From Argopecten irradians (Eukaryota; Mollusca; Bivalvia; Pectinida; Pectinidae), in contig NC_091142.1 in the NCBI RefSeq assembly GCF_041381155.1, positions 35,389,604 to 35,453,603 of the forward strand: 64,000 nucleotides of DNA, given 5' to 3'. How positions within the stretch are numbered: position 1 is the stretch's first letter; each line of letters opens with the position of its first letter. The notes beneath the pieces are model-generated. The model saw nothing but the letters and a program-made list of their open reading frames with translations, was not told the DNA's origin and ran no database searches. Below are positions 1 to 64,000 of this stretch, one piece after another. The translations under genes and the position numbers were made by a program.

Positions 1-207
1 TCAATATATTTCATTTTGTTAGCAAGTACTATTAACTACGACATATTGAATCGATATTTCTATAATGTTGATTAACAGTGAGTGGGTCTGCACGATATGA
101 AAATAAACTCTGAACACATTAATAGAAGGATCATTTTATAGGTTGATCTCCACCGTTTAACGTGTATTCCTCATTGCGTCCTTTTGTTTAATCTTTTTGT
201 TTTGTAG

Positions 208-3200
208 GGAGGCCAGTTTGTCATCAACCTACTGGACCGGCATGCAGCCCCTATATCACTCATATTCATCTGTTTTTGTGAAGCTATTGCCGTGAGCTGG
301 TTTTACGGTATGTTTTAAAAGTCATGTTTCACATTGTGAGGAAATTATATTTATGATGCATAACAATAGCTTTAAATTATCCTCAAAATATTATTGATAG
401 GAAGAAGCAAAATATTACAGGTGCTACACAGCAAACGGATATTAACTTTATTTAAGGATTAACTTGAATAATTTTTTTATGTTATGGAGATTCAAATTAA
501 TCCTTATAATTCAATTTACTAAAGATAATCTCTTCAATACTCAAAATTCATTTTGAGACTCTTTTGTCTATGAAGTCATTACGCCGTCATATCAGCCAAT
601 CAGAAGCAATGTTACAAACGGCGACGCCATTTTTTTCTTTATGAGCTTATAAAGTAAAGTTTTAAGCCAATTAAAATGCTCGTAACAAGCAAGATTGAAT
701 TATTAATAAATACAGGAACAGTGTTTTTCTTCAGTATCAAATGTTACTTTCTTTACAATATTATCATCATTGAAAGTTTCATTTTACTTCAGAATACAAG
801 CATTTAATATAATTAATTGCATCCCGAGCAAAACAATACAATCAGCTTTTGCTATCTATCTTCCAAATGTCTTTGTGTTTGAAAAATTGCAATAAAGTAA
901 AATTATACAAAATAAAAATAACATAAAAAATGGAAACAGTTTGAAAAAGTACATGACCACAGAAACAACCAGCATGTAGTACAAGTTAAATTTATCTTTT
1001 TCATGTTAGGATTTGATTTCTAGACATTTATATTTCCATTTTGAATGGCATCTTGAAAGTTTAATGTTTTATAAGTATATAAAAAAGCCATAACTATTCC
1101 TTCTCAATGCTGTTTTACATCACGTTTGATATGAACACTTCATAATTCATTTTACAACTTGTAACACAATCTTTTACTTACGTATCCGCGCGACTAGAAT
1201 CCGTACAAGACACCGATAGTGGTATCTGTGATAATTCAAGAGAAATCTTAAAAGTGCAGAAAATTCTCAGGCTATGCAAAATGTATTTTAGGCTGCTATT
1301 GGACGTGATCGTAATCTACCTAACGCGGTATGTTGTGGAACCACAAAACGTTGTTCCTGATTATATGTATCGAATTTGTCAGGGGTTTCCGTCCCTCCAT
1401 ATCTTAATTCGTTAATTGTTACCCTTTAAATTCCGGATACAAACACAAAAGGACAAACTACATATATACACTACATTAATGGGTTTACTGCTTGACCTTC
1501 AGAGTCAGCTATTCACTGCTAACATCTTTCGTTACCGTAAACTTCTTTGTCTGCTTCTGCTTTTGGTAACATACTATTTCAATCTTATGTACTAAATGTT
1601 TCTTCAGACTTCATAGTAATTCTACGTTTTTTCTATTTACTGAAATAAGAAATGCGCATAGTAAATGTTTAAGAATCAAACATACAGGGTACCTGCTGAG
1701 CCGAACATCAATGAAGCAGAATTTAGAATCAGTTTAAGCCTAACTAAAGAAAAAATATCCCAATTAAAAACTTATTCTTGGATGAGCTACTATTTTTAAC
1801 TTTGACAAATGCAATTGATAGGTACATTTTATATAAATGTCAGGGATGTGGTCAACAGCTATATGTGACAATCGTTCTGCTGTTTGTGATTTCAAAGAGA
1901 CACATTATCACTGCCTCACGGACTTGCAACTCCCGTATGGCGTTTGTACAGAAATAGCAGACACATTCGTCTTTATCAAAGCCACAAAATTGCTGTTTTA
2001 TCTGAGAATTAAACGATTCATTCTGAAATTCTGAGCATGAACACTCCAAAAAGGCAATTTCCATCGATCGGAGAGCCAAACGTGTGTTGGATACAGATTA
2101 AAACTCCGGGCAGATGCAGATTCGACACCAGCGGGATATAAATGAATACATCCCTGGGACAATAACTGCTATATGGGCCTTTGTTTATGCGACAGACAAC
2201 GCTATCCACATACTAGTGATTTCTAATAATCTTTTATCAGCAGACATTTCAATGAGCAGTAACATATTAGCTAAAGAACAAGGACAAGGCACTACCATGG
2301 ACCTACACGAGTACAGTTAATCAAAATGCAGCTGTGAAAGAAGTGTAATAGATAGCGACGTGATAAACGATATGAATGGGTTATATCGGCTGGTCTAACT
2401 GTGCCGAATAGGTAGTGAGAGGGTTGTTGTGTTTTCACTGTATTACAGGGATTCAGGATTGGGAAAATAAGACTTATGGCGGTAAAGGTGCGTGTCTAGT
2501 TATTATTCTAGGGTTTATTCCCTGCTAATTGTGCTGATATCTCGTAAGTGTAGGGCGCGATTAAGGGGTTTGACCATTAAATTTAAGGACACGTAATTTT
2601 TGTTAAAAGGCTGTAGGCAGATTGTTGTTGTTTTAGTTGATGTATTAGAGATTATGAACGGATCGTGTTGTGTTGTGGCAGAGATTTAGGTCAGGTCGTG
2701 ATGTGTCAAGACATTTCGGACAGGTCGTATGGTGTCAGAGATGTAGGACATGTTGTGATGTATTAGAAATTTAGGATAAGGCGTAGGGTGTCAGCGATTT
2801 AGGAAAAGGCGTGGTGTGTTGGAGATATAGGATAAGTCGTAGAGTGTCAGATATTTAGGATAAGGCGTGGTGTGTCAGAGATTTAGGATAAGGCGTAGAG
2901 TGACAGAGATTTAGGATAAGGCGTGGTGTTTCAGAGATTTAGGATAAGGCGTGGTGTGTCAGAGATTTAGGATAAGGCGTAGATTGTTAGAGATTTAGGA
3001 CAAGTCGTAGAGTGTTAGAGAATTAGGATAAGGCGTGATGGGTTAGAGATTTTGGATTAGTCGTGGTGGGTAAGAGATTAAGGACAGGTCGTGGAGTAAC
3101 AGAGATTTAGGATAAGGCGTGGTGTGTCAGAGATTTAGGACAGATCCTGGTGACTAAATGTCGGTCGTGTTATATAGGAAACAGTAGATAGGAAATATCT

Positions 3201-5155
3201 TATTCGATGGTGCTACCTGTCGCAGGACAATTTATGATCTAACGAGATATCTTAAGAGTACAATACAAAGGTGTTTTAGGCATGACGTGGTGATTTTAGA
3301 GTATGTTCAACCTCATCAAAAAGAAAGCTCGCACCTGCTATAGACATAAAATATTGACGAATATAACTTATTTTATCCACCACTTATATCTTACACTGTC
3401 TGTTAATAGGACGTTGAATCAATCAAATCAAATCAAATAAATAAACCTTTAAGACTGTACAGGAAACGTCGGTTCATAGCTATACATTCACCTTATTTCA
3501 AACTAGAAGAACATATCGACGCCACACATTTATAGAAGTGCTATATCTTTAAAGAGGGAATCTTAAAAGTACTGATCGATGTTTAAAACTGATTATTAAA
3601 TTGTTTCAAGTTAGTCCAACGCATTATAAGAGGCATATAAACTCCACGGCCATCCCAAGCACAGATTACAAATCTTTACACGTTACAACTCTTTATAAAT
3701 GTACTTAAATTTACATTTTGGTGGTATTACAGTAAGCCAACAAAATTCATACGTATGTTTTTCCATCAACCATAGAAAAATACTTTAAACTTTGATTTCT
3801 GTATTACCGTTTAAATTGATGTTCCGTTACTTTTAATTTAAAAAAAAATAAACAAAATTATGTTGTGTTTTTTTTCTAGGCGTCCAAAGGTTTTCAAATG
3901 ACATTAAAAGCATGGTTGGATTTGAGCCCGGAATTTTCTGGAAGGTGTGCTGGGTAGCAATATGTCCTATCAGTTTGTTGGTAAGTGTACGTTACGATTC
4001 TGAATGAGCTCTGGGATTTTTCGAATGCGTTGCTGTGTCACACGAGTTGTGTCCCTTTAAGCAAATGATTTCGTACAAGACATGAAGGTTTATATAAAAT
4101 TCATTGTATTATAAGTGTGAAATATATCAAACATTTACAATTTCTGAAATCAAATACTATATCATGCTATTTCATTTCTATGATGTCATATTTGTTTAAT
4201 TCCGTTTTAAGTGACTGATATCTTCCCTTTACAGTTGTTGTTTGTGTTGTCAATATGGGCGTATTCAGGGATACAGCTAGACGGCTACACGTATCCTGAT
4301 TGGTCAGTCGCTATTGGATGGTGCATCACGTGTTCATCTCTCATTTGCATACCTTTGTATATTGTTTTTAACATCTTCACAACCAGAGGGACATTAAAGC
4401 AGGTATGTGTATAAATAGAGATCGTTTTATGTGCTTTCTTATGTAACTAATTAAATTTCATATAAATAAGTGCAAAGAGAAATCCATGCTACGTCAATGA
4501 TGAATGCAGTGCTACGTTAGTGATCTACTCAGTTTCTCCTACACACTATCTTCAATACATCTTAGATTTAATTCATCTAAAAAGTTAATTTAACGTGCAC
4601 ATATGCAGATTACAATTTATTGAAATAATATTGTACTTGCACTAAACAAACATATTTTTGTGAATGAGTAGTTTCACGATATCATATCAGCCTAATCCGT
4701 CTTGTGTAATGTATGTAACGCTTTATTGTTTATATGAATACACTTTCAAATAAGTAAATAATGAAACGAAATATTTGAAATTTGATAACGCCATTTTTAT
4801 CAAAAAAACTAACACTTTGTATCAAATCGTAGTCGAATTTCACCTAAATAATCCACACGAAATGTCATTGCCATCTGACAATAGTTATTTAGTTTATAAT
4901 GTTTGCCACTTGACGGTCTTGGTTTACATTGCTATGTGATTTCAAATGTTTCAGAAACTTGTGAGATTACTGAAGCCAGCCTCGGTCCCTGGTCATGTCC
5001 ATGGTGTAAATGGATACGCCGGACACGACACATACGAAGTCTACCCAATACAAAACTCTAATACGCAAATAGAGACAATGCACGCTAACTCTTTACCATA
5101 TATAACAAACGTTCAGATGAAAGGGGCCCAAGACAATACAGAGATTACGTCATAG
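208..5155 (+). CDS. SLC6-family Na+/Cl- dependent transporter, last four coding exons (partial)
   Basis: Four coding exons are read: 208-307, 3880-3980, 4235-4402 and 4955-5155 (stop TAG). All have AG/GT borders and compatible phases, giving 189 codons. Exon 1 (starting GGQFVINLLDRH, ending EAIAVSWFYG) matches the TM10 region of SLC6 transporters. Exon 2 (GVQRFSNDIKSMVG, then FWKVCWVAICP) covers the loop and the start of TM11. Exon 3 holds the end of TM11 and TM12, with the family-typical YPDWSVAIGWC and CIPLYIVF. Exon 4 is a polar 66-residue cytoplasmic tail. SLC6 proteins are plasma-membrane symporters for amino acids, GABA, glycine, monoamines or osmolytes. The substrate-binding helices (TM1, 3, 6, 8) lie upstream of the window, so the substrate cannot be assigned. 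The family is certain; the subfamily is not. Confidence 0.93.
450..706 (+). repeat. Dispersed repeat, palindrome-lacking copy (second copy inverted at 48511-48876)
   Basis: About 250 bp here match, in reverse complement, the sequence at 48511-48876, including landmarks such as GCCAATCAGAAGC and ATGCTCGTAACAA. The 48.5-kb copy carries a long perfect-looking palindrome. Here it is collapsed to a short remnant between TTATGGAGA and TCCTTATAATTC. This looks like a nonautonomous DNA element; no transposase is present. Confidence 0.7.
720..870 (+). repeat. Degraded partial copy of the 32.3-kb TTAA MITE
   Basis: The stretch resembles the inside of the element at 32284-32600 in the same order: TTTTTCTTCAGT, then ACTTTCTTTAC, CATCATTGAAA, TTTTACTTCA and AATTAATTGCATCCCG. 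Terminal repeats are not clear, so only family membership is claimed. Confidence 0.5.
2640..3165. repeat. 28-bp minisatellite, about 18 copies
   Basis: The tandem unit is close to GTGTCAGAGATTTAGGATAA followed by GGCGTGGT. Middle copies (about 2840-3000) are most alike and the edge copies most diverged, as expected for slippage or unequal exchange. It lies inside the SLC6 intron. The strand is not meaningful. Confidence 0.85.
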
Positions 5156-5220
5156 AATATACCGTTTATACATCATCATTATGGACACAAGACATTACAG
5201 AGGCCACTTCATAGAATCTA
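5120..5220 (+). repeat. Short tandem duplication spanning the SLC6 stop codon
   Basis: The end of the coding region (CCAAGACAATACAGAG ... GTCATAGAAT) is repeated about 60 nt later in the 3' UTR as CACAAGACATTACAGAGG ... TTCATAGAAT. The match covers roughly 33 nt including the stop codon and is imperfect. Confidence 0.6.
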
Positions 5221-5877
5221 GTGGAAATGTTTGTACAGCATCATTGGGGAGACACTGTGGAGATACTCTCTACAGTTCCGCAGTTCGTGCATATTCTGTG
5301 TATTATCATTTTGTATATATTCGACGGTTATTCAACAACAGTTTGTGCTATATATAATTCGAAAGGCATTCAATAACAATTTGTGCTATATACAGTTGTA
5401 CATAATATATAATCATGATCATTAACGAAGTACAATTTTACAAGAAGTTATGATCTACGGCACCAAATCGCCTAGCCAGCATATACCTGCGGCCTGTATC
5501 ACAGCGCAACTCTACGTACCCAAAAACGACATTTCTTTGAGGATTCCTTTAGTCAAAATCCATCCTGATTGCAACTATTCAGTATAGTCTGGATTTACCT
5601 GCTACGTTTTATAGTTTGTTTAAGTCTAATTTACAGTCCCATATATCCATGAAATATTTGTAAAACACGGGTTTTGTACATCAGTAAATACTATACTGCG
5701 TTCTGTACTGTTTACCTCGCTGATTAAATCCATCATGTATTCTGATAGATGTGAAAAGGAAATAACATACACAAGGTTGTCTGGCTGCTGTGTTTAGTGA
5801 TCTTTATATGTTTGTAGAATCTGATGTTATTATATATTTTATAACGGTTCTTGACAACACGGACATTTATTTTAGCG

Positions 5878-5883
5878 AATAAA
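5878..5883 (+). terminator. Candidate polyadenylation signal of the SLC6 gene
   Basis: AATAAA lies about 720 nt after the stop codon in an AT-rich 3' UTR. Other A-rich stretches lie farther on, so the actual cleavage site is uncertain. Confidence 0.45.
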
Positions 5884-8800
5884 TTATTGAACAAATTACC
5901 GACAATCCGCCCTTGGACTAAATAAGTGAGTTTGTACAGTATATATATTTATGACTTATGGTGAACTCTGAGTTTCCTGTTATAGCGCATGTCAGTTACC
6001 GGTGCGATTACTGTGTGATTTGTGACTTCCGGTTGTTTGTATATGTTACAGGATAATTGGTACCGATCAAATTGATTTACCAATATATAAGGGAATGATA
6101 AAGTGGGGTCTGGCATTTGTTACATGTATTTATTAAGAGATATATTGCATCTTCAATTCATTTTGAGACATACTTATGCTTAAAATTTGTGAATGGAGAC
6201 TATCGGAGACCGCTCTATAACACTAAGTATAGAAAACAAAGGCCATCACTGTCCATAAATTGTGTCACCATGTAATGTTTGGTTTACAGTAATATATATC
6301 ACTACTGGACTGAACCATGCTTAATGTGAAGACTTACTTGTGTCGTACTTTCTTTGGAATTGATAGAATTACTAAAGCTACTTAAGCTACCTGAGCTGAC
6401 TAATCCACCTGTAATTTCCTTGCCAAAAGACTATTTTGCCCGATGTAACTAAGCATTATAAATCCTACATGTTACAAACGTTAAATTTTAAAATAAAAAA
6501 AATGTCGGTTTTTATATAATTTTTGTCGATCACATCTACGGTATAATGATTTGTGAAGTGGCGTACGAACGATTTAAATACTAAATCAACACTCACAATA
6601 TTTCAACGTTAGTAAAACTATGGCGCGTACTCGGATTAAAAGTTATTAAATGTTGTATATCATTTTTATTGAAGTAGACGACTCAACTTTAACAGTTTGT
6701 TATATTTTGTTAAATTTTATTGTTTTTGATTACATATGTTTATTGTACAGTTGTTATCAGATATAGTATATAGTCACCAATAGAACAATTACTGTAGAAC
6801 TCCTACTTTGCTCTGTTCAGTGTATGACAGGTATCTCAATAAGCTCTTACTTTTGAAGGACTAATTCATTAAACATGGGTATAGCAAACAATCATTCGCT
6901 TTAACACATCCAAGTTGTTCTTGGTAGTATCCTAATGTTATATTTTTGAACTGATATCATAAGGAGTCGAATGATGCAAGAATACTCGACAGAAGACTTC
7001 ATTGGCCAAAGGTTGGAACTAGCATAATATTCTAATCAGAAAAAGGATGATTAGAAGAAAAAAAAACCGGAAAAAACGTAATTACCTTTGTTTAATAGCA
7101 TGTTTGTTATAGCCTGTGACCATTACGTCTTATGTCCAGTATTATTGGTATCATATTTCTGTCTTATTCTATTGTAACGAATATTGCTGTTTATGGCGAC
7201 ATTATGATCTTGTTGGTTGTCGTTAATTTTTTTTATCATTAAACATGTTTTATTTTGGTGCCTTTGTATCTTAACTATAGTGCGTATTATAACAGTTATG
7301 TATTTGCTCTTTTATGTTGCATTCTATACTCTTAACATGAAATGAACATCTAGTGTGATGTTTAACTCGATATTATTTTTATGTTAATAATTGTTTGTAA
7401 AATTCCATCCTTATACCTCAAACATAAACAAGTGGAACTATCCACCGCCTAAAAACACTTTCCTTTACTTACACTTTATTTTAATAACAGGAAAATAGAA
7501 TTCATAGAAAATAGAAATAGAAAAAGGTATTCATAATTTGATATGTAATTGATTATATTACAGATGCAACATATGTAATATTTTAACCTTACATTGAAAA
7601 CTACGATGAAAGTAATTTAATTAATTAACATTCAACGAGTATTAATCTTACTGATTTTAGTATAATTACATATTGGTATTACAAAATCGATATAATTTAA
7701 TCGACCAAATGATATACATGTATCTCAATTTCTGTTAAATACAAAATTATTTACTATCATTATGTGATTTTAAACGTATCGATCTAAATATTTGCAGAGC
7801 TATTATAGAATAGGTATATTTATGATGATTATTTTTCAATGATGAATGGTTACAAATGTGAACAAAACTACATCAAAAACACTTATCAACCTCGTTTTGG
7901 AACGGAGTTTCAATATCTATTTTTTGTTTTAGTTTATTGTCAATTTGTAGTAACTTAGAAAGTCGCATTAACCTCAAAATACGCTTAAACGTATGATTTT
8001 GTGTATTAAGGAAATGTGTTATATAGCGACAAGGAATCTATGTTTGGTTTGCTTCTTTATTAGCTTTATATGCTAGTATATGTTTTAACAAATATAATAG
8101 TAAATTCTATTTTGTATCATTAAGCAGTGTTATGATGTTGTAATTCTTATTTTAATTGATAAAGACTATCACTTTTAATATTCAGATCAAAATTCATATT
8201 CAAAACAATTTGAACATGACTTCGGAATCAGACTGCAGTTTTCAAAAAAATTGTCTGAAATGAAAAAAAGTACAGGAACTAATATGGTTTATTTAGGTTT
8301 CGATATACATATATTTACCATTCTCTGAAAAGGTTTCAATGAACAAAAGTTTTGAAATATATTTCAGCCTTATCTCCCTTCGTCCAGCACGGTATTGGTC
8401 CAGAGTGGTCCATTACTGTTGCTGCCACATAGACGTCACTCTAAGCTTTATAATATATCAAAAGATAGGCATTGTGTCATTAGAAAATCACTTTGTCTTT
8501 GAAAAAAAGTTTGTTTTTCTATTATTCTACCTCTATATTACAATGCACTTCGAGAGAGTCAATTTATAAACACTGAACTTTGATGATTATTTATGTATCA
8601 CCTATAGATGTATATCTAGAGTCTTTTAAACGTTAGGTTGAGGATAGACTATCATAACGTACTCTTCCTTCAGAAATCAAATTATATTGGCGAAAATATT
8701 TTAATATTTGCTGCTTTTTGTTTAGTTTACATTTATTCAGTTAAAATTAGTTTTATCATCGTCCAAAGTGACAAAAATGAACATGTGATGTGCTGGTAAG

Positions 8801-11409
8801 CAATTGTGTTTCATATTCCAGCATTAAATTACCTGTATCAGTATTATTGATCCTCATAATGAAAAAGATATGGTAAAACACTTCTGATTCATGTTATAAA
8901 AGTGTTAATTACACTTCAATCCTGTTCTACTCAGTAAGACGCTATTATTGTAACAGGGTATCTATGGAATGACAATATGTTGACACTGACGGTTTTACTG
9001 GAAAATGTCACATACTGTAAGAAAAAGTTATTTAATTAAACCTTTTGTATAATAGTTAAATAACAATTATTTGAAATATTTTATATGAGATCGTCAGATT
9101 TTCTAGTTAATTGACTTCACATGTATATTCAATAAAACATGGTTATATTGTTGAATATTTGATTGATTTCATTGTCATTGAAATATAAGTGTGTATGTAT
9201 TTCCTCTGGGACAGAAAACATTTGTTTCGTTTTTGATCTTGTGAGAGGAGAAAATGACATGGTTTTCGTTCAGAAAAAGAGCATGGCTTTCAATAATGAC
9301 TTGAAAAGATTAAATACCTGCTCACGAGAATGGTTCAAAATGCATAAAGAGGTGGCCAAAAAAGAGGAAATTGGTCACTACTCATTCTGAAGAAGCGCAA
9401 GATAAAAATATTTAAACGATTTATGTGTAGTTGTTACAAAATATACAAAATCAAAGGTGACTTTTTGATATGTACAGGTAACAGTTAGCCTCATAATAAT
9501 GTTAATTGAACTCATGATCGTTTTAGTACTTGTTGGTGTTACATGTACATTAAAAATGTTGTAATTTCCTAAACGAACTTTCTTAACTAATTTATAAGTA
9601 TGCGCCGAATAACGTTTTTTAAAGACAATGTAAAAAGATGAGATATTGTTTATCTCTAAAAGATATAAAAGACAAAACTTTCTCTTACCCCGGACAGGGA
9701 TATCCGCAATTTTACCGGTGTGAGACAAACTTTACGAGATCTTACACACATATATACGGTACGAGAAAAACAATAATTCACACCCTTTGCGTTGCGACAG
9801 GAGATATAAACCCTCGGGCAAAGACTCTTAAGCTGTTAATTACTCGGTAAAACCTAATGTTTGACAACTTAAAAATCTTACCCCTCGGGTTGAGATTCTC
9901 CTGTCACACCCCAAAAAGGATGAACAATTCTATTAGCCAATAACGTAACAGGTTATCTACACACATTGATGAGTGTGTAGGTGTGTTTATGAAGTTTTGT
10001 AAATTGGAAATCCAAGACAATATGAATGTAATGAGTCAGTGGTACATCTAGTATTGTTTCATGAACAAAATATAGATATCTCATACATACAACTAAGGCA
10101 TGACAGGTTTTTATCTGATATGTATTGTATACGATGTCACGGTTGGTTATTTTTCCTATTGTATATATGTGTATTACCTGTCAGTGACAGGTGATTGTAA
10201 ATGTAAATATTGTAGACTGAAATAAATATAAAGAAATAAATAAAATCATTTAAAACCTATTATACCTGAGTTAGTGATTGGAGATAAAAATGAAATGACA
10301 TTATATTTGACTAGAACACGCGGACGGCAATGAAAATACCAAGAGGGTAAATTGAAACCATAGAAAGTAATTTTTTATCAGAATATGAAATCCTAAAATC
10401 AGATGAGAATGATTTGGATGTTCCTCTATAGTATTACCCTTGTTTTATATACTACATGCATCAATAATCAACAACCAGCGAAAATAACATTGGTTTTTGC
10501 TTTTTATGTGGTTAAAGTCATATTGCCGATAGTTTGTCAAAAAGAAGAAGAATTGAGGAACTATTTTTTACTGTTATCGTACAAAATATAAACGTCACCG
10601 TATAACCAACTGTATTGTTAGAATTTCGATGGTGTTTAATTTAGTAATTTACTGTTGGTAATTCGCGGTGGTCTATTTTTGCAAATAACTTTTGTAATCT
10701 TGCGTCATTTTCATGGTAATATAGCAATGGTAATGCTGTGTTATATAAAACTAGGAACTATCGCGTGTTAGGGCTAATCCGCGAAATCAATGAAATTAAA
10801 TCTCTAATATCTACTTATATTAGTAATTATACAGCATTACAAATGTATTCTATTTCAGTGATTGTTTTAAAATTAATTATCGGTGATCCTAGAAAAGCTT
10901 GTCAGATTCCTCAGTCACAGACCTCGTTCAACACGTTGAATCATTGATCCCATTTAAGTATAATATTTGTTGTTTAAAAAGCAGATGTTTGCTCCAAATT
11001 GCAAGACTTTTAAGAAATGTACATCATATAATCTTGTATTCTTGTTATTTCATTCAAATGCGCGCATTCAACTGCAAAATCAGTAAAAGGTGTTCAATTT
11101 AGCTTTTTGGCTCGTTTGTGTTTATGCTTATGCACATGCTATTGTTTTGATTATAAGCAAGGTGAATTTTCGATTGTTTTCAACTGCTTCGGCCCTTTAC
11201 TTTGTGTATTTATTTCTATAAATATCTTTCTGTAGGTACTTAGGTATCATTACACAGTGTATTATCAAATTATAAAGAATGTGGTTTTTGCTACTTAAAC
11301 CTGACTATATTTATTTTTTATAATTCAGTGAACCTGCAATTGTAAAGTAGACCCGTACATAGCCAAGGGATACTTTAAAGTAATCCTAGCTATAGGTGTA
11401 TACTGTAGC
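5884..11409. other. Intergenic region between the SLC6 and lectin genes
   Basis: About 5.5 kb of AT-rich DNA. The open frames in it are short, lack family similarity and show no consistent splice context. Visible structure is limited to an imperfect inverted repeat around 9797-9905 (GACAGGAGA arms with CCTCGGG) and a small hairpin near 9957-9981 (CTACACAC / GTGTGTAG). No gene is supported here. Confidence 0.6.
9797..9905. repeat. Imperfect inverted repeat (hairpin-forming)
   Basis: The left arm begins GACAGGAGATATAAACCCTC. The right arm reads, in reverse complement, GACAGGAGAATCTCAACCCG. The arms are about 25 nt, enclosing about 60 nt. It resembles the Y-CCTCGGG hairpin at 50665-50755 in style only. 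Confidence 0.5.
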
Positions 11410-11417
11410 TATAAATA
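11410..11417 (+). promoter_or_regulatory. TATA box of the lectin gene
   Basis: TATAAATA lies 43 nt before the ATG at 11460, implying a start site near 11440 and a very short 5' UTR. No other core element is clear. Confidence 0.6.
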
Positions 11418-11459
11418 CACTGACTACCAGTGAGAGTCCCGATAGGAGATAAGAGAATT

Positions 11460-11514
11460 ATGGCGGTCACCAGTGTGTTCTCGCTTATGGTTTTGTTCTT
11501 ACCTTTCAGTGACG
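11460..11514 (+). CDS. Lectin gene exon 1: signal peptide
   Basis: MAVTSVFSLMVLFLPFSD then a split Gly codon (phase 1). The hydrophobic core SLMVLFLPF is typical of a secretory signal. It follows a TATA box at a suitable distance, and its GTGAGT donor is strong. Confidence 0.85.
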
Positions 11515-14500
11515 GTGAGTTGACCGAATTCATTTTTTATTATGGTTACGTAGGTGGAAATCATTCTTTCATGTAGTTTTACTACAACATCGTGCAATGT
11601 ACGCTATGATAGTGTTTTATTTCAATTGGATCGTTTACATGCCACCTAGGGAGTTATTATATAATTTTCACTGATAACGAAATCATTTTATTTACATTTG
11701 TTCTGGTTATAATATGCAGATAGTTTTTAATATTAATGTTTCTGTAATCAAGACTAAGAAATGATCTCCTCTATGATAACTTTTGCTTCCAAAATCAGTT
11801 AAAATGATTTTTTTCTCCATCCGGCTACATAAACTGAAAACGGAAAACGACATTTCGTCACAGCATTTAGCTATCTTATACTCTGTGGACGATATGACTA
11901 CAAACACAGAACTAATTCTGACTACTCTGGAAACAATTTCGTCCTCACAAATGTAACATCAATACTTTTTGAGCAGTAATTTGAAAAGGTCATCATAACG
12001 CATATATATTATATATATATATATACATATATATAAATATATGAGATATTATCAGCATATTTTGATTGCTTTTATCGCTTGTAAATACATATTAATAAAA
12101 AAAACCTCTAGTGATTTGGATAATGTTTGATTTTCTCTGTTTAATGCACCATATTTTTGTTGCTGTCCCTGTGATTTCATTTTACAATGCTCGGTCCAGG
12201 TCTCTCGGGGTATGGTCAACTGTGTCTTAGTTGTGACAAAGTGGTGCTGCCACGTGACTGTGGTCATGTGACTAGATGTGGTATCCATGAGGTAGGTAGA
12301 CTAAGCACACATGTCTTATTTAATCTAAATAATCAGATTGGTAATATTTAAGTTTTTATCATGAACCCAAAGCTTAGATTTTGTTTGCAAAACACTCCAT
12401 TTTGGCATGAATAATAGTTAGGTTTATATGATATCCAGAGCTTAATCTAAAAGTGACGAAATTGACAAAAGAAAAAACTAACAGACTCATATCTCTTTTG
12501 CAGCATGTCTTGCAACATGTCTCGGTGAAAAGATCTAAATAGTGTGTTTTATGCATCAAATCCGTTGATGCAGTATGCTTGTTTCCGCAACACATCATGT
12601 TAATTTACAGCCGTATTGTCATACTGGCGTATATTTATTTGTATTAAATGTTTAAACACTTGCATTGTATTTTTGTTGTTTTGTTTTTGATATAATAAAA
12701 CAGGGATATTATCTATATGTGGATCGAGGTTATAAACCAGGTATTCACTTCTATGTTCAGAAATGTATGGTTACCAAGTTTATAACGAGCAGTGCGGTGA
12801 CATGGTATAGAGTTGGGTGTAGAGCGGCTAATGTAAGTAGTTATAACTCTTGTATTAATAATACTATGATTTCAATAGCATAGCTAATGACTTAAACAGT
12901 GATATTACATTAATAATTGATTATTATACAGTATCATACTATCATTACTTCGACATAATATTTAAGGAAAATTTATTTTTACTACTGGGATAAAACTATG
13001 TACGCATATGCAATTTGCTATTTTTTTTTAAAAAGCTGAATGTAATTTGTGTTGATGACGTGTTTTAAGACCTGTCATGGACGGCGGTCTGTTGGAGTAA
13101 AAGAGTCTTCATTATGTGTTCATTGCTGTAATGACACGGCGTTATGTAATCAACAAGGATGTGGAACAACAGGTACATTATATCATGTAATACTATACAC
13201 ATATATAAAATGTATGTAAGATTTAACAATAACAACGTTTTTCTGATGATTTGATCTTAATTGCCCTTTTTCATTTATCTAACATTTCCCTGTACATATT
13301 AAATACGGGAAAATAAATTTTGATATTTTCATTTTGCGGCATTATCTGACATTTACGAAATCGCAAGAAGTCATTGTTTTTGGAATGGTGCTCCATAAAG
13401 GCAAGATAAACAATATTACAGTTTTTACAACAACATGTAGTTGACATGCAAATGTACCAATGCTAAGTAGTCGGAATACATACTTATCAGTCTTTAAGTA
13501 GACATACCTTTAAAACTACTCGCATTACGTTACTGTTTACCGCTGTTGTTACAGGATTCGATGTCAGCACGCCACTCTGTTATAATTGTCAACAGCATAG
13601 AACTCCAGGCTCGTGTGATGATATCACAGCATGCAGTCAGGACCAGGTGTGTTCATTTGAGATATAGTAGAACTGAATTCATATGGAACTGTTAGATTTT
13701 AATAAATGAAGACCGTTCTCTAAAAACACGCTAACATACATACGTCAAAAAAGTTATTTACATTAAAAACTTTTCATAAAACTCCATTTGGATGAGACAT
13801 TTTATACATGTATATGTATCAAAATCTATATTTTGACCCTGTCTGATTTGAAGATGGATATTGTAATTTTGTATTCTCATAGTTTCCGCATTATTGTTAT
13901 TTTATATGGGGTTTTAATTGGTAGACTATATAATATTATATAGTTATTACATGTAGTATATTTGACATCTTTTCCTACAATTCGAACTTTTCACATCATT
14001 TAGTTGTTTGTAATAGGAACACATAGACATATATCTGATTCTATAGTACAGATATCAAGAGACACTTACATTTTATATAATTAATTTCTATTTGTTTTCA
14101 TACTAAATCCAACTCTCTGATTGGCAGATTCTTTTCCTTCATATGCTATGAAGAAAAAACCCGAAAATGGCGCGAAAATCCGACGTAATCATGACGTCAC
14201 AATATAGAAGTCGGCGTTGCGTATTGAGTTAGAAAAAAAATAATCCATTTGAAAATCAATAGAAACGTACGCTTAAACGTATTTTATGTTATCAAGTAGT
14301 CTTAAAATGAGTTATAATATATAAATTATAAATATAAATCTATGCGGATTCACACAGTTTGCAAACAAAATTTCTTTCATACCCCTATGAAGTCAAAAAA
14401 TAGTAACATCAATGTTTTATTAAATGACACATTTCAAAATGACAACATAAGCATATAAAATTGCATCAATCGTATTGTTGTTTTTATTCCTCGAAGAGTT

Positions 14501-17500
14501 GTAGTATCACGGAGACAACCTTTGGCTCCGACAATTTCTTCACCAGTGGCTGTACACCAATGTCGGTCAGTATTGTTATGTAATACATCATTTCTGTTAT
14601 AATATCGTAATAAAATTTGATCATAAGTATGTAATTTATACAATAGGTAACACATCATGACTTACAATAATGAATATGTTTCAGAGCTACATGTATCCTA
14701 ATTCAGTTAAGTGTAACCATGAGTGAACTTTATCTAATCTTCACTTTTTAATGTACCAGCTCCCAACCTTCATATACAAGTCTACATCTCGATCTTAGCA
14801 ATGTACCAGCTCACAACATTTATATACAAGATTACTTCTCGTTCCCAGCAATATACCAGCTCACAGCATTTATATACAACATTACTCCTCTTTCTCAGCA
14901 ATGTGCCAGCTCACATTTTTATATATTTTTATATATATACAAGGTTACGTATCGTTCTCAGCAATGTGTCATCTCTTATTACTTATATACAAGGTTACTT
15001 CTGGTTCACAGAAATGTAACAGTTCCCATTCGTGCTGTAAAGCTCCTCTTTGTAACGACAAAATGAACATATCGACGAGGACATCAACAGCTGTCAGTGT
15101 CAGAACTACAGTGCCCTCCACAACACGGGCCATCACTAAAGTCACAGCTAGGACAACAAAAGGCTATGGTAAAATGATTCTTAGTTACATATATAATTCC
15201 TCATGACCTATTTACAAGCATAAAGAGAGAAAATGAGAGATCTTCACTAAAGATGAACAGATATTTTAATAATTCTATGTGCAGAAATGCAAGCTACTAT
15301 GAAAGTTTTTTCCCCAAGTACCTTTAGGGAATTTAATTCTTTCGCTCTAAACTTTGACTTATCGAATGCTATTACTGTTGCACATTTTAAAACACTCGTT
15401 TCTACTATTAGTAAAGTGTAATCTGCTATTACAAAAACCTTTATAAACAAAGGTTCTCGAATTATGAATATCATTTGTGCCAGCTTCAACGTGTTCCTGT
15501 GTTCCTGTTCCTGCACTCAGAGTCAAAGTATGCAACCCTAATATTCCCCACTCACATTTTAATACATGTTTGGAGATGGTTAATATAAGGTTTGCCTAAT
15601 ACCAAATTCATTTGTATCTTATTGGCAATAAGATTTGTTGAAAATGAAAATGTTTCCCAATGAGATTCGTATGACTCATTAACATCTGTTTCTCGTGTTA
15701 AATATTTGATTTTGTTACGTTTGCACAGCAACTTACATATACAATATCTGATGTCAAAATAGTTCATATTACATGATAATGTCTGATTACGTATAAATGT
15801 AGGTGCAAGTTGTGCGTCAGGTTGGCAATTCGATATTTATAACAATGTGGAATACTGTCGACACGAAGATGTAGGCTTGGTGTCCTGGGACAGAGCTAAG
15901 GTAATACAAAACTTAACTGGATTTATTCCTTTGTTGTCACAGCAACGGTTCTAGTGACCACTAAGCTATTGAAACGCATGTATTGTAGCGATACTAATAT
16001 TTCAGCGCGTATACCGCAAGAATATTTACGCTCAAAGTTTAATTGCGCGAATGGAATTGTATACAAGTCATAGATACAGTAGTTATTGTGAAAGCGTGGT
16101 CCACTCATCATGATTGTACAAAAATAAATACATAAACGGTAGTAGAGAGTTATAAACACTGAAGGATTGTGTGTTATAATAAGTAATTATACTATAATAC
16201 ACACATCCAATGATCAAAATGATTAAATACCAAATAGTATATCACGTGACAGAATACTGGATTCTGATTGGCTACATATATGGTTAAGATTGGTGTTCGG
16301 TGAATGAAACAAAAATGGCGATTTATATGTTGTACTCAAAATGTAACAATGTAGATAGCGTTGTGCGGTGTTCCTTAGAAAAGGGTCTTATTCATGTTAA
16401 AGAAATGTACTTAACCCATTATGACCTGTCGAACATGAATAGCCGACATACAATGGAAAGAACTAATTAAGGCGTTTAAGGATCTTTTATACCTATCAAT
16501 ATTTATTCGAGTGATCATTACAATAATGAACTTTGTAGATCTGAAACAGGCACTGGGGATTTTAGTATCTTTAAATAGAAAATGTCATTTGTCCATGCTT
16601 TATTAGACTGAAGTTATGATGCTAATTGATTGCAATAACTCATTATTTCTAAACTATCTATATTATTTCTACGTCTAATGTAGACCATCTGCGAAAGTAA
16701 CAACAGTCATCTTCCAATCATCGAGTCGAAAAACCAGTTGGAGTTTATCCACACACAACTCAAAGACAGACAACCAGCTTCGTTACGGAACGGTATGATT
16801 ATCTGTAAATGTTGTGTTCTGATTGGTCAATATTGAATGAATATTACACTAAGGTAAAACAATCATCATAACGCCTTATATTTCGCTGAGTAAATGCACT
16901 TATAATCCCATTTAGTGTGGATTGACGGAACAGACAACAGTAGAGAAGGCTACTGGGTGTGGAGTTCTACTGGCAAACTTATCTCACCACTCTTCTGGTC
17001 GGCCTCCCAACCAGACAACTTCTACGGAGATCACTCGGAGAACTGCCTGATGTATGGAGAGAACTATACATGGAGCTACAATGACGCTAAATGCGACAGA
17101 CCTAACGCCGTGATATGTCAGCGAGGGTATGTATATATAATCATCTTGTTTATGTCTTTCTGACCAGGCAACAAGATTCTATAGCTGTATGTATCTCTTT
17201 TGCAGTAATTAATTGATGTAGCATATTGTAACCGCTGACTACTGTCATGTTCAATGTTAAATCAGGGAAACAAAACTTTATGTAAAATTATGTTCAAATA
17301 CAGATCAAAATAAAACCTTTAAGAGGATGCATTCCAACTGTTGAGGCGTAAATCATGAATGAGAACAAGTAGTGAATTGTCAATTATGTCCAATCATGAA
17401 AATATACCATTTAAGTTCGTTATTTGCATATGGCGTTTGTTCCAATTATTGCAATTTACACACTTAACAAAATATTCCATTAGTGTTATAAAAAAGAAAA

Positions 17501-20500
17501 ACAACAAAACTGATCCATACGCATTCGGATCCGACAAAAACGAAAAGATAATACAGCGGATTTATATTTAACCCACAATTGATGGTAATGACGTTACGTT
17601 GGACGTAATATACCTGCAACTATACCATGGCGTTACTATTCGGCACGTGTAACCGCTATAATGGGATTTGTTGAAACATCATAGTCTGTTTTGTTATCAT
17701 TTTTTAAAATTCTACACATTTGATATTTACATTTCGCCTGACGGATGATTTCGTATTTGTTATTAAAATGTCTTTAACAATGCCGCAGAGGCTACATTTC
17801 CCACATATTCTGAGCTGACAGAAAGGATAATCACATGCATATGCATTGTCTGTGGTCAGTATAGCGACCACGTAGGTCATACCACTGTGTTCTTCGTTTA
17901 TTTGTGTGTTAAAATGTTTGATGTTTACCATCACCCAAAATCATACAGAAAATACAGTCATGACATTGGGTAGTACTTAGGGGTACAACAATATAAATGT
18001 ATCTACATAATACATTATGTATTTGCTTCCTTTATTTGAATCTTCCTGTTATACGATGTTAAGACATAATGAAACAAACAAGTCGGTATTGTTTAATTCT
18101 CACTATACCGATATGGTGAAAGGGGGATAAATGCATTTCAAGAAAAAATAAATAATTGAAATGTGTGTCTTATAAAAAAATAGAATACAAGAGATATTAA
18201 AAGGTACACAGTCTTGGTCTTATACTTATTGCAAATTGCACTGAATCTTCTCATTATGCATAATTTGCAGCAAAAATAGTACCAAAGTTCGGGTCGCAAA
18301 TTTACTCGGCACTTTTACTTTGACAGGATAATTTACTTTGAAAAAAGTAATGTGTTAGTTATGCTTTTATTTAATACGGAATTCTTAAAAGTTTTTCATT
18401 TTGGATATTGACTTGATTAATAACCTTTTCTTTTCTGCCTTTAACATAGGAATCCACCTGCATTTCAATATACAGGTAATATATTTTACTTCTCGATGCT
18501 TTAGGCTCAATATTATTTAGTATCACTTGTCAAACACAGCCCTTGTATGATTTAGTAAATATTTAAGCTGATGTCATTAATTGTTATCATGTGGTTTCCA
18601 TTTTATGTTATTATGTTGGTATTTACAATTTAAAATGTACATACAATACCATAAGGAAGATAATAAGGCTGTATTTCTGCAACTACACTTCGCAAAGGTT
18701 TACCTGTTTAGCATACACTAAAGGAATGATATTTTAAACTTTCACATACACCGTCAAATCTCAAGTCTGTTATTTGTGGTACAGATCCTACATCTTATTT
18801 TTTTAATGGTCAAGCATTGGCAATTATATATCGAACGCATGCACATATTCAAGAAATTGAAACACTCGACAACAAGAAATTTCGTATTCTAGCAGTAATA
18901 CTGATTACCGACGTGTACGGTAATCAAAGTTATTGAAGCCATTATGGAAGTTTAGTATGTGTCATACGTAAGGTCACAGGAGTTACCCCCCTTTGACAGT
19001 AGTTAATAATTTAGAGTTATCTCGCTTTGCATAGGAAAGCATTGTATAGAACGTTATCCCAGCATGCTAAGTTAACATCCGGTCATCGACAGATTAGCAA
19101 ATAAGAGGCACATGCTTGCAGAGAATTTTAATTTGTACTGATCGGACTTCTTAAGTATGCCAAGAGGTCTTGGAATTAGGAAGCGGCGAGGTCCCGGGGT
19201 GGCTTTGTCTCCGCCCCCAGAGAAAAGAAAAGGGGGAAGGCGAGCAGTTCCCCTCCCAAAAAGGACGGAGACCGCCGCTGGCGAGACCCGGAGGGAGACT
19301 CCACGTGGTCAGCTGCCAGAGGTACCAGTAGTAGAGCTAGCGGAGGTGCAAGTGGAGGATGGGATCACAGGTATGGGCATAGAGCCCGAACCGCAGATGT
19401 TATTAAATGTACATGATAATGGTTACAATAATAGCACTACCCCCGAGATCGAAATTATCCCCCTGGAGTCCGACTCCATCGGTGACCATGTGCCCCGGGC
19501 TATAAAACAAAAAATCTGGGGTCACGAGTATATAAATTTGGCCCTTCTTTTAAAGGGCTACTAAGAATTGAATGACTTTTGCACTAGTGCGCCGATGGTT
19601 GTCGGATCCAGTGGGATGATAGAGACCCGCCCCCCTACTTGTAAAGAAAAAATACCAAATGTGGAGAAATGGACAGATGCTTTCCACATTTATATGTCCA
19701 TTTATTTGGAAAGATTCCCCGCTAAGGTACAGGAACTTTTGCAGTATGTAAAAACAATACGTGGGGCAGCTTGTCAGGGTGTGCCGGGGGGTTGGCGAGT
19801 GTATGATGAGCAATTTAGGGCTCGTCTTAGTCAATCTCCTGGTTTAGCATGGAACCAAATTAATTCAAACCTTTGGCTCCGGGTAATGACCCCTCAAGCC
19901 GGTGGAATGGGGAAGAACAATGTGGTCAAGGGAGGTAACAAGGAGTGGGGTGGGAAACATTCCAAGCCATCACCTTGCTTTGGCTTCAATAGGGGTAAAT
20001 GTACGTATAGTAACTGCAGGTACACTCATGTTTGCAGTATTTGTGCTGCTGACCATAGTGCATTGCAGTGCACTAAGTCTTTTCGGCCCTCAGCTGCAAG
20101 TTCCAGTCAGGGAAAAAAAAACCATGGCAGTGTCCAGTCTGGGAAAAACCCCAATAAATAGTAAAAAATTAAAACAGGAATTGCTTGATTACCCAAACCA
20201 TCAAATCACACAGGAGCTTGTTGATGGTTTTTCAGAGGGATTTCCTTTGCCTTATCAGGGTATTAGGGAGGATACTGATTGTTTAAATTTAGGTTCAGTC
20301 AGACAGAATGTCAATATGGCCCTTAAAAAAGTTCAAAAAGAGGTGGATCTTGGAAGGGTTGCCGGTCCATTTAAGGAAAGACCTTTACCAAATTTGAGAC
20401 TTTCTCCTTTGGGTCTGATTCCAAAGAGTACACCGGGGGAGTTTCGTTTAATCCACCACTTGTCACATCCTAAAGATAATTCAGTTAATTCTGGTATCGA

Positions 20501-23500
20501 TTCGGATTTGTGTTCTGTTCAGTATACCAAATTTGATAAGGCGATTGAATTGGTCCAAAATTTAGGTCAAGGGGCTTTATTAGCAAAATCCGATATCAAA
20601 TCAGCTTTTAGGTTACTGCCAATATCTCCACAAGACTTTGATTTATTGGGATTTAAGCTTCAGGGTTATTATTATTTTGATAAATGCTTACCGATGGGAT
20701 GTTCATTATCATGCAGCTTATTTGAGAAATTTTCAAGTGCTTTAGAATGGATAGTTCAAAATAAATCAGGAAAACGATCTGTATTACATTATCTTGATGA
20801 TTTCCTTTTTGGAGGTAAAGCTGGTTCCACCCAATGTAAGGATTTATTGGAATGTTTCTTAGCTTCTTGTGAAAACCTGGGAGTCCCTATTGCTGAGGAA
20901 AAGACGTTAGGCCCTTGCACTGTGTTATGTTTCCTAGGTTTAGAAATTGATACTGTAAATCTTACAATTAAAATTCCTGCAGCTAAAGTAGTTGAGATTT
21001 GTGAGAAGCTAGAAAATGTGTTCTCAAAGCAGAAAGTAACTTTAAGGGAAATGCAGTCGTTGATTGGGGCATTACATTTTGCTTGTAGGGCTGTAAGACC
21101 TGGGCGGACTTTTTGTCGACGTCTAATTAATTCAATTAAGGGTTTAACTCAGCCCCATCATCGCATTCGGGTTACTGGGGAAGTCAAGCAAGATATTGAG
21201 GCATGGTTATATTTCTTTAAGGGTTTTAATGGAGTTTCAGTGTTTCTAAACAAGGAATGGGAGAGTTCTCAGGATTTGTGTTTGTACACTGACAGCGCCG
21301 GGGGCCCAGGAATGGGGTTTGGGGCCTTTTTTAATGGTAAGTGGTGTTTTGGAGTATGGCCAGTCAAATGGCATGATCAGGGCTTAACCAGAAGTATTAC
21401 ACTGCTTGAATTTTTCCCAATTTTAGTGGCCATAGTTGTTTGGGGGGAATTACTAACTAATAAAAAGATATTGTTTAGGTCAGACAATACAGGAGTTGTA
21501 AGCATCATTAATTCTCTAACATCTAAGTCAGATCTGGTTATGAAACTAGTCCGGTCATTTGTTTTGAGATGTTTAAAATTTAACATATTGTGTAAATGTT
21601 CACATATCCCCTGGTGCTGATAACACTGTTGCTGATTCAATTTCACGTTTGCAGTGGGACAGATTCTTCCAGTTAGCTCCAGGCGCAGAACGGGAGCCAC
21701 ATGTGGTGCCAAACCATCTATGGGAAATCTTCAATTAGAGATTGAGACTTTAATTCAGGGTAGTTTGTCCAATAATACAAAGCAGGCATACAGTACAGGC
21801 CTGTCATCTTTTAAAAAATTCCGAGAGTTATACAGGCTATCTGAGATGTGGCCTGTGCCTATCAATCATTTGCTACAATATGTGGCTTATTTATCTATCA
21901 GTGGAGCATCCCCTAGCACTACACAAACTTACTTGTCAGGTATAAGTTACCACCACAAAATTAAGGGGTGGGGGGATCCTGCAAAACAATTTTTAGTACA
22001 GAAAGTTATGGAAGGTTATAGGCGTACAAAGGCATCTCCTGATGTGCGAGCTCCAATTACCTTAGATATCTTAAGGAAGAATTGTAGGTGCATTACCGTT
22101 TGTTTGCACTTCAACATATGAAACAAGTTTATTTCGTGTGGCCTTCCTGTTAGCCTTTTTTGGTTTTATGAGGGTTGGTGAACTTACTAGTACTGCTAAT
22201 TCAGATCATGCAGTGGGACTATCAGATGTGTCTTTAAATGATCAGGAGGTGACATTAAAACTAACCCACTCAAAAACAGATCAGACAGGTAAGGGTCATA
22301 TTTTGGTTATCAGTGCTTGTCCAGATTTATCATTGTGCCCGATTAAGGCAACATCAGCATTCCTTAGGATACGTCCTAAATCTCTAACTCGTGAATTTCT
22401 TTGCCATGCTAGTGGAAGGTCATTGTCGCGTTACCAATTTTCAGCAGTTTTGAAGAAAACATTGCAGTTCGCTAATGTCCCAGCTGCCAATTTTAAAACT
22501 CACAGTTTTCGCATAGGGGCGGCGTCTGCGGCTTCGTTGCAGGGAACTCCGGATGAACAGATAAAAGTGCTGGGCCGCTGGAAGTCGGCATGTTTTCAGA
22601 GATACATTCGTATTAGTGCTCCAACATTGTTATGCCGTTAGCTGTTTATTACTGCTTGTTTAAGGACATACTTTAATTTACCAGTAGCGTTGTTCGTTTT
22701 TTGTGTATATGCTGTAATTAATTAGAGTAGGACAGATGCTAATATTGTAAGTTCATTACAGATGTGTGGATCATTGGGTCTTCATTAGTTTATTGGGCAG
22801 AGAAGAGGGCAATACAGAGACTGAACAACAACCTTCGTCTTGAGAATATTAAAGTAGACATTACATGGACAGGTATTCGGGGTATGCATTGGCGGGATTT
22901 AATCCCTAAGGTCCGTCAGATGTTGTCAGTGAGTCAGGCAGGTCCCCCTTCTATGATGATATTACATTTGGGCTCCAATGATTTAGTTGACCGCCCATGT
23001 GCCGAGTTACAAGAGGCAATTGCAAATGATATCCAATTGCTCCACCAGCTATGCCCGAAGACTGTCCTGGTCTGGTCAGATGTTTTGTGTAGGTTGTTTT
23101 GGTTTGGGGCTGGGAATTTGAGAGCAGTTGAGAGAAAGCGGGCACGGATAAATAGGAAAGGTAGAAAAGTAGTGAGAGCCTTTGGGGGAAAAATCATACA
23201 CCATACAGAAATATCTTTTGATTGTCCAGGCCTGTTTCGTAAGGATGGTACTCATTTGTCTGATATTGGTAATGATATATTTATAACTGATTTTCAATCA
23301 GCGCTTGAGACATTCGTGAAAACAAATGCTATAGCTTTTTAGCTGCTAAAATTAAAGGGCGTAGGGCATTGGTTGTTGCCAGATTGGGGTAGTAAGCTTT
23401 GCTTTCTGTTTGGCGGAATTCTGGCAAGTTGGCGGCAGCATGTGTCAATAAGCAAATTCCCCTTTCATTTTTAAGTGGTACGGGTATCCAGGGTAGGTCT

Positions 23501-26500
23501 GCTTGGTTTCCCAAGGGACATAACTCAGGAGGAAAAGTGATAAGGGGAGGTAACTCTGCAAGAGATGGATGATAGATCCAAGTTTGGGTGTTGGCTATGG
23601 GAGCCATCACAGTGTTTCATAGGCAACTGCTTGGAGCACACCAGCATGGTGTGCTTACACAAGAGTTGTGTTCGCCTGGTTTCCCAGGGAACAGCCCTAT
23701 AGTGTTGCTGTTTGTTGCTCATTATGCTGGTGGGCATTCAGCTTGGTGCTGTTTGTCGGGTAACCATGCAGGTGAGCATTCAGCAGTTTGCTGTTTGCTG
23801 GACACTATGCTAGTGGGCATTCGGCTGGAGATATCAGTCTCTTGTAGAGTTTCAGGTATATATAAATATATATGCTTGTTGGCACATGCTGCTGCTGTCT
23901 GGTTCAAAAAAAATCTGTGGCCGTATCCCAGCAATGAGTTTGTGTTGTTTGTATGGAATAAGGGTCTTGAAATAATACTGATTACCGACGTGTACGGTAA
24001 TCAAAGTTATTGAAGCCATTATGGAAGTTTAGTATGTGTCATACGTAAGGTCACAGGAGTTACCCCCCTTTGACAGTAGTTAATAATTTAGAGTTATCTC
24101 GCTTTGCATAGGAAAGCATTGTATAGAACGTTATCCCAGCATGCTAAGTTAACATCCGGTCATCGACAGATTAGCAAATAAGAGGCACATGCTTGCAGAG
24201 AATTTTAATTCCCACCCTCCCAACCCCTATTTCTAGTTGACATTCATTGTTTTATTACAGTATTGGTAAAATAACTTGTATGCTGTGCTTAAGCAATATT
24301 CTGCTGTTAGTTCTTTTTGTTTCAGTTTTCTCCAAGACATTATCTGGATATTTGGAAACATATACCTGACAAGGACGTTGTACAGTGTGATTCATAGCGT
24401 GCCTTATTTCAGAAATCATTCTGGAGTTGTGTTCGGTTTTGTTGGCTAGTGGACTGTAAGTATTATTGTCTCGTATTAATGGACGATTCATGTGTGAGCT
24501 TTTTCTGGTGAGGACATGTTATGCCAGTGTGCTCAACAACAAAAAATTGGTGAAGAGTTAAAATTAAACTGCGCTTACTTTAAAGATTAAAAAGTGTGCA
24601 ATTCATCAATTAACAACATTGATAGCAAAGTTCATTTGGATTAACAGGACTTTAACAGAAGTGAGTGATACTACATCATCTACATGGGAAAGAATATCAA
24701 GTGACTATGATAATTCCATGTTTTGTTTGTTTTCTTTGTCACAGGTTTGCTGTTTTGAATAAATTAGCGGAATTCTGGCAAGTTGGCGGCAGCATGTGTC
24801 AATAAGCAAATTCCCCTTTCATTTTTAAGTGGTACGGGTATCCAGGGTAGGTCTGCTTGGTTTCCCAAGGGACATAACTCAGGAGGAAAAGTGATAAGGG
24901 GAGGTAACTCTGCAAGAGATGGATGATAGATCCAAGTTTGGGTGTTGGCTATGGGAGCCATCACAGTGTTTCATAGGCAACTGCTTGGAGCACACCAGCA
25001 TGGTGTGCTTACACAAGAGTTGTGTTCGCCTGGTTTCCCAGGGAACAGCCCTATAGTGTTGCTGTTTGTTGCTCATTATGCTGGTGGGCATTCAGCTTGG
25101 TGCTGTTTGTCGGGTAACCATGCAGGTGAGCATTCAGCAGTTTGCTGTTTGCTGGACACTATGCTAGTGGGCATTCGGCTGGAGATATCAGTCTCTTGTA
25201 GAGTTTCAGGTATATATAAATATATATGCTTGTTGGCACATGCTGCTGCTGTCTGGTTCAAAAAAATCTGTGGCCGTATCCCAGCAATGAGTTTGTGTTG
25301 TTTGTATGGAATAAGGGTCTTGAAATAATACAACTACTGTACAAAATTATGGTTTGACAGAAATAATACAATCGGCTGTAAAGAGATGTGGTCTACTGAA
25401 TAATTCTCGTATGAACAATCATGAGACATACACTATTCAATATTCATATGTATCATATTTACGTACTGCTATATAATGTGTTTTGCAGCATGCCCGAGTG
25501 GAAAGTGGATAGAACACCTAGACAGAATGTATTGTATCGTCCAGTCAGCGTATGATTGGTACGAAGCCAAGGTAATAAAATTATCCACCAAAATGCGCAA
25601 AATTCATATGATGTATAGTTTCAGTGATTACAATATTACAAAACCTTACTGGTCCCATAATTTAAAACATGTTTCCTTAAATACAAAGGTATTTTATCAC
25701 AGCAACTATTTGTATACTCAATAATTCCCGTTTAGGTTCATACCACATTTGATTTTGATACTACTTTTATCTTTCAATTAATTATACGTTCATATTCTAC
25801 ATTTTCTCTTTTCTTTAATTCATTGATACAGTAGGTCTATGTTGTGTTTCTGTTTAAATTTAATTTTTCTTTCACTTATTGATATCCCTTAATCCTATTT
25901 CACTGTTGTTTCCGGTTATGCTGACTATTCATATTCCTTATAATATGACTGAAGGCAAGGCCTTAAAGGGCGCTGCCAGATGTTTTAATATGAATATTGC
26001 ACGGCATAGGAAAAGCGAAGCTCTACTTGTTTATTGTATTTTCTATTTCATGTAGAAGACATAATTTAGAAATAAAAGGACGCACTTAAAACTATAGAAG
26101 TATATGATGTAATAATTGTCTATAGAAGTATATGATGTAATAATTGTCTAGCATAAACTCTAAGAAATGAACTCAAAGATTCGGATTTCTCTGTGTCCAT
26201 TCAAGGCCTGGAGTGCCGCGTATGCGAATCCTATGATTTCGCGCCATTTGTTGACGTTATGTGACGTCATGATTCCTTGTGCTCATCTTCGCTTCGTGGA
26301 TATTTTAACTGCTTTCAATAGCTTTTAATTTTTAAAGTGTTATAATTATTATTTAACAAATAATAAAAGATTGTTTAATTACTCCTGTTATGCATTTGGA
26401 TTAGTTAAATATATATTTACTGGGGAGAGCAGTACCGCAGCAACGCACAACCTCCCCACATGTATGACAAAATGGCGGCCGTAAACTGAAGCTGTCAGTG

Positions 26501-27513
26501 TGTAGGATTGAAGTTTGAGGATTGTGTTTTTTTTCTCATATTTTTGTGTATCTGTTACCTTAGAAGTGCTTGTTGCGCCCTTATTATCATATTATCAAGA
26601 ATAGAAATTAATTTTGTTACCATATGTTACAGGCATTCTGCACCTCCATAGAGGCTCACCTTCCTATCGTGGAATCTGACGGTGAACACAATTATTTACG
26701 AGGACTAGTTGGTCACGGAGACGGTAATATTGTGAACCAAGTTTTAACCATCCCTCGTGATATTACTCAAAACTGTCTTAGTTTTACGTGTACGTTGAGT
26801 GTGCTGCGAATAGTTGATTTTTTTATAAAGCTAAATAAAGATATCTCCGTTCTGAAATATTTCGAACATTATTTTATAGCATCATATTGTTATTTTTTCT
26901 GTGTTGTAAGCGTCTAAATAGACAATGCCAATTGTTGGTCTCCAGAGCGTGCTCCTTTAGTTTATAAACACTTTTGATATTATCATTTTAATGCTACAAA
27001 CATACATTCACGTTGCAGTTTGGCTTGATGCAACAGAGGAGTTTAATCATGGGGTTTTTAAATGGAGCGCCACAGGAACAGCCATTCGGTAAATATCAGT
27101 CTGTTTTTGGAAAAAACACGCATATATCACCGTACAATGAAATCAATTTTTTATTTCAATGTGTTCAAACTATACAAAGAATAATCTGTATGACAGAGAT
27201 TGAATTGACATGACCATTGAAATTCATTTGTTTTGTCAGATAACGTTGAATCGCATTATGGCAAAAATCGAAATGAGATTGTCCGTACAACTGTACTGTA
27301 TATGTAATATTTGTTTTGTTTATTAGTTACACTAACTGGTCCCCTGGCGAGCCGAATGACTACCTTAACCAGCAGGAATACTGTGTGGAGTTCGGGGAGA
27401 CGTACGGCTGGAAGTGGAATGACGCACCTTGTTATGCTCTTAGAGCAACTATCCACCAGGTCATCTGTGAAAGGTTCAAACCACAACTACTATCTCCAGC
27501 AGTGGTTGGCTAA
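11460..27513 (+). CDS. Secreted LU-LU-CTLD-CTLD protein (two Ly6/uPAR domains plus two C-type lectin domains), 15 exons
   Basis: Exons: 11460-11514, 12200-12291, 12704-12832, 13070-13172, 13555-13646, 14497-14565, 15012-15168, 15803-15900, 16684-16792, 16916-17126, 18450-18475, 25489-25571, 26633-26723, 27019-27088, 27327-27513. Every border is AG/GT, all phases join, and the sum is 1572 nt (523 residues plus TAA). Layout: signal peptide 1-18; LU1 about 19-126; LU2 about 127-196; Thr/Ser-rich linker to 232; CTLD1 233-372; short linker; CTLD2 381-510. There is no membrane segment or GPI-type tail, so the protein is probably secreted. CTLD1 has QPD (333-335) and ND (357-358), the galactose-type pattern. 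CTLD2 has EPN (470-472) and WND (492-494), the mannose-type Ca2+/sugar site. A role as a soluble sugar-binding recognition protein is inferred. A young Ngaro element sits in intron 11. The exact joins rest on sequence reading only. Confidence 0.9.
12003..12042. repeat. TA-rich microsatellite
   Basis: A short run of alternating TA with occasional C or A interruptions in lectin intron 1. No other role is seen. Confidence 0.7.
12200..13172 (+). CDS. Lectin gene exons 2-4: first LU (three-finger) domain
   Basis: Exons 12200-12291, 12704-12832 and 13070-13172 encode one LU module. Exon 2 opens with CLSCD and CGHVTRC, the first finger. Exon 3 carries the second finger, with FYVQKC and YRVGC. Exon 4 ends CVHCCNDTALCN, the CC...CN signature of the Ly6/uPAR fold. 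Phases are 1-0, 0-0 and 0-1, the same as the exons of the second LU domain, so the two arose by duplication of a three-exon block. Confidence 0.85.
13555..15168 (+). CDS. Lectin gene exons 5-7: second LU domain and Thr/Ser-rich linker
   Basis: Exon 5 (13555-13646) reads LCYNCQQHRTPGSC and DDITACSQDQ. Exon 6 (14497-14565, donor GTCAGT) reads SCSITETTF and FFTSGCTPMS. Exon 7 (15012-15168) opens KCNSSHSCCKAPLCND, completing ten cysteines and the CC...CN end. It then continues into about 36 residues rich in Thr and Ser, likely O-glycosylated. Exon 6 is short and was found by frame and cysteine spacing; its acceptor (CTCGAAG) is ordinary but not strong. The intron before exon 7 carries tandem copies of the exon 7 acceptor. 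Confidence 0.8.
14100..14400. repeat. Dispersed repeat sharing a block with 53255-53575
   Basis: The block around 14340-14410 (GCGGATTCACACAGTTTGCA, TTTCATAC, GAAG, AAAAATAGTAACA) recurs at about 53500-53572 with the same order and about 80 percent likeness by eye. The flanks also share short GAAGAAA and CCGA motifs. This is an unclassified interspersed element with no coding capacity. Confidence 0.45.
14751..15011 (+). repeat. Five tandem copies (about 50 bp) of the exon 7 splice acceptor and exon start
   Basis: Each unit has CAATGTACCAGCTCAC-like exon sequence, an AT-rich spacer with ATATACAAG, a pyrimidine-rich stretch and a terminal AG (CTTAG, CCCAG, CTCAG, CTCAG, CACAG). The last AG is the one used for exon 7 (AAATGTAACAGTTCCCAT). 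The decoy copies would encode QCTSSQ or QCASSH in place of KCNSSH, so coding character is kept at their start. One copy has an extra ATATATTTTT insertion. Confidence 0.75.
15803..17126 (+). CDS. Lectin gene exons 8-10: first C-type lectin domain
   Basis: Exons 15803-15900, 16684-16792 and 16916-17126. The domain starts CASGWQF, has the helix 1 region VSWDRAKTICESN and HLPIIES, then VWIDGTDN and FWSASQPDNFYGD, and ends with ENCLMYG, YNDAKC and AVICQ. Four canonical cysteines are present. QPD predicts galactose-type ligand preference. WND is altered to YND, which keeps the Ca2+-binding Asn and Asp. The last third is a single exon, whereas the same part of CTLD2 is split in two. Confidence 0.88.
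17127..18449 (+). other. Lectin intron 10
   Basis: 1.3 kb of AT-rich intron between donor GTATGT and acceptor AACATAG. The open frames here are short and unrelated to the lectin. Nothing else is recognised. Confidence 0.6.
18450..18475 (+). CDS. Lectin gene exon 11: 26-nt linker microexon
   Basis: The 26-nt exon reads G-NPPAFQYT between the two lectin domains. It has ATAG before and GTAATA after, and it converts phase 2 to phase 1, exactly what exons 10 and 12 require. It is supported by phase logic rather than similarity. Confidence 0.65.
18896..19133 (+). repeat. Ngaro repeat A1
   Basis: 238 bp identical by eye to A2 at 23973-24210. After the TAATAC core it opens with an inverted repeat TGATTACCG / CGGTAATCA around a 7-nt spacer (18902-18926), a plausible recombinase-binding site. 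Confidence 0.9.
19157..20161 (+). mobile_element. Ngaro gag-like region
   Basis: The region is rich in basic residues at its start (RKRRGPG). Near its end it carries a Cys/His-rich stretch (CFGFNRGKCTYSNCRYTHVC, then a CxxC-type ICAADHSALQC), resembling nucleic-acid-binding zinc motifs of DIRS/Ngaro gag proteins. It overlaps the following pol region, as is common in this group. Part of a fossil element. Confidence 0.7.
20150..21620 (+). mobile_element. Ngaro reverse transcriptase and RNase H region
   Basis: RT landmarks: FRLIHHLSHP, LAKSDIKSAFRLLPI, the LPMGCSLSC motif and the catalytic YLDDFLFGG. RNase H follows with LYTDSAGGPGMGFGA and the LLEFFPILVA and FRSDN segments. These match DIRS-like polymerases more than LTR polymerases. 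Part of a fossil element. Confidence 0.88.
21654..22641 (+). mobile_element. Ngaro tyrosine recombinase region
   Basis: The N-terminal part has the SAM-like features NTKQAYSTGLSSFKKF and TYLSGISYHHK. The catalytic part has FFGFMRVGELT, KTHSFRIGAASAA (HxxR) and LGRWKSACFQRYIR (terminal Tyr). Known role of the family: integrating the circular DNA copy. Part of a fossil element. Confidence 0.85.
22764..23342 (+). mobile_element. Ngaro SGNH/GDSL-like hydrolase region
   Basis: The motifs WIIGSSLVYWA (block I Ser), LHLGSNDLV (Gly and Asn of block III) and DGTHLS (Asp and His of block V) fit the SGNH hydrolase fold. Several Ngaro lineages carry such a domain after the recombinase; its role in the element is unknown. 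Confidence 0.75.
23413..23978 (+). repeat. Ngaro repeat B1
   Basis: 566 bp repeated at 24767-25331. It ends with the TAATAC core, which is shared with the start of A2. Confidence 0.9.
23973..24210 (+). repeat. Ngaro repeat A2
   Basis: 238 bp matching A1, directly abutting B1 through the shared TAATAC. This reproduces the junction of a circular intermediate. Confidence 0.9.
24211..24766 (+). other. Unique 556-bp spacer between A2 and B2
   Basis: This sequence is not repeated elsewhere in the element and has no recognised coding content. In the simplest Ngaro model A2 and B2 are close together, so this may be internal non-coding element sequence or a later insertion. No terminal repeats were seen. 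Confidence 0.5.
24767..25331 (+). repeat. Ngaro repeat B2
   Basis: 565 bp, near-identical to B1. Its terminal TAATAC marks the right end of the element, after which lectin intron sequence resumes (AACTACTG). Confidence 0.9.
25489..27513 (+). CDS. Lectin gene exons 12-15: second C-type lectin domain and C-terminus
   Basis: Exons 25489-25571, 26633-26723, 27019-27088 and 27327-27513. Landmarks: CPSGKWIEH, YDWYEAKAFC, HLPIVESDG, VWLDATEE, YTNWSPGEPNDY (EPN), YGWKWNDAPC (WND) and HQVICER, then a 12-residue tail and TAA. EPN plus WND is the mannose/fucose-type Ca2+ site and is intact. Compared with CTLD1, one extra phase-2 intron interrupts the domain just before the Ca2+-binding loop. Confidence 0.9.
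25572..26632 (+). other. Lectin intron 12
   Basis: AT-rich intron. It contains a clean 29-bp tandem duplication near 26094-26151 (CTATAGAAGTATATGATGTA...) and a moderately GC-rich patch (26210-26290) with GCGCCATTT and GTGACGTCATGATTCC. The latter echoes dispersed-repeat motifs around 14170-14205. Confidence 0.55.
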
Positions 27514-27525
27514 ATAAGAATACCT

Positions 27526-27531
27526 AATAAA
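27526..27531 (+). terminator. Polyadenylation signal of the lectin gene
   Basis: AATAAA 13 nt after the stop codon. It is close but usable; no better candidate is near. Confidence 0.5.
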
Positions 27532-28349
27532 TATGGAATACTTATTGGCGGTATTAAAGACATGAATGATTTCATGTTGTAATTAAAAAAAAACACCCTT
27601 TTACCCATCGTCTTAACCATATTCTTGACAGACGTTGGGTTCAATATTCAGCAGACATTTATTTAGAAAATAATTTATAAATAATACCGCAGTAAACTAC
27701 TATCGTGTAAATGATCGAATAGGTGTAGATATGTATGCTTTGTTCTCGAAGCATACTGTTCCTTTATATAAATGATTTAAAGATAACAAACATACAGGGC
27801 GTACGTGGTTAAACAACTGAACTTATAAGCTGTATGTTGGTGAAGTTTAAGAAAGTAATTTTCTGTCTTTCTGACCCGACCAAAATATAACAGCTTATAT
27901 TTTACTGACCCTGTATTCTTGTTATCCTTCAATAGTTACATAAACAGCATTACAATTTCTTCACGTGTTAGTTTTACTACCTCACATATATTCAAGATTT
28001 GTAATGTATAGAAATATATATATGACCTGTCGCATTGTCTAAATACGACGGCTTTATTTAAACTTACACTTATAGATTAACTTCATCATTGAAGAGATCT
28101 CATTACAATGTGAACTACCTCATTCAAGAATTAGATTAATTTGTTTTGAATAAATGCTTCATTGTGAAATTAAATAAGTTGAAACATATTTTTATAAATA
28201 CGATTTCTATTCCTCTGTTTTGCTCGTTGTCGTCATTTGTCTTGTATCTTGTATTTACAACGAATTTAAGTGTAAATGATTGTCACATATTAACTTATCT
28301 TCTTCAAAATACGCCATACATATCTCAAACAACGTATACATGTTATATG
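27532..28349. other. Convergent intergenic gap between the lectin gene and astacin copy A
   Basis: About 0.8 kb between two 3' ends facing each other. AT-rich, with no gene or repeat recognised. Confidence 0.6.
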
Positions 28350-28355
28350 TTTATT
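28350..28355 (-). terminator. Candidate polyadenylation signal of astacin copy A
   Basis: AATAAA on the minus strand, 34 nt beyond the stop codon. A second one lies at 28053-28058. Confidence 0.5.
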
Positions 28356-28389
28356 TGGTGTGATTGAGGTACATTTAAATTTGTGCACT

Positions 28390-31300
28390 CTAAGAACACA
28401 CTCCTGGGTAGACTTGTACGTCATCAATAGCCACACCACCAGCCTCGTTTTGGATGTAACACTCAATATATACCTACAAAATGAAACCAAAAAGAAAACG
28501 ATTATTGGTATACGCTTAATGTATGCAATTAGGTTGTTTAATGTCAATAAAATAGAAACACAATCAACAAAAACACAAGAAAAAAAAAAGGAAAAAAAAC
28601 CCAGCGTACTTTCATCATCTTCAACCTAATAATACAGATATATCCATGTTTTTCAATAATATATTTTGAGTTGTTTTTTTTCTGGGTCTGGCAAACCAAA
28701 GAGCTCTTTTCAGACTACCTACCCTCCACTTATGGGACGTATTGACGTAGTGCGTCCGGTACTGGAACCAGCCACCGTCTATATTACCCCCGGTGTTGGA
28801 CGTGCGTGACGAAAGCGTCACTTCTGTGTCGTTGACGTAATCATACGCCCGAACAGTCAAGGTCGAGGTGTTGTCTCCAACAATGAAGTAATGCAGAGAG
28901 ATACAATACTCTCCTGGTGGGATCTCTCTGGCAGACAATAGCCGGGACGTCTTGTTGTAGTTTCCTGTCCCGTTAGAGTATAAGTAGAAACCTAGGGAGG
29001 AGACATATGCAGTATATATAGCGCGCGTAAAGGTCCACTACAGCTAAAAGGATTTTGATTTTTAAAATGAAAATGTAAATCTGGATTCATATTTTTGTAG
29101 AGTTGCAAAAGTTTTATCATTAATACTATAGTATTTAATACTATAGTATAACCACTTCTAAACATTTAAATAAAAATGGATTAGATGCTAATTTTCATAA
29201 CTCGGGTTGTCTTATGCTTCCCACCGTCGTCATAATTTGCCGCGCCTTAGTTGACTATCACTGCGCCAGACGGCAAAATAGTGAAAGGAATCTTCACTCT
29301 TTATCTATATTACACAAATAATCTTGCATAGAACACCGAAATAAGTTTTCTAATGTAAGTTTTTTTTAAATTTCTTTTTTAAAGAATTCCTATTTTGTAA
29401 AGGTGGTGGACCTTTCCGATACGCGGATGATATGACAAAATGGTAAATAAATGATAGATGCTTAAGAACATCGTGTTTGTGTCTATAAATTCACTAATTT
29501 ATGATCAATAGTTTTTCATTATTTCTCTAGTTTCCATTTCCAAAACAGACTGTATAAATTCACCTATTCTGGATATTAACTATTTTCGTGATTAATTTAT
29601 TGCCCGTGAATTACACAAACTTTGATCGCATACGTTTGTTTACGATATTAATGTTGCCACCAATATACATGTGTACTTAAGACCCCTTGATATGTCTTTA
29701 TACAAACTTCCGAGCTGAAGGTCAGTTATAACCAAAGACTTAATTTCATTTGATACAAACCCCGGGATAATACCTGCCGTTCCCGCTGCAGAGGTCAGCT
29801 TAAGGTTCATTTTGACCAAGTGCTGAGTTTTGTCTGATACAAACACCAGGATTATACCTACTCTTTATCTGGATTGGTCAGCTGAAGGTCCATTATTTCC
29901 AAGGACCGAGTTTTGTATGACACAAACACCAGTGTTATACCTACCGTTCCCGCTGGAGTGGTCAGCTGAAGGTCCATTTGGTCCAAGGTCTGAGTTTTGT
30001 CTGATCCATTTGAAATCGTCTTTATAGTCGTCGGCTAAATTACACATGATGTTTTCAAAGTTGCAGTCCACTGCAAAAGCTTTAAAATAAAATATTAAGT
30101 GAAAACAATATTAATAAGGATTTAAAGTGATAATAAACATCTCTTGTATTGAATTATATTGAATGGCTTTCAATATGGCCAGAATGGATCACCTGAAAGT
30201 TTCGAAATACATGATTATAACGGAGTAATATCCATACCGTCAATGTTTCTTTCAGGGAGAGGGCTTATGTAGGCATAGCCTGCTGCCCAATCCCTATTCA
30301 ATCAAATGATTTGATAACATTATTTTGAAATGAAATAAAAAAAAATGTTTCTTTCAGAAGAATTTTGTAAAACACAATGTGGTCATAATGAAGTATTTCC
30401 ATTGACGCCCAAAGGTTCTATATAACCGTGTTACACTGCGCTAGTGTTCTTTAGCTTGTTTAAATGTAAACTTTGGATAAATGAGGGTCTGGTAAATTTG
30501 CTAGCATAACAGTGGTAAGACGATCGCATTGTCGGGTACATATAGTCCGCTAAACCTGCCTATATTATTAGGCTTTTTTTTGGCCTAATATATAGTCAGC
30601 TAGGTACCGACTAGGGTACATAGTATATATATGTAACTTACCAGGGCTGTTGAAGATATGGGATGTATCTATAAAGACAAGAAACGTAATTTTTTTTTTA
30701 AATTTTTTAAATCATAAAACATTTATACGACCATATGCATGATACATGTATATGTATTGTTTGAAACAAAAAAGTATTATCTGCATAAAAGGGCTGACTA
30801 ATCGATTGTTTGTTATGCAATAATGATATATTACGCATCTAAGCGTAGTTCGTAGATGACGTATGCTATATACTAAGTGATTTTATTAAATATAACAATT
30901 CAATTCCCTGTCCTTTATCAAATAAACAAAGAAACTGTCATCTGATTAAACAAACATTGATGAATCTTCTTATCTTTCACCACATCAAACATTGCATTGC
31001 TTTACTAAAAAGTTTAGATATTTTTTTATTAAAATTCCACTGATATGGAGATTTTGTTAAATATATTAATTATGATTACCATGACCACAGATGTAGAGTG
31101 TCTGTAGTTTAAGGACATCATGGTAACTAAGCATGCGCTTGTTACCAAAGCTTACATCCGATACATTGGCAGTGATTGTAGGTAGTCGAGGGTCTTTTGC
31201 GAAGGCGTACGGACTGTAGTGTGTGATGGAGTCGAAATCATACGGATAGCCTAAGAGGTCTGTGTCACTAGAGGGGATCTTCTCAAAGTGTGACCTGGCA

Positions 31301-34300
31301 ACTGAAAGTAAACGGTTATTACAGTTTAACTATTTATCCTGAATGGTTCTTTCATTACGTTTTGTCTTGGCGTATACGTATTAGTATATTGACTCAATCT
31401 TGGTCGCATTTAAAAGATATCTTTGCAAATACTCCATTAGTTGACATTATTTAAAAAATATAAATATTTGCTCATCTTGGTGCTTGTCCCGTACCCTCTT
31501 CATTTGCTAATGTTTACATGCATGCGTTTTACCCATGATACTCACCATCTTGTACGTTGTCCATGTGCACCTCTATGTACTGGTCCCTGTCCGGTCGCTG
31601 GTGTTCGTGGTACAGCCCTAGTGTAACCAGAAGTAGAGACATGATCTCCCGTTTGTACATACAGTCGTCTGTAAGGTATAGCTTCTGTCGACCACCAACC
31701 ATTCCTACGTTACTGGTTTTGCACATTCTAGTACAAATAGGACGAATAAAAATATGGACAATGATGAGAATCGAGTATTAATTAAACGTGTTTTCATATT
31801 TATAGGTTCGAATATGTGTGTTCCAGTTGATTAAACAAAGACCAAGAACAGTGAACCCCGTTTGCGGTCGTCTTTCCTTTCCCTGTGTTTCACATTTTAC
31901 AGTATTAATACATATAATTCATGAAAGCAGTGTATCGGAGCTGAGGATGTTCTTGCATCAAAGATATTTTAATTCCGTTGAATCGTTTATATGCGAATAT
32001 AATATAATCGAAATATGACATTCGTATGCCTACAACTCACCCGTCTGTGGCCTCCGTTATAAACAAAAAGTCACTCCGGTCCCGGAAAGCTCCTTCTTTT
32101 TTCTCAAAACTGACGCAATAACCTTCGTCCGTTTTGACGTCATTCTGAATCTCCTTCATTGCCTGTTCTATTACGGCGTGTTGGGAATCATCTAATGTAA
32201 ATATCACAATAATAACTAATAGCTGTGCATTTTGCCATAAAATTTGAACATTCTATGCATGACTATGACGTGGTTTCTATACTTTAAAGATGCTCCATCG
32301 CTGACAAATGGTATTTTTTCACTATCAAAAACAGGAGCAGACGATTTAGCATTTTCTTCAGTTACAAAACTTACTTACTTTACACCATTACCACCATTGA
32401 AACTCTTGAGCTTTTAATTTTACTTCACTAGTTAAAAAATTGCAAAAAATAATTAATTGTATCCCGAAAAAACCCGTGACACTATATTCTATATGGAATG
32501 AAGTACTGATTGCGCATGTACCAAAAGCGAAATACATTATTTTATATTATATTAAATAATAAATATCATTTATGCTCTGTCGTCGGTGGAGCATCTTTAA
32601 TATTTGATGGAAGTGCTATGCGGAGTTATCTTTCCCTAACACCCCCAATTACCCTGTTGTTATATACGGTAGAATTGTATACTCACCGATAAGAGTGCTG
32701 ATTTGGTATACCACAGTCTCATGCTCCCATAACTTGTATTTATCATTGATGACATTTCTCACCTACAATATGTAAAAACAGTACTATAACACTCGGAATA
32801 CTTTACTACCAAACTACTGTTTTTTTTTCATTTTTTTCATTTATTTTTTTTTATTTTAGAGAGAATAATTGATTATGGATGCAAAATCCCTCGATTGCGC
32901 AGGCAATGTGTATTAGTGAATATGTCTCAATCAATGAAGACGCAAAATATTGTAATGCGGAAATACTTTCATTTACAGAATATGAATCAGTCTTAAGTAA
33001 CTAGTGAAATGTAATAATATCAGCGTGTTTCATGCAATACTTTCATCTGGGTGACATTAAATTAAAGTTAGTGCAATGAATATCTTACGACAGTTTTTGA
33101 CTGACCCTGTTTGTATAATAGGTGCCATTTAGAGTCTAACCACACTCGGAACCCACAGTGTCTAATTGCCACAACGCCCTGTTTACCAGCCACAGTGTCT
33201 AATCACCACAACGCCCTGTTTACCGCCCACAGTCTCTAATCGCCACAACGATCTGTTTACCACCCACAGTCTCTAATCGCCACAACGCCCTGTTTACCAC
33301 CCACAGTGTCTAATCGCCACAATGCCCTGTTTACCACCCACAGTCTCTAATCGCCACAACGCCCTGTTTACCACCCACAGTCTCTAATCGCCACAACGCC
33401 CTGTTTACCACCCACAGTCTCTAATCGCCACTACACCCTGTTTACCATACACAGTCTCTAATCGCCACAACGCCCTGTTTACCATCCACTGTCTCTAATC
33501 GCCACAACGCCCTGTTTACCACCCACTGTCTCTAATCGCCACTACACCCTGTTTACCACCCACAGTGTCTAATCGCCACTACACCCTGTTTACCATACAC
33601 AGTCTCTAATCGCCACAACGCCCTGTTTACCACCCAAAGACTTAATCGCCACAACGCCCTGTTTACCACCCAAAGTCTCTAATCGCCACAACGCCCTGTT
33701 TACCACCCACAGTCTCTAATTGCCACTACACCCTGTTTACCATACACAGTCTCTAATCGCCACAACGACCTGTTTACCATCCACAGTCTCTAATTGCCAC
33801 TACACCCTGTTTACCATACACAGTCTCTAATCGCCACAACGCCCTGTTTACCACCCACAGTCTCTAATCGCCACTACACCCTGTTTACCATCCACTGTCT
33901 CTAATTGCCACTACACCCTGTTTACCATACACAGTGTCTAATCGCCACAATGCCCTGTTTACCACCCACAGTCTCTAATCGCCACAACGCCCTGTTTACC
34001 ACCCACAGTCTCTAATCGCCACAACACCCTGTTTACCACCCACAGTCTCTAATCGCCACAACACCCTGTTTACCACCCACAGTCTCTAATCGCCACTACA
34101 CCCTGTTTACCACCCACAGTCTCTAATTGCCACTACACCCTGTTTACCACCCCACTGTCTCTAATCGCCACTACACCCTGTTTACCATACACAGTCTCTA
34201 ATCGCCACAACGACCTGTTTACCATCCACTGTCTCTAATTGCCACTACACCCTGTTTACCACCCACAGTGTCTAATCGCCACAACGCCCTGTTTACCACC

Positions 34301-35244
34301 CACAGTCTCTAATCGCCACTACACCCTGTTTACCACCCACAGTCTCTAATTGCCACTACACCCTGTTTACCACCCACAGTCTCTAATCGCCACTACACCC
34401 TGTTTACCACCCACAGTCTCTAATCGCCACTACACCCTGTTTACCACCCACAGTCTTTAATCGTCACTACGCCCTAAGCTGTTTACCATGTTTACGAACT
34501 GTGTCACAAGATAGGGAAATCGGCGTATTATTTAATCAAAAGACTTAACACAGATGGTGCTTTTCAAAGTTATATATGAATCCAAACATGACGGTTTCCA
34601 CTGATGTGGTCTTGACGTAAGAAACAGTAATAAGAAGTAGTGTTGTGGATAAAGTGATTACTTTTAACACGTTTTTTCATTCATTTCGTACAGAGTGTCG
34701 TATGCGAGATCTTGGATTTGGCAAAGGCCAATCACCTTTTGTCACCTTATAATTTACATGCCCTTCTAAGGAAATACGATATGTTCATAACCTAATACAA
34801 ATAAATCCTAACTATCAGGTGAAGTTGTTTTAACCAATTCGAACACAATGTTCTTGTAAGAGGCGGGGTTATACATACGAGGTTACTCGTACGGTATTGT
34901 TTTGGTATACATACGAGGTTACTCTTGTTATCGAATTGTATTTGTTTGTTTTCTTGTGTGGTTAACTTTATGAACGTAGGAATGACATTACATTTTTGTA
35001 TAAGAATGATTTTATTGATAAAAAATATTTTATATATTTCCATAGATCAAATAGCAATTTTACAAGATTATTAAAGGTCATATAACAAAACGTACTTTAC
35101 ACACCTAATAAAACATCGAAACTTAATTAAAATGGCTATAAATAGTGCTGACCAGTACTGTACCTGTGGTTGTATGGCAGATTCCACACCAATGCATATT
35201 GACGCCAGCACATAAAGACCGATTACAGGACAAAACAGAGCCAT
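28390..35244 (-). CDS. Astacin copy A: secreted pseudo-astacin with C-terminal MAM domain, 9 exons
   Basis: Exons in coding order: 35244-35164, 32762-32687, 32191-32041, 31727-31546, 31301-31080, 30668-30642, 30079-29945, 28991-28723, 28473-28390 (stop). They sum to 1227 nt, 408 residues, with all phases joining. Layout: signal peptide about 1-22; astacin domain 28-238 starting VRNVINDKYKLW; linker; MAM domain about 248-408 (VDCNFENIMCNL ... GGVAIDDVQVYPGVC). All four astacin cysteines (YCVSF, MCKTS, DDCMYK, YICG) remain. The zinc site is lost: at the HExxHxxGxxH positions are Ser133, Leu134 and Val137, with only His143 kept. The Met-turn has Thr190, with Tyr192 kept. There is no propeptide, so zymogen control is absent. 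The protein is probably a secreted non-catalytic binding protein; function unknown. The 31080 donor (GTAATC) is weak and could be six nt away. Confidence 0.87.
28723..30079 (-). CDS. Copy A exons 7-8: MAM domain
   Basis: Exon 30079-29945 has VDCNFENIMCNL, FKWIRQNSDLGPNGPSADH and SGNG, the MAM opening. Exon 28991-28723 has FYLYSNG, REIPPGEYCISLHYFIVG and WFQYRTHYVN. The last exon (28473-28390) supplies CYIQNEAGGVAIDDVQVY. MAM domains mediate adhesion or oligomerisation in meprins and receptor phosphatases. Confidence 0.85.
28992..29689 (-). other. Copy A intron 7, remaining part
   Basis: AT-rich intron sequence, with no exon or classified repeat seen apart from the donor duplications beside it. 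Confidence 0.5.
29690..30004 (-). repeat. About four tandem copies (83-bp unit) of the MAM exon end and its 5' splice site
   Basis: The last part of exon 29945-30079 with its donor recurs downstream in the intron at about 29862-29925, 29779-29842 and, more weakly, 29700-29760. Each copy keeps GACCTTCAGCTGA-like exon sequence and a donor-like GTAGGTATAA or GCAGGTATTA. The spacing is close to 83 bp. Confidence 0.72.
30253..30341 (-). repeat. SINE-like dispersed repeat, copy 1
   Basis: Shares GGATTGGGCAGCAGGCTATG, CCTACATAAGCCCTC and an ATTTCATTTCAAAAT tail (minus-strand reading) with copies at 50771-50861 and 51789-51874. Only about 90 bp, so this may be the 3' part of a longer family. Confidence 0.6.
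31546..31727 (-). CDS. Copy A exon 4: altered astacin active-site exon
   Basis: 182-nt exon reading MCKTSNVGMVGGRQKLYL, DDCMYKREIMSLLLVTLG and LYHEHQRPDRDQYIEV, then VQD with donor GTGAGT. Counting from the conserved Cys125, the positions normally holding His, Glu and His are Ser, Leu and Val. The flanking GLYHEHQRPDRD is strongly astacin-like. This exon end is single copy here, unlike in copies B and C. Confidence 0.9.
32284..32600. mobile_element. Nonautonomous DNA transposon (MITE) with TTAA flanks
   Basis: Terminal inverted repeats start AGATGCTCCATCG on the left and AGATGCTCCACCG on the right (reverse complement), flanked on both sides by TTAA. The target could be TTAA (piggyBac-like) or TA; the palindromic TTAA cannot decide. 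The length is about 317 bp with no coding. The homologous intron of copy B lacks it, so it entered copy A after the duplication. Confidence 0.8.
33127..34490. repeat. 37-bp minisatellite, about 36 copies
   Basis: The unit is close to GTCTCTAATCGCCACAACGC followed by CCTGTTTACCACCCACA, with common variants (CACTACACC, CATACA, CATCCA). It lies in intron 1 of copy A. Copy B has only a single related stretch near 50020-50060, so the array grew after duplication. Confidence 0.92.
34491..35163 (-). other. Copy A intron 1, proximal part, homologous to 50060-50610
   Basis: The intron from about 34480 to 35130 aligns by eye with copy B intron 1 (for example GAAATCGGCGT, TAACACGTTTTT, ATCAAATA, ACTTTACACAC). 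A short local duplication of TATACATACGAGGTTACTC lies at about 34868-34925; copy B has its own duplication nearby (50340-50406). Confidence 0.6.
35164..35244 (-). CDS. Copy A exon 1: signal peptide
   Basis: MALFCPVIGLYVLASI and CIGVESAIQPQ in 27 codons, phase 0, donor GTACAG. The core VIGLYVLASICIG is hydrophobic and the likely cleavage is after ESA. It splices in phase to VRNVINDK at 32762, leaving no room for an astacin propeptide. Confidence 0.75.
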
Positions 35245-37406
35245 GCCAGTAACGTGGCTTCTAACAATAAAACTACACTAACATTATCTCTCACCTTAAC
35301 CCAACGAATTTTATCTGGACGAGGAAGTTGACCTGTTAGGTTTTTTTCTTGGAAGGTGTAATCAATATCCGGACTTCAAATGAAATGAAAGGAGTTTATC
35401 ATATCAGAGAACAATATAGAACTTAGAAGACATATAAATCATGCTTTTTCACGCCAAATGTTCATATATCATTAAACATATCAAATAAGTGTTGAAATGC
35501 CTTTGCTTAGTAATAGAGCTTTATCCGTCGATCTGAATATATATATACATGTACTTAAAATCAAAGTTGCTCAAATGTTTATAATTTCAAGGAGAAGTAT
35601 CCAAAATAATAACTGATCAAGATGTCGTTTTTTGTCTTTCATTTACAGTGAAGGGCTATCTAACTGATCACATATTTTACATTTTCTGTTATCTCCCCTT
35701 CATTTGGCCAGTATTGCATTGTACGTTCATTTTATACCGGTACAATACACTTTGACCTCCATTGTGTTTTGCGACAGTACAATCATTCTATTCATTACAA
35801 ATGCTATGTAAAATATTACAACATTAATGGACTTTAAGGCTTGTAATATGTTCTCGTGGTCAAATTCATGTTGATATTGCATTTATATGTCTCCTTAGAA
35901 TAAAACATTTGTTAGATGAAAGAACAGCATAGTATATAACTCACACATACATTATAAACTTTATATTATGTATATACAATTGTTTAAAATGAGGACATTC
36001 AAGTACAATATTTAATAGCACTAAGCTCTTCCTTGTCAAACATCCTTTATAACTCTTTAAGTTTCAGTTATATATATATGAACATTTTTTTCCATGTTAT
36101 ATGTGGCTGTCAGCTCAAATTATGACGCTTTTATCTATTTCGAAAAACTAATCTGACCATAAGATTTTTTTTATACTTTTCGGAATGTTTTATCTGGTCT
36201 AGTCTTCAGAATGTGTCGGAAGAAATTTTATGTATGAAGTTATAATTTGAAAAAGTTAAATTGGTCAAAGAAATGCCTAAAAAGCAAAATAACACAAAAA
36301 AAACTGTCTACGAATCAGTCGGTCAGGGGTTTGATTAGTTGAGTTTTGTTTGCACTATCAACTCAACAGTCAGGGTAACTGAAGGTGGTGTCAGATTTAA
36401 AAGAGGAGGGAAACCAGAATATCCGATGAAAATACACAGACTGCCACAGATAGTATTCGATATATCTTAGTCAAGTAAATCCGCTAGGTATTATGGAGGT
36501 ATTTTGGGAAATATTTCTCAGAGCGATTTTTTAATGTTCTGGTTGCTGAAGCCTAATAAATGATTAAATGTTTACGATGTTAAGATTTAAGTTACATGTA
36601 CTCCGTCAAATTATAAGGTACTGTACTTAATTTTCGAAACATTGAATATGGTTCTCGCGGATAGCTTCATCCTGTTTGTAAATGTTGTTCGGAAACTACT
36701 TAACAAACGCCTACACGTTTTGTCGAGCTTAATCGTGGACTTTGTCACATGTCACTGATATTCAAGACACAATGCACACTAACAAGGTAACATAATGTTC
36801 CCAAAACAAAAGGGGATTTTAGCAGATAACTTATCACAGGTTTGTTTCCATAAAGCCTATTGTACATGTCGTATCGAGGTCAATGCGTCATCACATCATA
36901 TTTTATAAACACGTGTGAAGACAAATGAGACTAGAAGGGCTCTGTAGATATGGACTGGGAATTAGATATGGATTATAAGATACCAATGTAAAAACATTGA
37001 AGCCGATCGTTCGATTGATGCATGAACTGGTGACAAGATTTATCATAATGGTGCACGAACACCTTATACGAAAGTATCTATTTCAATGTATTGTTAGAAA
37101 TGTTAACTTGTTTAAGTATAACACAAAATACTCTAAAATCTAGAATTCCTTGTAGACGGAAAGCTCAGCAGTTGTTTGATCTATTCAACTTTCCAATGTC
37201 TATTTTGTTTTATAGAGTTGCTCTGATACTGCAAAAACACATAGTATTTTCAATTCAGTTATTTTTATAAAGCAGTCTAATGTGGTCAATTCTTACTACT
37301 CATTTTTTATAGAATACCTCTTTTGTCGACTTTTCTAAAGTATAATAACTTTGATAGAGAGAACTATTAAGATGATAAGAAGAAAATGGGTCACAATATT
37401 AACTGA
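35245..37406. other. Intergenic region between copy B 3' end and copy A 5' end
   Basis: About 2.2 kb of AT-rich DNA. An ATATATATACATG stretch near 35538-35550 lies about 300 nt upstream of the copy A ATG and could be part of its promoter, but no clear core promoter is seen. No gene is recognised. Confidence 0.5.
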
Positions 37407-37412
37407 TTTATT
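37407..37412 (-). terminator. Candidate polyadenylation signal of astacin copy B
   Basis: Minus-strand AATAAA about 177 nt after the stop codon at 37589. Confidence 0.5.
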
Positions 37413-37588
37413 GATGTGAAATACGGAGAAACAAACTATAAAATATAAATCAAGGAAACAAAAAGGAATATTTACATGGAATTTTAATTACAAGTAAGAT
37501 ACACCGATGGAAAGCGAGAATTATGTTTGGATTTTCGTTGCTAAATCGTCATAGAATACATTGCGGTGGCAGCTGCTAACCAGTCCTT

Positions 37589-40500
37589 CTACGCTCCACA
37601 GTGAATATCCCGACGGATAATTATGTTGTCCAGAGCCAGGACATCTCCTCCCCAGAGGATATGACCCACCAACTCTATCTGGAAATCCAAATATAAACCA
37701 TATGTTAGTTAGGTATTGAATGTCAATGACGGGTATGGGAAAATAATATTATTTATTTAATTTCTACTTTCCTTAATAGTGGATTCATTGTTACACAAGC
37801 AATATAATTATCTTGACCTAAAATTAATCTTAAATTCATCTGAAATTGAGATCAATTTCACACGAAAAAACTGCAGGTCTATTTCAGGTCCATTTAACCT
37901 GAAATTAACTTTACAAAACATGTGAATTTAGATCATTTTCATATGAATTTCAGATCAATTTTATGTCAAGGTTTGCCTGAAACGACCTTTTTTGCTCTTT
38001 TCATGATGTAAATGACCAGAAAAAAATCCCATGCTATTGACCTGAAATTGACCTGAATTTACCTTACCTTTTATATTATGCCTGTGTATACGAAATCAAA
38101 ATATCACAGACTACTTACATCCCATTCTTTTACTGACGCATGCTTAATATTGAGTGTTGTCCAGCATCCACTTTGATTCACGTAGTTGAGTTTGTTAGAG
38201 TCAGTTCCCTTGGTCAGTTGTATGTACGACTTTATATCCGGGGAGGAAGACGAGATACAGATGTCAACAGATATACAGAAATTCCCGGGGGGTAGGGGAA
38301 GATTACTCGTCCAGTTTGCGCCATTCAGAACAGTCAGGGTGTACATATCTGTGGATTTTTTTATAATAAACGCAAATAAATTCGCATGATTGTAGAATGC
38401 ATGCAACATATAGAAAATCTGTCTTGAGTTATTCTTAGACCTTAGATTTTACTCGATTTATAAAACAAGTTTTAAAGTTGAGAGCCTTTGACGAGAAAAA
38501 ATCATAAACGAAATTATTATTTAACATGTAATATAATCTGAATCATAAATAAGGTATGTTGCATACAAATAACTTGCCTGTATCATCATTCTTGCTACAC
38601 CCCGTAGTCATGTAGTCTGGGAGTGACTCGGAGGTGACACGCCATTGTGGGTAATAATAGTCGGTAGATAATTGTTGGAATAAATTCACAAATTTTCCTC
38701 CAAACATAGTGTAACCTCAACGTGAAAAATATAATAGATACAATGTGTATTTCTGTGTAATGTCAGAAATCGGCCAACATATTATTCCATTCCCGATGTG
38801 TTATTGCTGTTTCATTTTGACATTATTCTCAATACAAAATTCAAATATGGTTTTATATTTCTGCATCCCAAACCATGTAATCAATGATTTTATGTAACCA
38901 TTGCTATAATGATATTCCATTTTCCTTGCAACTTTATAACTTTATTTACAGATTGTATTGACACATGCATGTTAATATTGCCGCAGTATAAATTGGATCT
39001 TATGTTACGTATTGTATATTAAATACTCTACCTAAATGACATTGATATAACATCTGTACTTTCAGTACGTCGTAGAAGGAGGGCACACTGCCGCCACCAA
39101 AGCTGACATTATATTTTATCGCGGTAATGGTGGGTTGACTTTTAGACTTGGCGAAATCGTATGGGCCGAAATGTGTGATGGAGTCAAAATCGTAAGGAAG
39201 TCCAAGTAGGTCAGTATCGTCTGTAGGGATCTTATTAAACAAAGGTCTCGCGGCTGGAAATAGAAAGTTTTACTATACATTGATTAATTTATTCATTAAT
39301 TTAATTTATGTAAAATCTGTGTCAACTAAAAGAAATCAAACAAAACTTTTCATCAATAGCTCATAGAAATATAATGACAAGAGAAGGTGGTACGAATAGA
39401 ATGCTTACAAGTATTAATCACAGCCTTACATTAAATAATTATATGGATTATCTAATCAGTATCTTGCAATGCTCACCATCCCGTACGTTGCCCGTGTGTA
39501 CCTGTATGTACTGGTGTACATATCATCCTGTACCTTGTCCATGTGTACCTGTATGTACTTGTGCACTTACCATCCTGTACGTTGTCAGTGTGTACCTGTA
39601 TGTACTAGTGTACTATACATCTTGTACGTTGTCCGTGTGTACCTGTATGTACTGTGTACTTACCATCCTGTACGTTGTCCGTGTGTACCTGTACGGTGTA
39701 ATTACATCCTGTACGTTGCCGTGTGTACCTGTATGTACTGGTGTACTTACCATCCTGTACGTTGTCCGTGTGTACCTGTATGTACTGGTGTACTTACCAT
39801 CCTGACATTGTCCGTGTGTACCTGTATGTACTGGTGTACTTACCATCCTGTACGTTGTCCGTGTGTACCTGTATGTACTGGTGTACTTACCATCCTGTAC
39901 GTTGTCCGTGTGTACCTGTATGTACTGGTGTACTTACCATCCTGTACGTTTGTCCGTGTGTACCTGTATGTACTGGTGTACTTACCATCCTGTACGTTGT
40001 CCGTGTGTACCTGTATGTACTGGTGTACTTACCATCCTGTACGTTGTCCGTGTGTACCTGTATGTACTAGTGTACTTACCATCCTGTAAGTTGTCTGTGT
40101 GTACCTGTATGTACTGGTGTACTTACCATCCTGTACGTTGTCTGTGTGTACCTGTATGTACTGGTGTACTTACCATCCTGTACGTTGTCTGTGTGTACCT
40201 GTATGTACTGGTGTACTTACCATCCTGTACATTGTCCGTGTGTACCTGTATGTACTGGTGTACTTACCATCCTGTACGTTGTCCGTGTGTACCTGTATGT
40301 ACTGGTGTACTTACCATCCTATACGTTGTCCGTGTGTACCTGTATGTACTGGTGTACTTACCATCCTGTACGTTGTCTGTGTGTACCTGTATGTACTGGT
40401 GTACTTACCATCCTGTACGTTGTCCATGTGTACCTGTATGTACTAGTGTACTTACCATCCTGAAAGTTGTCCGTGTGTACCTGTATGTACTGGTGTACTT

Positions 40501-43500
40501 ACCATCATGTACGTTGTCAGTGTGTACCTGTATGTACTGGTGTACTTACCATCCTGTACGTTGTCCGTGTGTACCTGTATGTACTGGTGTACTTACCATC
40601 CTGTATGTTGTCAGTGTGTACCTGTATGTACTGGTGTACTTACCATCCTGTACGTTGTCCGTGTGTACCTGTATGTACTGGTGTACTTACCATCCTGTAC
40701 GTTGTCCGTGTGTACCTGTATGTACTGGTGTACTTACCATCCTGTATGTTGCAGTGTGTACCTGTATGTACTGGTGTACTTACCATCCTGTACGTTGTCC
40801 GTGTGTACCTGTATGTACTGGTGTACTTACCATCCTGTACGTTGTCCGTGTGTACCTGTATGTACTGGTGTACTTACCATCCTGTACGTTGTCCGTGTGT
40901 ACCTGTATGTACTGGTGTACTTACCATCCTGTACGTTGTCCGTGTGTACCTGTATGTACTGGTGTACTTACCATCCTGTACGTTGTCCGTGTGTACCTGT
41001 ATGTACTGGTGTACTTACCATCCTGTACGTTGTCCGTGTGTACCTGTATGTACTGGTGTTTCTTACCATCCTGTACGTTGTCCGTGTGTACCTGTATGTA
41101 CTGGTGTATTTACCATCCTGTACGTTGTCCGTGTGTACCTGTATGTACTGGTGTACTTACCATCCTGTACGTTGTCCGTGTGTACCTGTATGTACTGGTG
41201 TACTTACCATCCTGTACGTTGTCCGTGTGTACCTGTATGTACTGGTGTACTTACCATCCTGTACGTTGTCCGTGTGTACCTGTATGTACTGGTGTACTTA
41301 CCATCCTATACATTGTCCGTGTGTACCTGTATGTACTGGTGTACTTACCATCCTGTACGTTGTCAGTGCGACCTGTATGTACTGGTGTACTTACCATCCT
41401 GTACGTTGTCCGTGTGTACCTGTATGTACTGGTGTACTTACCATCCTGTTCGTTGTCCGTGTGTACCTGTATGTACTGGTGTACTTACCATCCTATACAT
41501 TGTCCGTGTGTACCTGTATGTACTGGTGTACTTACCATCCTGTACGTTGTCCGTGTGTACCTGTATGTACTGGTGTACTTACCATCCTATACATTGTCCG
41601 TGTGTACCTGTATGTACCTGTACTTACCATCCTGTACGTTGTCCATGTGTACCTGTATGTACTGGTGTACTTACCATCCTGTACGTTGTCCGTGTGTACC
41701 TGTATGTACTGGTGTACTTACCATCCTGTACGTTGTCTGTGTGTACCTGTATGTACTGGTGTACTTACCATCCTGTACGTTGTCCGTGTGTACCTGTATG
41801 TACTGGTGTACTTACCATCCTGTACGTTGTACGTGTGTACCTGTATGTACTGGTGTACTTACCATCCTGTTGTTGTCGTGTGTACCTGTATGTACTGGTG
41901 TACTTACCATCCTGTACGTTGTCCGTGTGTACCTGTATGTACTGGTGTACTTACCATCCTGTACGTTGTCCGTGTGTACCTGTATGTACTGGTGTACTTA
42001 CCATCCTGTACGTTGTCCGTGTGTACCTGTATGTACTGGTGTACTTACCATCCTGTACGTTGTCCGTGTGTACCTGTATGTACTGGTGTACTTACCATCC
42101 TGTACGTTGTCCGTGTGTACCTGTATGTACTGGTGTACTTACCATCCTGTACGTTGTCCGTGTGTACCTGTATGTACTGGTGTACTTACCATCCTGTACG
42201 TTGTCCGTGTGTACCTGTATGTACTGGTGTACTTACCATCCTGTACGTTGTCCGTGTGTACCTGTATGTACTGGTGTACTTACCATCCTGTCCGTTGTCA
42301 GTGTGTACCTGTATGTACTGGTGTACTTACCATCCTATACATTGTCCGTGTGTACCTGTATGTACTGGTGTATTTACCATCCTGTACGTTGTCCGTGTGT
42401 ACCTGTATGTACTGGTGTACTTACCATCCTGTACGTTGTCCGTGTGTACCTGTATGTACTGGTGTACTTACCATCCTGTACGTTGTCCGTGTGAACCTGT
42501 ATGTACTGGTGTACTTACCATCCTGTACGTTGTCCGTGTGTACCTGATTGTACTGGTGCTTCATCTGTACTGTGTGTTACCTGTACCACTTCCATCCTGT
42601 ACGTTGTCCGTGTGTACCTGTATGTACTGGTGTGTACTTACCATCCTATACATTGTCCGTGTGTACCTGTATGTACTGGTGTACTTACCATCCTGTACGT
42701 TGTCCGTGTGTACCTGTATGTACTGGTGTACTTACCATCCTGTACGTTGTCCGTGTGTACCTGTATGTACTGGTGTACTTACCATCCTGTACGTTGTCCG
42801 TGTGTACCTGTATGTACTGGTGTACTTACCATCCTATACGTTGTCCGTGTGTACCTGTATGTACTGGTGTACTTACCATCCTATACATTGTCCGTGTGTA
42901 CCTGTATGTACTGGTGTACTTACCATCCTGTATGTTGTCCGTGTGTACCTGTATGTACTGGTGTACTTACCATCCTGTACGTTGTCCGTGTGTACCTGTA
43001 TGTACTGGTGTACTTACCATCCTGTACGTTGTCCGTACCTGTGTACCTGTACGTTGTACGTGTGTACCTGTACTTCCTATACATTGTCCGTGTGTACCTG
43101 TATGTACTGGTGTACTTACCATCCTATACATTGTCCGTGTGTACCTGTACTTACCATCCTATACATTGTCCGTGTGTACCTGTATGTACTGGTGTACTTA
43201 CCATCCTGTACGTTGTCCGTGTGTACCTGTATGTAATGGTGTACTTACCATCCTATACATTGTCCGTGTGTACCTGATTGTACTAGTGTGCTTACCATGC
43301 TGTACGTTGTCCGTATGTACCTGTATGTACTGGTGTACTTACCATCCTGTATGTTGTCAGTGTGTACCTGTATGTACTGGTGTACTTACCATCCTGTACG
43401 TTGTCCGTGTGTACCTGTATGTACTGGTGTACTTACCATCCTGTCCGTTGTCAGTGTGTACCTGTATGTACTGGTGTACTTACCATCCTATACATTGTCC

Positions 43501-46500
43501 GTGTGTACCTGTATGTACTGGTGTATTTACCATCATGTACGTTGTCCGTGTGTACCTGTATGTACTGGTGTACTTACCATCCTGTACGTTGTCCGTGTGT
43601 ACCTGTATGTATTAGTGTACTTACCATCCTGTACGTTGTCCGTGTGAACCTGTATGTACTGGTGTACTTACCATCCTGTACGTTGTCCGTGTGTACCTGA
43701 TTGTACTAGTGTGCTTACCATCCTGTACGTTGTCCGTGTGTACCTGTATGTACTGGTGTACTTACCATCCTGTACGTTGTCAGTGTGTACCTGTATGTAC
43801 TGGTGTACTTACCATCCTATACATTGTCCGTGTGTACCTGTATGTACTGGTGTACTTACCATCCTGTACGTTGTCAGTGCGACCTGTATGTACTGGTGTA
43901 CTTACCATCCTGTACGTTGTCCGCGTGTACCTGAATGTACTGGTGTACTTACCATCCTCAACGTTGTCCGTGTGTACCTGAATGTACTGGGGTACTTACT
44001 ATCCTGTACGTTGTCAGTGCGACCTGTATGTACTAGTGTACTTACCATCCTGTACGTTGTCCGTGTGTACCTGAATGTACTGGTGAACTTACCATCCTGA
44101 ACGTTGTCCGTGTGTACCTGAATGTACTGGTGTACTTACCATCCTGTACGTTGTCCGTGTGTACCTGTATGTACTGGTGTACTTACCATCCTGTACGTTG
44201 TCCGTGTGTACCTGAATGTACTGGGGTACTTACTATCCTGTACGTTGTCAGTGCGACCTGTATGTACTAGTGTACTTACCATCCTGTACGTTGTCCGTGT
44301 GTACCTGAATGTACTGGTGAACTTACCATCCTGAACGTTGTCCGTGTGTACCTGAATGTACTGGGGTACTTACCATCTTGTACGTTGTCCATATGTACCT
44401 GTATGTACTGGTGTACTTACCATCCTGTATGTTGTCCGTGTGTACCTGAATGTACTGGTGTACTTACCATCCTGTACGTTGTCCGTGTGTACCTGAATGT
44501 ACTAGGGTACTAACAATCTTGTACGTTGTCCATATTTACCGTTATGTACTGGTGTACTTACCATTCTGTACGTTGTCCGTGTGTACCTGTATGTACTAGT
44601 GTATTTACCATCCTGTGCGTTTTCCGCGTGTACCTCTATGTACTAGTGTACTTACCATTCTGTACGTTGTCCATGTGTACCTCTATGTACTAGTGTACTT
44701 ACCATCCTGTACGTTGTCAGTGTGTACCTGTATGTACTGGTGCACTTACCATCCTGTACGTTGTCCGTGTGTACCTGTATGTACTGGTGCACTTACCATC
44801 CTGTACGTTGTCCGTGTGTACCTGTATGTACTGGTGTACTTACCATCCTGTACGTTGTCCGTGTGTACCTGTATGTACTGGTTTACTTACCATCCTGTAC
44901 GTTGTCAGTGTGTACCTGTATGTACTGGTGTACTTACCATCCTGAACGTTGTCCGTGTGTACCTGTATGTACTGGTGTACTTACCATCCTGTACGTTGTC
45001 CGTGTGTACCTGTATGTACTGGTGTACTTACCATCCTGTACGTTGTCCGTGTGTACCTCTATGTACTAGTGTACTTACCATCCTATACATTGTCCGTGTG
45101 TACCTGTATGTACTGGTGTACTTACCATCCTGTACGTTGTCAGTGTGTACCTGTATGTACTGGTGTACTTACCATCCTGTACGTTGTCCGTGTGTACCTG
45201 AATGTACTGGTGTACTTACCATCATGTACGTTGTCCGTGTGTACCTGAATGTACTGGAGTACTTACCATCGTGTACGTTGTCCATATGTACCTGTATGTA
45301 CTGGTGTACTTACCATCCTGTATGTTGTCCGTGTGTACCTGAATGTACTGGTGTACTTACCATCCTGTACGTTGTCCGTGTGTACCTGAATGTACTAGGG
45401 TACTAAAAATCTTGTACGTTGTCCATATGTACCGTTATGTACTGGTGTACTTACCATTCTGTACGTTGTCCGTGTGTACCTGTATGTACTAGTGTATTTA
45501 CCATCCTGTGCGTTTTCCGTGTGTACCTCTATGGACTAGTGTACTTACCATTCTGTACGTTGTCCATGTTTACCTCTATGTACTAGTGTACTTACCATCC
45601 TGTACGTTGTCAGTGTGTACCTGTATGTACTGGTGTACTTACCATCCTGTACGTTGTCAGTGTGTACCTGTATGTACTGGTGTACTTACTATTCCGTAGG
45701 TTGTCTGTGTGTACCTGTATGTACTGGTGTACTTACCATCCTGTACGTTGTCCGTGCGTACCTGTATGTACTGGTGTACTTACCATCCTGTACGTTGTCC
45801 ATGTGTACCTGTATGTACTGGTGTACTTACCATCCTGTACGTTGTCTGTGTGTACCTGTATGTACTGGTGTACTTACCATCCTGTACGTTGTCTGTGTGT
45901 ACCTGTATGTACTGGTGTACTTACCATCCTGTACGTTGTCAGTGTGTACCTGTATGTACTGGTGTACTTACCATCCTGTACGTTGTCAGTGTGTACCTGT
46001 ATGTACTAGTGTACTTACCATCCTGTACGTTGTCTGTGTGTACCTGTATGTACTGGTGTACTTACCATCCTGTACGTTGTCCGTGTGTACCTGTATGTAC
46101 TAGTGTACTTACCATACTGTACGTTGTCCGTGTGTACCTGTATGTACTGGTGTACTTACCATCCTGTACGTTGTCCGTGTGTACCTGAATGTACTGGGGT
46201 ACTTACCGTCTTGTACGTTGTCCGTGCGTACCTGTATGTACTGGTGTACTTACCATCCTGTACGTTGTCAGTGTGTACCTGTATGTACTGGTGTACTTAC
46301 CATCCTGTACGTTGTCAGTGTGTACCTGTATGTACTGGTGTACTTACCATCCTGTACGTTGTCCATATGTACCTGTATGTACTGGTGTACTTACCATCCT
46401 GTATGTTGTCAGTGTGTACCTGTATGTACTGGTGTACTTACCATCCTGTGCGTTTTCCGTGTGTACCTGTATGTACTGGTGTACTTACCATCCTGTACGT

Positions 46501-49500
46501 TGTCAGTGTGTACCTGAATGTACTGGTGTACTTACCATCCTGTATGTTGTCCATATGTACCTGTATGTACTGGTGTACTTACCATCCTGTACGTTGTCCG
46601 TGTGTACATGTATGTACTGGTGTACTTACCATCCTGTACGTTGTCCGTGTGTACATGTATGTACTGGTGTACTTACCATCCCGAACATTGTTCGTGTGTA
46701 CCTCTGTGTAATGGTGTACTTAGCATTCTGTACGATCTCCGTGTGTACCTGTATGTACTGGTGTAGTTACCATCCTTTACGTTGTCCGTGTGTACCTGCA
46801 TGTACTGGTGTATTTATCATCCTGTACGTTGTCCGTGTGTACCTGTATGTACTGGTGTAATTACCATCTTGTATGTTGTTTGTGTGTACATGAATGTACT
46901 GGTCCCTGTCCGGTCGCTGGTGTTCGTGGTACAGCCCCAGTGTTACCAGCAGTAGAGACATGATCTCCCGTTTGTTCATACACTCGTCTGTAAGGTATAG
47001 CTTCTGTCGACCACCCACCATTCCTACTCTACTTGTTTTGCAGATTCTAGTAAAAAATGGACATAATTATAATATGACTAATGATGGTAACTTTATCAAT
47101 TACAATGTATCCATTCTTTTCATTAGCAAATACTTTTACATTTTACGTTCGAATATGTTTGTTCCATTTGTTTAAATTAAGACCACGAAAAGTGATCCCC
47201 GTTTGCTCTCGTCTTTCCTTTTTACATGTTTTCGCTCTTTACAGTATTAATACATTGAATTAATTAAATCAGTGTATCGGAGCTCGGCATGTCCTTGATG
47301 TTTGTTGTCACGCAATTGTAAAACCTCACACGGGATTACATATAAAATGGAACAATCTGCACCATGGAGATGTTACGCCGATCATTTGTTGTCAATGGAA
47401 ACCAAAACAAATAAAATCTTGTATCAACGGTATTTTGTCATTTTATTTCAGGTGAATCGTTTATATGAAAATATGATATAACCAATCGAAATATGACATT
47501 CGCATGGGCATGATAGCAACTCACCCGTCTGTGGCCTCCGTTATAAACAAATAGTCACTCCGGTCACGGAAGTCTCCTTCTTTTTTCTCAAAACAGACAC
47601 AATTCTCTTCACCCGTTTTGACGTCATTCTGAATCTCCTTCATTGCCTGTTCTATTACGGCGTGTTGGGAATCATCTGATGTAAGTATCACATTAATAAC
47701 TAATAGCTGTGTATTTCGCCATAAAATTTCTTTTTAAACTCTTTCTATGCATGACTTTGATGTGGTTTCTTTTATCATGTTTTCCAATATGCTGATGCGC
47801 TATTGTGTGGAATAATAGGCTTGTTAGTGTTTATGTTAAGTTAAGTAAATGACAATCCATAGAGGAAAACACTAGCGGGATCATTTGAATCCGTTAAAAA
47901 TGACCATTACACATGTACTAAAGTGTCTAAAAGATCACATTGTTAATTTTAAGTCCCAGTAGCTTGGGATCCATAAAGCTCAAACTTGCACTTAACCGAC
48001 TTTGTTACACATATAAAATTCTATAGTGATCATATATATATACATTATTATTTGGCTCCCCAAATGAAAAAAAAGAAAATAGTTCAAAATTCATCAATTC
48101 ACCTGTAATCATACTGTATGGTTAATATTTGATAGGAGAGCTACGTGTGTACTGGCATGTGTTATCTGGCTTTTTCCTGTAAACATATGTATATTTCCCC
48201 TAACAACCCTTCTGTTGTCATATACGGTAGAATTGTATACTCACCGATAAGAGTGCTAATTTGGTATACCACAGTCTCATGCTCCCATAACTTGTATTTA
48301 TCATTGATGACATTTCTCACCTACAGTATGTAAAAACAGTACTATAACACTCGGAATACTTTACTACCAAACTACTGTAAAATATTTTATTTTCGCGAGA
48401 TAAATTTTTTCATGTAATTTTGCGAAAATTTAAGTGTTAGGCTAATAATTGTACATGGATGCACAAATGTCAGTAAAATCCCACGATTGAGAAGACAACG
48501 TGTATTCGTGAATAATTCATTTTTGTTTGTTACGAGCATTTTCATTGGCTTAAAAATTTACTTTATCAGCCCATAAAGGAAAAAATGGCGTCGCCGTTTG
48601 TAACGTCGCTTCTGATTGGCTGAGATGACGGCGTAATATTTTCATAGACAAAAGAGTCCCAAAATGAATTTTAAATGTTGAAGAGATTATCTTTAGTAAA
48701 TTGAATTATAAGGATAAATTTGAATAGATTTTTTATGTTATGGAGATATAACACAAAAATCTGAGTGTACTCTCATCATAAACCGCTTCGCGGTTTATTT
48801 AGAGTACACTCAGATTTTTGTGTTATATCTCCATAACATAAAAAATCTATTCAAGTTAATCCTTAAATATTTGTCCAGTAATGAAGGCGCAAAAATTGTT
48901 ACTCGAAAATACTTTGGTTTACAGAATACGAATCGGTATTTAAATAGCTAGTTCATTTTATTAATTACTGCGTGTTTGATACAACATATATCAATCAAAC
49001 GTGGCAGGCGTGGCAGGGTTTTCTTAGCTTAAAGTTAGAGTAATATAAGACTCTTTCATATGTAGATGGATAGATAGATAGATATCCCCTATTCCTTATT
49101 TCTCTGAGATTACAAAAGCAAAGGAGAAAAGTAAAAAAAATGCATTTTAGAGTCAAATAATGTGAAATAATTTGAAATTGATATTTACAAATTCGAGCAA
49201 CGTTGCTTCTTTATGTCCGATTTACTGATTGTCCATATTCTAGTTGTTCCTTAAATTTGGCACTTTCGTGTATAAATGTCCATCAGAATTTGCATACATT
49301 TTTTTGTATCAATTTTGAGACATATTTCATCATTTCCGTCCAGTTTTTGTCTGTTTAATCAATATATGATGATCGTCTACCACGGACGAATTTTGTCTCG
49401 AAAGTTTTTATTTTTGCTCGCGAAGCCTTGCAAAATAAAAACTTCTAAGACTCGTTTCATAAAATCTCATATGAAATGAAAACTCATGTAAGATCCTATA

Positions 49501-52500
49501 TCTATCAGAAAATGTATATCAGTTACCATTTTACCTTATAATTTTCGAACAGTTAGGGTGTTATTGTAACTCTACTCTACCCCTGATGGTCTTCAGATGT
49601 CTTGAGGCTTGTCGAAGGTTTTACAACATTTTGTGATCCCGATGATAGAATATCCCTATCCTACATATCCAAATGTGAAAGAATATATTCTTCTCATACC
49701 TCGACATTTTATTGCAATTTTACTACTATCATTTTTCGCCATTTTGAAATAAATGCAAATCCCGTTTTGTAAATCAGACCTATTTTCTGTTAAAAATTTA
49801 TAAAATTGTATCAGGAAAATAGTAACTTTGTTGAGGATGTGATGTCATGAAGCTTTATTGCATGAGTAGCTATGAATTACAGCTTCGAGCGATATAAGTG
49901 TATTGTCCTGGACCAGCCAGTATTACACATGTAGGTATGAGAGAAATAAACATATCTTTCGGCAGTTCTTGCCTTGACTCTGTTTGTATGTTAGATATCA
50001 TTTAGAGTTAACGCTACTCTCGGAAATCACATTGTCGAAACGCCATTATGCTCCTCTTATATCATGTGCACAAGACAAGAGAAATCGGCGTTTTATGCCA
50101 ATCATAATACTTCACACAGATGCCGTTTTGAAACTTTTGAAACTTATCTAGGAAACCTCAACATGACGGTCTCTACTGGCGTAGTCTTGTCGAAAAAAAA
50201 TCTATAATTAAAAGTAGCGTGGTAGATAATGTGATTGATCTTTAACACGTTTTTCATTGCATATTCTAGAGAATGTCTTCTGCGACAGCTACCTTTCAGC
50301 CGTCATCTTGCATTTGGAAAAGACTGAAAGTGAAGTCCTCAATAGGCGGGATAATATATACAAACTTGATTCAATAGGCGGGGATAATATATACAAACTT
50401 GATTCTGATTATGTAATGACTTTTTAGTTCTGTATGTTTTTGTATGTGAATCTTATGATAGTAGGAATGGTATTATGATAATGATTACATTGAGCTAAAG
50501 TCATGTATGTGTTTCCATAGATCAAATAACTATGTGACTAAAAGATTAAATGTCACATATCAAAACGCACTTTACACACGTAGTTCAACACCGAACCTTG
50601 ATTAAAATGTGTCCTAATATTCCTAGTGCCACCCTCTTATATGAATACTACCTGCATTAGAGGCTGACAGTGTCTAGTGTCACCCCTGAGGATATCACAA
50701 TTAACCTCGGCTTCGCCTCGGGTGACAGTGATATTCCGAGGGGTAACACTAGACACTGCCACCCTCTACTGCATTTCATTTCATTTCAAAATATTTTATT
50801 AAATCGTTAGATTTAATAGGGATTGGGCAGCAGGCTATGCCTATATAAGCCCTCTCCCTGTGGATACATACATGTACATCTCAAAATCATATATATAATA
50901 TATGTAATTTTACAGACAATATTGAAATTAAATATATATTTAGGATACACTTGTAAGTAATACTATGATAACACTCCAATAATGAGCAGGTATAAAAAGC
51001 ATGTTAAGTATATATATATACATGTAAATATGCATACCAATGTTTTTGTTTATAGTTAAAATTTACTGCATGTAGTATTTATTTTATTATACCAAAATGC
51101 TAGAAACAAAACTAGTTTTCAAGTGTTTGCAAGCTATTGAATCATTTTAACTTATTTTAGCAATAGTCGAACACTCATGAACCGTCGACAGTAAAATAGC
51201 ATATCAGTTTCTACTCAGTAGCGCTTATTATCATTGCATTGTAAAAAAAGAATACTCTCAATAATTCGTGATAAGTTTCAATAATCTGAAATGCTATGCA
51301 GGCTGATGCCTGTTTGTCTAACGCAGTGATCCATTAGTTTGGTACTGGCGCCATTTGCTTTCGCTTTATTCGTGATATCTGGTCATGATGCTGGTACACT
51401 GTATATGCAAAGGTATCGACATGTTATTGCAGCCCGGTTACAATGAATGTCCGGAGTAATAGTGACATTGAGGGGTTGAGTTATAATCCAAAATCCTATT
51501 AAACTAAAATTGGGACCTTTTGATTAAGCGAATATTGACCAATTAATACCTTTATTAATGAAAGTATTATACAACAGGAAGCTATGCATGTTATCCATCG
51601 CTATAGGTATTTCTTCTATTATATATGTAAATAACTGTTCATAAGCGTTTTTAAAAATATGTACGATTTGTGTTAATTCTAAAAATGATTAAATGTTATT
51701 TTATAGATCCAGTCCAGTGCAAATATGCATTTTAACGATATGCTTTTAAAGATATGTTTCTATATACAATACCTGCATGTAATCATGTGGAAAGGGCATA
51801 TATAGACTTTGCCTGCTGCCCGATCCAAAATCGAATCTTTTGATTTAATAAAATATTTTGAAATGAAAATGAAATATGCAAAGGTAAACATATGGCACAC
51901 TTTGGGTAGCTAGCAGTTTGATAAAATTCTTCAGTTCAAGGTCTTCATTTAGCCGGATATTAACGGCACTATTTACATTGACACTTCACAGTATTTGTTG
52001 TTGCTACTGAACCCAACATATAATATTTTCTATTAAGTTTGGACCTGGCGTACTTATACTTTCATCAGAGTTCAAGAGGTCATGAAAACCTGGATTTACA
52101 TCAATATGATGATTCACCGAATAAAGTTAAACAAAAATGAATTGATCAATATAAAAATACATTCTAATTAAGATATTTGAAATGCACTGAAATAAAGTTG
52201 GGAGTAGCTAGCAAGTGAATGAACAATTCTTTGTTTAATATCTTCATTTACACGGTTAGAATAGCTTGCTTATCAGGTGCACAGCTTAATATGTTTTAAG
52301 AGAGAAATAGTACGGACAAGTAATACAATATTATACAGACTGCCATTGTCCCGTAAGCAGGTAGACATTGTACAATCAATAAATGGAGTGTCAAATGACC
52401 TCCTTTTCGACATAGATAACGACGCGCCTCACACAACCAAGTTATGTAATGATATGGTTTTTAAATAGCGATACAGGTGCGTGTGAAATAATGTCTTGTC

Positions 52501-52726
52501 TAATAGCTCTAGATAAAGTTTAAATATATATATATATTTTTTTTTTTTAATTTAGGAAGACTTCCACTGTTTTTGATGCCTGTAATTGACAAACATTGTA
52601 TACTCTTCTTTTATCAATAATGATATATCTCAATATAAAATGATTACATACCTGCGGATGATCCAAACCATCGCAATGTATAGAGGTGAAAACACACAAA
52701 AACACTACCCATCGAGTCAGATTCAT
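37589..52726 (-). CDS. Astacin copy B: secreted pseudo-astacin with C-terminal MAM-like domain, 8 exons
   Basis: Exons in coding order: 52726-52652, 48320-48245, 47675-47525, 47046-46865, 39253-39032, 38715-38578, 38348-38119, 37678-37589 (stop). They sum to 1164 nt, 387 residues, with all phases joining. Signal peptide MNLTRWVVFLCVFTSIHCDG, then the astacin domain from VRNVINDKYKLW. The first five internal exon sizes equal those of copy A (76, 151, 182, 222 nt). The active site is lost in the same way: Ser131, Leu132, Val135, with His141 kept. The Met-turn has Thr187, and Phe189 replaces the Tyr ligand. The C-terminal part (YPQWRVTSESLPDYMT, NFCISVDICISS, VLALDNIIIR) looks like a divergent MAM or jelly-roll module, unlike the classical MAM of copy A. 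Intron 4 is filled by the 47-bp array. Donors after exon 4 (GTAATT) and exon 6 (GC) are atypical. Confidence 0.85.
37812..37970. repeat. Inverted-repeat element (hairpin MITE-like), about 160 bp
   Basis: Two arms of about 50 nt are complementary: left CTTGACCTAAAATTAATCTT... and right (reverse complement) CTTGACATAAAATTGATCTG.... The loop is about 55 nt. It lies in copy B intron 7. More motifs of the type CCTGAAATTGACCTGAATTT follow to 38065. Confidence 0.7.
38578..38715 (-). CDS. Copy B exon 6: start of the MAM-like module (GC donor)
   Basis: 138-nt exon with YTMFGGKFVNLFQQLS, YYYPQWRVTSESLPDYMTTG and CSKNDDT. The copy C exon at 56789-56652 has the same length and shares YPQW.V.SE..LPDYMT..C. 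The donor is GCAAGT, a GC-AG intron, whereas copy C has GTAGGT. Confidence 0.85.
39032..39253 (-). CDS. Copy B exon 5: Met-turn exon
   Basis: Reads ARPLFNKIPTDDTDLLGLPY, then DFDSITHFGPYDFAKS, PTITAIKYNVSFGGG and FYDVLKVQMLYQCHLG. 222 nt, identical in size to its copy A counterpart. The canonical SxMHY is SITHF here, so both the structural Met and the zinc-binding Tyr are replaced. Confidence 0.9.
39468..46907 (-). repeat. 47-bp satellite array made of an exon end plus 5' splice donor, about 158 copies
   Basis: On the minus strand each unit is GTAAGTAC (8 nt of intron) plus 39 nt encoding QYIQVHTDNVQD and G, the 3' end of the astacin active-site exon. The real exon 4 of copy B ends at 46865 at the upstream edge of the array. 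Units are mostly 85-100 percent alike, with interspersed variants (CATAGG-type donors, ACATTG, CGACCTG) and higher-order periods of 5 and 19 units. The array occupies nearly the whole 7.6-kb intron 4. Plus-strand open frames of up to about 900 codons here are artefacts, because 47-bp units lacking plus-strand stops stay open in all frames. Confidence 0.95.
46865..47046 (-). CDS. Copy B exon 4: altered astacin active-site exon, parent of the array
   Basis: ICKTSRVGMVGGRQKLYL, DECMNKREIMSLLLVTLG and LYHEHQRPDRDQYIHVHT, then NNIQD. Same 182-nt size as copy A and the same loss of His, Glu and His. The donor is GTAATT, weaker than the GTAAGT of the array units that follow it. Confidence 0.9.
47525..48320 (-). 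CDS. Copy B exons 2-3: N-terminal half of the astacin domain
   Basis: Exon 48320-48245 has VRNVINDKYKLWEHETVVYQ and ISTLI. Exon 47675-47525 has SQHAVIEQAMKEIQNDVKTG and CVCFEKKEGDFRDRSD. Nearly identical to copy A exons 2-3. Copy B gains an extra Cys (CVCF where A has CVSF). Confidence 0.88.
48511..48876 (-). repeat. Dispersed element with a long palindrome (inverted copy of 450-706)
   Basis: The element contains a palindrome at 48716-48860: two arms of about 70 nt around AACCGC-TTC-GCGGTT, nearly perfect. The rest matches 450-706 in reverse complement. Located in copy B intron 1. Confidence 0.75.
48716..48860. repeat. Long palindrome, arms about 70 nt, loop 3 nt
   Basis: Arms share GAATAGATTTTTTATGTTAT and GGAGATATAACACAAAAATC and TGAGTGTACTCT. 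Mismatches are confined to a few bases near TCATCAT/AAAT. It can form a cruciform or hairpin. Confidence 0.85.
48877..50660 (-). other. Copy B intron 1, proximal part
   Basis: AT-rich intron. The section 50000-50610 is homologous to copy A intron 1 (33110-33150 plus 34480-35130) without the 37-bp array. A 34-bp tandem duplication (CAATAGGCGGGATAATATAT...) lies at about 50340-50406, and a short GATA run at 49067-49082. Confidence 0.6.
50665..50755. repeat. Hairpin element with CTCGG core
   Basis: Arms AGTGTCTAGTGTCACCCCT and, in reverse complement, AGTGTCTAGTGTTACCCCT, with inner ATATCAC, enclosing CTCGGCTTCGCCTCGGGTGA. Probably a small foldback element in copy B intron 1. Copy A lacks it. 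Confidence 0.7.
50771..50861 (+). repeat. SINE-like dispersed repeat, copy 2
   Basis: ATTTCATTTCAAAATATTTT tail, then GGGATTGGGCAGCAGGCTAT and ATAAGCCCTCTCCCTG. Same family as 30253-30341. Confidence 0.6.
51789..51874 (-). repeat. SINE-like dispersed repeat, copy 3
   Basis: GGGCATATATAGACTTTGCC, TGCTGCCCGATCC and an ATATTTTGAAATGAAAATGA tail. More diverged than copies 1 and 2. Confidence 0.55.
52652..52726 (-). CDS. Copy B exon 1: signal peptide
   Basis: MNLTRWVVFLCVFTSI then HCDGLDHPQ, 25 codons, phase 0, donor GTATGT. Equivalent in size and phase to copy A exon 1 but with different sequence, as is usual for signal exons. Confidence 0.75.
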
Positions 52727-53787
52727 TATTGCAGCGTCGATCCTTGCAAGTACGACGAATTAATATGTAAAGGTATCTACCGCATGTTTATATTATATAG
52801 TATCGCGAAGTAAATATAAACAAATGTCATTACTTCCTTCTGAGCATTTATCTTAATCATTTCTGGCGTTATCAGTAAAGAAGTAGTTGTCATGTCAGGG
52901 CAACTATATCTAACCAATACAACACTGTTATGGGCCCATGGGGTACACTCTCGTCAACCGTTTGGTGGGAAGATTTCAAAACAATATTTTCTAAGATATG
53001 ATGTATTTATCAAAGCTAGCACAGTGAGCCTTTCTATTCTGTATGTCACAAGAAGTAAGCCCATCTTATAAATATGTTCTAATTAGAGGATAAGTAATGT
53101 TGTATACAACCGTAATTATATTATCAAGTTTACTATTTCCATTCATCTTGTTCCATTGATCTTTAAGGGGGGGGGGGGAGGGCTTATGTAATGTGGTTAT
53201 AAAGGTTTTATCACTTTTACTTTAAACCTGAACTAAAACATCTTTATCATATTTAAGCCGACTTCTTCTGATTTGTCAATTCTTCGTCATCCTCTCATAC
53301 CCGTATGAAAGAAAAGATCCGAGAACGCTGGAGAAACCAGAAACCCGACGATATTGATGTTGCATATAATATAATCCTAGGATATAAATGGAATCGTACG
53401 TTTACGATGTCGTGCAGTGTGCTTATAAGCATTGATTTCACTATGTAAAAAAAAAGTCGTATGACAAAAATTTGATTGAAAACTTTTGTGAAAATCGGAC
53501 GCGGATTCAAACAGATTGCAATAAAACGTTTTTCATACTCCGAAGACATTAAAAATAGTGACACAGTATATTAAGAAAAAATACATGATGTTTACACTTA
53601 TAACACATGAAGGTGTTTTGAATTAAATAAATTTAATTTTGTAAATAGATATACAAATGGTATTGAATTCAAACTAAACATTGATAACTCATTATCTTCT
53701 GTATTGAAGCACTTCTTATTAGTAAACTACGGGTATATTGTATAGTTAAACTTAAAGTTCCAGTGGTATCTTAAAACACGTATACAT
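52727..53787. other. Intergenic region between copies B and C
   Basis: About 1.1 kb holding a 12-base G run (53167-53178) and a dispersed repeat segment (about 53255-53575, shared in part with 14340-14410). No clear promoter element of copy B was found; TATA-like AT-rich stretches are common here. Confidence 0.5.
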
Positions 53788-54169
53788 CTAACAGTCGCCA
53801 CTACAGCGGACGATCAGGTTATCCAGAGCTAGTACATCATCTCCCCAAAGGATGTGGGCTTTTATCACAACCTACAAGTATGAAGATATATCATAAATCA
53901 TTAAAATACATCAATACATCTTTTCAGAATATTTGCATTGATATAATCAAGAGATAAAAAAACAAATAATCTCAATTAATAGCCTACTATTACATCAATC
54001 GAAGTTAACAAACATAAGAAAGCCTGATAAAACCCAGAATTTTAAACTTGAAACGTAGTATAAAATAAACTTGATTCAATAGAATAAATTACATAAGTAG
54101 GTCACCCACATTCGACATATGTAAACGTTATTCATCTTGATAGATCTAGGCCTGTTCATAACAACCCTA

Positions 54170-54580
54170 GCATATAACCTAAAACCCGTAACTCTAAAAC
54201 CTATAAACTTTAACCCTATAACATTTCACCCTATAAACTATAACCTATTACTCTATAACATATAGCCCTTTAACATGTAACCCTATAACCTATAACGCTA
54301 TAGCGTATAACATATAACCCTATCACCTATAACCTATTACTCTATAACATATAGCCATTTAGCATGTAACCTTTGATAATGTATAACCCTATAACATATA
54401 ACCCTATAACCTATAGTGCTATAGCATTTAACCTATATTTAAACCCTATCACCTATAACATATAACGTATAATCCTAAAACATATAACCCTATAACCTAT
54501 AACATACATCATATAGTCCTGTAACATGTAACCCTATAACCTGTAACCCTATAACCTATAACCCTATAACCTATAACAAA
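54170..54580. repeat. Degenerate AACCCTATAACCTATA minisatellite
   Basis: Roughly 400 bp of short units (about 12-16 bp) of ACCCTATA and ACCTATA, directly next to the donor of copy C exon 54586. Telomere-like only in its CCCTA content; the period is irregular. Confidence 0.75.
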
Positions 54581-54890
54581 CCTACATTCCATTCGTCCTC
54601 TGATGTGTGATGTACAGTTAGTGTCTCCCATGCCCCACTAGGTTTTGTGTAGTTGAGTTTGTGAGAGTCCGGCCCTTCCATCAGTTGGATGTACGACTTT
54701 ATATCAGAGGCGGATGACGAGATACAGATGTCTACAGATACACTGAAGTTTCCAGCAGGTAAGGGGAGCTTACTCGTCCAGGTGGCGCCATGCAGTACAG
54801 TCAGGGTGTACACATCTACATGTATAGGAAGATTAAACAACTAATACAACACATGATATTAGATATTTATATAGATATATTTAAAGGGAC

Positions 54891-55440
54891 AATTCAGTCT
54901 AACAGTACATTAGAAATTGCAGGAAACAAACCAGTTCTATTAGAAATTAGATTAGTTGGTTTTACTTTGATATGCCAGAAAAGCCCACTGAAGTAAAATG
55001 TAAGTGAAATTTTTAAACTCGCTTACTGTCTGCCATTAGACATTGTGGTCGGATGTCTTGAATGCCGAACCCTGGCCCTTGTCAGTGTTGTAAGAAAGTT
55101 TTGTCTAGAACTACTCAAATCGCTCTTACAGTTGTGTTAAACATTATTAGATACATGTTCTTGTCTGAAAATAATTTCATCAACTCCTCAGTGATTATGT
55201 ATAGCATTTGTGCGTGACTTTGGTTCGGTAATGGGCAAAGCATACATGTTGTACCTTCTTAATCGAACGAATCAACTATTTGGAATTTCAATGGTATCAA
55301 TTAAAATACTTAACAATGTCATGAAATTTGTCGATATATTTTTGTTATATGTTTTATAAGGGATATAGAACGATGAATCTATGTCGTATGTTCCTTCGTC
55401 ATTATATAACAGGATTAGCCTCACTGAATTGTCCCTTTAA
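54891..55440. mobile_element. Nonautonomous DNA transposon with TTAA flanks, 550 bp
   Basis: Inverted ends AGGGACAATTCAGTC (left) and AGGGACAATTCAGTG (right, reverse complement), each bordered by TTAA. The TTAA/TA ambiguity is the same as for 32284-32600, but the end sequence is a different family. No transposase. Located in a copy C intron. Confidence 0.75.
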
Positions 55441-56651
55441 TTCTCTGATTTTAACTACTGGGTACAATTATATGTGTGGTATTGTTGTTGTCTCCCAGGC
55501 GGATCTGCATTGTAATGTTGTCATATGTAGTTTGATAATGAAAATCTTCATTTGGTTTTATTGTAAAGTTGCCTTAACTAAATTTTGTAGGCTTTTTCAT
55601 ATCACATTTACCCAGTCATGTGTTTCACAACACTGTGACATTGCAAAGAATATATATGCACACAACACAGTATTGCCAACTCACCCGATTTCTCCGGGTT
55701 GACCCGTTTTTTAGACATTTTAGAATGCATAACCCGATTGACCCGACGGGTCATCAAATAACACGGTTTTCAGCACTTTGACCTAAGTGTCAAAAAAACT
55801 CACAAAAATTACGCCAGATCAAGCCATTAGCGCAATTTTACTCAGGGCTTAAGACTCATATCAGCTCCTTGTATAACGCAGGTAGCTATGTTTGTGTTTA
55901 CACAAACTTAAATAAAGGTGTGAAATTGTAGCAATTACTCTATTCAGTCATGCATCACGATGTCCATGATCGTTTTTAGCCAGAGCCTGTTAGCAAAATT
56001 AGACATGGCCAATTAATACTGTTCAAAATCAGAAAAAATATTTTCAAAATTCTACAAAAGCACAAACACTTGTGATCTCAGACAAAGATTTACTCACATG
56101 AATAAAACATAGTCAACGTGAATGCTATCCTGTTGCAGGAGGCAGGCAAGCCAATCATAATGGCCGCCATTTTGTTTAGTCAAAGATAATAATGAAACCG
56201 GACACGTGTAGAACAAAAAATCCGGATTTTATTTTTTTTTTTTTTTAATTTACGATATTTTTATTAATTATCAGATATTAATTATATTATTACAAAAAAC
56301 ATCATAATATTATTGAATAACAATATGAAAATAATAAATTCATGCATATTTAAGGCTTTTAAAAAGTGTTAAAAATTACACTAAAATGTTGTTTCGCACA
56401 TGACCCTTTTTTGTACCCTTTCACCCGTTTTTTCAAGGGTGATCACCCGATTGGACCTCATCAGAGGTTGAACAACGTTGTCAACAGGTATCTGCATTAT
56501 CGATGATCTCTGTATACAAGTACTGACAATACCAATAAGACCACGCATTGTCTAAATTAACCAGTGTCAACAAATGTACATTAAACCTGTGTATTTAGAC
56601 CATAAGATAAACATTGACAGGTGGGTGAACTTTATATACAGGTGTACCTAC
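55441..56651 (-). other. Copy C intron between 54815 and 56652, remaining part
   Basis: AT-rich. It contains CCCGATT/ACCCGTTT-rich stretches (55680-55770 and 56410-56455) that may mark an unclassified element, and a T run near 56228-56245. No exon is recognised. Confidence 0.45.
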
Positions 56652-57499
56652 CATGACTCTTAGGTTTATTACATTTACTTGTCATGTAATCTGGAAGACC
56701 AGTCTCAGACGAGACATGCCACTGGGGATAGAAGGCTTCTTTGGGTTCCTGTCTGAAGTATGCTGTACTGTTGTTTAACATTGGATAACCTGAAACAAAT
56801 GACACAATGGCAGTTTTATTTCAGGTCAAATACTTATTGAAAAACAATTTCCGTACACTTAAACTGGGTACGTATAGATTGACAACCGACATCATTCTCG
56901 TGTATTGTTTTAATGTAATCGTGGATGACGATGGAGAGTTTTAAATAGTGTTAGGACAGTAGTTCAATATGTCCGTCTAACTTCTGATGTTAGCTTTTAA
57001 ACATTATTCTTTATGATAAATAAAGTTTACACTTTGATTTTAAACATATTTTTATTGTCGTAAATTATTGACAACAGGGATTGTACACAAGTTTCGCCAA
57101 CTTAGTAACGTCCTCTCCCGAACACATAATATGAATATATACATAATGGACAGCAATGAAGACAATACATATACATAATATGAATCAAAATTTTCTATTT
57201 TAAGAATGAAGGAGAAAAGGGAAATATAGAGGAGTATAGGAGAGGAGAATAGTTATTTATTAAGTTATAATTATTTGTAAAAGTGATACTTGTATACATA
57301 GTTATCTGACTGGCTGGGAAACACCGATCGGTTACTTCCTTAAAAACGTTGTCCATTATACACATTCCATAGAAAACATTGCACTGAAGATCCACTCGAA
57401 GCCATTCCTTTCCTTGAAAATCTTTCAACTACACCAGCCAGCAGATACAACTAATTTATACTGTTGACATATGTATAACATGTAATCTATTAATCAACT

Positions 57500-60400
57500 A
57501 AGATACGGGGTAGATATAGGAAATGGGGTAGGATGCTCAAAATGTCAAAACCTGCCAGTACTATCAATACGAATTTGGACTGCCTTTGCAATATTAAGGT
57601 TAGCATCATTTTCTAAATCTGCATTTCCTCTTAGTAATGTATCTAATGGGATGTCACCGGGGTACCAATGAAGATCGTTTAATAATATCTGTCGTATAAT
57701 GTGATATTTTGGGCATGTAAAGAAAAAGTGATAAGAGTCTTCGCACGTGAATCCACACTCACATCGTGCTGAAAGCAAAAGATTGGATCTGAAAAGATCG
57801 TAATTTAAAGTACTTGCTCTATTTCTGAATCTACAGTGGAGAATATTAAGCCGTGTAGTACCAAACTTTAGAAAACACAAATCGGTTTCAGGAAGGAAAG
57901 ATTTACTTAAATTTGATTTGAAGGTATTTAAAGTTGGAGAATTTCTAATAGATATATCTAAATTATTCCAAAGAGAAGAAGTTGAAGGAAAGAAGGAGTT
58001 TAATGTGCGTTGGAGTCTATAACGATGTTGCCTCACGTCCTGGGAATTTCTTTTTTGTAATATATTACATAAATATGAGGGAGCTATGCTGTGTTTAATA
58101 TTATAAAACAGGGTTAATTTTCTTATCTCTCTCCGTTTAGATAATGGAAGCCATCCAATTTCTTTATGAATAAAAATAAAATACGGGCAGCATCAAGTTG
58201 TAAATTTTCAAGATTATTAGAATTTGTGACACCACAATTATCCCTAACTTCACATGCATACTCTAAAATAGGTCTTATATATGTTAGATACATTTTTTCT
58301 AAAAATTTTCTGCTTAGTAGAAATTTCAATTTACGAAGTGTTGCGATATATTTCGAAACCTTCTTAATAATTTCATCTATGTGTTCAGACCATTTAGCAT
58401 CGCTACTTAAAATTACTCCTAAGTGTTTGTGTTTGTGTGTGATTTCTATTACTGTATTGTTGAATGTAAAAAGTGGCTGGTAAGGGAGATTTGAAAGAGA
58501 TACTAACATAATTTCTGTCTTTTTGGAGTTGAAGGACATAAGCCAGTCATTTGACCATTTTTCTAATGTTTTAAAATCAGTATTTACAACACGTGTAATA
58601 TCTTCTAAATGTTTTGAAGAATATGATAACGAGGTGTCGTCTGCAAAGAGACGACATAGTGAAATTAATAAGAAAAAATAGAGGAACTAGGACAGAACCC
58701 TGTGGTACACCAACATTTGTATTTTTCAAAGAAGAATTTGATGTATTTATAAAAACAGACTGTTTTCTACACGACAAATAATTAGCTATCCAGGTAAGTA
58801 AGTTCCCATTTACTCCATATTGTTGAAGTTTGTATAAGAGGCCTTTATGCCAAACTCTATCAAAGGCTTTGGAAAAATCGCAAAAAACAAAAGCTATGTG
58901 TTCATGATTTTCTAAAGACAGCAACATGGAAGGATATAATTCTATTAGCTGATGTGTTTTGGTAGAAATCCTGATTGTAACTTGTAAATAACATTATTTT
59001 GGTTGAAAAAAATTGTAAATATGTTTGTATACTAAACGCTCAAAGATTTTTCCAATACACAACTTAGTAATGAAATTGGTCTGTAATTAGATACAATGTG
59101 TTTATCACCACCCTTGAATATAGGTATAACATTTGCTATTTTCCAACTTTCGGGATAGAAACAGGTTTGAAGGGACGCATTAAATAGGATAGATAAAGGT
59201 TGGGCAAACTCGTTCATAATCAATTTCAACATTCTATGACTTATTCCGTCAGAACCGGTTGCTTTATTTATACTTAAAATGCTTAAAATATCTTTCACTT
59301 CATCGGGTGTTATAACTATATCAGTGAGTGTGGAGGCAGTTTGTGTATTAAATGTAGGTAGGTGTTTGCCTTGGTCATCTATTGTCGATATGGATGTAAA
59401 GTAATCGTTTAAAAGGTTGCATTTTTGTGAGTCGTCAGAAGTAAAATTCGATTAATGTTCACAATATAGGGGAGATATATCGATGTTTTTTCCCCTTTAA
59501 GTAAGAGTTTAAGTAATTTCCAGTATGTTTTGGGGTCAGAATTGGATCTGTCAATAAGGTTATCTACGTTTTCGAAAAATATTTCCTTGACACGTTTGAT
59601 CATATTATTAACTTTGTTTCGTGCTTTCTTGTATTTCGATATGTTGAGATTAGTTTTGTGTTTTATCATTGTATGTTTTAATCTGTTTCGTATACGTATT
59701 TGTTTTCTAATGTTGTTGTTAAACCATGGTCTGTCGTGTTTGCGTATTTGCACTAATTTAGAAGGTATACACATATCCATAGCCATCCTAATGCTATCAG
59801 TTAAGAAGTTACACATGTCATTTACATCACTACACGAGTCAAACTGTTCTTGCCATGGAACATTATTAATGGTTGTTTTTTGTTGATCGATGTATCTGCT
59901 TGATCATAAATCCATACTTTACGTTTAACTGATTTTTCAAGATCTCTTTGCACATCAATTATTGCAAAAACTGCTTTATGGTCACTTATTGAGTTGTCAA
60001 CTTCAATTACGTCAGAGAGGATTGTAGTGATAGTATCACTCACTATAATAGGATCAATCAAACAAGATGAGTTTGCAACCGTTCTGGTTGGTTCCAGTAT
60101 AATATTGGTAAGATTAAAAGATGTAAGTATGTTATATAGTTCCCCTCGGTTTAGGTTTAAAAAATCTACATTGAAGTCACCCAATAATATTACATTGTTA
60201 GTAATGTCAAATGCATTATCTAGTGAGTGTTTCAGGCGTTGCCAGGTACCATTTAAATTTATTATATTAGGGGATTTGTACAGATTTGCAACAATATATA
60301 TTGTGTTGTTTGAATGTACTTGTGCCCAGATAATTTCGTCGTTTGCAAGTGCCCAGATAATTTCGTCGTTTGCAAATTCGAGGTCATATCTTCGCTTAGC

Positions 60401-60760
60401 TATAATAGAGTTTGAAAAATACATAATAACGCCACCTCCAAACATATTTCTATCTTTGCGAAAAGGCTCGTCACTAAAACCATATATATGAATATCTTCG
60501 TTTGGTATTGAACAATCTAAATGACTTTCTGTAATGCAGAGGATATCAACATCGTTAGATATTGATTCATCATAATTTATTTTATTGCGTAGACTTCTAA
60601 CGTTTAATTGCATTAAGTTTAGAGAGTGAAAAGTAGATGTATTTATGTTATCTGCACCAGGGTTTGGATGGATGTCTCCGGACATAAGTAAACGGAGCAG
60701 AATAGGGACAGTGATATTAGTGTTTTATGGTCGCTTGAAGGATCGACAGTATACAAACAA
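57500..60760 (-). mobile_element. LINE (non-LTR retrotransposon), CR1/L2/Jockey-like, 5'-truncated or lacking a clear ORF1
   Basis: ORF2 parts in coding order. Endonuclease at 60685-59822: SGDIHPNPGA, MQLNVRSLRNKI, ITESHLD, GGGVIMYF, LLGDFNVDF, SDHKAV. Linker at 59816-59409: PWFNNNIRKQIRIRNRLK. RT at 59298-58123: NKATGSDGISHRMLK, VIPIFKGGDKH, NYRPISLLS, FCDFSKAFDRVWHKGLLYKL, GVPQGSVLVPL, FADD at about 58636-58647. C-terminal Cys/His motif at 58036-57545: CECGFTCEDSYHFFFTCPKY. The frame changes several times, including just after GVPQGS so that FADD is in another frame, and a stop-rich gap lies around 59300-59400. The copy is therefore dead. The endonuclease carries a 27-nt in-frame tandem duplication (ANDEIIWA twice). 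It lies in a copy C intron in the gene's orientation. Confidence 0.88.
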
Positions 60761-63035
60761 GTGTAGTGTATTTGATATTCGTTGAAAGTATCAAGAGGAA
60801 AGATGCCATTTTCGTTTTAAAAATAATAGCTAGCACGAATCTTGCACATTTTTGAATAAAAAGAACCTATAGAAGCCCTCCACGAATCAATATCAGTGCC
60901 CATCATGGTGGATGAAAAAAATAATTACAATCATATGCGAGAGGAACTTCCATAGGGTACATGTAGGTAAAAGCGACGGTGCATGTAGGTTTGACAAAAT
61001 GAGCACACGACAGGTTTAGCAGGGCAAAGGGATGGGAGAAGGAGACACTAAATAAAAGAAGAAAGGAGCAGAATAGGGAAAGTAAACAGAAGAGAAATAG
61101 CTTTGAAGACATCAAAGAGGTTATGCAATGGATTGTAGAGTGTGGTAATTATACTGTATTTTTTTAATATTGAATTTGTCGTATATTAGACCAGACTTAA
61201 TTACAGTAGATAATAGGTAATCAACAGTGTACACATGTAAACAAGTCAAGTGTACGTTTACCCGTATATATGCATTATGAATCTATATATATATAGTTGT
61301 ATATGAGGGCATATAGTATGTAACCATAACATGAACAAAACATTAAAAATAATTGCGTACATTTTGTGTAAATACAATCACAATGAAAATGTTATGCAGA
61401 TAGTATGGATTTTGGCTATCAGAAGACAATATGTCGTACATATGTACACAAACACAAACTTTTCCTGTGAACACAATCATACGTACATTTTATATACAGA
61501 TATTCTAGCACAGATATTCACGATGTAATATACATAGTGTGTGGATATGGATACAGGCTCATATGCTTTAACACATACGTACGGTTTCATATATAATTCA
61601 TTGGTGATATTTTAGTTTATAGATAGTAGTAAATACGCAAGTATGCGGGCGAAAGTGCGTAAGTATACACAGCAATGATTCGAGGCTACCTGTATGCATA
61701 AGTACACTTGCACGCACGAACTCTAACGTATGCGGTTCAATGTATTGGGACCAACATGCGTCAAACACCTGCGCACAGTACATAAATGCATGAGTTTTTT
61801 CACTAGTGCATTAAAGGGCACATTGGAATTATAAATTGATTTAGCCGATATTTTTGTATATTGGTGTACATTTTGGAATAATTGCATATATATACACATG
61901 TAATTTTGGCTTAATTAATTACCATATACATTTGAATGCAAAAGATTTACACACTCGATGGATAATAATAACAAATAATAACAAATAGGCGCAGACATAC
62001 ATAAATGCCTGGCATTGTTCACACAAAGGAAAGTGTATTTGTAGATTGGAACATGATTGTCAATTGTCTTATAGTAAGGAGATAATACAATATCTTTCTT
62101 TTTTAACGCGGTGGTTTCATTTAATTAATTTGGTTTGGCAAATTTGGTTGAACAGTTTGTAATTAATATATCCGTACACCGATATTGTGTCTAAGCGCCT
62201 ATTACTTGTAATTCCAGTGAATGTATAAATTTCAACACATACACAAATATATGTATGAAATAGATACATCTATACATGCAACTTTAGAAATGGCATAGTT
62301 ATTCTTTTAACACTTTGAACATGTTTACTTGTTTGTACATATAGCGAGTATATTTGTCAGCAGCTGTCATCTGCATCAAAATATTACAATTAAAGATTAC
62401 ATAAAATGCATGAAGAATGAATAGCTGTATAGGCGGTTATTGTTCAATTAGTTGCATATATAAATGTAAAATATACAAATTATGCGCAAATGCACATATG
62501 GGTTCGCACACATATATGTATATTACGGTAACCTTGTGAACATAAGTAATACTCGTATCATGAATCTATATTTTGATACAATAGTCGGTTATTGTTCAAT
62601 TAGTTGCATACATAAATGTAAAATATAGAGGAGAGAGTCCATGAATTGATGCACGTACGCGTTAGCTTCAGAACTTGGATTTGAGGCGGTCAATGCAGCC
62701 ATATGAGTTGATAAGAATTTTTGGGGAATTTTCAGTTTTTTTGGCAAATATTCGGCCGTCCATGGTCCAGTGAGATGCGATTTTTACACTTGTATTCCCT
62801 TTATTACTATCAATAATAAAGGACATCGTCGACTTCAATAAAAACGGAGTTTTGTTGTTTTCTTTATGCAAACTTTCCTTTTCCTTTAATGAAATAGAAT
62901 AAAAAAAATTCTTAGAAGAGTGTCGGATAGAATATTTTGATGGTAATTATCTAAAATGCTAGTTAAGTCCAAAGAAATGTTATATATTTCCTAAATCATT
63001 TTCGATAAAATTCTAATTACAACCACATACAGTAC
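60761..63035 (-). other. Copy C intron upstream of the LINE
   Basis: About 2.3 kb of AT-rich DNA. Part of 60760-61130 may be LINE 5' sequence. A 44-bp direct repeat (GGTTATTGTTCAATTAGTTG...) occurs at 62437-62481 and 62584-62629. No exon is seen. Confidence 0.5.
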
Positions 63036-63248
63036 CTTTCTTACATCCGGAGAGTTTCTGTACTTCCAGGACGTCGTAGAAGCTGAGAAGAGACTCGCCA
63101 CCAAAGCTGACCCCTGATACATTGGTCGTGATTGTAGGGAGGGATTGGTTTTAATGGCGTACTGGTACTCCCCGTAGTGTGTGACGGAGTGGAAGTCGTA
63201 AGGCAAGGCTTGTACTAACGTTTGAGTGCTCAAATGAATCGCGAGTAC
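63036..63248 (-). CDS. Copy C Met-turn exon (frame-disrupted)
   Basis: Acceptor ATTACAG and donor GTACTG. The ends read TRDSFEHSNVSTSLA and PTITTNVSGVSFGGESLL, then FYDVLEVQKLSGCKK in one frame; the centre LPYDFHSVTHYGEYQYAI is in another. The total stays a multiple of three (213 nt). SVTHY replaces SxMHY, so the Met-turn Met is missing here too. Confidence 0.7.
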
Positions 63249-63595
63249 CTGTAATTAAAGAATTTTAGTAAATATTTCATATTTCCAAATACAGCATTTA
63301 TCGTTTTATTTTGTCAAATTACAGTTTACTCATTACTTACATGTAAAACTAAATCAAAAATGTATAGTCATACGTTGTGATCATACAACAGTCAGGTGGA
63401 TATGTATTTCATTAATTGCCTTCTCTCAAGTTTATCTACAGTTATATCTGCTGGTCTTGATTGCTCATTTAAATTAGTGCAAGCTTCTTCAAAATTAAAC
63501 CAAGTTGAATTAGTGTTATGTTTGTCATGTTCATAATGTGATACTATATCCCTATCAATATCATTTTTTTTCAAATTTATTCAAAATTATTGTCA

Positions 63596-64000
63596 ATATG
63601 TGCCTGTATGTACTGGTGAATTAACTATCCTGATTGTTATCCTTGTGTACCTGTATGTAATTGTGTACTTACCATCCTGTATGTTGTCCGTGTGTACCTG
63701 TTTGTACTAGTGTATTTACCATCCTGTACGTTGTCCGTGTGTACCTGAATGTACTGGCGTACTTACCATCCTGTACGTTGTCAGTGTGTACCTGTATGTA
63801 CTGGTGTACTTACCATCCTGTACGTTGTCAGTGTGTACCTGTATGTACTGGTGTACTTACCATCCTGTACGTTGTCCGTGTGTACCTGAATGTACTGGCG
63901 TACTTACCATCCTGTACGTTGTCCGTGTGTACCTGTATGTACTGGTGTACTTACCATCCTGTTCGTTGTCAGTGTGTATCTGTATGTACTGGTGTACTTA
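63596..64000 (-). repeat. Second block of the 47-bp exon-end/splice-donor array (copy C)
   Basis: About 8-9 units with the same unit as 39468-46907, running off the window end. It sits upstream of the copy C Met-turn exon, that is, in the same intron position as in copy B. The outermost units are the most diverged. Confidence 0.9.

Follow-up and report, generated by a model that had tools for sequence, protein, structure and literature searches.

A 7.4-kb minisatellite built from an exon end and its 5′ splice donor, probably a very large mirage, in an astacin-domain gene of Argopecten irradians

The window analysed here, a 64,000-nt stretch of Argopecten irradians contig NC_091142.1, contains three paralogous copies (A, B and C) of an astacin-domain gene on the minus strand (Table 1). 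Copies A and B match the Pfam astacin family (PF01400) with E-values of 7.2e-37 and 2.6e-36, respectively. The zinc site HExxHxxGxxHE is not conserved: the HELNH of 3lqb aligns with SLLLV, while the third histidine and the following glutamate are retained. Because SLLLV replaces HExxH, the product is probably an inactive, astacin-domain pseudoprotease. The three exons of copy B are open across 184 codons, with introns of 478 and 7611 nt flanking exon 2, and the frames of both copies A and B are open across the first junction. The bounds that the initial annotation had given for exons 2 and 3 of copy B were exact, with open spliced frames.

Table 1. Features of the astacin-domain gene cluster (positions within the window)
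Feature	Position	Strand	Description	Basis
Copy B exon 1	47525..47675	-	astacin domain, 151 nt	spliced-frame model
Copy B exon 2	46865..47046	-	182 nt, with altered zinc site SLLLVTLGLYHEH	spliced-frame model, domain alignment
Copy B exon 3	39032..39253	-	222 nt, open frame	spliced-frame model
Copy B array	39472..46903	-	159 units of 47 nt	TRF, unit alignment
Unit 1	46855..46901	-	genuine exon 2 end (QYIHVHTNNIQDG) plus first 10 intron nt	unit alignment
Units 2–4	46714..46854	-	nearest the exon, all without GTAAGT	donor-site comparison
Unit 159	39472..39513	-	intron-side edge, unique intron beyond	unit alignment, sequence
Intact GTAAGT donors	39570..46676	-	138 donors 3′ of the real donor; first 46676, last 39570	donor count
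Stop codon in unit 3	46767..46769	-	reached when the exon frame reads into the array	in silico translation
Copy A exon 1	32041..32191	-	140/151 identical to B	spliced-frame model, alignment
Copy A exon 2	31546..31727	-	donor GTGAGT at 31545, array-free, 164/182 identical to B	alignment
Copy A exon 3	31086..31301	-	just 129/216 identical to B	spliced-frame model, alignment
84-nt repeat	29751..30004	-	three copies over MAM exon end, downstream in copy A	TRF, domain search
Copy C array	63590..64000	-	8 full units plus a partial unit at both ends, meets window end	TRF, unit alignment
Copy C exon 3	63036..63248	-	frame broken: family matches in two frames, stop at aa 31 (junction frame)	

At the junction of exon 2 and intron 2, copy B carries a tandem array, for which TRF reported a period of 47 nt, 158.9 copies and 92% matches (39475–46903). 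Wrap-around alignment from 46903 to 39472 resolved 159 tandem units (∼7.4 kb), comprising unit 1, which is the genuine end of exon 2, and 158 more within the intron. This agrees with the initial annotation, which described a tandem satellite of exon end and 5′ donor adjoining the copy B exon. Each unit consists of ∼37–39 nt of exon end and 8–10 nt of intron, the commonest form being GTAAGTAC. The same annotation had named a unit unrelated to the exon end as the finding that would overturn it, and here the origin stands. Compared in register with the unit consensus, the final 37 nt of exon 2 agree at 33/37 positions in the array-free copy A and at 31/37 in copy B, while the best match of the copy A exon end over 2000 shuffled units was at most 22/37. 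By BLAST, the copy A exon end matches array units at 91% over 46 nt (E = 2e-10). The end of exon 2 is the source of the unit and not a chance likeness.

Exactly 39 of the 159 units equal the consensus, and 82 distinct sequences are present. For column statistics, we took 148 units and omitted the 11 with several gaps or insertions. The mean number of differences from the consensus is 2.4 in units 11–100 and 0.8 in units 101–150, the most uniform part of the array. Across units 1–64 the mean distance has a minimum at a lag of 19 units (3.31, versus 3.93–4.92 for other lags to 30), which from the sequence reads as block duplication, and the unit variation as a whole appears as the turnover typical of a tandem repeat. 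At the edges, unit 1 departs from the consensus at 7 columns and unit 159 at 8, and six other units also reach 7 or more. The donor of unit 159 is GTGAG, resembling the GTGAGT of copy A. Long tandem arrays are often misassembled, and the array length might on this ground be an artefact of assembly; against the 82 distinct units, the internal block structure and the recurrence of this repeat family beside copy C, we consider this extremely unlikely.

The genuine donor of copy B is GTAATT (46864), with a calculated U1 duplex of −5.1 kcal/mol, compared with −10.5 kcal/mol for the unit donor and −11.2 kcal/mol for the donor of copy A, scored on what we take to be the 5′ end of U1. GTAAGT is present in 139 of the 159 aligned units. 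The initial annotation expected about 158 consensus donors, all better than the genuine one; intact donors are indeed many, but those downstream number 138, with the nearest 188 nt inside the intron, and U1 pairing is stronger than that of GTAATT in 148 of the 158 downstream units rather than in all. Units 2, 3 and 4 carry ATAAAT, GTAACT and CTAAGT at the donor position; the first and last of these have no GT, and GTAACT is weak to much the same degree as the genuine donor. In these three units the donor has changed at 4 of 18 sites and the remainder of the unit at 5 of 123 (Fisher p = 0.016, in a small, post hoc test), a pattern that would fit removal of the nearest rival donors. Their total differences from the consensus are 2, 3 and 4, and their non-donor divergence (0.041) shows no excess over the interior (∼0.05 in units 11–100).

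We then followed the exon frame in silico through each of the 158 downstream units. Seven have no GT at the junction, 150 lead to the stop codon in unit 3 (46769–46767), and the remaining case, the donor of unit 3 itself, gives a frameshift with a stop soon past the join, so that all 151 units with GT yield a premature stop. The prediction that later donors lead to a stop therefore holds, although not simply through the frameshift first proposed: the stop is supplied by the array itself, for any length class, and not just by 47 being a non-multiple of three. The exon frame ends at this stop, and we rejected the array as coding sequence. On the plus strand, open reading frames of 913 and 929 aa over the array are those expected from a unit whose reverse strand is stop-free.

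The initial annotation also suggested a splicing sink that controls output. In the form considered here, the donors would titrate U1 or divert splicing, and array length would act as a dial for protein output. The 138 strong donors in one intron would suit such a role, as would the lack of acceptor-like sites in the array (none of 466 YAGs is preceded by 9 of 12 pyrimidines, a simple rule), and of the 47 9-mers, the one over the donor varies least in the raw data. However, much of the non-donor variation is due to two CpG pairs; with CpG columns omitted, the donor 9-mer drops to rank 5 and GTAAGT alone to rank 15, and singletons per column are more frequent in GTAAGT (1.0) than in exon columns (0.5). 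We therefore rejected selection keeping the array donors. The three nearest units have no strong donor, and the fold of five units is at the level of shuffled sequence (z = −0.04; donor pairing of 0.52–0.53 versus a mean of 0.48), by which donor-masking RNA structure was rejected as well. With no positive support found for it, a regulatory sink appears highly improbable.

The reading we favour, and regard as probable, is that the array is a ‘mirage’ grown very large, a minisatellite that arose by tandem duplication of an exon–intron junction and is spliced out as intron. It would have started with duplication of the last 37–39 nt of exon 2 and the first 8–10 nt of intron 2 in a tandem cluster of astacin paralogs, and unequal exchange with block duplication could then have produced the 159 units of copy B, the same repeat family also coming to occupy copy C. 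In this reading the exon body remains attached to unit 1 and the ancestral intron to unit 159. A role for microhomology in the first duplication was dropped from consideration, as neighbouring copy B units are alike by construction. The array would most likely be removed through the donor of unit 1, a choice that may be aided by exon definition, given the two introns of 478 and 7611 nt, and by loss of strong donors from units 2–4; some splicing would still leak to later donors, and the resulting RNA would carry a stop. The absence of a function for the array is likewise part of what we infer.

Whether copy B survives such an array is the point at which the favoured reading meets its main rival, that the strong late donors win, almost all transcripts stop early, and copy B is effectively silenced and decaying like copy C. 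The genuine donor is weak, and correct splicing of copy B may for this reason be poor. The counts of stronger donors and of premature stops given above speak for a knock-out, as does the broken exon 3 of copy C, which carries the same repeat. In the portions available of a study of competing donors, the stronger donor dominates in 86% of events and, before events are filtered by strength, it is the downstream donor that prevails in most, yet in minigenes with two identical donors the upstream one is used exclusively under exon definition (PMC9225289). The initial annotation held that the first donor must be defined by other means; exon definition offers such a means where donors are equal, whereas here the first donor is the weaker. 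Against a knock-out stand the open exons of copy B and the normal splicing reported for mirages (PMC3087553, PMC3902484), although the described examples have 2–7 units in the sections available and their harmlessness may not carry over to 158.

Substitutions between copies A and B bear on the same question. dN/dS is 0.31 in exon 1 and 0.36 in exon 2, with fewer nonsynonymous changes per site (Fisher p = 0.0066), a constraint that could stem from copy A or from the time before the array; in exon 3, dS is saturated. The final 13 codons of exon 2 have a higher dN than the rest (0.188 versus 0.047), but dS is raised equally (0.608 versus 0.164), and this is no sign of relaxed constraint. On balance we judge a knock-out of copy B unlikely.

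Identity between copies A and B steps across the array from 90–93% in exons 1 and 2 to 60% in exon 3. The number of junction copies in the window is 1 in A, 159 in B and at least 8 full units in C, where the array lies on the exon 2 side of exon 3. Seven of the full copy C units are 0–2 changes from some copy B unit; relative to the consensus, the copy C edge unit differs at 11 columns and the other seven at 1–3. Exon 3 of copies B and C is only 126/211 identical, yet they have the repeat in common. Such a pattern could suggest that the array is a point of exchange, a hinge at which 5′ parts of paralogs (exons 1–2) and 3′ parts (exon 3 on) are joined into mosaics. The step could equally sit anywhere in the intron, however, and between copies A and B, intron 1 is less similar than the exons (global alignment, 196/313 identical with 165 gap columns; BLAST blocks reaching into exons, 79–85%). 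The array is missing from copy A, and just three copies are compared, exon 2 of copy C being beyond the window. An exchange hinge is accordingly very unlikely in our estimation. A second exon-end-plus-donor repeat, of 84 nt, occurs within the same gene cluster and speaks, as does the distribution of junction copies over A, B and C, for the favoured mirage reading; its first donor is GTAGGT (29944), and the others are GTAGGT in a weaker context and GC. A broader conjecture, to which we give little credence, is that exon-junction minisatellites are movable hinges that spread among paralogs in tandem clusters and allow 5′ exon blocks to be swapped against older 3′ exons, a high-copy donor stack setting or ending output.

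The copy B intron sets a single weak donor in natural competition with 138 strong, near-identical ones downstream of it, a number far exceeding that in the two-donor minigenes used to argue exon definition. The locus bears on the limits of the rule that the upstream donor wins, and on whether large mirages stay harmless or kill genes. The paralog pattern also raises the question whether, when duplicated genes exchange sequence, a junction minisatellite is a marker of the exchange or its cause.

Several known systems resemble the array in part. In the evolution of an antifreeze glycoprotein gene from trypsinogen, a short intron–exon junction element was amplified and turned coding, with a functional product; there the element is on the acceptor side, whereas the copy B unit is on the donor side, intronic and supplied with stops. 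Spliced-leader RNA genes form tandem arrays of a short exon and 5′ donor, but as separate, promoter-bearing small RNA genes, for which a 47-nt unit within a protein gene is too short. An Rfam scan of the whole window at gathering thresholds gave no matches, and we rejected a known RNA (spliced leader or snRNA) as the identity of the unit. A 33-nt pattern drawn from the unit had 0 matches in the prokaryotic and viral contig collections.

Human internal tandem repeats, in the available text, are minisatellite expansions in recent paralogs, some at exon–intron boundaries, which average four 30-bp units and give longer exons or new introns (PMC2812944); unlike the copy B array, they are not donor arrays. 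Closest are the amphioxus mirages, minisatellite-like tandem repeats across exon–intron boundaries in Adh3, the globins BflGb6 and BflGb9, TnC (troponin C) and PGBD5 (PMC3087553, PMC3902484), which answer the initial annotation's view that no satellite of such make-up had been described. As in these, the copy B unit spans an exon–intron boundary including its splice signal and the array abuts the authentic exon end; concerted evolution within a cluster is among the features shared. The BflGb6 mirage has a homogenised interior and diverged boundary units (PMC3087553, PMC3902484), an edge divergence that is not clear in copy B, where six further units reach a similar level. Mirages in the parts of the reports available have units of 60–160 bp (10–72 bp in Adh3), and neither the 159 units, 7.4 kb and 138 intact downstream donors of copy B nor a repeat occupying two paralogs is among them (PMC3087553, PMC3902484); none of the titles and abstract openings retrieved from open-licence literature named so large an array. 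The scale and paralog setting are new and the exon-junction repeat type itself is known, and the copy B array is best regarded as a likely, very large example of the mirage.

The window is eukaryotic DNA (GC 35.8%) and carries three related gene copies on the minus strand, tandem astacin-domain paralogs that we call A, B and C. The spliced frames of copies A and B are open over 182 and 184 codons, and both match nearly the full Pfam Astacin domain (E = 7.2e-37 and 2.6e-36, respectively). The zinc site of the astacin family is HExxH. In copy A, the zinc motif HELNH of structure 3lqb aligns with SLLLV, the residues in copy B are identical, and both copies retain the third histidine of the motif and its glutamate. 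Because HELNH is replaced, the encoded proteins are probably catalytically dead. With HExxH lost and the frames still open in both paralogs (exon 2 of each), this is an apparent pseudoprotease line. In exon 3 of copy C, the family matches fall in two different frames, and the junction frame meets a stop at amino acid 31.

Coordinates of the gene copies and repeats in the window
Feature	Position	Strand	Remark
Copy A exons 1-3	32191-32041, 31727-31546, 31301-31086	-	
Copy B exons 1-3	47675-47525, 47046-46865, 39253-39032	-	
Copy C exon 3	63248-63036	-	only copy C exon inside window
47-nt unit array, 159 tandem units	46903-39472	-	between exons 2 and 3 of copy B
84 nt x 3	30004-29751	-	exon end (SADHSSGNG) plus donor GTAGGT; MAM exon downstream in copy A
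37-bp array, ~36 copies	33151-34475		copy A

The initial annotation had described a satellite of about 158 units built from an exon end and its 5' splice donor in copy B, and this array proved real and accurately placed. The genuine exon 2 end serves as unit 1. In the exon frame, the unit consensus encodes QYIQVHTDNVQDG, followed by GTAAGTAC. The exon portion of the consensus agrees with the end of exon 2 at 33/37 positions in copy A, which has no array, and at 31/37 in copy B; against 2000 shuffled units, the copy A exon end reached a maximum of 22/37. The unit divides into 37 + 10 or 39 + 8 nt, depending on how the letters AC, present to either side of the junction, are assigned. At the intron-side edge, unit 159 has GTGAG in its donor position, resembling GTGAGT of copy A, and is followed by unique intron. 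This order of exon body, units and intron body is the expected remnant of in-place amplification of a junction. On the antisense strand, two ORFs (913 and 929 aa) cross the array (39806-43236, plus strand), as expected if the reverse strand of the unit is stop-free.

Thirty-nine of the 159 units are identical to the consensus, 82 distinct unit sequences occur, and the most uniform stretch spans units 101-150. Units 1 and 159 differ from the consensus at 7 and 8 columns; six other units reach 7 or more differences, so these data do not establish a sharp edge effect. Among units 1-64, the mean distance dips at lag 19 (3.31, against 3.93-4.92 at other lags to 30) and units 29-35 reappear as units 48-54, the dip showing duplication of a 19-unit block. 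Copy C bears the same 47-nt repeat: of its eight complete units, seven are 0-2 changes away from some copy B unit, and the eighth, at the edge, lies 10 changes from the nearest.

Identity between copies A and B is 140/151 in exon 1, 164/182 in exon 2 and 129/216 in exon 3, where A/C (132/205) and B/C (126/211) are similarly distant. From these alignments, exons 1 and 2 of A and B look recently shared, and the three exon 3s old and about equidistant. Intron 1 is less similar than the exons (196/313 in global alignment, with 165 gap columns; BLAST blocks including exons, 79-85%), and for the acceptor-side intron no BLAST match was obtained beyond the exon region. The array lies across this divergence step, which fits gene conversion or ectopic exchange ending in the array-bearing intron; the data do not show the array to be its cause. 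A 167-bp stretch that is 98% identical between A (32654-32820) and B (48212-48378), within an 80%-identical block, may be another sign of patchy exchange.

GTAAGT is present in 139 of the 159 aligned units; downstream of the real donor, GTAATT, there are 138 GTAAGT donors. Calculated against the U1 5' end, the duplex energy is -5.1 for GTAATT, against -10.5 for a typical unit and -11.2 for the copy A donor, and 148 of the 158 downstream units pair better with U1 than the real donor does. Among the three units nearest the real donor, GT is missing from units 2 and 4, and unit 3 has GTAACT (-5.0), so the first intact rival lies 188 nt downstream; its use would give a 370-nt exon, and use of the intact donor nearest the acceptor a 317-nt intron. 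In silico, seven downstream units lack GT, 150 of the 158 lead to a stop within the array, in unit 3 (46769-46767), and the donor of unit 3 itself gives a shifted join with a stop soon after; an open frame is retained with the first donor only. None of the 466 YAGs in the array was acceptor-like by a simple rule, and the predicted folding of five units equalled that of shuffles (z = -0.04).

The dN/dS ratio between A and B is 0.31 in exon 1 and 0.36 in exon 2, with dS saturated in exon 3. Synonymous change is in excess in exons 1 and 2 (Fisher p = 0.0066), indicating that at least one of the lineages was constrained for part of the time. Apparent conservation of the array donor ranked first of 47 over all columns; this was rejected, falling to rank 5 without CpG columns (GTAAGT alone, rank 15), and singletons were no rarer in GTAAGT columns (1.0 per GTAAGT column, 0.5 per exon column). 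In units 2-4, donor sites are changed at 4/18, against 5/123 elsewhere (p = 0.016; three units, test picked post hoc). Since their non-donor sites are not more diverged (0.041, against 0.052-0.055 in units 11-100), plain edge decay does not explain this donor loss well, and selection for correct splicing possibly removed the nearest rivals, on these three units and a post hoc test.

In the 84-nt repeat of the copy A MAM exon, the donors of the later copies are weaker or lost; the MAM match of the ORF (E = 2.9e-05, 24.4 bits) is below the Pfam cut-off of 26.4. The presence of two such repeats within a single gene cluster fits a genome in which mirages, minisatellites spanning exon-intron boundaries, occur commonly, as has been proposed for amphioxus. 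The 37-bp array has no equivalent at the corresponding place in copy B (~50045-50065), and no exon origin for it was recognised by eye. Long ORFs at 19565-25331 have the appearance of what we take to be a tyrosine-recombinase (DIRS-like) retroelement; repeats of 99.6% (23410-23978/24764-25331) and 100% identity (18896-19133/23973-24210) accompany them. The interval separating copies B and C holds fragmented, presumably LINE-like reverse transcriptase ORFs (57545-60724, minus strand), and a degenerate (TATAACC)n repeat of ~400 bp occupies 54173-54577.

In a study of competing donors, splicing in constructs with two identical CAG/guaagu donors and 365-nt flanking introns went entirely to the upstream donor, the stronger donor dominated in 86% of events, the downstream donor was favoured in most unfiltered events, and weakening both donors caused exon skipping in larger constructs (PMC9225289). 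Copy B exon 2 is flanked by introns of 478 and 7611 nt, and its first donor is weaker than the competing ones; a serious rival reading is therefore leakage, exon skipping or functional loss. We lean towards a mirage spliced mainly at the first donor; knock-out of copy B seems less likely. The published counterpart is in amphioxus, where Adh3 and globin mirages are reported to lie across exon-intron boundaries and to differ in length, one globin mirage has homogenised interior units with the edges excluded, and both Adh3 data and RT-PCR of globins are described as suggesting that regular splicing is undisturbed (PMC3087553); PGBD5 and troponin C are further mirage genes (PMC3902484). The make-up, initially thought undescribed, thus has precedent in kind but, within the literature examined, not in scale: the copy B array is a new, extreme case of the known mirage type.
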